Virus record (IMG/VR): IMGVR_UViG_3300025324_000020
Coordinates: 1-41,300 of that record
DNA length: 41,300 bases
Strand: one strand, 5' to 3'
Origin: a virus
Below the pieces are notes generated by a model, which ran no database searches, had not been told where the DNA came from, and was given only the letters and a program-made list of their open reading frames with translations. Numbering within the stretch: position 1 is the stretch's first letter; each line of letters opens with the position of its first letter. Both the position numbers and the translations under genes were made by a program. Below are positions 1-41,300 of this stretch, one piece after another.

Positions 1-183
1 CTCCCAACGTCAACGTCACCACGCGCTCAGCGGCGGTTTCGCCGCTGTGGATGCATTGCGGAATGCCGACGCCGTGGTAGGCGTTGCCTGCTAGTTCCAG
101 GCCGCGGAGCTTTGCTACGCGGCCTTCAATTTGCGCGATCCGTTGCAGATGGCCGACGTGGTATTGCGGCATCGACGCGGGCC
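1..183 (-). pseudogene. hemG: Protoporphyrinogen oxidase C-terminal fragment (host-like DNA)
   Basis: Read on the minus strand, this stretch encodes a typical C-terminal end of oxygen-dependent protoporphyrinogen oxidase, the FAD enzyme that oxidises protoporphyrinogen IX in haem synthesis. The visible signatures are RWPASMPQYHVGHL followed about 30 residues later by LAGNAYHGVGIPQCIHSGE, both hallmarks of the family. The gene runs off the left edge before its stop codon, and its N-terminal part is absent because phage sequence begins at about base 184. No other gene in the window belongs to haem metabolism. The fragment is best explained as host DNA joined to the phage genome by an assembly or amplification chimera, or by illegitimate recombination. 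The exact junction is uncertain by about 10 bases because CGGGCC also occurs at the right end of the window. Confidence 0.8.
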
Positions 184-503
184 AGCGGGCGACCTCGGAA
201 CGCGTCGAAGCGATCGAGAAAGGCATCGGCACCGCGGAAGAGCACGCGATAATCGAATTGCACAGCCATCATGAAATGCAAGCCGTATTCAGCGACCATG
301 ACGACATCGACGAGGGCACGCTGAGTTTCCGTATCTACGTCGTGATAGGGAGCATTTTCAGCAATCCGTCGCTGCGCGCGCGGGTGGGTTTATTTGGACA
401 CTTCCTCGAGTATCCGGCCAGCGAGTTTTTCAACCTCCCCGAAGGCGTGGTTGATTGCGTGACTGTGAAAGGAGCCAATGAGCAAACGAAGCAGAAGTCG
501 TAA
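184..503 (+). CDS. PRTRC system protein A, C-terminal part with JAB/JAMM peptidase motif
   Basis: This is the 3' part of a gene whose 5' part lies at 40907-41300. Joining base 41300 to base 184 restores one frame and the family-like run LDFPGQRATS. The segment holds a complete JAMM zinc-peptidase motif: HSH, seven residues, then SDHD, which fits H-x-H-x7-S-x2-D. It is followed by a typical PRTRC-A tail (FRIYVVIG, VGLFGHFLEYPASEFF). JAB peptidases of this kind cut ubiquitin-like proteins from targets or trim their precursors. The stop codon overlaps the thiF start by 26 bases, which indicates translational coupling. An open frame also extends upstream to 84, but those residues are encoded by antisense hemG DNA and are not expected in the native protein. 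Confidence 0.85.
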
Positions 504-1425
504 TCGGTGGCGAGAGCAACGGCCTGCTAATCGAAACCCGAAACCTGATCCGGCGCCGTTGAACCTCGACTTCGCGAACGCGGCGACGGTTGTAACCCCC
601 GATTGGCAGGACGTGCAAATCATTCTGGCCGGCTGTGGCGGCATTGGCGCTTATATGGCCCAGCACGTCGGGCGATTGATGCGCGTGATTTATCAGAATG
701 GCAAGGGGGTGAATCTCACCCTGGTCGATCCGGACAGGGTGGAGGAAAAAAACCTGGGGCGACAACTCTTTTGCGAGGCCGAAATTGGCGAGTCGAAGGC
801 TGTGGCCCTGGCGCGGCGCTACGGCTCCGCCTGGGGGCTGAATACCATGGCCTTCGAGGGCGAGTATTCTGAGAGTGTGCTGATGGGCGACTCCGACTTA
901 ATCGTGCTCATCGGCTGTGTCGATAACGCGAAGGCGCGCGGGCTCCTGCACGAAACACTCACCCATAACCCAGAGGATCCCCGGCTCGCGCCGCCGCGTG
1001 AGTGGTGGCTGGACTCGGGGAACCTGAGAGATACCGGACGCGTGATGCTTGGCTCCGCTTACCATGCGGAACAATGCCGCGGCGCCTTCGTCGACAAAAA
1101 GAAAGTTATCTCTTTGCCCTCGCCGGCGCTGCAATACCCATCCCTGCTCATTCCCGGGCCCGACGAGGTGGCTGGAAAGGAAATGAGTTGCGCGGAACTT
1201 CAGGCCGCAAACCTGCAGAGCCTGAATATCAACGCGGCGATTGCCGTGCAGGCAGCGGACATGCTCACCAGGCTGCTCGTCACGAACGACTTAAAACGTT
1301 ATCAGTGTGCCGTGAACCTCGCCTCCGGATCAGTGAAGTCCTTCTTTTGCACCCCGGAGGAGATCGCGCGCGAGATTGGGCGGCCGACCAGTTTTGTTTT
1401 ACACGAGGAGTCGGCAGCGGCATGA
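478..1425 (+). CDS. PRTRC system ThiF family protein (E1-like ubiquitin-activating enzyme)
   Basis: This 315-residue E1-like protein belongs to the ThiF/MoeB superfamily, which adenylates the C-terminus of ubiquitin-like proteins and passes them on as thioesters. A Rossmann ATP-binding loop, AGCGGIG, is at about residues 51-57. It is followed by LVDPDRVEEKNLGRQLF (about 82-98), with the conserved acidic residue and the N-x-x-R-Q motif, then CVDN (about 147-150) and WWLDSGN (about 176-182). A likely catalytic cysteine is C238 in MSCAEL, just before a conserved LQSLNIN helix. The zinc-binding CxxC pairs of MoeB are not obvious. The first 40 residues are basic and probably disordered. The gene overlaps PRTRC-A upstream, and its stop overlaps the next gene as ATGA. 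Its neighbours identify it as the ThiF member of the PRTRC cassette. Confidence 0.9.
   Translation: MSKRSRSRNRWREQRPANRNPKPDPAPLNLDFANAATVVTPDWQDVQIILAGCGGIGAYMAQHVGRLMRVIYQNGKGVNLTLVDPDRVEEKNLGRQLFCEAEIGESKAVALARRYGSAWGLNTMAFEGEYSESVLMGDSDLIVLIGCVDNAKARGLLHETLTHNPEDPRLAPPREWWLDSGNLRDTGRVMLGSAYHAEQCRGAFVDKKKVISLPSPALQYPSLLIPGPDEVAGKEMSCAELQAANLQSLNINAAIAVQAADMLTRLLVTNDLKRYQCAVNLASGSVKSFFCTPEEIAREIGRPTSFVLHEESAAA
1290..1305. promoter_or_regulatory. Dispersed 16-bp palindrome, copy 1 (two mismatches)
   Basis: CTTAAAACGTTATCAG has a perfect left arm and two changes in the right arm. It lies within the thiF coding sequence. Confidence 0.45.
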
Positions 1426-1712
1426 GAATCGGCAACTGCGAATGTTGTGGCGCGGCAATCATGATGGTTTGCCACGCTAAGACCGGGAAGAAAGCGCCTA
1501 TTGAGGTGCAGCCGTCCGAAGACGGAAATATCCTCGTTACCGGGAATACCTACGAAGTCGTGCCAAAAGAAGAGCGCGAGAAGGTAAGGCGGCGTGGCTT
1601 CATCCTCCGCAAGAATCATTTCGCCACTTGTGCGCACGCAAAACTTTTCGCAAAGAAAAAGCCGCCCAGCCTGGCCAACGTAGTGCATGGCCCGTGGAGA
1701 TCGAGCCGATGA
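1422..1712 (+). CDS. Small phage zinc-binding protein, paralogue of 36760-37155
   Basis: This 96-residue protein starts at the ATG that overlaps the thiF stop (ATGA). It has an N-terminal CECCGA knuckle and a C-terminal NHFATCAHA knuckle, a likely four-ligand zinc site. Between them lies APIEVQPSEDGNI. The same order and spacing appears in the protein at 36760 (CNQCGA, DSAPWPDTHGNI, NHLETC), so the two are paralogues. In the circular map they bracket the PRTRC cassette. Small proteins of this pattern are common in phages, but I know of no established function for them. Coupling to thiF and to the following nuclease gene suggests a shared transcript. Confidence 0.75.
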   Translation: MRIGNCECCGAAIMMVCHAKTGKKAPIEVQPSEDGNILVTGNTYEVVPKEEREKVRRRGFILRKNHFATCAHAKLFAKKKPPSLANVVHGPWRSSR

Positions 1713-2050
1713 CACCGACGCCGCCGCCGGCGGTGATGATGACTGAAGAGCAGCTCGCGGAAAATGTCCGCTCAGCGTGCGCGGTTTTCGGCTGGCGGTT
1801 TCTCTGGCTGCGTAAAACCTATGATTCATCGGCCGGCATTCTCGATCTGGTTTTGATCCCGCTGCGGCTGACCGGGCGGCGCCACGTTCTGCACCGGGAG
1901 CTGAAAGGTTACGACCGAAACGGCCGTCTGGGCGCGCTGACCGCCGAGCAGTCGGAAACAATTCAGGAGATAAACGCGGCGGGCGGCGATGCGCGTAAGT
2001 GGGAGCCCGCTGACTGGCACAGCGGAACAATAATCGACGAACTGAAGTGA
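1709..2050 (+). CDS. VRR-NUC-like nuclease
   Basis: This 113-residue protein starts at the ATG overlapping the previous stop. The sequence SSAGILDLVLIP, then HVLHRELKGY, then LTAEQSETIQEINAAGGDARKW carries the compact VRR-NUC arrangement: the metal-binding D of DL, the E-x-K of RELK, and the Q-x-x-x-x-x-x-x-x-GG helix. Small VRR-NUC proteins of phages are regarded as Holliday-junction resolvase-like or structure-specific nucleases and usually sit among replication or recombination genes. Here the gene lies directly after the PRTRC cassette. It is distinguished from a type III restriction helicase-fused version by having no other domain. Confidence 0.75.
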   Translation: MTPTPPPAVMMTEEQLAENVRSACAVFGWRFLWLRKTYDSSAGILDLVLIPLRLTGRRHVLHRELKGYDRNGRLGALTAEQSETIQEINAAGGDARKWEPADWHSGTIIDELK

Positions 2051-2481
2051 CTTATCCGTCCCCGAATGAGGAGCGCGCGCCGAGTGGCCATAAGCGGCGC
2101 AGTGATAGCGGCACGGTGTACCGCGACCGTCGCCGCTCGCCGGCGGATAAAGAGGCAGCGCAACTAGCGCGCGAGCTCGGGCGACTGGCTGAAGAGTTCT
2201 CACGTTTTCGCGCCGCGCTGTTCCGCCTACAGCATCACGTACTGGTGCAGGTGCGTTCAACCGGCTGGAAATGCCAGACAGTGCTATCGCACATCCGCGC
2301 CGAGCCCGTGCTGGTTGAGGAGATTGTCGAAGACACAGATCTCGACAAACAGAGTGTCCATGAAGCGCTCGAGATCCTGGCCGGAAAAAGAGCTGCGGAA
2401 CGATGCAACCGTGATGGTGGGAATATCACCATCCGGCGCGATGGCAAGCCCGCGGAACGAGTCTACTGGAGGAGGATATGA
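2047..2481 (+). CDS. Winged-helix DNA-binding protein, function unknown
   Basis: A GTG start overlaps the previous stop (GTGA), and the protein is 144 residues. The N-terminal third is basic and rich in Arg, Lys, Ser and Glu. A central helix LARELGRLAEEFSRFRAALFRLQHHVLVQV looks coiled-coil-like. The C-terminal half, from PVLVEEIVEDTDLDKQSVHE to VYWRRI, fits a winged helix, with a recognition helix DKQSVHEALEIL and a short wing containing ITIRRDGKP. It may be a regulator of the lysis or late genes that follow. The stop overlaps the endolysin start (ATGA). No specific family is recognised. Confidence 0.65.
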   Translation: MTYPSPNEERAPSGHKRRSDSGTVYRDRRRSPADKEAAQLARELGRLAEEFSRFRAALFRLQHHVLVQVRSTGWKCQTVLSHIRAEPVLVEEIVEDTDLDKQSVHEALEILAGKRAAERCNRDGGNITIRRDGKPAERVYWRRI

Positions 2482-3560
2482 AACCAAAACTAACTGAGAG
2501 CGGTTTCCAGGCCGCTGCCGATACCCTCGGGGTGGAAGTGGCGGCCATCAAGGCCGTGACGCGCGTGGAAGCGCCGCAAGGAGGCTTTTTGCCGGATGGC
2601 CGGGTACGCATCCTGTTTGAGCGGCACAAGTTCTTTAAGTTCACCGGGGGCCGATTCGCAGCGTTGCATCCCGATATCTGCAACCGGAAAGCCGGCGGCT
2701 ACAGTAAGACCGGCCAGGGCGAGTACGGGCGATTCACCCGGGCATTCAGGCTTGATCCCAAGGCCGCGATGATGTCTGCGAGCTGGGGCAAGTTTCAGAT
2801 CATGGGCTTCAACTTTTGGGCCGCCGGCTTCATCAGTGTCGATGAGTTTGTCTCTGCGATGAAACTGTCGGAGGACGCGCAGTTGAAAGCGTTCGTCAAT
2901 GTGATTCGCGCCTGGAGTCTCGATGATGAATTGCAACGACACGACTGGCCTGGCTTTGCCAGGCTCTATAACGGAGCCGGCTATCGCAAGAACAGTTACG
3001 ACGTGAAGATGGCGGCGGCCTATCGCGACTACAAGCGCGAAGAAGGCGGAAGTGCGACAACTGCAAATGAGCCGGCTAATAACGCAATCGGTGATTCCAT
3101 CGTTGGAGATTTGGACGTTGCAGATATCGAGGAAGCCGACGAACAGATCGCTGAGTCAGAGGCAGAAGAAGTCCCAACAGCTAAGCCGGCCGACAAGGAG
3201 GCGGTGACTATGATCTCCGCGATCCCGCCTTTGACTCCGCACATACCTAATTGGGTGAAGCGACTGGTGACCTGGGGCGCCACATTGAATGTGGGGGCTC
3301 TCGGAGGCGCCTTCGTCTTTTTGCGAGACAATCCGCAAACGCTGGCCACAGTCCTGAATATCATCAAATGGACCGTCATTGCTCTCGGAGGCGCCGGGCT
3401 ACTCGTGCTAGTCGGGTTGTTTGCACTGAAGCTGTACTACGCGAAGTTGGCAAACGATTTGAACCGCGAGCGGCTCCGGAACTACGGGAACCGTGACACC
3501 GAGAATGTGGATTTTAGTGGATGGAAAGGCGTCGAGGCTGGCGCCCAGCCAAAGACGTAA
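2478..3560 (+). CDS. Endolysin: N-acetylmuramidase domain with C-terminal membrane segments
   Basis: Residues about 7-185 match the phage N-acetylmuramidase family (DUF3380 type). A glutamate is in TRVEAPQGG (E31), followed by RILFERHKFF, then SWGKFQIMGFN and WPGFARLYNGAGY, a pattern typical of peptidoglycan-cleaving muramidases. An acidic, low-complexity linker runs from about 190 to 245. Two hydrophobic segments follow, at about 263-283 and 296-320, and then a short basic tail. Membrane segments at the C-terminus are unusual for this family. An internal in-frame start with a strong Shine-Dalgarno sequence precedes them (see 3210-3560). The 360-residue product could therefore be a membrane-tethered lysin that also encodes a holin from the internal start. 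The gene overlaps the genes on both sides by a few bases. Confidence 0.85.
   Translation: MKPKLTESGFQAAADTLGVEVAAIKAVTRVEAPQGGFLPDGRVRILFERHKFFKFTGGRFAALHPDICNRKAGGYSKTGQGEYGRFTRAFRLDPKAAMMSASWGKFQIMGFNFWAAGFISVDEFVSAMKLSEDAQLKAFVNVIRAWSLDDELQRHDWPGFARLYNGAGYRKNSYDVKMAAAYRDYKREEGGSATTANEPANNAIGDSIVGDLDVADIEEADEQIAESEAEEVPTAKPADKEAVTMISAIPPLTPHIPNWVKRLVTWGATLNVGALGGAFVFLRDNPQTLATVLNIIKWTVIALGGAGLLVLVGLFALKLYYAKLANDLNRERLRNYGNRDTENVDFSGWKGVEAGAQPKT
3195..3212 (+). promoter_or_regulatory. Internal Shine-Dalgarno and start codon within the endolysin gene
   Basis: AAGGAGG (3195-3201) lies eight bases upstream of ATG (3210-3212). This is a near-ideal ribosome site in the middle of an open frame, in the acidic linker just before the membrane segments. 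It is the main evidence for a second, shorter product. Confidence 0.5.
3210..3560 (+). CDS. Candidate nested holin from an in-frame internal start of the endolysin gene
   Basis: AAGGAGG at 3195-3201 stands eight bases before an ATG at 3210, in the same frame as the endolysin. The 116-residue product would begin MISAIPPLTPHIPNW. It contains only the two predicted membrane helices, the first near LVTWGATLNVGALGGAFVFL and the second near WTVIALGGAGLLVLVGLFAL, plus a basic C-terminal tail. That is the shape of a class II-like holin, and its genetic position inside the lysin gene would explain why no separate holin lies next to it. The reading is inferred from the ribosome site and topology only. 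The alternative is that the segment merely anchors the endolysin. Confidence 0.5.
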   Translation: MISAIPPLTPHIPNWVKRLVTWGATLNVGALGGAFVFLRDNPQTLATVLNIIKWTVIALGGAGLLVLVGLFALKLYYAKLANDLNRERLRNYGNRDTENVDFSGWKGVEAGAQPKT

Positions 3561-4183
3561 TGTTCAAAGCAAAATTAACCGCAAAGTTCTCCGGTCGCAA
3601 GGAACTCAACAAGCAGACCGCGTTTGCGCTGGCCTCGAGCCTGACCTTTGTCGCCAAGGAAATTCAAGCCGAAACCATTAAGGCGCTTGACAAGGGCCAG
3701 GGGGGCGCGTTCGAGATCCGGACGAATTGGACCAAGCCGTCCAATGTATTCGGCATTCGGATTAAGCCGGCGACGAAACAGAGCCTGATGGCTGTGATTG
3801 GCACTGCGGCTGATTGGCTGGAAAAATTTGTGCGCGAACCAGCCGGCTCAATTGTGATCAAACTTCCGCGCGGCGAGTTCATCGCCGTACCCACCTCCAA
3901 CGTGCGCCGGACCAAGCGAGACATCATCCGAGCTTCGCAAAGACCGGCAGCGTTACGTGGAAAGCGCGACGTCGTACTCCCGTTGAAGTCAGGTAAAGGC
4001 ATGGTGCTTTTTCAGCGGAAGGGCAAAGGTGAGCGTGGCAACCTGATAGCGCTATACATCCTGGTTCCACGCGCGCAGGTCCGCGCGCGCGATGTTTTAT
4101 TCGGGCCGGCGAAGCGGGTCTTCGAAAAGCGGTTTCCCAGGATTTATGAACAGCAACTGAAGAAAGCTTTCGCGCCTCGATGA
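3560..4183 (+). CDS. Basic phage protein, possibly a minor tail or head-tail completion protein
   Basis: The start at ATG 3560, overlapping the previous stop as TAATG, gives 207 residues. An upstream in-frame ATG at 3521 lies inside the endolysin gene and has no ribosome site. The protein is strongly basic. It begins with a helical segment KELNKQTAFALASSLTFVAKEIQAETIKAL and then a beta-rich part with FGIRIKPATKQSLMAVIG and IVIKLPRGEFIAVPTS. This order resembles phage tail-completion proteins of about 200 residues, but I cannot name a family. The location between the lysin and terminase genes does not settle the role. Confidence 0.55.
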   Translation: MFKAKLTAKFSGRKELNKQTAFALASSLTFVAKEIQAETIKALDKGQGGAFEIRTNWTKPSNVFGIRIKPATKQSLMAVIGTAADWLEKFVREPAGSIVIKLPRGEFIAVPTSNVRRTKRDIIRASQRPAALRGKRDVVLPLKSGKGMVLFQRKGKGERGNLIALYILVPRAQVRARDVLFGPAKRVFEKRFPRIYEQQLKKAFAPR

Positions 4184-4196
4184 GGGCAATAAGACA

Positions 4197-4517
4197 ATGC
4201 AAGGACCTATCCTGAAAAAATTCACGACTGAACCGGGCAAAGGGCCAGGCCAGAGCCTGGGCGATCTCATTTTGGAATTGGATTACGCGGGGCTTTTGGC
4301 GGTCGTCCAGGATATTGAACGGCAGATGCGCTACGGGAAAATCGCGAATGCCCCGTTCAGCGTCGACTTTTCTGACGTCGGGTTTACGGGCGTTTCCGAA
4401 CTATTTCGCGTGGTGGTAGTAACAGCGGTTTGCCCTCTTACAGAGAAGAAGGATATACCCGAGTGCGTTAGAGAGGCAATCATAGAAGTCTTCAAACAGA
4501 AACAGAAACGGAAATAA
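4197..4517 (+). CDS. Hypothetical phage protein
   Basis: This 106-residue protein begins at ATG 4197 after a 13-base gap, and its stop overlaps the next start (TAATG). A Gly/Lys-rich N-terminus is followed by LGDLILELDYAGLLAVVQDIERQMRYGK, a helix, and a mixed alpha/beta C-terminal half ending in a basic tail KQKQKRK. I recognise no family. Tight packing with its neighbours supports it as a real gene. Confidence 0.55.
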   Translation: MQGPILKKFTTEPGKGPGQSLGDLILELDYAGLLAVVQDIERQMRYGKIANAPFSVDFSDVGFTGVSELFRVVVVTAVCPLTEKKDIPECVREAIIEVFKQKQKRK

Positions 4518-5077
4518 TGAAGCGGAATTCTAAACGTGGGTGGAAAAACCGGATCGTCGGCCACGGCGAGAAACCGGCTAATCAATTCCTTTTCAACCCG
4601 CTGAACTACCGCCGGCATCCGGAAGAGCAGCGCGCGGCCGTGCGCAAGATGCTGGGCCATGTGGGCTGGGTCACGGAAGTGATCCAGAACGTGCGCACCG
4701 GCAATCTCATTGATGGCCAGGCGCGCATTGAAGAGGCGCTGCGACAGGACCCCGATCAGCTCATTCCCTACACCGACGTCGATCTCTCGCCCGCGGAAGA
4801 AAAAGCAGTGCTGGCCACGCTCGATCCAATGACCGGCCTGGCTGAGACTGACCCGGCCACACTGGACCTGCTGCTGACAGAAACGATTGCGGAAATGCCG
4901 ACGCTCGAGGAATTGCTGCAATCACTGCACAATGAGGAGCCTCCGGAACCACCGAAGTCGCGCACGGTCGAATTCGCGGAACACATCCGCATCGTCATCG
5001 AGTGTAAGAGCAAGCGCCAGCAGGCCAAGCTCTTAAAACGTTTTGAGGCGGAGGGATTGGAGGTGCGCGCAACATAA
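4517..5077 (+). CDS. ParB-like nuclease-domain protein
   Basis: The 186-residue protein has the ParB N-terminal-like (sulfiredoxin-fold) layout: NPLNYRRHPEEQRAAVRKML, then GWVTEVIQNVRTGNLIDGQARIEEAL, where NLIDGQAR corresponds to the G-x-R motif region. Short forms of this domain often precede phage terminase genes and are thought to act in DNA binding or nicking, although the exact job is usually unknown. The C-terminal part is acidic and then basic (CKSKRQQAKLLKRF). One copy of the dispersed palindrome, with one mismatch, lies inside its 3' end at 5032-5047. It is distinct from the larger ParB of the PRTRC cassette. Confidence 0.7.
   Translation: MKRNSKRGWKNRIVGHGEKPANQFLFNPLNYRRHPEEQRAAVRKMLGHVGWVTEVIQNVRTGNLIDGQARIEEALRQDPDQLIPYTDVDLSPAEEKAVLATLDPMTGLAETDPATLDLLLTETIAEMPTLEELLQSLHNEEPPEPPKSRTVEFAEHIRIVIECKSKRQQAKLLKRFEAEGLEVRAT
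5032..5047. promoter_or_regulatory. Dispersed 16-bp palindrome, copy 2 (one mismatch)
   Basis: CTTAAAACGTTTTGAG differs from the perfect palindrome CTTAAAACGTTTTAAG at one position. It lies within the coding sequence of the short ParB-like protein, close to the start of the terminase cluster. Confidence 0.6.
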
Positions 5078-5217
5078 TGCACGACTGCGACTTATGTGAC
5101 GAAGCCTGCGATTGCGATATGGAAGATCACTATCAACCGCAACCGGCGGACTGCACACACGTTTGCGACGACCGCGACGATGACGGTGACGATGATGACA
5201 ACCGCCTCTACATCTAA
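5077..5217 (+). CDS. Tiny Cys/Asp-rich putative metal-binding protein
   Basis: A 46-residue frame starts at an ATG overlapping the previous stop (TAATG) and ends at TAA 5215-5217, overlapping the terminase small-subunit start. It begins MHDCDLCDEACDCDMEDH and contains six cysteines in CxxC, CxC and CxxxC spacings, plus a run of aspartates near the end. Similar very short Cys/Asp-rich proteins occur in many phage genomes. A zinc-binding role is plausible but unproven. It is too small for common length cut-offs. Confidence 0.5.
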   Translation: MHDCDLCDEACDCDMEDHYQPQPADCTHVCDDRDDDGDDDDNRLYI

Positions 5218-5752
5218 ATCTAAAGCCCTAAAACAAAAAACGGGGACAGCCCGGCAACCAACACAAGCTTCACTGGCTGACTGGGCCGCTGACCAAGCCA
5301 AGGTCGCAAATATCTCGGAACTGCATCGGGCCACCGGCATTGATCGCGCTACCATTGTCAAGCGGCTGAACGCGGCCGGCGTCAAGCCGAAATACAAACG
5401 CGCGAAGGAAACGTTTTATGACCAGACTGAAGCCAGCGAGGTGCTATCGCGCGGCCCCCGGGATACCACGGCGCCGCTAACGCACGCGCGCACGCAGAAG
5501 ACGACGGCGGAAGCCGCGCGAATCGTTTTGAAACTCCAGCGAGAGCGCGGCGAGCTGGCCTCGCGCGCTGAGTTCCGCGAGGAGGCCTACAACCTGGTGA
5601 AAGCCCTGCACACGCGCTTTACCAGGTACGCGCGCGAGGCGCGCAGCCGCCTGGCGAAGATCAAGAGCCCAGCCGAGATTGAACGGACAATGTCAACGGA
5701 CGTGGCGCTCATCTTCGACGACTTGAAGCGAGATTACCCGAACATCTTTTGA
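5195..5752 (+). CDS. Terminase small subunit (Nu1-like)
   Basis: I place the start at ATG 5195 (MTTASTSKSKAL). A longer frame to 5096 would encode an odd Thr/Met-rich leader that is simply the shifted reading of the preceding Cys/Asp-rich gene. The 185-residue protein has a helix-turn-helix, ISELHRATGIDRATIVKRLNAAGVKP, near residue 45. A long helical region (TTAEAARIVLKLQRERGELASRAEFREEAYNL, described here by position 115-145) fits the Nu1/phage DNA-packaging family. It would recognise the packaging site and recruit the large subunit encoded 200 bases downstream. Confidence 0.75.
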   Translation: MTTASTSKSKALKQKTGTARQPTQASLADWAADQAKVANISELHRATGIDRATIVKRLNAAGVKPKYKRAKETFYDQTEASEVLSRGPRDTTAPLTHARTQKTTAEAARIVLKLQRERGELASRAEFREEAYNLVKALHTRFTRYAREARSRLAKIKSPAEIERTMSTDVALIFDDLKRDYPNIF

Positions 5753-5764
5753 AAGGGGAGACCA

Positions 5765-5959
5765 ATGATTGACCAGGACATTGATTCGCGGTGCGACCGC
5801 GAGCTTCATGAAAAGTTTCTCAAGTCATATCGAGAGCACTTGAAGCAGGCCATGACCTGGCCGCCGATGGATCTCTACGAACTGTTCTATCGAGCCGGGC
5901 GCGCTGATGCCGTCACAGAAGTGTTTGCGAGCCTGGAGCAGACACGATCGGGGCGATGA
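5765..5959 (+). CDS. Small hypothetical protein between terminase genes
   Basis: This 64-residue acidic, helical protein (LHEKFLKSYREHLKQAM, LYELFYRAGRADAVTEVF) is preceded by GAAAGGGGAG eight bases before its ATG. Its stop overlaps the terminase large-subunit start (ATGA). No family is recognised. The good ribosome site and tight coupling support it. Confidence 0.6.
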   Translation: MIDQDIDSRCDRELHEKFLKSYREHLKQAMTWPPMDLYELFYRAGRADAVTEVFASLEQTRSGR

Positions 5960-7893
5960 CCTCTCCAGCCATTCAGGAAATCTTTCAGGAGGCAATCCGC
6001 GCCGCTATTCCCGACGCACTCCTCACGCCCAGCGAGTGGGCAAGCACATACCGTTATGTTTCCCAAGGACCGCTGCGCGGGCAAAAGTGGTCCATGGATC
6101 CAGTCCCCTATCTAACCGAACCGCTCAACTGCGTTACTGATTCGCGCGTGCGCACGATCGTCTTTTGGTCGGCCTCGCGCGTCGGCAAAACGGAAGGGCT
6201 GCTGCTGAATGCCGCGGGTTACTTTATGCACATCGACCCGGGCCCCTTTATGAATCTGCGCCCGACGCTTGACGATGCGAAGCTTTTCAGCCGCGAGCGC
6301 TTCAGCGCGCTCGTTGAGGAAACACCGGTGCTGCGCGATCTAATGGAAGAGCCGCGCACGCGCGACAGCGACAACACGATGCTCTATAAAAAGTTCCTGG
6401 GCGGATACGCATTCTTTGCCGGCGCCAATTCCCCTACCGGCCTGCGCGCCCAGGACTTTCAACGGCTGCTCGCAGACGAGATCGACGACTATCCGCTCAA
6501 CGCCGGTGGCATGGGAGACCCGCTCGATCTCGCGAACGTCCGGTTGCGCAACTTCGAAAAGGAAGGCCTCGCGCTGTCGATCTACACATCGAGTCCCACG
6601 GTCAAGGGCCGGTCGCGGATTGAGACGGCTTACAACGACTCGGATCAACGCCGCCTGTATGTTCCCTGCCTCGGCTGTGGCGAGATGCAGGAGCTGGTCT
6701 GGTCATCAATTGTCTGGAGCGAGCTGGGACGGGAACCAAAGGATGCCTGCTTCCGCTGTCCTTTCTGCCGCCACATCGGTGAGGAGGAAGAGAAGGCGGA
6801 GATGATCGCCAACTGGGAATGGCGCGCGCATGCGGAATTCAAGGGCACAGCCGGCTTCAAGTTGTTGGGCACATACTCGCCCTGGATCACCTGGGGCGGC
6901 ATGGCGGAAGAGCTAACAAGGGCCGTGCGCGCCAAGTCCTACGAGAAGTACCAGGTCTGGTGTAACTCGACGCTGGGCGAGCTGTGGGAAGAGGGAGAAG
7001 GCCTCGAGGAAGAGGAAATATCTTTTCATCGCGAAGAGTATGCGGCCCCGGTACCCAGAGGCGTCGTGCTGCTTACCTTTGGGGCTGACACACATCCGGA
7101 TCGCATCGAGGTGGAAGTACTCGGCTGGGGGCTCGAGGATGAAACGTGGTCCATCGAGTACCGGGTTTTCTACGGCAACCCGAATCAGTACCCTTCGGCC
7201 GTCTGGGAGGATTTCGAGGACTTTCTGTTGACGCGGTGGCAGCACGAGCTCGGCGTCGAAATGACCATCACTGCCGGCGGGATCGACACGGCGGGCGGCT
7301 GCACCGACGGGGTCTATAAATTTTGCAAAGCCAATCAGAGCCGCCGCTGGTGGGCAATCATCGGCGCCTCGAAACCCGGGAAGCCGATCGCGCCGAAGAA
7401 GCCGAGCATTGTGGGCCCTGTGCGCACGAAACTCTTCACGGTGGGCACGGAGGCCGCGAAGGACAAAGCGGCCGCGGCGCTGCGAGTGATCGAGCCAGGC
7501 GCGAGCCGCTGCCATTTCCCGATCACCTATGAGGATACTTACTTTCGCCAATTCACCGCGGAGCGCCGCGTGCCGAGCGTACACCTCGGGTTCCACGTCT
7601 GGCGCTGGGTAAAGATCAAGGCCGGCACGCGCAACGAGGCATGGGATTGCCGGGTATATAATATTTTCGCGCGGGAAAACCTGAAGCCAAATCTCGAGCG
7701 GCTGACAGAGCGGCTCATGGAGCGCGTCGCCGCGGCTGAAGAAAAGAAGCGCCAGGAGAAGGAAGCAGGAAGCAGCAAGAGCACAGACGATAAGGGCGGG
7801 GATCGCGCGACCCCGACTGCCAATCCCCGGCAACCGTCCAGAACTACATTCCGCATACCGCGCCGGCGCGGCGGATTCGTTAAGCGATGGTGA
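5956..7893 (+). CDS. Terminase large subunit (GpA family)
   Basis: This is the packaging ATPase/nuclease of lambda GpA type, 645 residues, close to the usual 600-650. A Walker A-like loop SASRVGKTEG is at about residues 72-81 and a Walker B LLADEID at about 171-177. A four-cysteine zinc ribbon CLGC..CFRCPFC lies at about 238-271. The nuclease part follows, with acidic residues in FGADTHPDRIEVEVLGWG and GGIDTAGG. The C-terminal 40 residues are low-complexity and basic. GpA terminases usually pair with lambda-type portals, which is the case here. Confidence 0.95.
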   Translation: MTSPAIQEIFQEAIRAAIPDALLTPSEWASTYRYVSQGPLRGQKWSMDPVPYLTEPLNCVTDSRVRTIVFWSASRVGKTEGLLLNAAGYFMHIDPGPFMNLRPTLDDAKLFSRERFSALVEETPVLRDLMEEPRTRDSDNTMLYKKFLGGYAFFAGANSPTGLRAQDFQRLLADEIDDYPLNAGGMGDPLDLANVRLRNFEKEGLALSIYTSSPTVKGRSRIETAYNDSDQRRLYVPCLGCGEMQELVWSSIVWSELGREPKDACFRCPFCRHIGEEEEKAEMIANWEWRAHAEFKGTAGFKLLGTYSPWITWGGMAEELTRAVRAKSYEKYQVWCNSTLGELWEEGEGLEEEEISFHREEYAAPVPRGVVLLTFGADTHPDRIEVEVLGWGLEDETWSIEYRVFYGNPNQYPSAVWEDFEDFLLTRWQHELGVEMTITAGGIDTAGGCTDGVYKFCKANQSRRWWAIIGASKPGKPIAPKKPSIVGPVRTKLFTVGTEAAKDKAAAALRVIEPGASRCHFPITYEDTYFRQFTAERRVPSVHLGFHVWRWVKIKAGTRNEAWDCRVYNIFARENLKPNLERLTERLMERVAAAEEKKRQEKEAGSSKSTDDKGGDRATPTANPRQPSRTTFRIPRRRGGFVKRW

Positions 7894-8075
7894 CTCAAAA
7901 CGTTCTAAGTGATAACTACCCTGATCGGCTGGACGCCGATACCAAAGAGAGTCTCGATCACCGCTGGCTGAGGGCGCACCAATACTCGACACGAGCGGGA
8001 TACAAGCCGCGCGCCACACCGGCGCGGACTTTGTTTGGCTTATTCATGTATCTAATGCGGCGAGTGTTTCAGTGA
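7887..8075 (+). CDS. Small hypothetical protein
   Basis: This 62-residue basic protein overlaps the terminase end by seven bases, and its stop overlaps the next GTG start. The C-terminal ARTLFGLFMYLMRRVFQ is amphipathic and could associate with a membrane. A copy of the dispersed palindrome (7894-7909) lies at its very start. It may be a minor packaging accessory, with nothing firmer to say. Confidence 0.45.
   Translation: MVTQNVLSDNYPDRLDADTKESLDHRWLRAHQYSTRAGYKPRATPARTLFGLFMYLMRRVFQ
7894..7909. promoter_or_regulatory. Dispersed 16-bp palindrome, copy 3 (two mismatches)
   Basis: CTCAAAACGTTCTAAG differs from the consensus at two positions. It lies just after the terminase large-subunit stop codon. 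Confidence 0.5.
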
Positions 8076-8344
8076 GTCGAGCCGACGACCAATACATTCA
8101 ATTCAATCCTTTCGATGAAGGGAAGGGCGATCTACGGATCGAGTGTCGAAGGGTGAAAATCGTTACCACTCGGAAGCCCCAACTCTGCATGGCCAGCTAT
8201 CTTGTGCCGCCTGACTACGCGGAGCACTCAATACCGGCCAATTCACGGGCTTATAAAGAGAGCGCAAAAGTAGACGGACAATTTGGATACTGCTACTCGT
8301 GCCTGCCTTGCCTTGACGGGCTATTGGACGCTCTAGAAACATGA
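8072..8344 (+). CDS. Hypothetical cysteine-containing protein
   Basis: A GTG start overlapping the preceding stop gives 90 residues. The protein contains CRRVKIVTTRKPQLC and a C-terminal CYSCLPCLDGLLDAL cluster, which suggests a zinc knuckle. I do not recognise the family. The tight start/stop overlap supports translation. Confidence 0.5.
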   Translation: MSRADDQYIQFNPFDEGKGDLRIECRRVKIVTTRKPQLCMASYLVPPDYAEHSIPANSRAYKESAKVDGQFGYCYSCLPCLDGLLDALET

Positions 8345-8445
8345 GCTGCGCGCCATGAAAGGAAAAGCTGCAAACGCTTCAGTTCCGCCACCCTCCGCCC
8401 AGCCAGGCCGGATGCTTCGCCTATCATGCCTGAGAGGAACACCAC

Positions 8446-8868
8446 ATGGCTGCTTATAATAAATTCAACGCCTTTGTCGAGCATCGGGCCGAAAAGGTTC
8501 ACGACCTGGGCGCTGATGCTCTGACGATTGCCCTGTGTGCAGCCGCTAACGCTCCGGTTGCCGCCAACAGCGTGCTCGCCGATCTTACTGAGATCAACTA
8601 TACGAACCTTTCCAGTCGCGTGCTGACCATTTCGTCAAGCGTGCAGACCGGCGGCCTGTACAAACTTGTGATTGCCGATCTTATCCTGACCGCCTCGGGA
8701 GGTTCTGTGGGGCCGTTTCGATACGTTATCATCTACAACAATACTCCCACGTCGCCGCCGGATCCCTTGGTCGCGTGGTTTGACTACGGGTCGGACCTGA
8801 CATTGCTGGACGGTGAAACGTTAACCCTGGATTTCGACGGCACTAACGGACTGCTTACTGACCAGTGA
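8446..8868 (+). CDS. Phage structural protein of unknown role
   Basis: This 140-residue protein starts MAAYNKFNAFVEHRAEKVHDLGADALTIALCAA and continues with PVAANSVLADLTEINY. That arrangement recurs in many phage genomes near head and packaging genes and is probably virion-associated. The rest is beta-rich with few charged residues. GAGAGG lies about ten bases before the ATG. The function is not established, and a capsid or tail decoration role is possible. Confidence 0.6.
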   Translation: MAAYNKFNAFVEHRAEKVHDLGADALTIALCAAANAPVAANSVLADLTEINYTNLSSRVLTISSSVQTGGLYKLVIADLILTASGGSVGPFRYVIIYNNTPTSPPDPLVAWFDYGSDLTLLDGETLTLDFDGTNGLLTDQ

Positions 8869-8888
8869 CCTAAAAAGAGAGGCGAATC

Positions 8889-9236
8889 ATGGCTGAACCC
8901 ATTGAAGAGATTGCCGTAAGTTTAGCGAAGGCGCGCCATGACTATCAGGCGGCGGTCGCAATGAAGCCCATTGCGGAGGCAGCGGCGCTGGCCGACAAGG
9001 TGCGAGACTTAACGCAACGGCTTTCAAGCGCTATCGTGAGGGGCGCGAACGCCTGCCCTGATTGTGAAAACCTGCCAGTCGGAATTCAACAACCAGCCGT
9101 CATACGCGGCCAGCATGTAAGCACTTTCGAGGTTGGATGCGTCGTATGCCACGATCACCGGGCGTTTGGGTTAACGCTGGACGATGCGGTCGCTAACTGG
9201 AATGCGAGTAAGTACCTTCCTCGTAAAGCCTCGTAA
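8889..9236 (+). CDS. Lar-like zinc-ribbon protein
   Basis: The 115-residue protein has an N-terminal helix of about 45 residues. A zinc ribbon follows, ACPDCENLPVG then VGCVVCHDHRAFG, and it ends TLDDAVANWNASKY. The CxxC, CxxC and A-x-x-x-W-N order matches the Lar (restriction alleviation) zinc-ribbon family common in phages. In Rac prophage, Lar modulates type I restriction, but most homologues are untested. GAGAGGCG precedes the ATG by six bases. Confidence 0.55.
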   Translation: MAEPIEEIAVSLAKARHDYQAAVAMKPIAEAAALADKVRDLTQRLSSAIVRGANACPDCENLPVGIQQPAVIRGQHVSTFEVGCVVCHDHRAFGLTLDDAVANWNASKYLPRKAS

Positions 9237-9465
9237 AGGCTGGATGCACTGGCACATGCGCAAGGGCCGGCACTGGATGGTGCAATGGGGCTGGCCAATC
9301 TTTTTCTCTCTGGGCCTTCACGTCGATCCGCGTATTTGGTACGTTGATTTGCACGTTATTGCGACGATCCTGACGTTTGGGAATCTTGATGCGGTGGACT
9401 ACGACTTCAAAGCCTGGAACTCGTCGCGGAGCGTAGATGCCGGCAATACAATTTCCAACCGCTAA
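9202..9465 (+). CDS. Hypothetical Trp-rich protein
   Basis: This frame reads into the end of the Lar-like gene. I place the start at ATG 9202 (MRVSTFLVKPRKGW), although 9184 is also possible and neither has a clear ribosome site. The 87-residue protein is Trp/His-rich (GWMHWHMRKGRHWMVQWGW), then has LGLHVDPRIWYVDLHVIATILTFGN. The HVD..YVDLH pattern resembles small phage proteins I have seen near structural genes, but no function is known. Confidence 0.4.
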   Translation: MRVSTFLVKPRKGWMHWHMRKGRHWMVQWGWPIFFSLGLHVDPRIWYVDLHVIATILTFGNLDAVDYDFKAWNSSRSVDAGNTISNR

Positions 9466-11668
9466 CGCCGCATACTCAGGCGGCGGTCTCACTAACCCCG
9501 ACAATGGCCACGCTGATGACGGCAACTATGCGACCTGCGCGCCCGCAAAAAACTCCTCAACAGGGTCTACGTATTCAACCTTCGGGCTCGATTCCCTCAT
9601 TCCTTCAGACGCGACCGTTCAGCAGGTACGGCTGATCTACGAGTACAAAGTCAGCGTCAACACTTCGATCGCCACCGCGCGAGTACGCGCCCGGGTCGGC
9701 GGGGTTGACGAAGAAGCTCACGACAACACTGTGGAACCACTCACCGATACAGTGGTCAGCGTGGACGTGACAGCGGATCGCGCCTGGACTCGTAACGACT
9801 TGCTGGACGCAAACTTCGCCGCCGTCTTTGAAGGCGTCCGGGGCAACAGCAGCACAGCGGTAACCTTCTCGCTTGACTACCTCAAGGTGGAGGTCACCTA
9901 CACGCGCGCGCTGGCTCTGGCAAGCGGATCGTTTACAGTCACGGGGCAGGCGACGGGGCTTAAAGCAACTCGCCGGCTGGCACTTGCTACCGGCGCCTAC
10001 ACTCTTGCGGGCCAGGCTGTCGGACTCGAAGCCAGTGGCGGGCTCTTCGATGGTTTAACGGCAGCATGGCGGTTGGAAGAAACATCAGGAACGCGGATTG
10101 ATGCAACCGGGCGAGGTCACGATCTTACAGACAACAACACCGTCACTCAAGCAGCCGGCAAGGTAGGAAACGCGGCGCAGTTTACGCGCGCGAATTCAGA
10201 GTCGTTGTCCACCGCGGATCACGCTGATCTATCCGGAGCCGGGGACTTCACACTTGCGGCATGGGTTCGGTTGGACAGTAAATCCAACACGATGTTTATT
10301 ATCGCCAAGGCTGATGACAGCCTTTTTGTCTACGAGTACGAATTCCAGTATCACCAACCTAGTGACAGATTCTCGTTCGTAGTCGGCGACACGGCTGATC
10401 CGCAGAACATCGGATTCGTAAATGCCGACACACCTAGTCCTGTCGCTATTGACACATGGTATTTAATTATTTGCTGGCACGACTCGGTGAACGATCAGTT
10501 AGGTATTCAGGTTAGCACGGAAGGTGCGGAGGGAACTGTCTACACTACTGGTTACGCTGATGGGGTTAAGGACACTGCGCAAGGGTTGCGCCTGGGCGCT
10601 GACAACCAGCCTAACTGGTTTTTTGACGGACGGATTGACGCACCGCATTTCTGGCCGCGAGTTCTCACGGCCAGCCAGAGATCACTGCTATGGAACGACG
10701 GGGCTGGGCTAGAGTTCAGCAGCGTCGGCTCAACGCTGGCTTTAAGCCCAAGCGCCTACACTCTCACGGGCCAGGCTACAGGGCTCAGAGCCGCAAGAAA
10801 GCTCACGGCAGCGAGCGGAGGCCACACCCTAACCGGGCAGGCCATCGAACTGCGCAAAGGCTACCATCTGGCGATGGATGCAGGCAGTTACGCGGTATCC
10901 GGGCAGGCTGTCGGCCTGAAAGCGGCGCGCACACTAACGACGCAGACCGGGGTTTACTCCGCGACCGGGAACGTAACCGGACTTCAGGTTGATCGTCACC
11001 TCGCAGCCGCCGCAGGAACATACTCACTCACTGGTAATACTGTTGAGTTGCAGCCCAGCGCAACGACTTACACACTGGCAACAGGTACGGGTGTCTTCAC
11101 CTTGATGGGCCAACCGGCAGGATTGCCGCTCACGCGGCGCCTCCCAACGGAAACGGGCGCTTACATCGTTGCCGGGCAATCCTTGGGGGTCGAAGCAGGG
11201 CGCAGGCTCTCTTTGGGGTCCGGAGACTACTTTCTCACCGGGCAGTCAATCAATCTCAAAGCTGAGCGGCGGCTGACCGTCATAAATGGGATATACGGTC
11301 TCACGGGAAATCCGGCTGGAGTACATCATGGCCGCACACTCAGTGCGGCTCCCGCTGTATTCGCCTTGACTGGCCAAGCCATAAACCTGTTGGCGGGGCA
11401 GGTGATTGCCGCTGAGTTCGGCGGGTTCGGCCTGACTGGTAATGATGTGAGCTTCTCGCTCGGAACGGCGGCGCCGGTCCTTACTGCCGGGCCGGGCGTG
11501 TTCGCGTTTGCTGGCCACCCACTCACAGTACAACTCAGAGGGATGCGCTCGCTGCCCGCCGAAGTGAAACATGTCGGCGCCGACTCAGGCGTGACGGCAA
11601 TATCCCCATCTTCCGCCACCCTCCGAATAGGCTCTGACCCCGCGGAGTATAAAATCCGCGTCCGATGA
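9437..11668 (+). CDS. Repeat-rich virion adhesin with inserted LamG/concanavalin-like domain
   Basis: This 743-residue protein has three parts. Residues about 1-155 form a beta-rich head ending LDYLKVEVTYTR. From about 156 to the end run about 14 degenerate repeats of roughly 21-25 residues with the pattern R-x-L-x4-G-x-Y-x-L-T-G-Q-A-x-G-L, for example LALATGAYTLAGQAVGLEA. Between repeats 2 and 3 sits a LamG-like lectin fold (about 204-430) with typical strands AWRLEETSG, GDFTLAAWVRLD, LRLGADNQPNWFFDGRIDAPHFWPRVLT. Such repeats occur in phage surface proteins. LamG domains bind glycans, so a role in host or surface attachment is likely. The gene lies just before the head-joining and portal genes, far from the tail tip. 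Confidence 0.7.
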   Translation: MPAIQFPTANAAYSGGGLTNPDNGHADDGNYATCAPAKNSSTGSTYSTFGLDSLIPSDATVQQVRLIYEYKVSVNTSIATARVRARVGGVDEEAHDNTVEPLTDTVVSVDVTADRAWTRNDLLDANFAAVFEGVRGNSSTAVTFSLDYLKVEVTYTRALALASGSFTVTGQATGLKATRRLALATGAYTLAGQAVGLEASGGLFDGLTAAWRLEETSGTRIDATGRGHDLTDNNTVTQAAGKVGNAAQFTRANSESLSTADHADLSGAGDFTLAAWVRLDSKSNTMFIIAKADDSLFVYEYEFQYHQPSDRFSFVVGDTADPQNIGFVNADTPSPVAIDTWYLIICWHDSVNDQLGIQVSTEGAEGTVYTTGYADGVKDTAQGLRLGADNQPNWFFDGRIDAPHFWPRVLTASQRSLLWNDGAGLEFSSVGSTLALSPSAYTLTGQATGLRAARKLTAASGGHTLTGQAIELRKGYHLAMDAGSYAVSGQAVGLKAARTLTTQTGVYSATGNVTGLQVDRHLAAAAGTYSLTGNTVELQPSATTYTLATGTGVFTLMGQPAGLPLTRRLPTETGAYIVAGQSLGVEAGRRLSLGSGDYFLTGQSINLKAERRLTVINGIYGLTGNPAGVHHGRTLSAAPAVFALTGQAINLLAGQVIAAEFGGFGLTGNDVSFSLGTAAPVLTAGPGVFAFAGHPLTVQLRGMRSLPAEVKHVGADSGVTAISPSSATLRIGSDPAEYKIRVR
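9907..11520 (+). repeat. Degenerate repeats encoding about 14 copies of a 21-25-residue unit
   Basis: The unit centres on codons for L-T-G-Q-A-x-G-L and recurs about every 66-72 bases, interrupted once by about 680 bases encoding the LamG-like domain. DNA identity between units is low while the protein pattern is kept, which indicates old duplications under selection. Confidence 0.7.
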
Positions 11669-12192
11669 GCGAGATCGAAGTCAAAGACCCTGAGGCAACC
11701 CGCACTTACACTGTCGATTGGACGGACTATCTGATCTCGCTGGGCACCGGCATAACGCTCGTTGCATCCGAATGGGCTGTGCCCGAGGGCATCACGCAGG
11801 AGGGTGACGCCATACACACTGACACTGCCGCGAAGATTAAGTTAAGCGGCGGCAGTCGGAACACGGACTACACCCTCTACAACAAGATTACAACTTCCGG
11901 AGGCGACGTCGATCGCCGCGCGCTGGTGATTCAGGTGCGCGACGCGGCAACATTCACGGAAACCTCCGATGCGGAGACGCAGCTCGCGGCCGTGCGGCTG
12001 GCGCTGGGGAAAGTGTCGAGCAAAAACACGCTGGAGTATCAGATTGCCGGCCGTATGAAGCGCCAGCACTCGATCCCTGATCTGCTTGCGCTTGAAAGTT
12101 CTCTAATCCGCCAAGTCAACCGCGAGCGTCGTGCCACGCGCATGCGGGAAGGCAAACCGCTGTTCACGAGCGTGGCCATGCGCTTCAAATGA
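11665..12192 (+). CDS. Head-tail joining protein: beta domain plus gpW-like C-terminus
   Basis: The ATG overlaps the adhesin stop (ATGA), and the protein is 175 residues. Residues 1-95 (TYTVDWTDYLISLGTGITLVASEW to DRRALVIQVRD) resemble the beta-sandwich fiber/tail adaptor domain often seen in phages. Residues 100-175 (TQLAAVRLALGKVSS, EYQIAGRMKRQHSIPDLLALESSLIRQV) have the helical pattern of lambda gpW, which sits at the portal-tail junction. gpW is encoded between terminase and portal in lambda, and this gene lies directly before the portal. The two-part arrangement is inferred from pattern only. Confidence 0.6.
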   Translation: MSEIEVKDPEATRTYTVDWTDYLISLGTGITLVASEWAVPEGITQEGDAIHTDTAAKIKLSGGSRNTDYTLYNKITTSGGDVDRRALVIQVRDAATFTETSDAETQLAAVRLALGKVSSKNTLEYQIAGRMKRQHSIPDLLALESSLIRQVNRERRATRMREGKPLFTSVAMRFK

Positions 12193-13838
12193 GCAAAGAA
12201 CGCAACCGCCGCCGTTCATGGTGGGCTGCGGCCCGCCTTGCCTTTCGTCTCTTCCGCCAAGAGCTAAGGGGTGGAACAGAAGGCACGGCAGGGACACGCG
12301 CCTACAAAGTAGCTCAACTCGACCGTCTCACAGCGAACTGGCCCACTACGCCAATTTCCGTCAACCGGGAACTGCGCCAGGACTTGCGCGCTATACGCAA
12401 CCGGATCCGCATCCTCGCCCAGAATGATGACTTCATCAAAAAGTATCTCTCCATGTCGGCCAGCAACATCGCCGGCTGGAACGGTTTTAAGCTCCAACTC
12501 AGCATGTCTGACTGGATCGATGGTGAGGCGTCAGGCGAAGCCCAGAAGATTCACGACGAGCAGATCCTCAAGGAAGTGAAGGCCGCATTCGAGGAGTGGT
12601 CGCATATGGAATGCGCCTCTGCTTCCGGCAAACTGTCATGGGTGGACCAGCAGCGGTTGTTTCCGCGCACGATCAAACGCGATGGTGAGGTACTGGTGCG
12701 TAAGATGGTCGGGGACAACGCCTTCGCCTTCACCCTGAAATTTATCGACGTAGCATGGCTCGATGAGACGTACAACATGAGCCTGCCAAACGGCAACCGG
12801 ATCATCATGAGCGTCGAGGTCGACAAGAACGATCGCCCGGTAGCCTATTGGCTGACAATGCCATCGTCGGAATATCTATGGAACGCCAAACCTCCCAATG
12901 CCCCATTCAGGCAACGGGTTCCGGCTAGTGAGTTCATCCACGCCTTCTACGTGCTCAACGACGACAGCCAAGCGCGCGGGGAACCGCCGGCACACACGGC
13001 GGCGATGAGCCTGAGAGTGTTAGACGACTACGAATATGCCGAATTGACCGGCTCCTACGTCGACGCCTGCAACCTGCCTTACCTGGTTCCACCTAAAGAC
13101 GAAGAAGATAGTTACCCGACCGATAAAGGAACCGAAGGGGAAGTGATTCCCCAGCCAGTTGAGGAACAGGTAGAACCGGCGATTCAAAAAATCCTGCCGG
13201 CCGGCTGGGATGTGAAGGCTTTCACCCCCGGCCATCCGAACGCAAACTACGCGGCGTTCGCAAAAGCCGTATTGCGGCGCGCCGCTTCCGGCCTCGAGGT
13301 AGCTTACTACTCGCTGGCCAACGATCTCGAGGGAGCAAACTACTCGTCGATGAAGGCGGGCCAGCAGGAAGAGCGAGCGGTCTGGCGTTACGATCAGAAC
13401 TTCGAGATCGAGCACTTTAACCGAGTCGTATTCAGTGGGCCGGGTCTTAACTTCCTGGGCCAGGCATGGCTGGTTGGAAAGATCAACTGCTCGCCAGCAG
13501 ACCTGAAACGCATACGCGCCACCTGGGGGCCGCGCGGCTGGCCTTCAATCGAACCCCTGAAAGAGATTCAGGCCACCATCCTTGCAATAAACAACTTCCT
13601 CGATTCCCACATTGACGATGCGGCTGAACGCGGCGAGGAGTGGGAGGACATAGTCACAAAAGTGGCCCGCGCCTATAAACTAATCGAAAAGCTGGGACTC
13701 AAGCCGGGTATGCCTGACACTAAAAAACCGGTAGAGACTGATGATGCTGAAGACGCGCAGGAAAACGAGAACGAGGAGGAGAACGAGAATCCAGCCGACG
13801 ATACCAGTCGGGTACTGCCCAATCTTCAGATCGCCTGA
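12189..13838 (+). CDS. Portal protein (lambda family)
   Basis: This 549-residue protein overlaps the previous stop (ATGA). The early region TANWPTTPISVNRELRQDLRAIRNRIRILAQND (residues about 48-80), followed by YLSMSASNIAGWNGFKLQ, is characteristic of lambda-type portals, as are EFIHAFYVLNDDSQARGEPP and the later GLEVAYYSLANDLEGANYSSMKAG. It forms the dodecameric channel at the capsid vertex, docking the GpA terminase during packaging and the tail afterwards. The last 40 residues are very acidic. Confidence 0.9.
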   Translation: MSKERNRRRSWWAAARLAFRLFRQELRGGTEGTAGTRAYKVAQLDRLTANWPTTPISVNRELRQDLRAIRNRIRILAQNDDFIKKYLSMSASNIAGWNGFKLQLSMSDWIDGEASGEAQKIHDEQILKEVKAAFEEWSHMECASASGKLSWVDQQRLFPRTIKRDGEVLVRKMVGDNAFAFTLKFIDVAWLDETYNMSLPNGNRIIMSVEVDKNDRPVAYWLTMPSSEYLWNAKPPNAPFRQRVPASEFIHAFYVLNDDSQARGEPPAHTAAMSLRVLDDYEYAELTGSYVDACNLPYLVPPKDEEDSYPTDKGTEGEVIPQPVEEQVEPAIQKILPAGWDVKAFTPGHPNANYAAFAKAVLRRAASGLEVAYYSLANDLEGANYSSMKAGQQEERAVWRYDQNFEIEHFNRVVFSGPGLNFLGQAWLVGKINCSPADLKRIRATWGPRGWPSIEPLKEIQATILAINNFLDSHIDDAAERGEEWEDIVTKVARAYKLIEKLGLKPGMPDTKKPVETDDAEDAQENENEEENENPADDTSRVLPNLQIA

Positions 13839-13848
13839 TCCCCGCACT

Positions 13849-13864
13849 CTTAAAACGTTTTAAG
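13849..13864. promoter_or_regulatory. Dispersed 16-bp palindrome, copy 4 (perfect)
   Basis: CTTAAAACGTTTTAAG is a perfect palindrome, extended by one pair on each side (T and A). It lies in the 87-base gap between the portal and capsid genes. Confidence 0.75.
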
Positions 13865-13925
13865 ACATGGCTTCCGCCACCATCCAACCAGCCTCGACCT
13901 GGGCCTGTGCTAACTTCCCGCACCT

Positions 13926-16115
13926 ATGGCTACCTCGTCCAGGTCCAACGGCCACGGCAAAGGCGAAGTGCATTCGTGTCAGGACCTCATTGGCCGCCGT
14001 TCGCATCTCGATATCACGTTCGAAATTGAAAACCGCGAAGCGGCGATCGATGTTGAAAACCGCACGGTTGAAATGTCGATCCTTTCGGATCAACCAATCC
14101 GCCAATGGTGGTTTGGTCGCGTAATTCTGGACCACAAGCGAACATCGGTTCGCATGGATCGAATGAAAGCCGGCGCCCCACTGCTGTTGAATCACAACAT
14201 CAACCAGCAGATAGGCGTGCTGGAGAATGTCCGGATCGAGAATGGCAAGACGCGGGCAACGGCACGGTTTTCCAAAAGCGCATTAGCCGAAGAGATCTTC
14301 CAGGACGTGCGCGACGGGATCCGGCGTAACACGTCGGGTGGCTTCATCGTTCACGAGATCAAGCTGGAAAAACGCAAGGATGGTGAGGAAGACACCTATC
14401 GAGCCCTTGATTGGGAGCCATTTGAAGGCTCAGTCGCCTCCATTCCGGCTGATATTACAGTCGGCTCCGATGGCCGGCGCGCGTTAAGAACGGCCCGCTC
14501 TGACGATGACGATGACGATGAGAATGAAGACGGGGAGAGGGACGAGGAGAGCGAAGAGGAAGACGACGAGCGTAGTGAGGAGTACGAGGAAGACGAGGAC
14601 AAAAACGAAAATAAGGAGCGCGCCAGACGGCCGAAAACTTTAACCACCAGGAGCAAATCAATGGCTAAGGCTAAGGAAGACACCCCGAACACGGAAAAGA
14701 CGCCTACCGCGGCGGAGCTGCTGCAGTTACGTATCACGGAGTTCACTGATACAGCCGCCATGTTCGGAGACACGGATGTTCAAAAGTCGGCGTTCCGGAC
14801 GTTGGCCCACACACTGGCGCTCGACGACGCTAAGACGCTCGACGACTTAAAGCGGAGCATTCTCGAACAATTGAAAACTACGCAGACTGATCTCCAAACC
14901 GAGGACCCGCAGCGTCAGGCGAGCCGGCAGGCTGGAGTAAGCAATATCGAGCCGGCATTTGTCTCCGTGCCCAAAAACTTCCGCGGCGCGAGCACTGAAG
15001 AAAAGGCGCGTAAAGCCTTTCGGTTTGCACAATGGGGCATCGCGACGCTGACTTTCGGGAATTCCCGGAGTCTTAGCCCGCTGCAGGCAAGAGCGCAACG
15101 GTACTGCGCCGATAACGGGATCCTGATCGAGCAGACGCAAACGCAAACACGCGGCCAACTCGGAAAGATCAACGAGGCGGGTGGCTATGTTGTGCCCCAC
15201 GAATTTGGGAACGATCTGATTGCGCTGTTCGAGGACTTCGGCGTCTTCCGTCGTAACGCCAAAATCGTTCCGATGGCCAGTGACTCGCGTAGCGACCCGC
15301 GCCGTGACGGCGGAATGGAAGCCTTCTGGGAAGACGAGGCTGAGCAGCTTGAGGAGTCCGAGAAGAAGTGGGGCTTGGTGGGCCTGAAGGCAAAGAAGCT
15401 TACTGCTCTTGGCCGCTTCTCCGCAGAGGTCAATGAAGACTCGATGGTCAACTTCGGTGATGACCTGGCGGGCGAAATTGCCTATGCCTTTACCTTTAAA
15501 GAGGACCGCGCCGGGTTCCTGGGTGGAGCCACCAAGACGGACGGTGGAATCACTGGAGTTTGTCCGAAGCTGAAAAGTCTGAAGTTAGCCAATGGCAGCT
15601 CGGCGACGATCGCGCAGACGGCCGGCCTAACGGTCGCAACCGGCACTGGCAGCTACGATGGAATCCTGCTGAAGGACTTCAGTCGAACAAAGGCAAAGCT
15701 CCCGGCCTATGCGTTGGCGCGCGGGCCGAAGTGGTACATGCACCAGTCGTTCTTCTCAGAAATCGTTGAATCGCTGATACTCGCTTCAGGCGGCATCACG
15801 GCTGATATGATTGCTGCCGGCGTCCCACTGCGTGTGGTTGGCTACCCGGTAGAGGTCACACAAGTAATGCCATTCAATTGGGAGACGAACCAAATCGTTG
15901 CCTTGTTTGGCGTCCTGATGATGGCCGCCCGGCTTGGCGATCGCCGGTCTCCAACGATCGCGCTCTCCGAGCATGTCAGGTTTATGACCGAGGAAATTGT
16001 TATCCGTGGCACGGAGAGACTCGACATTAACGTGCACGACGTCGGTAATGCCGCCGCATCCGCCGCCGATCGCGTCCCTGGGCCAATAGTCGGATTGATT
16101 ACGGCCAGCAGCTAA
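13926..16115 (+). CDS. Prohead protease-major capsid protein fusion (HK97-like)
   Basis: One 729-residue frame holds two normally separate functions. Residues about 25-195 are the prohead protease, with FGRVILDHKRTSVRMDRM, the histidine in LLLNHN, and the serine in IRRNTSGGFIVHEI followed by DWEPFEGSVASIPAD. A strongly acidic linker (about 195-235, mostly Asp and Glu) follows. The capsid part begins near MAKAKEDT, has a helical delta-like region, and then an HK97 fold with GGYVVPHEFGNDLIALFEDFGVFR, GFLGG and WYMHQSFFSEIVESL. The protease would cut itself free during maturation. The start at 13926 lacks a good ribosome site, and an in-frame TAA at 13911 rules out anything longer. Confidence 0.85.
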   Translation: MATSSRSNGHGKGEVHSCQDLIGRRSHLDITFEIENREAAIDVENRTVEMSILSDQPIRQWWFGRVILDHKRTSVRMDRMKAGAPLLLNHNINQQIGVLENVRIENGKTRATARFSKSALAEEIFQDVRDGIRRNTSGGFIVHEIKLEKRKDGEEDTYRALDWEPFEGSVASIPADITVGSDGRRALRTARSDDDDDDENEDGERDEESEEEDDERSEEYEEDEDKNENKERARRPKTLTTRSKSMAKAKEDTPNTEKTPTAAELLQLRITEFTDTAAMFGDTDVQKSAFRTLAHTLALDDAKTLDDLKRSILEQLKTTQTDLQTEDPQRQASRQAGVSNIEPAFVSVPKNFRGASTEEKARKAFRFAQWGIATLTFGNSRSLSPLQARAQRYCADNGILIEQTQTQTRGQLGKINEAGGYVVPHEFGNDLIALFEDFGVFRRNAKIVPMASDSRSDPRRDGGMEAFWEDEAEQLEESEKKWGLVGLKAKKLTALGRFSAEVNEDSMVNFGDDLAGEIAYAFTFKEDRAGFLGGATKTDGGITGVCPKLKSLKLANGSSATIAQTAGLTVATGTGSYDGILLKDFSRTKAKLPAYALARGPKWYMHQSFFSEIVESLILASGGITADMIAAGVPLRVVGYPVEVTQVMPFNWETNQIVALFGVLMMAARLGDRRSPTIALSEHVRFMTEEIVIRGTERLDINVHDVGNAAASAADRVPGPIVGLITASS

Positions 16116-16125
16116 ATCCCTTTTC

Positions 16126-16155
16126 GCAAGGAGAAGCAAGGAGAAGCAAGGAGAA
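16126..16155 (+). repeat. Three tandem copies of GCAAGGAGAA (triplicated Shine-Dalgarno)
   Basis: Three exact 10-base repeats end five bases before the start codon of the next gene. Each contains AAGGAGA. The expansion multiplies the ribosome-binding sequence upstream of a gene directly after the capsid gene. Confidence 0.8.
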
Positions 16156-16160
16156 CAATC

Positions 16161-16604
16161 ATGCGCATGGCTTTGACTCAAAAGTTCATTAACGTCACCC
16201 CGCCGGCGGCGATCAACGATAACACCGCTTTCACGACCGGCGCGGTGGACATGCAGGGCTGGCGACACGCCACGTTTCTCATCATTCTGGGCGCCACGGA
16301 TATTGCCGTTGCTGCCCTGAAGCTGACCGAGTCTGAAGCGTCCGACATGACCGGCGCCACGGACGTGCCCGGCGCGGACTTCTCTGTTGCCCCGGCCACT
16401 CTACCGGCTGACACTGACGACAACACAATCTTTGCGATTCACTGCCGCTCTCTCGGCAAGCGAAAGCGCTATCTCGATCTGTCATTCACGGCCGGCAATG
16501 GCACCCTGGGGACTTTTGCCAGCGTGATTGCCGTCCTTTCCGATCCGGAAATCTTTCCGGTATCAGCGGCCGATCGCGGCCTGGCGGCAGAGTTGACGGT
16601 CTAA
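16161..16604 (+). CDS. Capsid-adjacent structural protein of unknown role
   Basis: This 147-residue beta-rich protein follows the major capsid gene and a triplicated ribosome site, which suggests high expression. It carries IDMQGWRHATFLIILGATDIAV-like strands and a C-terminal half YLDLSFTAGNGTLGTFASVIAVLSDP. Proteins of this layout next to HK97 capsid genes are usually virion components such as decoration proteins, but I cannot assign it firmly. Confidence 0.6.
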   Translation: MRMALTQKFINVTPPAAINDNTAFTTGAVDMQGWRHATFLIILGATDIAVAALKLTESEASDMTGATDVPGADFSVAPATLPADTDDNTIFAIHCRSLGKRKRYLDLSFTAGNGTLGTFASVIAVLSDPEIFPVSAADRGLAAELTV

Positions 16605-16617
16605 AGGGAGCGCGCCG

Positions 16618-16965
16618 GTGATTGAGACAGAAGATGATCTGCGAGATCTCTTCGACACCGAAGACGGTTTTGCCGTCATTGCCCGGGTAACCGGGCCCGA
16701 TGATTTCGACCTTAGCCTGCCGGTCATCGTTAACGATGGCACACAGGCGGTCGATGTCTATGGCGACACGAACGTGGAAGCGTCGCAAGTAGACTTTTTG
16801 GCAATGGATGTTGATATCGTCGGGGTACAAACGGGAATGGCAGTCAGCTTCCCGCAAGTCGACTCAGCAGATCCGGTTCACCGGCGATTGATCGGCAAAA
16901 CGTTTATTGTTAAACGCATCGCCGCAGCAGAGCCAGGAACCAGCACAATTTTTCTAAAGGAGTAA
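16618..16965 (+). CDS. Head-tail joining protein, possibly gpFII-like
   Basis: A GTG start follows AAAGGGAG at 16603. The 115-residue protein has a short helix EDDLRDLFDTEDGFAVIARV. A beta-barrel-like run follows, with PVIVNDGTQAVDVYG and RLIGKTFIVKRIAAAEPGTSTIFL. Its size and place between capsid and tail genes fit the lambda gpFII/Gifsy-2-type head-tail connector. The assignment depends more on position than on motifs. Confidence 0.5.
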   Translation: MIETEDDLRDLFDTEDGFAVIARVTGPDDFDLSLPVIVNDGTQAVDVYGDTNVEASQVDFLAMDVDIVGVQTGMAVSFPQVDSADPVHRRLIGKTFIVKRIAAAEPGTSTIFLKE

Positions 16966-16975
16966 AACCAAAACC

Positions 16976-17251
16976 ATGAGTTATTCCGTTTCATTTATTG
17001 GCACGCCCGAGGCCATCAAGCGCGCACTCGATAAGACCAGCGCCGAGATGCAGGGTCAAAGCAAGGCCGAGTTCGATGCCGTAAAGCCTGCGTTAGAGAT
17101 AATCCTGGACCAGCAGGTAAACAATGGCGTCATACAACTCATTGCCAATGGCCACGCGAGCTTTACGGTAGGAGAGGGCGTTAATCCTGAAAAGACGTAC
17201 GGGACGTGCCACGTCGAAGTGAAAGCGCTTGGAGACCTACTCGTAGAGTAG
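16976..17251 (+). CDS. Hypothetical structural-cluster protein
   Basis: This 91-residue protein has AAAGGAG about 14 bases before the ATG. The sequence SVSFIGTPEAIKRALDKTSAEM then KPALEIILDQQVNNGVIQLIANGHASF suggests a beta-alpha fold. No family is recognised. Gene order (head connector, this, tail terminator) suggests a small morphogenesis protein. Confidence 0.5.
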   Translation: MSYSVSFIGTPEAIKRALDKTSAEMQGQSKAEFDAVKPALEIILDQQVNNGVIQLIANGHASFTVGEGVNPEKTYGTCHVEVKALGDLLVE

Positions 17252-17266
17252 GAGGGCACGCCTCCG

Positions 17267-17776
17267 ATGCCTCCGGTTCCCCAGCGCCAGAAAATTGTCA
17301 ACGAGTACAAGCTGCGTCTGGCGGCTATTAGCACAGAGACGCCGCCACTCGAAGACGGCTTTACGTACCAAACAAATCTTGGCGCGCAGCCGATTGACGA
17401 GTGGCCCACGGTCTATCAGGAATCCGAACTCGGCGAGGGGCGCCTGGGCATTTGCGATCTAACGATGAGCAAACCACAGGAGCATCGCGACGAGAAGCTG
17501 GTAACGGCAGAGATGCCAATGCAGGTCCGGATCTTTCATAAGCAGTCCGCCACCCCCGCCGAGTTGCGCGTGATGATTGGAGACGTCGAGCGCGCGCTGA
17601 TTACTGATCCGGAGACGGGCAAACCTGATCCTCAACTTGGCAATCTCCTGGTTGACATGCACAGCGACGAGGCAGGGTTCATCGTGCCAAAGGATTCTTT
17701 TCAGATCGACGGCGCGGCGATTGGGTGGAAGGTCTATTTCCTGACGGCGCCTTTTGATGCGTACGTCCCAACCTGA
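17267..17776 (+). CDS. Probable tail terminator protein
   Basis: This 169-residue protein has an alpha/beta pattern: a helix RQKIVNEYKLRLAAI, a strand-rich centre with MPMQVRIFHKQSATPAELRVMIGDVERAL, and a C-terminal strand AIGWKVYFLTAPFDAY. It sits just before the tube gene. This matches gpU-like tail terminators, which cap the tube at its head-proximal end. The motif support is modest. Confidence 0.55.
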   Translation: MPPVPQRQKIVNEYKLRLAAISTETPPLEDGFTYQTNLGAQPIDEWPTVYQESELGEGRLGICDLTMSKPQEHRDEKLVTAEMPMQVRIFHKQSATPAELRVMIGDVERALITDPETGKPDPQLGNLLVDMHSDEAGFIVPKDSFQIDGAAIGWKVYFLTAPFDAYVPT

Positions 17777-17796
17777 TTTTCGGAGGGCTTTCAACA

Positions 17797-18567
17797 ATGT
17801 TCCCAGATTATTTCATTGGCGCCGGCGACGCGAAAGTCGCTCCCATTGACGCTGACGGCAATCCGACTGTGTTTCGGGATTGCGGCGAGGTAACCGTTGC
17901 CGAACTTGAGCCGACGGTAGAGTTTGCCGACAACTTTGCGACCGGCAAAGACGACGCAAACCTCCAGGACCTTCACGTGCCGCTGAAAAAGCAGATGGCC
18001 GTGATGCTCACGTTCAAGGAGCGCACGGCAAAGAACCTCGAGCTGGCGCTGTATGGCGAGCACACGACAGTGAACGCGGCGACTTTTAGCGCTGTGACTC
18101 CGTTCGCCGCGGGGCTCGTCGCCGGGAACATCAGCCTCTTGCCTGGCCGGCACACGGGGATCTCGGCGCTCGACATGGAGGACTCGACTGGCGTGCCCGT
18201 CCCTCTGGTTGAAGCCACACACTACAAACTCAACGCCGATGCGGGAATGATCGAGTGGCTAAGCTTCGCGGGGCTGACGCAGCCGATCATCGTCAACAGC
18301 TATGCCTTTGTCGAAGCGCAAGTGGTCAAGCTGCTCTCGAAGACGCCGCCGGAAATCTGTGTGTTGCTCGATCTGCAGAACCTGGCCGTAGCCGGCCAGC
18401 GCGCCCGGGCCATTATCGATCGAGTGCAATTTGCGCCGGCGACTAAAGTCTCACTGAAGAGTGGCAGCGCCTCGGGCACCGCCACTGAAGCGGACACATA
18501 CGAGATGCGCGGCGTCGCCCTGATAATCCCAGGCAAGGGTGATTACGGCGATTATCGCGCCTACTAA
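17797..18567 (+). CDS. Major tail tube protein
   Basis: This 256-residue beta-rich protein opens with FIGAGDAKVAPIDADGNPTVFRDCGEVTVAEL. It continues through QMAVMLTFKERTAKNLELALYGE and ends with TYEMRGVALIIPGKGDYGDY. This is the usual tube-protein pattern, in which an attribute-setting first strand is followed by a long beta sandwich. CGGAGGG precedes the start by about ten bases. It lies between the terminator and the chaperone/tape-measure genes, as in other siphoviruses. Confidence 0.75.
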   Translation: MFPDYFIGAGDAKVAPIDADGNPTVFRDCGEVTVAELEPTVEFADNFATGKDDANLQDLHVPLKKQMAVMLTFKERTAKNLELALYGEHTTVNAATFSAVTPFAAGLVAGNISLLPGRHTGISALDMEDSTGVPVPLVEATHYKLNADAGMIEWLSFAGLTQPIIVNSYAFVEAQVVKLLSKTPPEICVLLDLQNLAVAGQRARAIIDRVQFAPATKVSLKSGSASGTATEADTYEMRGVALIIPGKGDYGDYRAY

Positions 18568-18574
18568 AACCAGG

Positions 18575-18817
18575 GTGTTTTGGCTCTCTCAATTCCTGAC
18601 CTATACGCGCCGACGCTGGGCTTATGCGATCGGGGAGATCGTGTCAATCAGCGTCTTTGCGTTTTGCTTTTCAGTGCTCTTTATCGAGGGTGGCTTTCGT
18701 TGGGGGCGATCTGATCCGGGGATGGCTCGAGTCACCGCAGCATGTTTCATGGCTCTCAGTGCCGGGATGTTTATTTTTTCCGTATGCTTCAAGAAACTCG
18801 ACTCGGATGACCAATGA
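18575..18817 (+). CDS. Two-helix membrane protein, candidate holin or antiholin
   Basis: I place the start at GTG 18575, after the tail-tube stop. An earlier GTG at 18539 lies inside that gene. The 80-residue product has two hydrophobic helices, near YAIGEIVSISVFAFCFSVLF and near VTAACFMALSAGMFIFSVCF, and a charged C-terminus KKLDSDDQ. The size and topology fit a small phage membrane protein of holin type. It overlaps the region of the next small membrane gene and is followed by the spanins. Confidence 0.55.
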   Translation: MFWLSQFLTYTRRRWAYAIGEIVSISVFAFCFSVLFIEGGFRWGRSDPGMARVTAACFMALSAGMFIFSVCFKKLDSDDQ

Positions 18818-18985
18818 ATGGCCGAGCCAACGCCCAGAGAACATCTCCAGCCGACCGACATTCTTTGCCTGGTCGCCATGGTTTTGATTGCAGGGTTGTA
18901 CGGCCTCACGCGCGAACCGGATCTAAAGCAGGCGATGCTCGGGCTTGTGCTTTTTCTTGCCGGCCGGCAGAGCAAGAAGACGTGA
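18818..18985 (+). CDS. Second small membrane protein, candidate holin component
   Basis: A 55-residue frame begins at ATG 18818, directly after the previous stop. It reads MAEPTPREHLQPTDILCLVAMVLIAGLYGLTREPD (by position: a short hydrophilic head, then a helix at residues 15-31) and a second hydrophobic stretch AMLGLVLFLAG before a basic end RQSKKT. It is below common length cut-offs. Being paired with another membrane gene and with spanins, it may be part of a holin pair. Confidence 0.5.
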   Translation: MAEPTPREHLQPTDILCLVAMVLIAGLYGLTREPDLKQAMLGLVLFLAGRQSKKT

Positions 18986-19085
18986 GTCCCTCGCTTTAAT
19001 ACCCCGCCACCGCGCCCGGCTGGCCTTCCACGTCCGGCGCGAAGAATTTTGAACTAACCTATTTTCCGATTCCCATGGAGATGCC

Positions 19086-19562
19086 ATGTTTAGTTTTTTC
19101 GCCCGGATTTTTCAATGGATCAGCGACCGCGCCGGCCCGTGGGCCTGGGTGTTAAAGGCGGGCATCCTCGTCGCCGTCATCGGCCTTAGCTTTACTGCAG
19201 TAAACAGCATTCAGTCGTGCGGCTATAGCAAGGGCAGCGCGAGGTACCACGAGGAGGAGCAAAAGTGGAAGACCGAGCGAGCCGCCCTGCTGGCTCGAGC
19301 GGAGGAAAAAGAAAGGCGTGTGGCCGAGCTGGAGCCGAAAGCAATTGCCTTCGACGCGCTGGCAGAGCAACACAAAGCAATCGATCGTGAACTGGCAAAG
19401 AAAGTTGAGGAGGTGTCAAGCAATGCGGCAAGTGAAGAAGCTAAGGCTGACCAGCCTACTGACTGTCGCACTCGTGCTCAGCGCGTGTGTGACCTGCTAC
19501 GCGCAAACAACATCAGACACGACTGCGCAAAGATCACACGCGAGTCCTGCCCAGGACAGTGA
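19086..19562 (+). CDS. Inner-membrane spanin (Rz-like)
   Basis: This 158-residue protein has an N-terminal membrane helix (WAWVLKAGILVAVIGLSFTAV, about 19-40). A long charged coiled coil follows, YHEEEQKWKTERAALLARAEEKERRVAEL and so on. The C-terminal third has four cysteines (CRTRAQRVCDLL, CAKITRESC). The o-spanin gene starts inside it in another frame, which is the classic Rz/Rz1 arrangement. It would link the inner membrane to the lipoprotein partner and fuse the two membranes at the end of lysis. Confidence 0.7.
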   Translation: MFSFFARIFQWISDRAGPWAWVLKAGILVAVIGLSFTAVNSIQSCGYSKGSARYHEEEQKWKTERAALLARAEEKERRVAELEPKAIAFDALAEQHKAIDRELAKKVEEVSSNAASEEAKADQPTDCRTRAQRVCDLLRANNIRHDCAKITRESCPGQ

Positions 19563-19923
19563 GACGCTCAAAGCGCTGGAGATCGCGAACATCAGGTTAG
19601 CCGCCGCGAACGAGACCATCAAACTGCTGAACGGCCGCCTGTCGGAAAAGGACGCAGTGATTGAGGCGAAGGAAGGAACGATCGCGACGAAAGATGAGGT
19701 GATCGCCTTGCTTAAATCAGCCAACCTGGACCGGGCCGCGGTCAATACCGGCGACGCGAGAGTGCTGGAGGCGTGCAACCAGCAACTCGCCAAGGCGGAG
19801 GCGCGAATCTACGCGCTCGAGCATCCCGGACTCCTGAAAAGTATTTTTGACGGACGAACACTGAGCGGCTTCGGCGCGGGATATTTTACCCGGTCGCTTC
19901 AGGAACAATTCATGAGGCGCTAA
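19423..19923 (+). CDS. Outer-membrane spanin-like lipoprotein (Rz1-like)
   Basis: The start at ATG 19423 follows GAGGAGG and lies within the i-spanin gene in a different frame. The 166-residue protein begins MRQVKKLRLTSLLTVALVLSAC, a lipoprotein signal with lipobox LSAC and acylated C22. The mature part is a coiled coil with repeated phrases (LSEKDAVIEAKEGTIATKDEVIALL). It is longer than usual for Rz1. The presence of a lipoprotein implies a host with an outer membrane. Confidence 0.7.
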   Translation: MRQVKKLRLTSLLTVALVLSACVTCYAQTTSDTTAQRSHASPAQDSETLKALEIANIRLAAANETIKLLNGRLSEKDAVIEAKEGTIATKDEVIALLKSANLDRAAVNTGDARVLEACNQQLAKAEARIYALEHPGLLKSIFDGRTLSGFGAGYFTRSLQEQFMRR

Positions 19924-19935
19924 TAACGTTTTAAG
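19920..19935. promoter_or_regulatory. Dispersed 16-bp palindrome, copy 5 (two mismatches)
   Basis: CTAATAACGTTTTAAG differs from the consensus at two positions in the left arm. It spans the spanin stop codon and stands directly upstream of the tail-chaperone ribosome site. Confidence 0.5.
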
Positions 19936-19953
19936 TGGAGAAGGAGAGACCCC

Positions 19954-20373
19954 ATGGGCAAGATTCGCAGACGAGCCGACTTCACGCCGCGAGAGGTTCC
20001 GGGCGTGCGACTCACCTTTGTCGACGACAACGGCGAACGCACGCAGGAAGAGTTCACGATCGTCTACCGCAGCTATTCGCTAGCGGGCATTGAACGGATT
20101 GAGCGCGAAGTCGAAGGGGACAAGCTGCCGAACGGGAACATCCCTTACAGCGTGATGTTCGAGAAGCTGGTAACCGCGATCCTGGACCAGGACGGCGAAC
20201 CCCTGACTGACGAGACGGGAGAAGCGGCGCGGCTAACCCGAGAATTCTTTGACGGCCTACTGCCCGAAGACCTGGAGACCATTCAGGCAGCGCTGCACCG
20301 CGACGCAAACCCTCGGACACCCTCGTCCACGTCTGGAGCCTCTGGGTCAGGTCCCGAGGCAAGCGAGGGGTAA
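19954..20373 (+). CDS. Tail assembly chaperone (gpG-like)
   Basis: This 139-residue protein has AGAAGGAGAG upstream and lies between the tube/lysis genes and the tape measure. It reads VRLTFVDDNGERTQEEFTIVYRSYSLAGIERIE, with a helical second half and a Ser/Gly/Pro-rich tail. This is typical of siphovirus tail chaperones, which bind the tape measure before tube assembly. Its end (GAG GGG TAA) permits a one-base backward slip into the following small frame. Confidence 0.65.
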   Translation: MGKIRRRADFTPREVPGVRLTFVDDNGERTQEEFTIVYRSYSLAGIERIEREVEGDKLPNGNIPYSVMFEKLVTAILDQDGEPLTDETGEAARLTREFFDGLLPEDLETIQAALHRDANPRTPSSTSGASGSGPEASEG

Positions 20374-20375
20374 AA

Positions 20376-20504
20376 ATGCCGGACGCGGGGCTCATCAGTC
20401 TCGCGCTTTCAATGGGCCGCACGCCCGGCGAGCTGCTGGACGCGCTCGAAGACGAGCCGGAGTATTGGCGCAACCGGTTCTGGATCTACGTGAACGCGCT
20501 CTAA
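20376..20504 (+). CDS. Small second tail-chaperone frame (gpT-like)
   Basis: A 42-residue frame, MPDAGLISLALSMGRTPGEL then WRNRFWIYVNAL, runs from ATG 20376 to TAA 20502-20504. It lies in the minus-one frame relative to the upstream chaperone, with no stop between them over at least the last 30 bases. It could be made by a backward frameshift at GGGG-TAA to give a G-T fusion, or independently from its own ATG (GAGGGG is five bases upstream). The C-terminal WRNRFWIYVNAL resembles the end of other small GpT-like products. Confidence 0.55.
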   Translation: MPDAGLISLALSMGRTPGELLDALEDEPEYWRNRFWIYVNAL

Positions 20505-20508
20505 GAAA

Positions 20509-23500
20509 ATGGCCAAAAGCATCGAAGCGTTCAAGCTGCGTACGGAGCTAACCGTTGACAACGCCAAGTTTTCGGCGGGCATGAAGACGTCCGAGAAAGA
20601 CGTCGACAAGCTGGGCCAACGCTTTCACAAGCTTGGGCCCGAGATAGACAAGAGCCTGAAAGGGAAAGAACTCGGCGCCCGCTTCGGCCAGTCATTCAGT
20701 TCTTCCGCCTCAGCCCTCATAACCGGTTCATTCCGCAGCCTCGGGCAGACTCTCGGGTCGATTATCGGCACGGCGATCGTGCCGGGTCTCGGCACGGCGG
20801 TTGGCTCTACGCTTGGCAGCGCTCTCGACACCGCACTCGAAAAAGTCTCAGGGCCGATGATCGCGACAATTCAAAAGGGCATCGACCTCAACAAGCAACT
20901 GGAAGAAACCAAGGTTGAGTTCACCACTTTCACCGGCAGCGAAAAAGAAGCGGTCCTATATCTCGAACGCCTGAAGAGATTATCCGGGGATGCGGGGTTG
21001 CGGATGCCTTTCCTGCTGGACGCGTCCGAGCGGGTGAACGACTTCACCCAGGACCTGAAGCTCACAAACACAATAATCCGCGCGTCGATCGAACAAGCTG
21101 CAGACTTCGGCGGCTCGGTCGGAAGCTTTACAAAGGTTGCCGACGCGTTGGGCCTGATCGCCGAGCAGGGAGATCTCTCGGGGCGGGAACTAAAGAAACT
21201 CTTCAAGCTTGGCGTTGACGCCCCGAAGCGCCTGGCCGAAGCGACCGGTATGAGTGTTGCGCAGATCAAGAAGTTGATGAGCCAGGGCCGTATTGAGGGG
21301 GCCGTCGCCGCGCGACTGATATCAGAGAGCATCCTTCGTGAGAAGGCCGGCTTCGCCCAGAAGCTGGCCTTTACCACGACGGGCGGGGCGGAGCGGCGCT
21401 TCGAGGCGCTGACCGAACTCCGCGCGGTTGAGGGAACCGAGAAAGCCACAAAAGCGATCGGCGACTTCTACCGAATGTCGAACGAAGCACTCTCGAGCGA
21501 CACGGCCCAGAAGTTCACAAAGTTTATTGACCAGACTACAGGCTCACTCATCGACATGGTCAAACGAGGAGTGGAGTCGGGCGTTAACCTGGCCTCCGGA
21601 ATTGCTGACGGCATCTCCAGCGTTGAGAGCCTGCAACGCGTAGTGGGGTCCGTTACCGGGGTGGGCAATGCGGCTATTGACACGCTCAAGGACCTCTGGC
21701 AAACCCGCTCGCCCAGCAAGGTGTTCAAGCGGGAGGGCATAAATGCAGTCGAGGGAATTGAGGAAGGACTTGTCGACCGTACTTCGAAGGGCTTCGACAA
21801 GTGGGGCGCTGCCCTCGAAAAGGCGGGCGGGGAAGCCTTTATCCGGGGGATAGCCGGGATAGCTAAGAGGCTTAAGGTCGACCCATCATGGCTCCTAAAC
21901 GTGATCGCGTTCGAGAGTGAGTTCAACCCCAAGGCTCGTAACCCGCACTCTTCAGCTCGCGGATTGATCCAGTTCATGAACCCCACCGCGCGGAGAATGG
22001 GATTCCGCACCTCGAACGAGATCACCAAGCTCTCCGCGCTTGACCAGTTACCGCTGGTGGAACAGTATCTCAAGCCCTTTGCCGGCAAGATCAAAAACCA
22101 GGGCGCTCTCTACGCCACGATTGCGGCCGGCCGGCTGCCAAACGCCAATGACGTCCTCTTCCGCGGCGGCAGCGAGGAGTACGAGGCAAATAAGATCTGG
22201 GACGCCAATAAGGATCGGATCATCACCGCGACGGAGATAGGCGCGCTCGCCGCGATGAAGGGCGAGTTCACGGTTGCTAACCCGATGCCGGTAGCAATTG
22301 TGCGCGCCGTGCGCGATGCTCGAGGCGTCGCCGCCCTGGTTCAGGCTGACGCTGACGCGCAGGCAGTGGCAAAGTTAATACAGGCTGGTGAGTTTGGAAT
22401 GGCGGTTGCCGGCATCGATCCGCGAGACTTGCGCTCCACTGCTGCGCTCAATCGGGCGACGGCGGACGCCAGGTCAGTGGCCGCGATGGTCCAGCTAGCT
22501 CACGATGCCAGGGCAGTACAGGCGCTTATTCTGGCCGGCCAGGCGGGCGTTCCTCAGATCAGAGGTCCTTTGCCGAGAGGTCCTTTGCCGGAACTCCCGG
22601 GCGCGAGAACGGACTTTCCGGCCGCGCGCAAAGCCACCGAGCTCTTCAAAGATCTGGCAATCGTCATGCCAGATCTCACGGAAAAAACAAAGATCTACGA
22701 TGGCCATCTCCGCGCTTTTACTGCCTCCCTAGCCTTACCGCCTGTCACAGCCAAAATGCTCGCGCTTTTCGGGGCGGAAGCCCGAAAAGAATTTGCGCTC
22801 ACCACGGAAGTCATAAAGCAAAATCAGCAGGAGTTGGTGAAATCGATTAGCTTGCGTGACACGCTGTACTCGATGATCTCCCAGGTCGCGGGGTTCCTGC
22901 CGCAACAAGAGGTTGGAAAAAAGCGCGGATTCTTTTCCAAGCTCCTCGGCTTTGCGGCGCCGTTTCTTTCATTCATCCCCGGCGTTGGCCCACTTCTCTC
23001 GGCGATTGCCGGGATCGGGTCAGCCGCCGCAGCCGGGAACTGGCCTGGCGTCGCCACGGGGGTTGCCGGCGGATTCGCAACTGGAGGCGTCTTCCGGAGG
23101 AGCGGCAGCGGGACACTTGCTCCGCCACCTTCTCCGGCGCATCCCGGCGAAGGATTGCCGCCGCGCGCTCACGGTGGTCCAGGCCGGCGCGGGCGAATCT
23201 ATTGGACCGGCGAAGAGGGCCCGGAGCCATTCCTCGCCCCCGAAAACGGCCGTTTCCTGTCTCACCGCGATGCAATGCGCGCCATGTCAGAAGAGCGTGG
23301 AGGAGTGTCAGGCGCAATGGCGCAGCTTCTCGGCTCACTCGAAGCGTTGCTCAGTCAACAGACCACCGCACTTGAGCGACAGAATTCGTTGTTTGCGCGA
23401 CTCGAATCAATGCGCCCCTATGATGTGGTCCGACTCGGCGCCCGCGGACTGATGGATGCATACGACCAGGACGCAGGCTTAATCCGATTGAGCAGCCAGA

Positions 23501-23517
23501 GACACCGGCTGGCATAG
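20509..23517 (+). CDS. Tape measure protein with lytic transglycosylase domain
   Basis: This 1002-residue protein sets tail length and is probably ejected with the DNA. The N-terminal 450 residues are helical and contain the usual phage tape-measure segment ELTVDNAKFSAGMKTSEKDVDKLGQ. A soluble lytic transglycosylase domain lies at about 455-545, with LLNVIAFESEFNPKARN (catalytic E about 468) and SARGLIQFMNPTARRMG. It would open peptidoglycan during genome entry. A second, Ala-rich helical repeat region (about 590-690) and a hydrophobic segment near residues 805-850 (LGFAAPFLSFIPGVGPLLSA) follow. The C-terminus carries a Gly-rich GPGRRGRIYWTGEEGPE motif typical of tape measures. Confidence 0.9.
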   Translation: MAKSIEAFKLRTELTVDNAKFSAGMKTSEKDVDKLGQRFHKLGPEIDKSLKGKELGARFGQSFSSSASALITGSFRSLGQTLGSIIGTAIVPGLGTAVGSTLGSALDTALEKVSGPMIATIQKGIDLNKQLEETKVEFTTFTGSEKEAVLYLERLKRLSGDAGLRMPFLLDASERVNDFTQDLKLTNTIIRASIEQAADFGGSVGSFTKVADALGLIAEQGDLSGRELKKLFKLGVDAPKRLAEATGMSVAQIKKLMSQGRIEGAVAARLISESILREKAGFAQKLAFTTTGGAERRFEALTELRAVEGTEKATKAIGDFYRMSNEALSSDTAQKFTKFIDQTTGSLIDMVKRGVESGVNLASGIADGISSVESLQRVVGSVTGVGNAAIDTLKDLWQTRSPSKVFKREGINAVEGIEEGLVDRTSKGFDKWGAALEKAGGEAFIRGIAGIAKRLKVDPSWLLNVIAFESEFNPKARNPHSSARGLIQFMNPTARRMGFRTSNEITKLSALDQLPLVEQYLKPFAGKIKNQGALYATIAAGRLPNANDVLFRGGSEEYEANKIWDANKDRIITATEIGALAAMKGEFTVANPMPVAIVRAVRDARGVAALVQADADAQAVAKLIQAGEFGMAVAGIDPRDLRSTAALNRATADARSVAAMVQLAHDARAVQALILAGQAGVPQIRGPLPRGPLPELPGARTDFPAARKATELFKDLAIVMPDLTEKTKIYDGHLRAFTASLALPPVTAKMLALFGAEARKEFALTTEVIKQNQQELVKSISLRDTLYSMISQVAGFLPQQEVGKKRGFFSKLLGFAAPFLSFIPGVGPLLSAIAGIGSAAAAGNWPGVATGVAGGFATGGVFRRSGSGTLAPPPSPAHPGEGLPPRAHGGPGRRGRIYWTGEEGPEPFLAPENGRFLSHRDAMRAMSEERGGVSGAMAQLLGSLEALLSQQTTALERQNSLFARLESMRPYDVVRLGARGLMDAYDQDAGLIRLSSQRHRLA

Positions 23518-23520
23518 CCC

Positions 23521-24027
23521 ATGGAAACACTCGACACAACAGGCTTTCTTGTTACCGAGATCGCTGGCGAGTGGAATGTCTTGTCCGCCGACTTTGGCGA
23601 CGGCTTCGAGGCCGCGGCGACCGTTGGCGCGCCGGAGGGAACCCGCGTATGGACCATAAAGATTGACGCTTTAACCGGCGACCTCCGGGGCGGTTTGATA
23701 ACGGACGCGCTGGAACCGGCCTTCATACTCCGAGAAGACGGCAGTTTTATGCTGAGAGAAGATGGTGGCCAGATTCTCCAGGAGCAGGGTTCGACGCGCG
23801 CCCAATACTTATGGCGGTTTTTCCGCATCAGCAAGGCGAATGCAAATCAACCGTTCTGGTTTGAGGCCGAAGACCCGGATGATGGCCGTCGCAAACTTTT
23901 CTTGGCGAGTTTTACCGACAACCGGTTGAGCTACACAGTTCTTTGCGCAAAGGTGTACTCGACCGGGTTAATGTTGCGCCAGCGCCGGCTGCGCGACGTC
24001 ATGTCTCCTGTGCTAGCAGAGTCTTAA
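23521..24027 (+). CDS. Minor tail protein
   Basis: This 168-residue protein begins three bases after the tape measure stop. It contains the phage-typical repeated phrase ILREDGSFMLREDGGQILQEQG (residues 74-95, described by position) between two beta segments. The second, WRFFRISKANANQPFWFEAED then LSYTVLCAKVYSTGLMLRQRR, is like siphovirus tail-hub components of gpM type. The position after the tape measure supports a distal-tail role, although the family is not certain. Confidence 0.55.
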   Translation: METLDTTGFLVTEIAGEWNVLSADFGDGFEAAATVGAPEGTRVWTIKIDALTGDLRGGLITDALEPAFILREDGSFMLREDGGQILQEQGSTRAQYLWRFFRISKANANQPFWFEAEDPDDGRRKLFLASFTDNRLSYTVLCAKVYSTGLMLRQRRLRDVMSPVLAES

Positions 24028-24038
24028 AACGTTTTAAG
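24023..24038. promoter_or_regulatory. Dispersed 16-bp palindrome, copy 6 (perfect)
   Basis: CTTAAAACGTTTTAAG overlaps the minor-tail stop codon region and stands about 16 bases before the fiber start. An extra T/A pair extends the dyad to 18 bases. Confidence 0.75.
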
Positions 24039-24054
24039 AGAGAGAGGAGTTCAC

Positions 24055-25449
24055 ATGCCCGACCAAATGATTTCACAGGACCCGGAAGTCACATCGCTGC
24101 AAAATGGCGATTACGTCCCATTGATCCGAGCCGGCGACAATAAACGGATCAGCGGCCTGAATCTGACTAGCAGTGTGAGCGGCGCCGGCGTGTCCACGTT
24201 CAACGGCCGCAGTGGTGCAGTGTCGCTGATTTCCACTGACCTGAATGGACTGAGCGGCGCCGGACTCACAGGCATAGGCAGCGGAACAGGCGGCATCATT
24301 AACACTGGATCAACCACGATCGGCGCCGATAGTGACTCGGACGGCATCGGAGTCATCGCCTTGCAGACCCGCGGGATCACTCGCCTCCAGGTGAACAACG
24401 ACGGCACCGCCCAACTGATCAAAAACGACTTGCTGATAGGGACGTTCAACGGCGGCAACGCGGGCGGACGCCTCCGCCTCGCCACTGATAGCCCGGCAAT
24501 CTACGCCGCGTTTTCCGAGCAGACGTTTGACTTCACCAATGGACCGGTCGGCGAAACCAATTATAGTAACCACACCTGGGGAGTGTTTTATAACTCGGAC
24601 TTTAACGGAACGAAAGTGGTTGCTGGCGAAGTGAACTTCGGACTTGCTCACGAACCAAAGTTCTCTCAGGGCGGCGCGCCGTTTCAGACCGAGATTTACT
24701 ATTCATGGACAGATCCGAGCAACGCTTTTTCTATTCGTCCGTGGGGAATGGTGATCGCCCACGCGACCGGGTCAACCACGTTTACCAGCCAGGGGCACAT
24801 CCATTTCTTTCGCGACATAGGACAAGGGGGAGGGCAAAGTGCGGAGTGGAATGAAGAAGGCTGGCTACGATTCTATACCGCTAATGCCGGCGTGACGTTC
24901 CCTAACAACATTGGCGGCCTGAAATGGCGGAACGCAGCGGATGACAACACAGTTGTCCCGCTCTACGTTGACAATGCCAATAAGGTGCAAATTGGGTTTG
25001 GCTCTGATATCGAGATCAATGGCTCGATGAGAGTGGGCAGCCTAACGAATGTAAGCACGCTGACCGGCGATAGTGATCCGGATACGAAAATGCAGTTCAA
25101 CGGCGGCGACATCATATCGTGGTTCAGCGGCAACGTGCAGATTATGTCGATTCAGCCTTTTGGGCCAATGCTCGAACTGAACGCCCTGCTTTGTTTCAAT
25201 GCCGACAACACCTACGACGTTGGATTCAGGAATTTCACAAACTTCCGGCCGCGCAATGTGTACGTTGGGACCGACGTGATTACTGGCGGGACTCTTAACG
25301 TTACCACGGGGGGCTCGACCTCAATCAGCTCCGGAGTCGGGACAGTGAAAATGTCCTCTGCGAATCCGGCGGATAATGCAGCCTGGATTCCGCTGAAATA
25401 TCAGGGCGGAACCTATTACGTGCCCGGCTGGGCCGCCCACAATCCGTAG
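24055..25449 (+). CDS. Tail fiber protein
   Basis: The 464-residue protein begins with a short virion-binding part (SLQNGDYVPLIRAGDNKRISG). A Gly/Ser-rich shaft follows (STFNGRSGAVSLISTDLNGLSG), then a large globular domain at about residues 138-316 and a repetitive C-terminus ending in AAWIPLKYQGGTYYVPGW. The globular domain is closely matched by the secreted protein at 32436-33374 (shared FDFTNGP, YNSDFNGTKVV, SIRP, DN..V..G). It is probably the receptor-binding part. AGAGAGGAG upstream gives a good ribosome site. Confidence 0.75.
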   Translation: MPDQMISQDPEVTSLQNGDYVPLIRAGDNKRISGLNLTSSVSGAGVSTFNGRSGAVSLISTDLNGLSGAGLTGIGSGTGGIINTGSTTIGADSDSDGIGVIALQTRGITRLQVNNDGTAQLIKNDLLIGTFNGGNAGGRLRLATDSPAIYAAFSEQTFDFTNGPVGETNYSNHTWGVFYNSDFNGTKVVAGEVNFGLAHEPKFSQGGAPFQTEIYYSWTDPSNAFSIRPWGMVIAHATGSTTFTSQGHIHFFRDIGQGGGQSAEWNEEGWLRFYTANAGVTFPNNIGGLKWRNAADDNTVVPLYVDNANKVQIGFGSDIEINGSMRVGSLTNVSTLTGDSDPDTKMQFNGGDIISWFSGNVQIMSIQPFGPMLELNALLCFNADNTYDVGFRNFTNFRPRNVYVGTDVITGGTLNVTTGGSTSISSGVGTVKMSSANPADNAAWIPLKYQGGTYYVPGWAAHNP

Positions 25450-25459
25450 GAGGTTTCTG

Positions 25460-25858
25460 ATGAAAAAAAAGCTCCCATTCAAGGCAAAGGCCCCGGTCCT
25501 GAAAGCGACAATCCGCGAGTTGATCGACTCGCGGAGCGCCTTACAGAATCTGATAACGCAGCCCCTACCAGCCACCACTGCCTTCAACCTTGCTCGATTG
25601 ATTCAACAACTCAACCCCGAACTTCAAGCCTACGAAAGCACGCGACTGAAGCTCTGCGAGCAGTATGGCGAGTTGGACAAATCCCGCAATGAATATCAAT
25701 TCAAAAAGGACGCGCAAGCAGCGTTTGACAGGGAAATAGGCGATCTCCTGGTTACAAACACCGAAATCGCCGGAGAGAAAATTCCACTCGCAAATCTCTC
25801 CCTGGCAAAACTCTCGGCCGTAGACGCGCTGAACCTGCAATGGTTGATTGCTGAGTAA
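25460..25858 (+). CDS. Hypothetical tail-cluster protein
   Basis: This 132-residue helical protein follows AGGAGG and starts with a Lys-rich segment MKKKLPFKAK. Charged helices continue through TAFNLARLIQQLNPELQAYE and CEQYGELDKSRNEYQF. A similar helical layout occurs in small phage tail-cluster proteins of unknown function. It lies between fiber and tip genes, where a chaperone or assembly role is plausible. Confidence 0.45.
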   Translation: MKKKLPFKAKAPVLKATIRELIDSRSALQNLITQPLPATTAFNLARLIQQLNPELQAYESTRLKLCEQYGELDKSRNEYQFKKDAQAAFDREIGDLLVTNTEIAGEKIPLANLSLAKLSAVDALNLQWLIAE

Positions 25859-25861
25859 AAA

Positions 25862-28800
25862 ATGCCAGGCGAAGATATACAACTCGACTCCAAGGTGGCC
25901 ACGTTGCGCACGATGCAGCGTGAGGGCAACAGCCCGCGCGTTGCCGAGCTGGTGCTGGTGCAATGGCCTGCTCCTGATGGTCCAATCTACTATGGGACCC
26001 GGGTGGCGCATGATCTGCTTGATAGCCCCGAGCTTCTGGCTCGCATTGAGGGAGAGATTGAATTACGGCTGGGTTCCGGAATCTTCCTCGAGGTGCCGCG
26101 CACTGCCGGCATCAGCGACGACACAATCGCTCTCGATTTTTGGGACGGCGACAATGAGTTAACTCGCCTCACACAGGTGCACGGCGCGGGGATGCGCGTC
26201 GAAGTGTTTTATTATTTTCCGGACGTCGACCTGTTGCTGTCACATTGGTGGGGTCACTTGCAGCCAGCCGACGAGGGCGGCGTCGATCGCTTCCGCGCCA
26301 ATGCCCAATCAGGTTTTCGCTCGAGCAACCTGCCATTGCCCGGTCGCGCGTTTTACACGGGCTGCCAGGCGGTCTTTGGAGGCCTGCTCGAAACGCAGGC
26401 CGAGATTGACGAAGGCGACTGTCCTTACAGCCGTCACCTCGCCGGCACACGCGGCGCCGGCAGTTTTGCGACTGACACAAGCTGGGTGCAAACACAGACA
26501 CCTGCTGATGGCTGGCAGAATCTCGCCTTTGATGACAGCTCCTGGTCTGCGCCCGTTGACCAGGGTCCGGTAGCTACTTCCCCGTGGACAGGCAGCGGTG
26601 GACCACCGGCGTTTCCTTCAGGCACTACAGCACGATGGATCTGGTATCACGACAGCCGCTTTTCAACCTCGCTGGACAATTCAATCGTCTACTTTCGCAA
26701 GCGCTTCACCGCCGCGGCCGCGAGCGCGCTCCTAGTTATGTCGGCAGATGAAACCTTCGATTGCTATCTGAATGGCACACTCATCGCCACTGGCGTCAAC
26801 GACTGGAGACAGTCGCGCACCGTGGCTCTTAGCCTGGTGCAGAATGAAGAGTACGTGCTGGCAGTCAGGGTCGATAATAGCGTCACTCAAATCCCGGGCC
26901 TGATCTTCAGCCCGGGCGGCCTCGTAGCGGAGGTGTCATATGGTTTGCTGGGGATAGGTTTCGGCAATCTGGATCCGGCCACGGGCCAGCCTTTCACCAC
27001 TTGCCCGCGGAACAGCCGCGCGGTGTGTGTCGAGCGTTTAGGCGACGACAAATCGTACCTCGCATTTGACTCCGTGCTGGAATCACATGTGGTCCACGAG
27101 ACCAAGGGCCCGAACATTACCGTCACCTCGCGCGGCAATGAGACAAACCTGAGCCGGCCGCTGCGCGTGATAGCCGGCAAGCGCCACGTTTCGGATCTCG
27201 ACCTGCTACTGTTTGTCGTCGAGCCGAACACGAAACATCCCGACCAGGGGTCTGTGAAATGCCTCTACGCAGTTGCGGAGGGCAATAACCGCTCCGTGAA
27301 AAACGGCCTGATAAACGGGGTGACGATTGCTCCACAGCATTCGAATTATCGCACCGGCGCCAGGCGCCAGGTGGCCACATCCTTCTCCCCGAACGTGTTG
27401 AATTATTCAGGCACTGGACTGTTTCTCGGGGTGGCCCAGGGCAATTTCAACCAAGCGGGCGCTGACGATCTGAGAGGCGAAGTGGACGTCGAGGGATTGG
27501 ATGATGTGCGCATCTACTCGGACACACAAAACTTCGTCTATGGCTACACGACAGACCGCGCGTGGTGGCTGCTGCATTGCCTCCGAAACAAACGCTGGGG
27601 TTATGGCCTCGATGCGAAGCGGGTGCGCATTCAGGACTTCCTCGACATTGCCGCGTGGTTCAGGGAAATCGTTACCGTGAAAGACAAGGATGGGAATATT
27701 TTCACCGGGCAACGCTCGCAATTCAACGCGGAGTTGATAGGACGCACCACGCAACAGCAGATCGAAGATATCTGCCGCAGCGGCCGGCTGGGCTTGCCGT
27801 TTCCGGATAAAGGCCAGTTGCGGGTCGTGCCATTGCGTCGGGCCAGCGAATTGTTTTCGCCCGGTGTGTTTACTGATAAGGCTTTCTTCGGCGCCTTGAA
27901 TCGCGCGCCAACGGCCGGAGAGCGCGACGAGTGGTTTGAGGCGTTGCTCGACGCGCGAGCCGTCTCACAGGCCATCCTCCTTGCCGAAGGGCAATCGAGA
28001 GTCATCAGCCTCTTCGAATCCGCAGAGTATGACGCCCGCAATCGCACTGATGAGGAGTTTGTTGGCGACTGCTATCGAGCCTTCCTGCGCCGCGAGGCGG
28101 ATGCGGAGGGCCTCGCCTTCTGGTTGAACGACCTGACCACCTTCTCGCCTCCGGAACTGGCGCGGACTCACATCCTGGAAGCCTTTTCACTTTCGACGGA
28201 GTTCGCTGCCGACTGTTCCGACAGTGATATCCCGACGTTCAGCGATCGAGGAGATGAAAGAAACGTTTGTCTTGATGGGCCACAGGCCGACGGCGGCAAG
28301 ACAACTCTCGTGTACTCGATTCAATCTGATGCCGACCTGCCGAACCGGGTAGTTCTCACCTTCGACGATGCGGCGCACGAAAACAAGCAGGTGCCGCTCA
28401 CCTTTGAGGATGTGGACCAGCAGCTCCGCGCGGGCCGCGCATTTGGCGACACCACGCGCCGGGTGGTCCAAAAGGACTATACAGCATTCGGCATCACTGA
28501 CGCCGGCGAAGCAGGACGATTGGGTAATCTGCTCCTGGACCTGGGCGAATTTGACGAAGGCGGACTAGCAAACAATCTCCGGTTCGCTTTCACGACGTGG
28601 TATATCGAGGTCGTAAATGTGCACCCCTATCAAATCATTAAAATCGATTCGGCAAAGCTGGACGCTATCAACGCCGTTCGCACAGCTAAAGGATTAGAGC
28701 CCTTTAGTTATTTCCGCGTGCGTTCGCTGAAGCGATTACCGGATCTAAAGGCAGAGGTGTCCTGCCAGGCATACCCGGTTGAATACTATGAGCGGCTCGA

Positions 28801-28975
28801 GCTGCTCACAGAACCTCCACCAGTAACTCCGAGCGGACCGCCCGACTTCGATCCTTTCGACCCTGATTTTCCCGGTGAGCCGGAACGACGGCCGCCCTTT
28901 GTGGTTGGCCTTGACGAGGTTGGCCACAACGACGATCAGATCTTCTTTCGGGTCGAACGCGACCCGATCACATAG
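25862..28975 (+). CDS. Tail tip / host-specificity protein with inserted domains
   Basis: The 1037-residue protein has a tail-tip framework starting RVAELVLVQWPAPDGPIYYGTRVAHDLLDS. It later has RWGYGLDAKRVRIQDFLDIAAWF (residues 577-599, by position), VDVEGLDDVRIYSDTQNFVYGY, and a C-terminal part KRLPDLKAEVSCQAYPVEYY. Two modules interrupt it. One is a galactose-binding-like jelly roll at about 200-360 (WQNLAFDDSSWSAP, WIWYHDS, VYFRKRFTA). The other is a DUF4214 domain at about 667-781 (FVGDCYRAFLRREADAEGLAFWLNDL). DUF4214 is found in secreted and surface proteins. These insertions probably extend its adhesive reach. Confidence 0.75.
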   Translation: MPGEDIQLDSKVATLRTMQREGNSPRVAELVLVQWPAPDGPIYYGTRVAHDLLDSPELLARIEGEIELRLGSGIFLEVPRTAGISDDTIALDFWDGDNELTRLTQVHGAGMRVEVFYYFPDVDLLLSHWWGHLQPADEGGVDRFRANAQSGFRSSNLPLPGRAFYTGCQAVFGGLLETQAEIDEGDCPYSRHLAGTRGAGSFATDTSWVQTQTPADGWQNLAFDDSSWSAPVDQGPVATSPWTGSGGPPAFPSGTTARWIWYHDSRFSTSLDNSIVYFRKRFTAAAASALLVMSADETFDCYLNGTLIATGVNDWRQSRTVALSLVQNEEYVLAVRVDNSVTQIPGLIFSPGGLVAEVSYGLLGIGFGNLDPATGQPFTTCPRNSRAVCVERLGDDKSYLAFDSVLESHVVHETKGPNITVTSRGNETNLSRPLRVIAGKRHVSDLDLLLFVVEPNTKHPDQGSVKCLYAVAEGNNRSVKNGLINGVTIAPQHSNYRTGARRQVATSFSPNVLNYSGTGLFLGVAQGNFNQAGADDLRGEVDVEGLDDVRIYSDTQNFVYGYTTDRAWWLLHCLRNKRWGYGLDAKRVRIQDFLDIAAWFREIVTVKDKDGNIFTGQRSQFNAELIGRTTQQQIEDICRSGRLGLPFPDKGQLRVVPLRRASELFSPGVFTDKAFFGALNRAPTAGERDEWFEALLDARAVSQAILLAEGQSRVISLFESAEYDARNRTDEEFVGDCYRAFLRREADAEGLAFWLNDLTTFSPPELARTHILEAFSLSTEFAADCSDSDIPTFSDRGDERNVCLDGPQADGGKTTLVYSIQSDADLPNRVVLTFDDAAHENKQVPLTFEDVDQQLRAGRAFGDTTRRVVQKDYTAFGITDAGEAGRLGNLLLDLGEFDEGGLANNLRFAFTTWYIEVVNVHPYQIIKIDSAKLDAINAVRTAKGLEPFSYFRVRSLKRLPDLKAEVSCQAYPVEYYERLELLTEPPPVTPSGPPDFDPFDPDFPGEPERRPPFVVGLDEVGHNDDQIFFRVERDPIT

Positions 28976-28986
28976 GGGGATATACA

Positions 28987-29232
28987 GTGCCGAGCAATTA
29001 CCTGGGCTTCGATGTGCTGATTGATAACGACGACGGCACTACCACTCCCCTGCCCTCCCAGGCCGTGCACGTCTATGACGTCACGAATGAGGCGGCGCTT
29101 AGCGACATCTCCAGCGATGCGTTGGGCCATGTAGATGCGGGGTCGCTTAATGTTGCGGTGGGCACTGCGGTGCGCTTTCACGTCACACTGCCTGACGGGC
29201 AGTGCGGTTACAAGGACGAGGTCACAACATGA
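28987..29232 (+). CDS. Small tail-tip-adjacent protein
   Basis: A GTG start follows AGGGGGAT by eight bases. The 81-residue protein is beta-rich (NYLGFDVLIDNDDGTTTPLP, VHVYDVTNEAAL, VAVGTAVRFHVTLPDG) and resembles small prealbumin-like domains used in phage fibers. Its stop overlaps the next start (ATGA). It is probably a tail accessory of unknown role. Confidence 0.5.
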   Translation: MPSNYLGFDVLIDNDDGTTTPLPSQAVHVYDVTNEAALSDISSDALGHVDAGSLNVAVGTAVRFHVTLPDGQCGYKDEVTT

Positions 29233-29915
29233 ACCTTGTGCTGAAGCGTGGGGGTGGAACTAATCTGATAGTGCGTCCCCAGACCAGGGCGCCGTGGTAT
29301 CCCAGTGCACGCAGCCGACCAGTGCAGGTGCAGGTGTGGTGGCGTTACAAAGGCGAAGCTGCTGCGGCTGCTCGCCTGCTTGGAGCATTCGCCCCAGGCC
29401 AGGCTGTATCAGTGCCCGCTAATCCCCTTGTCGATCGCGATCTAATACTCAGCACGGTATCAATCAACAACCGTGGGCTGAAGTCCGTGCGCGATATCGC
29501 TGACGCACACGAAACCGTGCTGGCGGTGCAGCGCGAGACAGCGGCGCCGACACTCGAGCAGGTAGGCGCCAGCACGCACACGCTCATCACTATCGCCGTA
29601 TCCGGCTTCTCAGTGCTGGCAATCAAGCGGCGCGTGAGGACTGCGGACAATGAAGCGATGACTACGAACGCGGCACAGTTCGAGACTGTGCTCAACCCTG
29701 GTGAGGTTTTGCCGCGCATCATTTACCTCGTACGGCCCGACTCGGGGACAGGCACACGTGGCGTGTGGCTGCGCGTGTCGCACTCGAGTGGCGGGCCATA
29801 CGGCGCCGAGAATGCGGCGCAGATGTTCACCTGGGCAGACGACACGGGAGCCGGTGGGGGCGAAGGCTTTGCCGATCCCTTCGGCGGTGAGACTTATGAC
29901 GACCTGCCGCTGTAG
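29229..29915 (+). CDS. Hypothetical tail-associated protein
   Basis: The start at ATG 29229, coupled to the previous gene, gives 228 residues. The protein is beta-rich (LIVRPQTRAPWYP, VQVQVWWRYKGEA, LITIAVSGFSVLAIKRRVR). It ends with a Gly-rich acidic tail (GAGGGEGFADPFGGETYD). No family is recognised. It is the last large gene of the late block, so it is probably a virion protein. Confidence 0.5.
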   Translation: MNLVLKRGGGTNLIVRPQTRAPWYPSARSRPVQVQVWWRYKGEAAAAARLLGAFAPGQAVSVPANPLVDRDLILSTVSINNRGLKSVRDIADAHETVLAVQRETAAPTLEQVGASTHTLITIAVSGFSVLAIKRRVRTADNEAMTTNAAQFETVLNPGEVLPRIIYLVRPDSGTGTRGVWLRVSHSSGGPYGAENAAQMFTWADDTGAGGGEGFADPFGGETYDDLPL

Positions 29916-29985
29916 GTTCTTTCTCGGAGATAAACAATTGCAGATAACGCGCCACTCGAGTTGCCAGCTAGGCACGACCAAAAAG

Positions 29986-30019
29986 TTGACTTTCATCAAC
30001 AACGCTACTGTTGTTGATG
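29986..30019 (+). promoter_or_regulatory. Inverted repeat with promoter-like -35, upstream of a small gene
   Basis: TTGACT (29986-29991) is followed by a 10-base inverted repeat CATCAACAAC / GTTGTTGATG (29994-30003 and 30010-30019) with a six-base loop. No good -10 box is visible. It may be an operator or an RNA hairpin just before the strong ribosome site at 30022. Confidence 0.35.
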
Positions 30020-30032
30020 CCGGGAGGATGTC

Positions 30033-30212
30033 ATGAAAAAAGCACCACTCTTCCGATTTGACGACCAAAACCGCATTTATCAATTCGGGCAAAAGTTGAA
30101 TGAGGGCGATGATGAAGCGGGCAAAGAGTTGGGCAAAGAGTTAATTCTATTTGTAGAAAGCCTGGCCACAATTATTGAGGGCCGAGAGGAAATATCTCAA
30201 ACCGATTTATGA
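30033..30212 (+). CDS. Small hypothetical protein
   Basis: A 59-residue frame (MKKAPLFRFDDQNRIYQFG to REEISQTDL) has GGGAGG at 30022, six to seven bases before the ATG. It is amphipathic and acidic, with a GKELGKELILFVESLATIIEG helix. It is the last gene before the terminator block. No family is recognised. The strong ribosome site supports expression. Confidence 0.5.
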   Translation: MKKAPLFRFDDQNRIYQFGQKLNEGDDEAGKELGKELILFVESLATIIEGREEISQTDL

Positions 30213-30250
30213 TGCTCGGCCCGTGAGGGTGACTGCGGCATAGATCTTTG

Positions 30251-30338
30251 AAGCAAGACACTTGTGTCTTGCTTTCGGTAGCAAAACAATGAGGCTTTGC
30301 TCATTTGTTGTGTATATCGAGTGTTTATTAGAGCTACC
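30251..30338 (+). ncRNA. Structured segment, candidate noncoding RNA
   Basis: Three dyads lie in a row. An 11-base stem (arms 30251-30261 and 30264-30274, GCAAGACAC with GTGTCTTGC) comes first. GGTAGC at 30277 then pairs with GCTACC at 30333, and inside them CAATGAG pairs with CTCATTTG. An intrinsic terminator follows directly (30343-30375). No protein is encoded here. The layout fits a short stable RNA or a structured 3' end of the late transcript. No known RNA family is recognised. Confidence 0.35.
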
Positions 30339-30342
30339 AAGG

Positions 30343-30375
30343 GGAGGGCCGGGGCGGCCCTCCGTTGGTTTTTTT
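30343..30375 (+). terminator. Intrinsic terminator of the late block
   Basis: GGAGGGCC (30343-30350) and GGCCCTCC (30356-30363) form an eight-base GC-rich stem with a five-base loop, extended by CCAA/TTGG pairs. A run of seven T (30369-30375) follows. It ends the rightward transcription from the virion genes. Confidence 0.8.
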
Positions 30376-30469
30376 GGGAAGTAATTTAGCCGACCACTAC
30401 CGCTAGTAGCCCACCTGCTGGCGACCACAATTCGACCCAAAATAATTCTCAAAATCGCACCGATTTCTA
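30376..30469. other. Gap without a recognisable gene
   Basis: After the terminator there are about 94 bases of AT-richer sequence with no frame that has a ribosome site. Only the approach to the promoter at 30470 is visible. Confidence 0.5.
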
Positions 30470-30498
30470 TTGACAGGTAGGCTACTTGAGCCTATAAT
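30470..30498 (+). promoter_or_regulatory. Consensus sigma-70 promoter
   Basis: TTGACA (30470-30475), 17 bases, then TATAAT (30493-30498) is a perfect match to the consensus. It would drive the two small genes that follow and transcription towards attP and the 3' end of the integrase. Confidence 0.85.
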
Positions 30499-30586
30499 TC
30501 CAGCATTGAAAACGCCAATCCCGGCAAGCGACTCTGAGCCTACTCCTGCGCAAGCGCAAACTAAAGACTATGCCCTGCTGTGGCTT

Positions 30587-30808
30587 ATGGGAGGAAAACA
30601 CGGATCAAGAGAGGCGAAGATCATCGCCGCAGTCGCGTGTCCGCGTTGCGGCGCACAAATGGGGGAACCCTGTCGCAACCCCATCGCGCACCAGGCACAC
30701 CGCGGGCCGCAGGATCGGCGCGCGCAACCGCCACGATCCCATCTCGAGCGACGGGATGCCTGGCAGCACGCGCGAGACGTGGCCAAAATGATCGACTCAA
30801 TAGACTGA
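30587..30808 (+). CDS. Small zinc-knuckle protein
   Basis: The frame is open from the promoter. I place the start at ATG 30587 (73 residues), though a TTG at 30506 is possible. CPRCGAQMGEPCRNPIAHQAH, followed shortly by R, is the C-x2-C-G-A-x2-G-x2-C..H pattern found in many small phage and actinobacterial proteins, a probable zinc site. The function is unknown. Its stop overlaps the next start (TGATG). Being driven by a consensus promoter, it may act in early or lysogenic regulation. Confidence 0.55.
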   Translation: MGGKHGSREAKIIAAVACPRCGAQMGEPCRNPIAHQAHRGPQDRRAQPPRSHLERRDAWQHARDVAKMIDSID

Positions 30809-31002
30809 TGCCAACCAATAATCCGCAGATCAAGGTTACGTTGCTCCCAGCAGAGCTTGAGCGCCTGCGCACGGAGGCCAGAGACGGCGAGTCGCTGTCA
30901 AACCTGGTCCGGCGCAAGCTGAAGCTTGAACCGCTCAAGCAAGGCGGCGCTCGATCCGTAAGGGGCAAGAGAAGGGGCGCGGGTCAAACAGGCCGCTGCT
31001 AA
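30808..31002 (+). CDS. Small ribbon-helix-helix-like protein
   Basis: This 64-residue protein, IKVTLLPAELERLRTEARDGESLSNLVRRKLKLEP (residues 8-42, by position), has the strand-helix-helix pattern of Arc/MetJ-type repressors. The basic tail (ARSVRGKRRGAGQTGRC) may bind nucleic acid. It is coupled to the preceding zinc protein and lies beside attP. It could regulate the integrase or act as an excision factor, which is inference from position. Confidence 0.55.
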   Translation: MPTNNPQIKVTLLPAELERLRTEARDGESLSNLVRRKLKLEPLKQGGARSVRGKRRGAGQTGRC

Positions 31003-31003
31003 G

Positions 31004-31048
31004 TGGTGCCCCCGGCGCGATTCCAACGCGCGACCTTCCGCTTAGGAG
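31004..31048 (-). other. Probable phage attachment site (attP): 3' half of tRNA-Arg(CCT)
   Basis: On the minus strand this 45-base block reads as the 3' half of a tRNA-Arg: anticodon loop with CCT, a T-arm GCGCG-TTGGAAT-CGCGC, the acceptor strand CGGGGGC, and CCA. Upstream of the anticodon the sequence no longer fits a tRNA (no D-arm or matching acceptor strand), so it is a fragment and not a gene. It lies 155 bases from the end of the integrase gene, the usual place for a core that replaces the 3' end of the host tRNA on integration. The T-loop has G where tRNAs have the near-invariant C56. Confidence 0.75.
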
Positions 31049-31177
31049 TCTCCCGTGCGGGCCACGCGCTGCTGTATCGAGTGGTCCAGCCAGGCGGCTT
31101 TTTCACGCGAACCCGCGCCAAAGCTTCCCCTCCGAAGCCAGACGAAGCCATGCGGAGCCGGGAGAGAACGGAAACTT

Positions 31178-31200
31178 AAGGGGCAGGCAAAGGGGCAGGC
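31178..31200. repeat. Two direct copies of AAGGGGCAGGC beside the integrase gene
   Basis: The 11-base unit occurs at 31178-31188 and 31190-31200, just after the integrase stop codon and between it and attP. Integrase arm-type sites or excisionase sites are expected in this place. The reading is tentative. Confidence 0.35.
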
Positions 31201-31203
31201 GCC

Positions 31204-32427
31204 TCAGTTGACGCTTTCGCTTTCGGCTGTGACGGCCGTGACATCGGGCGAAGGACTCGGCAGATCGGGCAGGGACGCAGCTCGTATCGCATCGACGCGC
31301 GCGGCGATCGAACGGGCGATTTCGCGGTCGATATTCACGTAACGCAGGAAGGTTTTATAACTCGTATGTCCGGAGATCTTCATCACCTCCGCTTCGGAAA
31401 GCTTGTAAAAGTGAAGCATGCGAGTGATCGCGGTGTGTCGCAGATCGTGCCAGCGCAGGCCTTCGATGCCGGCAAGGCGACAGGCCGTATGAAAGGCTCG
31501 CCTGGGATTGCGATTGAGAAACAGGCGCGGGTCATTCGGACGAGTCTTGAGCAGAACCAAGCGATCCCGTAAGGCCGGCGCGAGCTCGCGAGCCAGGCGA
31601 TCGAAGATAGGCACAACGCGAATCTGCGCAGTCTTCGAACTGAACGCCCGCAAGCTAATTACTCGTTCCCGCGCGTCGACGTCGCGCAACTCGAGCCCCA
31701 TCTGTTCGCCCTGGCGCAGGGCGGTCTCGAGCGCGAAGAGAATCTCGAGCCGAAGATGCCGGCGCGGGCCCACACACACAGCCAACAGTCTTTCCTCTTC
31801 ATCCCAGGTCAGGACGCGCATCCGTTTCACCTCGTCGGCAGTCTGAATTAACGGTTTGCCGCGGTGAAACGGATGCTCGGCGATCCAGCGTTCGCGCAGC
31901 GCTAAAAAAAACAAGTGACGCAGCAGGGAAAGCTCTCGGTTGACTGCCGCGATCGAACGTTGCCGGCCGTGCACGGTGGGTTTCAGTAATCGCTGGCGCT
32001 TGTAGTCGGCGACGTCTCCGTAAGTGATGGTCACCAGCGACATTCGCCCGAAGAACTTTTCCAGGGGCTTCAACCGGCTTTGGAATTTCGCGAACGAACG
32101 AAGGCCTGCGATCTTCATCTCGCCGATATACTCAGCAGGTTTCATTTCATGGAGTTTGTAGTAGGCGACCAGATCTGAGAACGAGCGCCTGGGGTTGGGC
32201 CGCTCAACGCCGGCGAAATCCTGTTCGATCTCCCGGTCGATCTCCCGGCGCCGGCGCGCCGCCTCAGTCTCGGTGTAAGCAATGCGCTTCTTCTCGCGGG
32301 GCCTGCCTTTCAGATCCGTGTAGCGCTTTTTAACCAGCATATGCGCGCGCCGGATCACCTGGCCGGTCGCCTCGTCGATTACAGCCGGGACGTTAACGAT
32401 GGATCCGTCTTTAGTTCCGCGGGGCAT
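31204..32427 (-). CDS. int: Tyrosine recombinase integrase
   Basis: This 407-residue site-specific recombinase has an N-terminal arm-binding region rich in Arg/Lys and a core-binding SAM-like domain (FRDLVAYYKLHEMKP-like, then YGDVADYKRQRLL). The catalytic domain carries ETALRQGEQMGLEL (first Arg), LRWHDLRHTAITRML (H-x-x-R), ISGHTS (His/Gly) and FLRYVNID (nucleophilic Tyr). It would join attP at 31004-31048 to a tRNA-Arg gene. It lies eight bases after the secreted fiber-like gene on the same strand, in an apparent leftward operon with the repressor. Confidence 0.9.
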   Translation of the reverse strand: MPRGTKDGSIVNVPAVIDEATGQVIRRAHMLVKKRYTDLKGRPREKKRIAYTETEAARRRREIDREIEQDFAGVERPNPRRSFSDLVAYYKLHEMKPAEYIGEMKIAGLRSFAKFQSRLKPLEKFFGRMSLVTITYGDVADYKRQRLLKPTVHGRQRSIAAVNRELSLLRHLFFLALRERWIAEHPFHRGKPLIQTADEVKRMRVLTWDEEERLLAVCVGPRRHLRLEILFALETALRQGEQMGLELRDVDARERVISLRAFSSKTAQIRVVPIFDRLARELAPALRDRLVLLKTRPNDPRLFLNRNPRRAFHTACRLAGIEGLRWHDLRHTAITRMLHFYKLSEAEVMKISGHTSYKTFLRYVNIDREIARSIAARVDAIRAASLPDLPSPSPDVTAVTAESESVN

Positions 32428-32435
32428 TTATCTGT

Positions 32436-33374
32436 CTACTCTCGCCTGAACTTCAGAAGGGGCTTTTTCGGCTTAGGCGGAGCCATGGCGTTGCTGGTCG
32501 CACATGTGCCTGTCGTGGGGTCCACCAACCCATGCCGCCGAAGACAGCCCAACAGAGCATTTATGGCCCTGCCGTTGTCTGCCGGCGACCCGTCGCTATC
32601 AGGAATTGGTCCGCACTGGGCGCCCAATACCTGAGTGTCCTGGCGCTTAATCGTCTCGTTGTACACCAGGCTCGCGGACGTCACTATAGTTTCTCTTTGC
32701 CAGCCACCAACGAGCACGCGATCTTGGTTGTCAACGAAGATTGCGGCGATGCTGTTGTCCCCAGCCGCATTGCCCCATCGGAGAGCCTGGTGATTATTTC
32801 TGAAGCCAAATCCACCATTTGGCGCCGGCCGTAAGTCGAGAAACCCATCGTCATGCCAAATTCCCCACTGCGCTCCGCCGTTGGAAAAGTTCCGAAAAAA
32901 ATTGATTTGACCGTGAAGGGTCAGGCCAAAGTTGCCGGTATCATACTGAACAGTCCAACCAAACGGGCGAATCGAAATCGAACCGTCAGGGCTGGCCCAG
33001 TTGTAGTGATACTCGGTCATGAAGGCGCCCGGATCTCCGGGAACGCCGTTTCTGAACTTAGCTTCACTGGAAAACATGAAGTTGACGAGCCCTGGAACAA
33101 CCTTCGTCCCATTGAAATCCGAATTGTAACCGAAGCCAAAGGTGTGGTTCGTGTAGTTAATCTCTTCCGGCGGCCCATTCGTGAAATCGAAGCCCATTGA
33201 ACTGAAAACCACCGGAGCAAAAGTTGGCCCACTGGTGGCTAGTCGTATCCTGGCGGCATCGTTTCGCAAGTTGAACGCGCCAAATAAAGCGTCATTGTCA
33301 GGTGTCTGGGCTGAAACTGAAACAACCGAAACAACGAGCAGGCAACTGAGTGCAAGTATCGTAAGGGTTTTCAT
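32436..33374 (-). CDS. Secreted tail-fiber-like protein, candidate superinfection-exclusion factor
   Basis: I place the start at ATG 33374 (a GTG lies one codon before), after GGAGA. The 312-residue protein has a signal peptide, MKTLTILALSCLLVVSVVSV, with probable cleavage after SVSA (residue 22). Residues about 41-223 match the globular domain of the phage's own tail fiber (24055-25449, residues 138-316). Shared phrases include RLAT, FDFTNGP, YNSDFNGTKVV, SIRP, INFFR or HFFR, and VDN..V..G. It lacks the virion-anchoring N-terminus of the fiber. It lies between repressor and integrase on the lysogeny strand, so it is probably made by lysogens. I infer that it occupies the receptor and blocks related phages. 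Confidence 0.75.
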   Translation of the reverse strand: MKTLTILALSCLLVVSVVSVSAQTPDNDALFGAFNLRNDAARIRLATSGPTFAPVVFSSMGFDFTNGPPEEINYTNHTFGFGYNSDFNGTKVVPGLVNFMFSSEAKFRNGVPGDPGAFMTEYHYNWASPDGSISIRPFGWTVQYDTGNFGLTLHGQINFFRNFSNGGAQWGIWHDDGFLDLRPAPNGGFGFRNNHQALRWGNAAGDNSIAAIFVDNQDRVLVGGWQRETIVTSASLVYNETIKRQDTQVLGAQCGPIPDSDGSPADNGRAINALLGCLRRHGLVDPTTGTCATSNAMAPPKPKKPLLKFRRE

Positions 33375-33433
33375 CACAGTGGTCTCCTTCGGGGAGCGCT
33401 AGTCTAACACCGCGGTCAAGGGGAACTGGGTTT

Positions 33434-33844
33434 TTAAGCTGCTCGATCACTTCCCCGGTGATTTTTTGACTGGCCAGGCTGAACAGATCGCAACTGGTGA
33501 AGGCTGCGTAATATCCCGAGCAGGTCTTCCTGGCGCTCGCTGGGTAACTCGCGAAAAAGTCTTAGTAGGATCTGTTCCTGTGTGGACGGATCTGTCGGGG
33601 CTCTGCCCTGAACCGTGGCGAATATCTCTTCTCTTGGCACGCCGAGTCCATTGGCCAGGGCTAGAAGCTTTCTGGGGCTCGGATTGGTAGCAATTCCGCT
33701 TTCGATGCGGGAGACGTAAGTCCCCGCAATCTTAGTTCCCCGCCGCGCGCTTTGCCGTTCGATATCGCCCTGCGACAGGTTTTTAGCAATTCGCACTCGC
33801 CGGACGTAATCCGCTAATGATTCGGGCTTTTCCCGTTCACCCAT
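33434..33844 (-). CDS. XRE-family repressor
   Basis: I place the start at ATG 33844 (MGEREKPESLADYV), preceded by GGAGGG. The frame is open further upstream but has no better site. The 136-residue protein has an N-terminal helix-turn-helix (ADYVRRVRIAKNLSQGDIER, then GTYVSRIESGI and PRKLLALANGLGV). A helical C-terminus for dimerisation follows (EQILLRLFRELPSERQEDLLGILR). It is divergent from the early promoter at 33990 and is probably the lysogeny repressor. No protease-type (LexA-like) domain is present, so induction would not be by self-cleavage. Confidence 0.8.
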   Translation of the reverse strand: MGEREKPESLADYVRRVRIAKNLSQGDIERQSARRGTKIAGTYVSRIESGIATNPSPRKLLALANGLGVPREEIFATVQGRAPTDPSTQEQILLRLFRELPSERQEDLLGILRSLHQLRSVQPGQSKNHRGSDRAA

Positions 33845-33989
33845 AGCATAGCCCTCCGCCGGGGAACGAGGACTTCTGAGCATTAGCCGGCACACATTCA
33901 AAGTCATAGGTGAGGCCTTTCCCAATTTGCACCGATACCCCTATCATTGGGAGCCATACCAAAGGTGCCGGATTCCGTGAAAATAATGC

Positions 33990-34018
33990 TTGACAGGGAT
34001 TCAGGAACGGTTTATAAA
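33990..34018 (+). promoter_or_regulatory. Early rightward promoter
   Basis: TTGACA (33990-33995), a 17-base spacer and TATAAA (34013-34018) form a strong sigma-70 promoter pointing right, away from the repressor gene. An operator-like dyad (34031-34047) overlaps the expected transcription start. Confidence 0.8.
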
Positions 34019-34030
34019 GCCCTGCATATA

Positions 34031-34047
34031 GGTACGTAATCCGTACC
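34031..34047. promoter_or_regulatory. Candidate repressor operator GGTACG-N5-CGTACC
   Basis: A perfect six-base inverted repeat with a five-base spacer lies 13 bases after the -10 box. Bound repressor would block initiation. The same half-site GGTACG recurs in the 34711-34747 dyad. Confidence 0.6.
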
Positions 34048-34061
34048 GATTGGGAGAGTAG

Positions 34062-34262
34062 ATGGGAAACCAAAACACTAATTCCACCAATTCGACCGGT
34101 GAAGCTCCTCCAGAAATCAATGTCACGGTGAGCTTGAAGGGCCAGGACGCGTTGCGATTTCTGGCGTACAAGCGCCGAGAACTTTTGCGCGCAAACGCAG
34201 AGGCTGGCTACAAGCTCATGTTTGAGCGGTTGAGGCAAGTGGAAGAGCAGGCGGCGGCCTAA
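34062..34262 (+). CDS. Small early protein, possibly Cro-like
   Basis: This 66-residue protein is the first gene from the early promoter, with GGGAGAG nine bases upstream. An Asn/Thr-rich N-terminus leads to a strand INVTVSLKG and helices DALRFLAYKRRELLRANAEAGY and ERLRQVEEQAA. The small size and position suggest a Cro-type or other early regulator, but there is no clear helix-turn-helix. Confidence 0.5.
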   Translation: MGNQNTNSTNSTGEAPPEINVTVSLKGQDALRFLAYKRRELLRANAEAGYKLMFERLRQVEEQAAA

Positions 34263-34328
34263 CCGGCATGGGTAGCCGGAAAGGCACTCGGCGAAGCGGG
34301 GTCGTCTTGCGTGCACGCCGAAAACGAT

Positions 34329-34352
34329 GGGAGAGCGGGTGGGAGAGCGGGT
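34329..34352. repeat. Two tandem copies of GGGAGAGCGGGT
   Basis: A 12-base unit is repeated exactly in the gap between the first early gene and the anti-CBASS gene. A 28-residue basic frame (34268-34354) crosses it but has no ribosome site, so the gap is treated as noncoding. Confidence 0.5.
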
Positions 34353-34449
34353 GAGCGCCCAAAGGGGAAGAGAGGCCTCACCACATTGTAGAGCATTCGT
34401 CAAAGCAGGTTGTTTTATTTCCAATCTTCAAAAGGAAAGGAGGCAGCAT

Positions 34450-34665
34450 TTGAGAACCAGACAGGAGGCAATCGATTATTTCACTTATAAGCCGCCCACT
34501 GAGGAAACTACCCCAAAGTTCCAAGCCGTGACGCGCGAATTTATAGCGCTGGTTTCGGCACTTTACGACGTTCTGCCGGAGGGTCCGGGCAAAACGGTGG
34601 CGCTGAGGAAATTGTCCGATGCGCGCATGGCTTGCAATGCGTGCATCGCGAATCAAGGACTTTGA
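34450..34665 (+). CDS. acb2: Anti-CBASS protein Acb2 (cyclic-oligonucleotide sponge)
   Basis: I place the start at TTG 34450, six bases after AGGAGG. Upstream in-frame ATGs would add unrelated residues. The 71-residue protein matches the Acb2/Tad1-type hairpin family common in phages: an N-terminal DYFTYKPPTEET, then a helix KFQAVTREFIALVSALYDVLP. A second helix follows, TVALRKLSDARMACNACIAN, the family's A-x-M-x-x-N-A-x-I-A signature with one Cys for Ala change. Acb2 proteins bind cyclic di- and trinucleotide signals and prevent activation of CBASS (and some also Thoeris) immunity. It is placed early in the lytic transcript, where it would be needed on entry. Confidence 0.8.
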   Translation: MRTRQEAIDYFTYKPPTEETTPKFQAVTREFIALVSALYDVLPEGPGKTVALRKLSDARMACNACIANQGL

Positions 34666-34710
34666 CCCAAAGAGGGTTTCAACCCTTTGCCCTCTTCCGG
34701 GGGTCAAAGA

Positions 34711-34747
34711 CTGGGTACGGGCTAATCGATTCGTCACACGTACCCAG
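34711..34747. promoter_or_regulatory. Nine-base inverted repeat with operator-like half-sites
   Basis: CTGGGTACG (34711-34719) and CGTACCCAG (34739-34747) are exact complements separated by 19 bases. They contain the GGTACG half-site of the 34031 dyad. The site may be a second operator or an RNA hairpin. It lies in a gene-free gap. Confidence 0.4.
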
Positions 34748-34787
34748 GATTTCTTGACGACGGCGAAACACCAGGAGGATCGAGGAA

Positions 34788-34841
34788 ATGCTCCTGACTC
34801 GCCGACACGCGCGGGCTTGCTCCGGACTGTTTAAAGGTTAG
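34788..34841 (+). CDS. Possible 17-residue leader peptide
   Basis: AGGAGG (34773) and GAGG (34782) precede ATG 34788, which opens a short frame MLLTRRHARACSGLFKG. Nothing else supports it. It may be a leader for the membrane peptide downstream or may be chance. Confidence 0.2.
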   Translation: MLLTRRHARACSGLFKG

Positions 34842-34864
34842 AGTGACAGGAACCGGTGAAGCCC

Positions 34865-34914
34865 CACCCAGCCGCAGAGGAATGTTCGAGGGGGAGCGTT
34901 CCTCTCGGCGGGTG
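34865..34914 (+). promoter_or_regulatory. Stem-loop upstream of the membrane-peptide gene
   Basis: CACCC-a-GCC pairs with GGC-GGGTG, and inside it AGAGGAA pairs with TTCCTCT. The stem ends two bases before the GGAGG ribosome site at 34916. It could mask or expose that site, giving translational control. Confidence 0.45.
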
Positions 34915-34925
34915 CGGAGGTAGAG

Positions 34926-35015
34926 ATGAAAGACAGGCGGCAAAAACACTTCTTAGTAGCGGCCATCATTCTCTTCATCCTGGTGGCCATTATCGCTCTG
35001 GCGAGAAGTTTATGA
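34926..35015 (+). CDS. 29-residue single-span membrane peptide
   Basis: ATG 34926 follows GGAGG by five bases. The product has a basic head MKDRRQKHF and one strong membrane helix LVAAIILFILVAIIALA, then RSL. Its stop overlaps the next gene's ATG (ATGA), so the two are translationally coupled. It may be a small toxin-like or superinfection-related membrane peptide; no family is assigned. Confidence 0.5.
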   Translation: MKDRRQKHFLVAAIILFILVAIIALARSL

Positions 35016-35497
35016 ACGTTGAGATCCCCGAGCTTCCCTTTGCACCAGTCTCTACCAAGGTGTGCCCGCTCTGTAACCTCGAGCTGTCTCGCGAAGATGA
35101 CTTTGGCGTTGTGCGGGCGCGGCCGGACGGTCGGAATCTTTACTGTAAGTCGTGCATCCGGAAGAAGGTCACGGCCAGTCGACAAAAGCGGCGCTTAATA
35201 CGGTTGGCTCGTCAAGCAGCCCGCCAGGCGGCTTTGGATGGCATCGTCGTTGAACGCAAAGGAAACGTGATTGCCGCCATTCCCGCTATTCCAACGCCGG
35301 CGGAAAAAGTATTCCGCGAACTCCAGGCGCCACTCACCCAAAAAACTCTTCATCGGCTGACCGGCTTGAGCCCCGACGGGGTCTCGGAGGCTCTGGCTGA
35401 GTTAATGCTGGTCGAGGGAACGGTTGTGCGTGCTGGTTGGGTTGACGGCGAACGCCTTTATGCGCGCAAGGAAGCAGACGCAAGGAGGCGCGCATGA
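35012..35497 (+). CDS. Zinc-ribbon plus winged-helix regulator
   Basis: I place the start at ATG 35012, overlapping the membrane peptide stop. An upstream in-frame ATG at 34856 lies in the structured leader. The 161-residue protein has a zinc ribbon CPLCNLELSRED..YCKSCIRKK (about residues 19-52) and a basic helix. The C-terminal winged helix (PLTQKTLHRLTGLSPDGVSEAL, then GTVVRAG and ERLYARK) resembles transcription regulators of lactococcal and mycobacterial phages, but the target is unknown. Confidence 0.6.
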   Translation: MNVEIPELPFAPVSTKVCPLCNLELSREDDFGVVRARPDGRNLYCKSCIRKKVTASRQKRRLIRLARQAARQAALDGIVVERKGNVIAAIPAIPTPAEKVFRELQAPLTQKTLHRLTGLSPDGVSEALAELMLVEGTVVRAGWVDGERLYARKEADARRRA

Positions 35498-35844
35498 AAA
35501 CGCTCGAGGATAGGTTAGGAGCGGCGCGACAGATACTGCTCGAGATGGAAGCCAGAGAGAGCAACAACTTTGCGCTGGCGCGCAAGGTGCTCGGGGAGAT
35601 GGAAGAAGATGTCCGCGCGCTCCGCATGGAGGTAGGGCGAAAGCAAATCGAAATCTTCACCGAGGAGGAGTTTGCGGCGAAACTGAAAATCAGCGTCACC
35701 ACTCTGAGGAGAATCCGCAGGGAGGGGAGGGTGCAACCGCTGCAACTCACGGAAAAGACAATTCGCTATTCATCGTTGCAGCTCGAGCGGGTGCACGAAA
35801 TTTTTCCGCGAGCGGCACGATCTGGCCTAAGGAAGGTTTCGTGA
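35494..35844 (+). CDS. Excisionase/MerR-like helix-turn-helix protein
   Basis: This 116-residue protein is coupled by ATGA to the previous gene. A helical N-terminal half (DRLGAARQILLEMEARESNNF) leads to a helix-turn-helix, FTEEEFAAKLKISVTTLRRIRREGRVQPLQL, typical of the MerR-like excisionase (HTH_17) fold. It may act in excision or in replication control. It lies 3 kb from attP. Confidence 0.6.
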   Translation: MKTLEDRLGAARQILLEMEARESNNFALARKVLGEMEEDVRALRMEVGRKQIEIFTEEEFAAKLKISVTTLRRIRREGRVQPLQLTEKTIRYSSLQLERVHEIFPRAARSGLRKVS

Positions 35845-36038
35845 ACGGAAGATGTTTAATCTGCGGTCATGATATTCACGACCCGGGTAAATGCGGGAAG
35901 TGCAATTGTGGCGAGAGCGATATCAATCACGCGGATGCTCTACGGTTCGATGTCTCCTACGCGAGTTTACCCGGGGAGAAGTGCCCGTCGAGGCCGATGA
36001 AGCACCTAAGGCCGCGGAAAAATCACTGGAGGTCATGA
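35841..36038 (+). CDS. Small zinc-binding protein
   Basis: A GTG start overlaps the previous stop. The 65-residue protein has CLICGHDIHDPGKCGKCNCGE, a dense cysteine/histidine cluster likely to bind zinc, then a basic tail KHLRPRKNHWRS. Its stop overlaps the next start. The function is unknown. Confidence 0.5.
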   Translation: MNGRCLICGHDIHDPGKCGKCNCGESDINHADALRFDVSYASLPGEKCPSRPMKHLRPRKNHWRS

Positions 36039-36763
36039 GAAGCAACAAACCGGATGATTACCCGAGCCTGTTCGCGATGAGCCCAGGAACTCCGCTGTCT
36101 TTAGTGGGCGCCCGGGCGACCGAATCCTCCAAGGTTCACAGGATTGTTAGAAATCGGTCGACCGCGAAACCCGGATTCGGGCGCCCGGGCGACCGATTTT
36201 GCGAGACCGAATATCAGTGGGCTTCGCGGGCCGGACGGAAGCGCAAAGCCGGGCGCTTCAACCCCGAACTTTTGCGGAAAACCGAGGTGGAATTGAAGAA
36301 ACAGGGGAAGCTCTGGCAAGAGTTTGTGGATTATGCGATGGCTGTTTGGCTCGAGGCCGGCAGTCCGAATTTGGTCGACCGGGCGCCCGCATGTAGTTGT
36401 AGTGGTAGTTGTTGTGTTCTACATAAAGATCAAAATAAAACCACAACAACAACCACTGCGGTCGCCCGAAATCTGCCCGGCTTCCCATCGGAACTGCTGG
36501 AGATCCCGCACAAGACGTTGCATCCGCTTCAGACACTATGGGACTACGCGATGTCAAGCTATCGCCAGGAGTTTGACGGGTACGAGGGAGTAGCCAAGCC
36601 GCATTTCTGGATCAGAGAAGCATGGAAGACCGGCAAGTACGATTCGATTGTCAGTTCGTGGATGGAGACCAAGCAGCGTCACGAGCAGCGTCTGCAAAAG
36701 GCAGACGAAAAACGGCAAAAAGAAATCGAACAGATGCGCCGTGTCGAGCCAAAAGAGTCATGA
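36035..36763 (+). CDS. Basic protein with internal origin-like repeats, possible replication initiator
   Basis: The start at ATG 36035, coupled to the previous gene, gives 242 residues. The N-terminal half is basic and low in motif content. The middle (KAGRFNPELLRKTEVELKKQGKLWQEFVDYAMAVWL, residues 71-106) is helical. A Cys/Thr-rich insert (CSCSGSCC, then TTTTTT) is followed by a helical C-terminus with a charged coil (EQRLQKADEKRQKEIEQM). The DNA inside the gene carries iteron-like repeats and an AT-rich dyad (see 36106-36480), much as lambda O encodes its own origin. No family match is claimed. Confidence 0.45.
   Translation: MRSNKPDDYPSLFAMSPGTPLSLVGARATESSKVHRIVRNRSTAKPGFGRPGDRFCETEYQWASRAGRKRKAGRFNPELLRKTEVELKKQGKLWQEFVDYAMAVWLEAGSPNLVDRAPACSCSGSCCVLHKDQNKTTTTTTAVARNLPGFPSELLEIPHKTLHPLQTLWDYAMSSYRQEFDGYEGVAKPHFWIREAWKTGKYDSIVSSWMETKQRHEQRLQKADEKRQKEIEQMRRVEPKES
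36106..36480. repeat. Iteron-like cluster of GGTCG(A/C)CC sites, candidate replication origin
   Basis: An 18-base unit GGGCGCCCGGGCGACCGA occurs exactly at 36106-36123 and 36179-36196. CGGTCGACCG lies at 36155-36164. A near-inverted copy GGTCGACCGGGCGCCC lies at 36373-36388, and GGTCGCCCG near 36460. Between the last two is an AT-rich 16-base dyad (AGTGGTAGTTGTTGTG with CACAACAACAACCACT, one mismatch). Repeats plus an AT-rich dyad within a putative initiator gene fit a phage origin. Confidence 0.5.
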
Positions 36764-37155
36764 GCAATCGCGGTCGTTGCAACCAATGTGGCGCAGAGAT
36801 TATCTGGGCCATAAACACCGAGCGGAACCGAAGGGCGGCCTTAGATTCCGCCCCCTGGCCGGATACTCACGGCAACATAATGCTGCACGAAGACGGACGG
36901 CACTACCAGATTCTCAACAGTGAGCTAATCGAGCAAGCGCGCCGGCGCAGCTTCCCGCTGTACACCAATCACCTTGAAACCTGTCCGGCGCGCGAGCGCC
37001 CATCGCGCTATCAACAAACCTTCGGCACGGAGGAGAAAGATATCTATGAGTACACAAATGGATCAGACGCCAGTGAAGGGCATGCCGCCGGAACTGGCAG
37101 AGAAAGGCTGGCAACTCTTTTTGAGCGACAGCATGAAGTTTCGCGCGTCGGTTGA
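36760..37155 (+). CDS. Small phage zinc-binding protein, paralogue of 1422-1712
   Basis: The start at ATG 36760, coupled to the previous gene, gives 131 residues. The first 80 residues match the 1422 protein in order and spacing: CNQCGAEIIW, RRAALDSAPWPDTHGNIMLH, RRRSFPLYTNHLETCPA. The last 50 residues overlap the ParB gene by 110 bases in another frame, an unusually long overlap, and are probably a poorly conserved tail. It opens the PRTRC cassette at its upstream side. Confidence 0.65.
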   Translation: MSNRGRCNQCGAEIIWAINTERNRRAALDSAPWPDTHGNIMLHEDGRHYQILNSELIEQARRRSFPLYTNHLETCPARERPSRYQQTFGTEEKDIYEYTNGSDASEGHAAGTGRERLATLFERQHEVSRVG

Positions 37156-38746
37156 AGTTAATGGAGACGAGCTTGTGCTCGGTCCCTACCCAACGGCCCA
37201 GGAGGCGATCGACGATGCGCGCAACCGCCAGGTCGAGATCGACGAGATATTGCCAGAGGACATAATTGAGAGCGGGTGGCGGCTGGAAGAAGGGAAGAAA
37301 CCGCTGCCTTACAGTTTGGTAAACGACAAGTTGGAACTCAATACCGAGAACTATCGCTATGTCGCGGGCGCGATCGAAAAAGCGCGCGAAATGGAAATTG
37401 AAAAGGCGGAGCGCGATGCGGTGGCCACAGATGGCAATGTAGCCGCAGTGGCGGCACCGGCGAAGATATCACCCAGCGCGGCAAGTGTAGACGTAACTAG
37501 TGTAGACGTAACTATGCTTATGCACCCTGACGAGATTCGCACCGACGGCGGAACGCAACCGCGGGAGGCGCTCGACATGGTCGTCGTCGCCGAATACAAA
37601 GAGGCAATGATATTTGGCGCCGTGTTTCCGTCCGCCGACGTGTTTTATGACGGGCAGCACTACTGGCTCGCCGACGGCTTCCACCGCCACCGGGCAACGA
37701 TCGAGGCGGAACTGGAAGAGATGCTGGTGACCGTTCACGACGGCACGCAGCGCGATGCGCTGCTGTTTTCTTTCGGAGCAAACGAAACGCATGGCCTCCG
37801 GCGCTCCAACGCTGATAAACGCCGCGCGGTTCTAACAATGCTTCACGATGACGAGTGGCGGGAATTATCAGATACAGTCATCGCGGAGACCGCCAAGGTC
37901 TCTCAGCCATTCGTCTCCAAACTCCGCCGCGAGATATCTCAAAATGTTTTAAGTGGAGAGGCTCAGCCAACGGCGCGTAAGGGCAAGGACGGCATAGTAC
38001 GCGAGACCGCGAACATCGGCGGGCGCGGGGAAGGTGAGATCGCGGCGACCGATGATCGCCAGAGGTCACTGGCTGACATTGGCGTTGAGTTGCCTCCGAG
38101 AACCGAATTCGAGGAGGAGACGGAGGAGTCGCTGGCCGCCCAGGCGCAGCGGCGGGAGATCGCCGGCGATTGGTCCACGGATGAAGTCGTGAGCGCGATC
38201 CGGAAAAACGGCGGCTCGATGTTTCGCGGCGAGCTCGAGGAACGCGGGTGCTCATACGCCGCTATCCTGGGCGCGCTTCACGATGAGGCAATCACTCAAC
38301 CGGAGACGGGCAAGTACGCGCTCCGGGATTTGCAGGAGCGTTCAGAAGCATTCGAGAAGAAGCACGGAACCGATATATCAGCGGCACCGGCACCTTCGCC
38401 ACGTCCAACGAAGGCAAAGGTGACGGTCGAAGAGTTGCTAAAAGGCCGAATGCTGGTCGTCAGCTTCACCTGGATTCCCGGGCTGAAAAACAAGGTGAGC
38501 GTGAGCGTGAACGCGGGCCAGAAGCCGGAGAATGCCTCGCGGGAAGTTATTGACTCGATCAAGACGCCGCAGTTTCCCGACGAAGTGCAGGCCCTGATCG
38601 TCCAACAACTAAAAAACCCTCCGGCAGTCACTGGCTCTACAAAGCGAGTCAAGACACCAGCGCGGAGCCGGCCAGCCCGGAAGTCTGTGGCGAAGAAGGC
38701 GGCGAAGAAAGCCGCCAAGAAACCCACCAAAGGAAGGAGGCGGTAA
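37046..38746 (+). CDS. PRTRC ParB-family protein with Lys/Ala-rich tail
   Basis: The start at ATG 37046 follows GGAGGAG. A frame open from 36974 has no ribosome site. The 566-residue protein has a long N-terminal region. A ParB-type nuclease-like domain lies at about 160-255, with DGQHYWLADGFHRHRATIEA and FGANETHGLRRSNADKRRAV, and a helix-turn-helix at about 272-297 (LSDTVIAETAKVSQPFVSKLRRE). A linker follows, then a domain near 435-500 (RMLVVSFTWIPGLKNKVSVSVN) that may be a fused PRTRC-E-like unit. The end is a histone-like Lys/Ala tail. It is the likely binder of the dispersed palindromes, one of which lies inside it. Confidence 0.75.
   Translation: MSTQMDQTPVKGMPPELAEKGWQLFLSDSMKFRASVEVNGDELVLGPYPTAQEAIDDARNRQVEIDEILPEDIIESGWRLEEGKKPLPYSLVNDKLELNTENYRYVAGAIEKAREMEIEKAERDAVATDGNVAAVAAPAKISPSAASVDVTSVDVTMLMHPDEIRTDGGTQPREALDMVVVAEYKEAMIFGAVFPSADVFYDGQHYWLADGFHRHRATIEAELEEMLVTVHDGTQRDALLFSFGANETHGLRRSNADKRRAVLTMLHDDEWRELSDTVIAETAKVSQPFVSKLRREISQNVLSGEAQPTARKGKDGIVRETANIGGRGEGEIAATDDRQRSLADIGVELPPRTEFEEETEESLAAQAQRREIAGDWSTDEVVSAIRKNGGSMFRGELEERGCSYAAILGALHDEAITQPETGKYALRDLQERSEAFEKKHGTDISAAPAPSPRPTKAKVTVEELLKGRMLVVSFTWIPGLKNKVSVSVNAGQKPENASREVIDSIKTPQFPDEVQALIVQQLKNPPAVTGSTKRVKTPARSRPARKSVAKKAAKKAAKKPTKGRRR
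37484..37513 (+). repeat. Tandem 15-base repeat inside parB
   Basis: AGTGTAGACGTAACT is repeated exactly, encoding SVDVT twice. It lies in the linker before the nuclease-like domain and may be a recent duplication. Confidence 0.6.
37938..37953. promoter_or_regulatory. Dispersed 16-bp palindrome, copy 7 (two mismatches), inside parB
   Basis: CTCAAAATGTTTTAAG lies in the parB coding sequence just after the region encoding the helix-turn-helix. Partition proteins often have a binding site in or near their own gene. Confidence 0.5.
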
Positions 38747-39196
38747 ATGGGCCTGATAAAAATCGAGGGCAAGGAAGTCTCGCTGCCGGACGCAATCATC
38801 GACGCCGGCACGTCTGCAATCCGCGCGGCCCTGAGCGTTGACTTCCCCGATGTCGAGAATGCCGACATTCAAATCGTCTCGCCCACCCGCGCCGGCGCGC
38901 CGAAAGCGGCAACCGTCGTGAAGCGCGGTACCGGTAAAGGCTCCGCGCAACGCGAAGTCATGGAATCGCTGGCGGCTGCGCCGGAGTACGTCAACCCGGC
39001 CATCGCGATGGCCATCGAGTGTATGGCGGAAGAAACGCGCGGCGATCAGGAAGCAATCATGAGAGTTATTCGATCAGGCGCAATGGAACGGGCGGTCGCG
39101 GAAGGTGAACGTGAGGGCCTCGCCGTACATAAGTCCCAGGTTGCGTGTGGCCATGCGCCCCCGATCGCGGCGAGAAAGGTGCCGATTGGCTTCTGA
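38747..39196 (+). CDS. PRTRC protein C: ubiquitin-like protein with C-terminal extension
   Basis: The ATG directly follows the parB stop, and GGAGG is upstream. Residues 1-65 match the PRTRC-C ubiquitin-like (beta-grasp) family: LIKIEGKEVSLPDAIID, the helix SAIRAALSVDFPDVENADI, and the C-terminal GTGKG at 61-65, comparable to the GTKG end of family members. The usual protein stops about here, at 65-75 residues. This one continues for 84 residues of mostly helix (AAAPEYVNPAIAMAIECMAEE). The extension is odd and suggests either a precursor trimmed by the JAB protein or a fused second domain. Confidence 0.7.
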   Translation: MGLIKIEGKEVSLPDAIIDAGTSAIRAALSVDFPDVENADIQIVSPTRAGAPKAATVVKRGTGKGSAQREVMESLAAAPEYVNPAIAMAIECMAEETRGDQEAIMRVIRSGAMERAVAEGEREGLAVHKSQVACGHAPPIAARKVPIGF

Positions 39197-39197
39197 G

Positions 39198-40085
39198 ATG
39201 CAGCGGCAACTCACCCTGGACATGGCGCGGGTTTATCTCGCGTCGCGCGCGCGCGTGCGGACGCCGCTCGGCGCCGGCGACTATCTTGACTGCTCGCATC
39301 ATTACGCGCGAGACATTTACGACAAGCGGATACTGATCGCGCTGGCCTGCCTGTCAATCTACCGGCAACTTTTTCCCGACCAGTATGCGCGCTCGGCGGC
39401 GCCGCCGTTCTCAACACAGCGCGAACAGGAGTTTTACCGCCTCGTGCACACGCACTGCTTTCCTCTCCTTGTTGACGACGGAGAAGATGTATTGACCTGG
39501 ATCGCGCGCGAGCCTCGATTCTTTCTCCCCTTCATTCCGATCCGCGGCTTGCAGCGATACGACTGGTTCATGGATGGCTCGCATGTGAAGGATTTCGAGA
39601 TTCCGTACCAACTCGCGCTGCTCCTCTCCGGAGCGCTGCCGGATGACGTGCACACGATCGCTGGTCTTTGCTTCCCGGCTGATTTCCCGGAGCCGGCCCC
39701 GCCGGTCGCGGCTGTCGGCTGGTCGCTATTTCTGCATGCCTGCAAAGTCCATGAGGATAGCCCGCTTCGCTTTCTGCCCCTGGCCTTCCACATGGTCAGC
39801 CACAAGACAGGCAATCTCTGGCTTGACCTGCCGCGCCACGTGGGCCAGGCGGCATACGCGTGGTCACCCGAAGAAGTAGCGCGGCTCACGTTAATGCGGG
39901 TGAACGCGGATAAATTCGATATCGCCGTGCGCGCGCTGCACAACTGGTTTATCGAAGATCTGCGAGCGCGCATCAGCCGGGTGATTGAGATCTGGAATGA
40001 CGCAGCGCGGAAAGAATCGGAAGCGGGTTATGGAGGTATGACGGCAGAGGATATGGTTGCTGTGGTTGCTGCTCTCCCCAGGTGA
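39198..40085 (+). CDS. PRTRC system protein F
   Basis: I place the start at ATG 39198, one base after the previous TGA codon (39194-39196). A longer frame from 39105 would overlap the Ubl gene. The 295-residue protein has a long N-terminal mixed region, then GLQRYDWFMDGSHVKDFEIPYQLALLLSGALPDDV (residues 113-147, by position). FLPLAFHMVSHKTGNLWLDL and a C-terminal VRALHNWFIEDLRARISRVIEIW follow. Position between PRTRC-C and B, length, and content fit PRTRC protein F, whose biochemical role is unknown. Confidence 0.65.
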   Translation: MQRQLTLDMARVYLASRARVRTPLGAGDYLDCSHHYARDIYDKRILIALACLSIYRQLFPDQYARSAAPPFSTQREQEFYRLVHTHCFPLLVDDGEDVLTWIAREPRFFLPFIPIRGLQRYDWFMDGSHVKDFEIPYQLALLLSGALPDDVHTIAGLCFPADFPEPAPPVAAVGWSLFLHACKVHEDSPLRFLPLAFHMVSHKTGNLWLDLPRHVGQAAYAWSPEEVARLTLMRVNADKFDIAVRALHNWFIEDLRARISRVIEIWNDAARKESEAGYGGMTAEDMVAVVAALPR

Positions 40086-40097
40086 GTTCGAGCGCGT

Positions 40098-40910
40098 ATG
40101 ACGGAGGGTACTGAATTGACCTACGAAATTGTTGATACGGGGCTGGACGTGATCGAAAGCCTGAGGAAGCGCGATGGTGTCAGCATAAGACCCCAGCAGA
40201 GCGCAGCGGAAAACCCGCGGCTGGAATTCCGTAACGGCCAATTCTTCTTTCGCAGCACGTTACTGGAGGGTGGCCTCGTCGAACGTTATCTGTCCGACGC
40301 GGCCGTGCGCGAGGCATTCTCGAAAATCCCGATTGACTCGGGCTGGCTCAATCCCGAGATCGCGAGGTGGGGAGACGGGAAGCTCGGGGAGTGGGCCGTC
40401 GCGTTTTTCCCGCCGTCGCTATATGACCTGGAGGTCACTCGAGAGGGCGAGGAAATTGCCCTTGACCGGATCCGCATTCCACTTCCAGGCATGGTGTTCT
40501 TTGGCATAGGGACGAATTATTTCGCGTGGGCTGTGAAGAGTGAAAGTCTCCAGCCATTTCACGAGATTTTCCGGGCGCCGCTGCCGAATGTCTACACCAG
40601 CGGCGCAGTGTGCTGGGGCCTGGTCACCCCACCGCGCGCCAACGCGCGTTCGCTGTTTCAGGCATGGGATCTCTTTATCAGGTCCACATTCAACAACCAT
40701 CTCGCGAATGGGAAGTCGAAGCGCTCTCGCGATGACGTGCGAATCATCCTGCGCGAACTCGCTGGTCCACGCGATCCAGTGGACCAGGTAATGGCTGGCG
40801 AAGCATGGCATTACCCGGTCGAAGATCTGGTGCGCCAGGTAGAGCACGTCGGGGTGACGCTGGACAAAGCGCTGCGCGAATTCTTTGAGACGGGAGAAAT
40901 GCCGGAGTGA
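40098..40910 (+). CDS. PRTRC system protein B (E2-like conjugating protein)
   Basis: This 270-residue protein matches the PRTRC-B / Prok-E2_D family. The beta-rich N-terminus has PRLEFRNGQFFFRSTLLEGG. WAVAFFPPSLYDLEV and IPLPGMVFFGIGTNYFAWAV follow. The probable active-site cysteine is C172 in PLPNVYTSGAVCWG, analogous to E2 catalytic cysteines. The C-terminal quarter has LFIRSTFNNHLANGKSK. It would accept the ubiquitin-like protein from ThiF and pass it to targets. Its stop overlaps the PRTRC-A start by three bases (GTGA). Confidence 0.85.
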   Translation: MTEGTELTYEIVDTGLDVIESLRKRDGVSIRPQQSAAENPRLEFRNGQFFFRSTLLEGGLVERYLSDAAVREAFSKIPIDSGWLNPEIARWGDGKLGEWAVAFFPPSLYDLEVTREGEEIALDRIRIPLPGMVFFGIGTNYFAWAVKSESLQPFHEIFRAPLPNVYTSGAVCWGLVTPPRANARSLFQAWDLFIRSTFNNHLANGKSKRSRDDVRIILRELAGPRDPVDQVMAGEAWHYPVEDLVRQVEHVGVTLDKALREFFETGEMPE

Positions 40911-41300
40911 GTGCCGTGCGCCAGATCACACGCTTTACCGACCATCACTTCGCGCTGCCGGGCGAGCGGCTGCCTCCGGTCGATGAATCCCTGATGCTCG
41001 ATTACGTGGTTGGCCGCAATGGTATCTATGCGCGCGGGCGACGGCCGGGGATGGAGGCGTGCATCCCTATCCCTATCATTGGGGCGAGCGTGCGAGGCTT
41101 GCGCGGCGTCGAGCCGTACGTGCAGTGGGGTTATCCGAAAGTGCCGGCGCAAATGCTTGCACTCGTTTTCAGCGTTAGCCAGAGCCTGGCCAGGAACCAG
41201 CCGCGCGAGGCGCTGTTTTATATGCTCTTCAGCCGGGCCGCGTGCGCCACTCCCGCACACCTGTTGTGCATGGACGGCTGGCATCTCGACTTCCCGGGCC
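40907..41300 (+). CDS. PRTRC system protein A, N-terminal part (continues at base 184)
   Basis: The start at GTG 40907 overlaps the PRTRC-B stop (GTGA); a GTG at 40916 is an alternative. The first 131 codons contain family-typical blocks: VDESLMLDYVVGRNGIYARGRRPGMEACIPIP, RGLRGVEPYVQWGYPKVPAQML and EALFYMLFS. The frame leaves the window at the first base of a codon. Joined to base 184 it reads LDFPG-QRATSERV and reaches the JAMM motif, giving about 237 residues in all. The gene's own continuity is the main evidence that the genome is circular or circularly permuted. Confidence 0.85.
   Translation, partial: MSAVRQITRFTDHHFALPGERLPPVDESLMLDYVVGRNGIYARGRRPGMEACIPIPIIGASVRGLRGVEPYVQWGYPKVPAQMLALVFSVSQSLARNQPREALFYMLFSRAACATPAHLLCMDGWHLDFPG

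What the first reader, a model, noticed from the sequence alone, without database searches (positions are those of the whole stretch)
32436..33374. Secreted copy of the phage's own tail-fiber domain in the lysogeny operon
Residues 41-223 of this protein follow the globular domain of the tail fiber (24055-25449, residues 138-316) through many shared phrases (FDFTNGP, YNSDFNGTKVV, SIRP). The secreted copy has a signal peptide and lacks the virion-binding part and shaft. It lies between repressor and integrase on the lysogeny strand. The shared domain is what would touch the receptor, so a lysogen exporting it could mask the receptor from the same phage. I know of receptor-blocking lipoproteins and outer-membrane inhibitors in other phages, but not of a free fiber-domain decoy. 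The function is inference.
Basis: partly seen in the sequence, partly recalled or inferred. Interest (0 to 1): 0.9.

Follow-up and report, generated by a model that had tools for sequence, protein, structure and literature searches.

The report
Exported copy of phage fiber domain
A temperate virus of soil Acidobacteriota carries, between its repressor and integrase genes, an intact export-tagged protein built from the same unusual domain as its own tail fiber, which could let the dormant virus cover the attachment site from its own kind, although that function is untested.

Summary
Gene 32436-33374(-) encodes 312 aa: a clear Sec signal peptide, then about 200 residues 47% identical to part of the phage's own fiber (24055-25449; E=1e-53). 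It lies 8 nt upstream of the integrase start and 59 nt downstream of the repressor, same strand. Synonymous sites are saturated while half the residues are kept: both copies are old and constrained. No third copy of the domain was found in the collections searched.

Three corrections. (1) The shared domain is internal in the fiber; 149 residues follow it, and the exported protein has its own 88-aa C-terminus with three cysteines. That the domain touches the receptor is not shown. (2) Sec export reaches only the periplasm; surface display is inferred. (3) Four related Acidobacteriota prophages show no fiber/exported pair; instead their fiber genes themselves start with signal peptides, in the late operon.

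Best reading: an exported lysogenic-conversion protein derived from a fiber, most plausibly acting in self-exclusion by occupying the fiber's target, as the retroviral decoy Refrex-1 does. Rivals: a surface adhesin, or one more signal-peptide fiber of this phage group. Structure prediction failed. New variant of a known kind; function open.

The parts
32436..33374 (-). gene of the exported fiber-domain protein, 312 aa (P0001); ATG at 33374, possible GTG start at 33377
   Evidence: open frame; homology to the fiber E=1e-53
33384..33389 (-). ribosome-binding site AAGGAG, 9 nt before the ATG
   Evidence: sequence
33309..33374 (-). Sec signal peptide, residues 1-22, MKTLTILALSCLLVVSVVSVSA|QT
   Evidence: n/h/c-region rule, only hit >=4 among 40 window ORFs; A|QT cleavage context as in host and phage secreted proteins of the same group
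32703..33296 (-). shared domain, residues 27-224
   Evidence: 48% aa identity over 192 aligned codons to fiber residues 124-315
32439..32702 (-). own C-terminus, residues 225-312: three Cys, a predicted helix at 264-280 (low confidence), a basic tail KPKKPLLKFRRE
   Evidence: sequence; AF2 pLDDT about 59 at best in this stretch; no family hit
24055..25449 (+). tail fiber gene, 464 aa (P0002), upstream of the J-like gene
   Evidence: position in the tail module between 23521-24027 and the J-like gene 25862-28975 (phrog_31); shaft shared with fibers of relatives
24055..24423 (+). fiber N-terminus and shaft (residues 1-123), absent from the exported copy; no signal peptide
   Evidence: alignment; crude rule
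24424..24999 (+). shared domain in the fiber, residues 124-315
25000..25446 (+). distal fiber part, residues 316-464, ending IPLKYQGGTYYVPGWAAHNP; absent from the exported copy
31204..32427 (-). tyrosine integrase; its ATG lies 8 nt past the stop of the exported protein's gene
   Evidence: PF00589 E=1.1e-17; phrog_1 E=1e-47
33434..33844 (-). HTH repressor, likely ATG at 33844, 136 aa
   Evidence: HTH_31 1.3e-8; phrog_3 1.9e-8; homolog in prophage G077
33990..34047 (+). rightward promoter TTGACA-17-TATAAA (33990-34018) and inverted repeat GGTACG-5-CGTACC (34031-34047), likely early promoter and operator
   Evidence: sequence; inference
31004..31048 (-). attP core: 3' part of tRNA-Arg(CCT)
   Evidence: a degenerate pattern of this stretch matches mostly Pyrinomonadaceae and other Acidobacteriota tRNAs

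Best explanation
The gene is a lysogenic-conversion gene whose product is the phage's own fiber domain re-tooled for export. In the lysogen it is transcribed leftward with the repressor and integrase, exported by Sec, matured at VSVSA|QT and kept stable by disulfides in its new C-terminus. In the envelope it most likely occupies the surface glycan or protein that the virion fiber recognises, so that related phages adsorb less well (self-exclusion, and protection of progeny from adsorbing to debris). Shown here: the homology, the intact ORF, the signal sequence, the gene order, the ancient split with protein-level constraint, and the absence of the virion-binding end. Inferred: expression in the lysogen, passage beyond the periplasm or binding from inside, binding to the fiber's target, and exclusion.
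For: 47% identity over 203 aa, E=1e-53. The mature protein begins within a few residues of the shared domain, so the export signal is joined almost directly to it. Only strong signal peptide in the window. Directly between repressor and integrase, tight spacing, own ribosome-binding site. Codon-position identities 0.61/0.68/0.32 and 14 of 36 identical fourfold third positions at conserved residues: synonymous sites saturated, residues kept, so the exported copy is not a recent fragment or a decaying relic. [quoted passage not shown] an unrelated element of a Blastocatellia genome has the same order repressor, 142-aa signal-peptide protein, integrase. Precedent by mechanism: Refrex-1, a signal peptide plus truncated receptor-binding subunit that is secreted and blocks the receptor (PMC5923473).
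Against: The shared domain is internal in the fiber, so its role in receptor binding is assumed. At 47% identity two fiber domains need not bind the same target. Sec alone does not cross the outer membrane; no lipobox near the cleavage site and no other surface anchor seen. No fiber/exported pair in four relatives. Relatives carry signal peptides on late fiber genes, so export of a fiber-like protein need not mean lysogenic exclusion. No leftward promoter identified. No usable structure.
Confidence: 0.4

Rival explanations
1. Exported adhesin or lectin for the host's benefit: the fiber-derived domain binds polysaccharide on neighbouring cells or in the soil matrix, and helps the lysogen attach or feed. 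No exclusion of phages.
For: The export signal and lysogeny position fit any lysogenic-conversion gene. A host protein with a signal peptide shares a 64-residue stretch with a phage fiber of this group (G070), so fiber modules do pass between phages and the host secretome.
Against: The domain was not found in 162 Blastocatellia genomes (P0001) or 396 Acidobacteriota genomes (profile), so it is not a common host adhesin; its only known relative is the phage's own fiber.
Confidence: 0.25
2. It belongs to a wider habit of this phage group: fiber proteins that are exported and act late, joining virions after lysis or coating receptors on debris. Here the gene has moved to the integrase strand.
For: Seven of seven fiber-like genes downstream of J in four relatives (G077, G081, G135, G154) begin with signal peptides, tightly coupled to the tail operon; one ends in the K1-lyase_C domain (E=1.2e-23) and matches tailspike and tail fiber proteins of cultured phages; N-termini are conserved and C-termini variable.
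Against: P0001 lacks the conserved N-terminal module of those fibers (no hit) and any virion-attachment part; it lies on the lysogeny strand, not in the late operon.
Confidence: 0.2
3. Domain relic or recombination reserve: an inserted piece of fiber gene that supplies sequence for fiber variation and has no function as a protein.
For: Fiber genes exchange modules often; the two copies lie in inverted orientation, as in some fiber-switching systems (general knowledge).
Against: Copies are only 54% identical in DNA over the shared codons and no long repeat joins them, so homologous exchange is unlikely; the ORF is intact with a signal peptide, a ribosome-binding site and its own C-terminus; no recombinase other than the integrase was seen beside it.
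Confidence: 0.08

Closest known systems
Refrex-1 (feline ERV-DC7/16 truncated Env)
   Same: Signal peptide plus the receptor-binding part of the virus's own attachment protein, without the virion or membrane part; encoded by an integrated viral genome (PMC5923473)
   Different: Retroviral and animal; receptor blocking was measured there; made by truncation of env itself, whereas here the fiber and the exported copy are separate, old genes in one genome
T5 Llp, T1/phi80-type Cor, Rtp45 (superinfection-exclusion lipoproteins)
   Same: Phage-encoded exported proteins that stop the same phage from using its receptor; Llp is also thought to spare progeny from debris (PMC9586334, PMC12685063)
   Different: Small lipoproteins that act from the periplasmic face by allostery and are not derived from the receptor-binding protein; P0001 has 312 aa, no lipobox near its cleavage site and fiber homology
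Ltp of Streptococcus phage TP-J34
   Same: Exported exclusion protein encoded within the lysogeny module and expressed in the prophage state (PMC3952083)
   Different: Lipoprotein that blocks DNA injection, with the tape measure protein as target; not fiber-derived
Glo of Vibrio cholerae phage K139
   Same: Prophage-encoded soluble periplasmic exclusion protein (cited in PMC3952083), the compartment P0001 would reach by Sec
   Different: No fiber homology that I know of; mechanism unknown to me
Signal-peptide fibers of Blastocatellia prophages (seen here)
   Same: Fiber-like proteins with Sec signal peptides in phages related to this one
   Different: Late-operon genes with a conserved N-terminal Ig-like module, no lysogeny context, no second non-exported copy in the same genome

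Membership tests
Superinfection-exclusion lipoproteins (Llp/Cor type) | lipoprotein signal peptide with lipobox | tested here: not met
   Read by eye: the signal ends VSVSA|Q, a type I site; Cys11 lies inside the hydrophobic stretch, only 10 residues in, with Lys2 in the forbidden part of the PROSITE-style pattern. No SignalP run was possible.
Superinfection-exclusion lipoproteins (Llp/Cor type) | small protein | tested here: not met
   312 aa; Rtp45 is about 6 kDa
Ltp-type lysogeny-module exclusion genes | exported protein encoded in the lysogeny module with repressor and integrase | tested here: met
   gene order and strand
Ltp-type lysogeny-module exclusion genes | blocks DNA injection or infection | not testable with these tools
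   needs plating and adsorption tests
Soluble receptor-binding-protein decoy (Refrex-1-like, by function) | signal peptide joined to part of the virus's own attachment protein | tested here: met
   that the shared part is the attachment part is not shown
Soluble receptor-binding-protein decoy (Refrex-1-like, by function) | no virion or membrane anchoring part | tested here: met
   fiber residues 1-117 absent; no second hydrophobic segment apparent in the sequence
Soluble receptor-binding-protein decoy (Refrex-1-like, by function) | contains the receptor-contact site and blocks the receptor | not testable with these tools
   domain is internal in the fiber; both AF2 models unusable (pLDDT 35.8 and 31.9)
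Phage tail fiber (virion part) | virion-attachment N-terminus and tail-module position | tested here: not met
   P0001 starts with a signal peptide and the shared domain; lies on the opposite strand beside int
Signal-peptide fibers of Blastocatellia prophages | conserved N-terminal module after the signal peptide, shared by G077b, G135b, G154a and G081 | tested here: not met
   no hit of P0001 to any of the seven fibers

The most novel reading that the evidence does not exclude
A temperate phage makes a dedicated, exported copy of its own fiber domain in the lysogen, a soluble receptor-site decoy comparable to Refrex-1, as self-exclusion; exported fibers may be a broader strategy of Acidobacteriota phages, which put Sec signal peptides on their fiber genes.
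Probability: 0.3. Interest if true: 0.85.

Novelty: new variant of a known kind. Interest (0 to 1): 0.6.

Why it matters
Phage exclusion proteins whose structures are known block a receptor with small proteins unrelated to the attachment protein. A lysogen that exports part of its own attachment protein would be a different route to the same end, would tie the exclusion range directly to fiber specificity, and would be a bacterial-virus counterpart of retroviral envelope decoys. It would also offer a way to find the receptor of an uncultured phage: the exported domain is a ready-made soluble probe. The recurrence of signal peptides on late fiber genes in related Acidobacteriota prophages is unexplained by the cytoplasmic assembly model of tails and is testable by proteomics.

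Tried and rejected
Homologs of the domain: single-protein and profile scans of IMG/VR and GTDB representatives, two degenerate motif scans of IMG/VR, tblastn on INPHARED and PLSDB, Pfam, PHROGs, NCBIfam, PADLOC and PDB, 162 Blastocatellia and 396 Acidobacteriota genomes: no convincing relative. Weak hits rejected on inspection: L023 (TonB-type carboxypeptidase-like protein), L022 (M28-like peptidase), L021 (frame broken by stops), OAA lectin domain E=0.024 on the fiber only, Vibrio phage pYD21-A E=1 to 7. AF2 on P0001 alone and on the two-row domain alignment gave pLDDT 35.8 and 31.9, so no fold search was run. Lipoprotein reading rejected (lipobox rule not met). Portal protein scan of IMG/VR found nothing. 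Nearest genes upstream of 20 related integrases: only one showed the repressor / signal-peptide protein / integrase order. RNA structure at the gene's start is not stable beyond chance (z=+1.0). Recombination-reserve idea judged unlikely (54% DNA identity, no long repeats).

Full report
What is there. The window is a whole IMG/VR virus record of 41,300 bases. It reads as a complete, probably circular temperate siphophage: an open frame runs across the joined ends, the tRNA-type attachment site and integrase lie in the middle, and terminase, portal, capsid, tail and J-like genes follow in order. A degenerate pattern of the attachment-site tRNA-Arg 3' half matches 18 stretches in GTDB representatives, 15 of them from Acidobacteriota, mostly Pyrinomonadaceae; related integrases occur in 39 of 162 Blastocatellia genomes and related portals in 5 of 162. 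The host is therefore most likely a member of Blastocatellia (Acidobacteriota), a diderm.

The observation. The gene at 32436-33374(-) and the fiber gene at 24055-25449(+) share about 200 residues at 47% identity (E=1e-53; best of 2000 shuffles 32 bits against 169). The exported protein starts with MKTLTILALSCLLVVSVVSVSA|QT; on a crude rule it is the only one of 40 non-overlapping window ORFs with a strong signal peptide, and its A|QT context is seen in other secreted proteins of the same bacteria and phages. The stop codon lies 8 nt before the integrase ATG, the start 59 nt after the repressor's stop, and an AAGGAG site precedes it.

In the fiber the shared domain occupies residues 124-315 of 464: 149 residues lie distal to it and end IPLKYQGGTYYVPGWAAHNP. 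The exported protein lacks that distal part as well as the N-terminal 117 residues, and instead carries an 88-residue C-terminus with three cysteines, a possible helix (264-280) and a basic tail. So it is the internal fiber domain, not the fiber tip, that is exported, and its role in receptor contact is an assumption. Also, Sec takes the protein to the periplasm; crossing the outer membrane is not shown.

Age and constraint. Over 192 aligned codons the identities by codon position are 0.61, 0.68 and 0.32, and only 14 of 36 fourfold third positions at conserved residues agree. Synonymous sites are saturated while 48% of residues, and 72% in the stretch 68-92, are kept. The copies split long ago and both proteins have been under constraint; this argues against a decaying fragment. 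No other copy of the domain turned up in any collection searched. That two copies of such a rare domain sit in one genome argues for descent within this phage lineage, but the sampling of Acidobacteriota phages is thin.

Relatives. Two searches with window proteins and one with a fiber found by them gave four prophages or contigs with intact tail ends: G077, G081, G135, G154. None has a fiber/exported pair. In all four, the fiber-like genes that follow the J-like and 410-aa genes, tightly coupled to the operon, begin with Sec signal peptides: seven of seven genes. In the L029, L032 and L040 stretches these are the only ORFs with strong signal peptides. They are genuine fibers: one ends in the K1-lyase_C domain (E=1.2e-23) and matches tailspike and tail fiber proteins of cultured phages, others have Ig-like or pectate-lyase-like modules, and N-termini are conserved while C-termini vary. 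Two of them share the shaft motif of the window's fiber. P0001 does not share their N-terminal module. So exported fiber-like proteins are a habit of this phage group, and the window is a special case: an ordinary fiber without signal, plus an exported domain copy on the lysogeny strand.

The slot. In one unrelated Blastocatellia element (G083, L104) an HTH repressor, a 142-aa signal-peptide protein and an integrase stand in the same order; 1 of 20 examined. Ltp of TP-J34 is a published exclusion protein from the lysogeny module (PMC3952083).

Mechanism. The most economical reading is self-exclusion: an exported lysogenic-conversion protein that occupies what the fiber recognises. Refrex-1 (PMC5923473) works this way in cats. 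Llp and Rtp45 reach the same end from the periplasm with unrelated small lipoproteins (PMC9586334, PMC12685063). Shown: homology, export signal, position, constraint. Inferred: expression, localisation beyond the periplasm, shared ligand, exclusion. The main rivals are an adhesin for the host and an accessory fiber that acts at lysis. None can be excluded from sequence. The papers library held no report of a phage exporting its own fiber domain as a decoy; it holds only part of the literature.

Noticed in passing
L032:2677-5643(-), L032:5657-7066(-), L029:227-3232(-), L073:13533-14885(+), L073:14907-17675(+), L040:1794-4103(+), L040:4107-8402(+): Fiber and tailspike genes at the end of the tail operon of four Acidobacteriota prophages (G077, G081, G135, G154) all begin with Sec signal peptides. 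Tail assembly is cytoplasmic, so export of fibers is unexplained.
   Followed up: partly
window 1290, 5032, 7894, 13849, 19920, 24023, 37938: Palindrome CTTAAAACGTTTTAAG in 7 copies (<=3 mismatches) against 0.1 expected; the two perfect copies stand just upstream of the capsid gene (13926) and the fiber gene (24055). Looks like dispersed operators or stoperators.
   Followed up: no
window 36974-40910 and 478-1425, across the joined ends: PRTRC-type cassette (ParB-like, PRTRC_B E2-like with E=4.5e-13, PRTRC ThiF with E=3.6e-40; both below the curated cut-offs) in a temperate phage; the frame after the E2 gene runs through the junction.
   Followed up: partly
L104 (G083:C23), reverse strand 5772-7792: HTH repressor, 142-aa signal-peptide protein, integrase: same gene order as in the window, with an exported protein unrelated in annotation.
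   Followed up: partly
window 4517-5077 (+): Second HTH-type protein between lysis and terminase genes, weakly similar to the repressor (30% over 102 aa, E=3e-4).
   Followed up: no
window 9437-11668 (+): 743-aa protein with a concanavalin A-like (Laminin_G_3) domain (E=5e-16) between terminase and portal genes, an unusual place for a lectin-like protein.
   Followed up: no
window 1002-1712 (+) and 36577-37155 (+): Two frames share 35% identity over 71 aa (E=5e-9); one overlaps the ThiF gene, so one may be antisense or spurious.
   Followed up: no

Follow-up and report, generated by a model that had tools for sequence, protein, structure and literature searches.

A divergent relative of the Acb2/Tad1 hairpin proteins as a candidate nucleotide-signal sponge of a phage

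The gene and its genomic setting

The window, by which we mean the whole stretch of DNA that was analysed, is a virus record of 41,300 bases from IMG/VR. At positions 34450..34665 of its plus strand lies a gene that starts with TTG, ends with the stop codon at 34663-34665 and encodes a protein of 71 aa; it was delineated from its frame, profile matches, a structural model and dN/dS. The translation of this frame is MRTRQEAIDYFTYKPPTEETTPKFQAVTREFIALVSALYDVLPEGPGKTVALRKLSDARMACNACIANQGL, followed by the stop, and it contains both of the motifs by which the gene had been noticed in the original prediction, namely FTYKPPTEET and the A-x-M-x-x-N-A-x-I-A signature (as ARMACNACIA). The ribosome-binding site AAAGGAGG (34436..34443, plus strand) is located 6 nt upstream of the TTG, and 7-base ribosome-site matches of the same kind are also found at other genes of the window, including those at 35494 and 38747. 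The 71-aa frame is nested in a longer frame of 112 aa that opens at ATG 34327, so that the predicted arrangement of a TTG start hidden in a longer frame was indeed encountered. ATG 34327 has a ribosome-site match of 3 bases only, and no ribosome-binding site comparable to AAAGGAGG was found at this codon or at the GTG codons at 34339 and 34351. After the TTG, the GC contents at the three codon positions (0.55/0.46/0.59) follow the order of the six window genes compared, whereas in the in-frame upstream stretch (34327..34449, plus strand, 41 codons) they are 0.59/0.51/0.46, an order unlike that of the six genes. This stretch is not conserved in kin phages and is probably not translated. The long frame was dropped as the gene because it lacks a ribosome-binding site, its codon-position GC is off and it is not conserved. 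In view of the AAAGGAGG site, the codon-position GC and the conservation in kin, the sequence signals indicate that the gene at 34450-34665 is real and that TTG 34450 is the best start call.

Two kin phage contigs were found via the E2 protein of the window, and a search with the kin alignment recovered the same two. Their homologues of the 71-aa protein (99 aa in G001/L003 and 103 aa in G002/L004) are 59 and 62% identical to it. The homologous gene is positioned upstream of the E2 gene in all three phages, by 5.6 kb in the window and by about 7.5 kb in the kin. The window gene and its two homologues have diverged at third codon positions, and the NG86 dN/dS ratios of 0.37/2.6 and 0.35/3.1, for which dS is saturated, point to purifying selection. 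The two kin proteins have in common an additional N-terminal segment of about 29-33 residues (TDGxxGxQIREQA..KPA; L003:2431-2517 and L004:2470-2568). This extension has no counterpart in the window, since tblastn of both extensions against 33901-34800 matched the core only, and the idea that the window formerly possessed it was dropped on the same ground.

In the rightward unit to which it belongs, the gene takes second place after a 66-aa ORF (34062..34262, plus strand) that has a homologue in the kin contig L003 and for which no homologue was found in L004. A promoter-like sequence, TTGACA-17-TATAAA (33990..34018, plus strand), faces this unit; it was recognised by sequence and pattern, and the formal promoter scan missed it because the scan pattern requires a final T in the -10 element. 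The inverted repeat GGTACG-TAATC-CGTACC at 34031..34047 is a possible operator. Just 3' of the gene, at 34713-34745, there is an inverted repeat (GGGTACG...CGTACCC) that has its core in common with the former, and the two repeats may perhaps represent two operators. Divergent from the unit is a gene for an HTH repressor-like protein (33434..33925, minus strand; HTH_31, E=1.3e-8; phrog_3 repressor, 1.9e-8). Further to the left lies a tyrosine integrase gene (31204..32427, minus strand; Phage_integrase, E=1.1e-17), which suggests that the phage is temperate. In temperate phages, a rightward unit divergent from the repressor is the usual site of early lytic genes, and to judge by this position the gene is probably expressed early. 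To the right, a 213-aa ORF (34856-35497) contains a CPLC..CxxC zinc-ribbon-like stretch and shows a weak likeness to endonuclease VII/HNH and Lar-like families.

Apart from the sponge candidate, the phage encodes an E1-like protein of 315 aa (478..1425, plus strand), an E2-like protein of 270 aa (40098..40910, plus strand) and the C-terminal half of a JAB protein (84-503) that is cut by the contig end. It had been proposed that these proteins provide a second point of contact with CBASS. Their best names are PRTRC_ThiF (137.8 bits, cut-off 144.75), Prok-E2_D / PRTRC_B (49.1 bits, cut-off 131.45) and PRTRC_A (35.5 bits, cut-off 101.8), respectively, of which they appear to be divergent forms. 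The Cap2 protein of CBASS is a single E1-E2 fusion; in the window E1 and E2 are separate genes and no Cap2-like fusion is present. The PADLOC E1-E2 models, scanned against nine chosen proteins, matched the E1 protein only, with at most 40 bits. The assignment of E1/E2/JAB to Cap2/Cap3 was rejected because the PRTRC models match best and E1 and E2 are separate, and from these sequence matches we do not regard the genes as a CBASS type II operon. The proposal of two contact points with CBASS is therefore not sustained. The contig ends (40907-41300 and 84-503) meet inside the JAB gene, which would make E2, JAB and E1 neighbours across the ends. The end-to-start frame has one stop, the JAB frame is open and unbroken in both kin (L003 and L004), and no exact terminal repeat of at least 10 bases was found at the contig ends.

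Sequence relationships and predicted fold

The profile PF24729 (Acb2_Tad1_hairpin) matches the window protein over 57 of 58 positions with an E-value of 7e-5. The score of 23.3 bits, like those of the kin proteins (23.0 bits, E=9e-5; 26.1 bits, E=1e-5), lies below the curated gathering cut-off of 27 bits, and T4 Acb2 scores 71.4 bits. For this reason, we refer to the window protein as divergently related to the family and do not count it among the curated members. Among the PHROGs, which have no curated cut-off, phrog_1454 is the best match (E=3.9e-12, positions 9-76 of 81), and phrog_1761 (E=4e-6) and phrog_5120 (E=6e-4) match as well. phrog_1454 holds proteins with an FTYHPP motif, such as gp90 of phage Jenst, a protein of Lactococcus phage P1046 and gp31 of Streptomyces phage Bing, which score above the PF24729 cut-off. 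phrog_1761/5120 holds proteins with an HLPxxLQ motif. The three HLPxxLQ proteins scanned (DumpsterDude gp8, Mwe-JY08 and Erwinia pEa_SNUABM_18) were not matched by PF24729.

Both families were collected for comparison. The FTYHPP set of 75 loci was reduced to 62 by removal of four fragments (L090, L091, L096, L099) and duplicates. For the HLPxxLQ family, a single scan of IMG/VR yielded at least 571 stretches that encode a member; of these, 80 loci were kept, and 71 remained after removal of duplicates and of proteins of 110 aa or more. In hhalign comparisons, the window clade gave 96.4% with the FTYHPP family and 97.0% with the HLPxxLQ family, and the two families gave 53.7% with each other. 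By sequence, the window clade thus appears to be placed between the two. The family HMMs scored the window protein at 37.5 bits (FTYHPP) and 32.7 bits (HLPxxLQ), and the maxima over 1000 shuffles were 5.7 and 9.5 bits. The neighbouring genes are scattered in both families, the commonest PHROG being found in 4 of 70 and 2 of 72 ORFs. These tallies are rough, as they comprise 70 of 122 and 72 of 145 ORFs that were picked manually among the first 90 entries of each list and called by a simple length rule, the omitted ORFs being mostly small or on the opposite strand. Within the limits of this sampling by hand, such scatter fits accessory genes, whereas genes for virion parts would not be expected to show it. 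In some cases the HLPxxLQ hairpin is the C-terminal region of a larger protein (e.g. L017:191-619 of Erwinia phage pEa_SNUABM_18, phrog_1761); the N-terminus of these longer proteins (EVIVRILGPVGAGKSAVY) is P-loop-like and gave weak AAA matches.

Searches with the single protein were largely unproductive. When the 71-aa sequence was compared with 50,697 phage records by tblastn, no match was obtained at E≤0.01; at E≤10 there were 59 records, the best of which (0.02) was an HLPxxLQ-family (family B) protein. Pattern scans with the single protein yielded 19 stretches in viral contigs and 192 in genome contigs, with no relatives among them. No phage was matched by megablast of 30000-41300, and the window protein was not matched by NCBIfam. 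Against the PDB, phmmer with the window protein produced a chance match alone (0.15) and no solved Acb2, and the three-sequence kin profile (A1) also found no Acb2. Profile A4, which consists of 36 rows, namely 33 of the 75 FTYHPP loci hand-picked for spread plus A1, retrieved 9ptq at 3.8e-7, Tad1 at about 0.009 and Vs.4 at 0.27. Profile A3 retrieved 9ptq at 1.7e-8, as well as Vs.4 by construction because A3 includes T4 Acb2. The comparison of A1 with A4 was not used, since A1 is contained in A4 and the comparison would be circular. In the literature searched, we found no mention of PF24729, phrog_1454, "Acb2-like" or "Tad1 hairpin".

A structural model of the window protein, built with the A4 alignment (pLDDT 92.5), consists of one short and two long helices (residues 4-11, 21-41 and 46-69). 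This is the layout given for Acb2 in two papers (PMC12043709; PMC10419184). For the structural ranking, 239 PDB chains were aligned with VIA-align 2. The best solved neighbour was 9ptq, "Acb2 homolog 43 in complex with 3'cADPR" (Z 8.0, 1.4 Å over 61 residues), and the second was T4 Vs.4 with cGAMP, 7uq2 (Z 6.4, 3.4 Å over 62 residues). Z values of such a size can be common among helical hairpins, and as unrelated helical chains start at Z 6.1, close to 7uq2, only 9ptq stands clear. With Foldseek, no PDB entry matched the window model at E≤0.001. The top 11 rows from BFVD were without exception Acb2/Tad1 hairpin proteins, with TM values of 0.73-0.86. The predicted structural resemblance to known Acb2 was thus borne out by the model, though the agreement partly follows from the sequence evidence, as the rows of A4 are largely FTYHPP proteins. 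The same three helices are present in the model made for the HLPxxLQ family (pLDDT 95.4) from alignment A7, of whose 46 rows three belong to the window clade. In BFVD this model retrieved its own kin first, and Acb2/Tad1 hairpins at ranks 6, 10, 12, 13, 14 and 16. A second structural comparison for this family included no Acb2 chain among the 84 Foldseek candidates aligned and carries no weight against a relation. Altogether, the profile, the predicted fold and the structural neighbours support a relation of the window protein to the Acb2/Tad1 helical-hairpin superfamily.

Possible ligands and alternative readings

On the basis of family and fold, the window gene product would be a divergent Acb2/Tad1 hairpin relative that works as a nucleotide-signal sponge, a reading to which we assign a probability of roughly 0.58. 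The hairpin helices would mediate the assembly of several copies of the protein into a multimer, and pockets formed where its subunits meet would hold the ligand, a second messenger of bacterial immunity that would be bound tightly and left uncleaved. With the messenger soaked up, the suicide effector would stay off while the phage replicates. For the window protein, we infer this assembly, ligand binding and counter-defence. As the ligand, a cADPR-type Thoeris signal and a CBASS cyclic di- or trinucleotide seem about as likely.

The more specific view that the protein has the true Acb2 function, in other words that it forms hexamers which block CBASS by sequestering cA3 and cGAMP-like dinucleotides, appears unlikely to us. 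According to Jenson et al. 2023 (PMC10097602), Y8 and F82 of T4 Vs.4 stack on cGAMP, hydrogen bonds or salt bridges are formed by Y8, H11, K23 and R79, and the mutations that break the hexamer are at L29, A66, A73 and A77. When T4 residues were mapped onto the window protein by ungapped blocks, three of the four interface residues were identical (L29=L34, A66=A51, A73=A58), which together with a T4-like YKPxTEE segment, the retained pocket tyrosine (Y8=Y13) and the rank of T4 Acb2 as second structural neighbour speaks for an anti-CBASS function. On the other hand, this tyrosine is the only one of the five direct cGAMP contacts that is kept, H11, K23, R79 and F82 being replaced by P16, T28, A64 and A67. 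The position of A77 is occupied by C62 in the window protein and by I or V in the kin, and A77I in T4 Acb2 is described as disrupting activity. In addition, a 17-residue insertion of the T4 protein is absent. The equivalent of T4 T68, a residue at which T68M lowers binding according to PMC12657230, is R53.

The lost contacts argue against a cGAMP pocket and not against a sponge as such, because Acb2 homolog 43 also lacks equivalents of T4 Y8, H11 and F82 and has nevertheless been crystallised with 3'cADPR. This leads to the alternative that the window protein, like homolog 43, is a sponge for a TIR-made Thoeris signal (3'cADPR/2'cADPR), which we rate as about equally probable as the anti-CBASS function. 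Homolog 43 is the closest solved structure, aligned without indels and with 12 of 61 residues identical, a similarity that was reached in none of 20,000 shuffles. Moreover, the hairpin is common to Tad1, a known gcADPR sponge according to the PF24729 name and PMC12043709. The identity to homolog 43 is only 20%, however, and its K20 corresponds to T28 of the window protein.

A further explanation is that the protein is a functional member of phrog_1761/5120, maybe no sponge at all, and that its likeness to Acb2 reflects an ancestral hairpin fold only. We consider this doubtful. The hhalign and HMM scores given above are as good for the HLPxxLQ family as for the FTYHPP family, and an LPxxPxKTVALRKL segment is in common. 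The same applies to the arrangement (T/S)[RK] at the K23 position, where the window clade has T28-R29. By regular expression, this position is R in 74 of 75 FTYHPP proteins (one was unmatched); of the 80 HLPxxLQ proteins, 43 have S followed by K or R, 20 have S followed by another residue and 17 were unmatched. Against a mere membership in phrog_1761/5120 stand the lead of phrog_1454 over phrog_1761 by six orders of magnitude, the N-terminal FTYKPP and C-terminal NAxIAN of the FTYHPP type, and the Acb2/Tad1 proteins that are its BFVD neighbours.

The clade of the window protein may link phrog_1761/5120 into the Acb2/Tad1 superfamily. The HLPxxLQ family would then be a widespread and hidden group of sponges for immune signals, whose basic pocket is re-registered, with (T/S)[RK] substituting for the invariant R, and whose ligand is perhaps new to sponges. 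We regard this extension as rather unlikely; if true, it would provide the first function for a common phage family that has none in the libraries searched. Taken alone, the window protein is one more divergent hairpin of the sponge superfamily, in a phage lineage without a homologue at E≤0.01 among 50,697 records. Of the original prediction of an Acb2-like anti-CBASS sponge, the hairpin relation is supported, and the anti-CBASS part is not established. Because the solved structure closest to the window protein contains a Thoeris-type signal, and because the protein has lost most of the T4 cGAMP contacts, the name Acb2 should not be read as anti-CBASS.

Comparison with known systems

Acb2 homolog 43 (9ptq) shares the hairpin and an LPEG loop with the window protein, but lacks its Y13 and has a Lys at the position of T28. 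T4 Acb2/Vs.4 (7uq2) resembles it in the hairpin fold, the YKPxTEE segment, the pocket Tyr and three of four interface residues, and differs by its 17-residue insertion, the four changed cGAMP contacts and an RMSD of 3.4 Å. The FTYHPP family (PF24729, phrog_1454; e.g. gp90 of Brevibacillus phage Jenst) has the same F-x-Y-x-x-P start and NAxIA end and likewise no long insertion. However, identities to this family are only 18-33% over 33 rows, and its near-invariant R and W are missing in the window protein, which has T28 and A61 instead. With the HLPxxLQ family (phrog_1761/5120), the window protein shares AV(T/S)[RK]xF, TVALRKLxxA and the predicted three-helix layout, whereas this family has no YxPP segment, ends in KDAAVRA where the window protein has RMACNACIA, and is four residues shorter before helix 2. 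Tad1 differs in that, according to PMC12043709, an N-terminal beta-sheet domain precedes its hairpin, while the 71-aa window protein is modelled as helices only. Lastly, the PRTRC cassette (ThiF, B/E2, A/JAB) provides the best-matching models for the E1, E2 and JAB proteins of this phage, yet all three matches are below the curated cut-offs.
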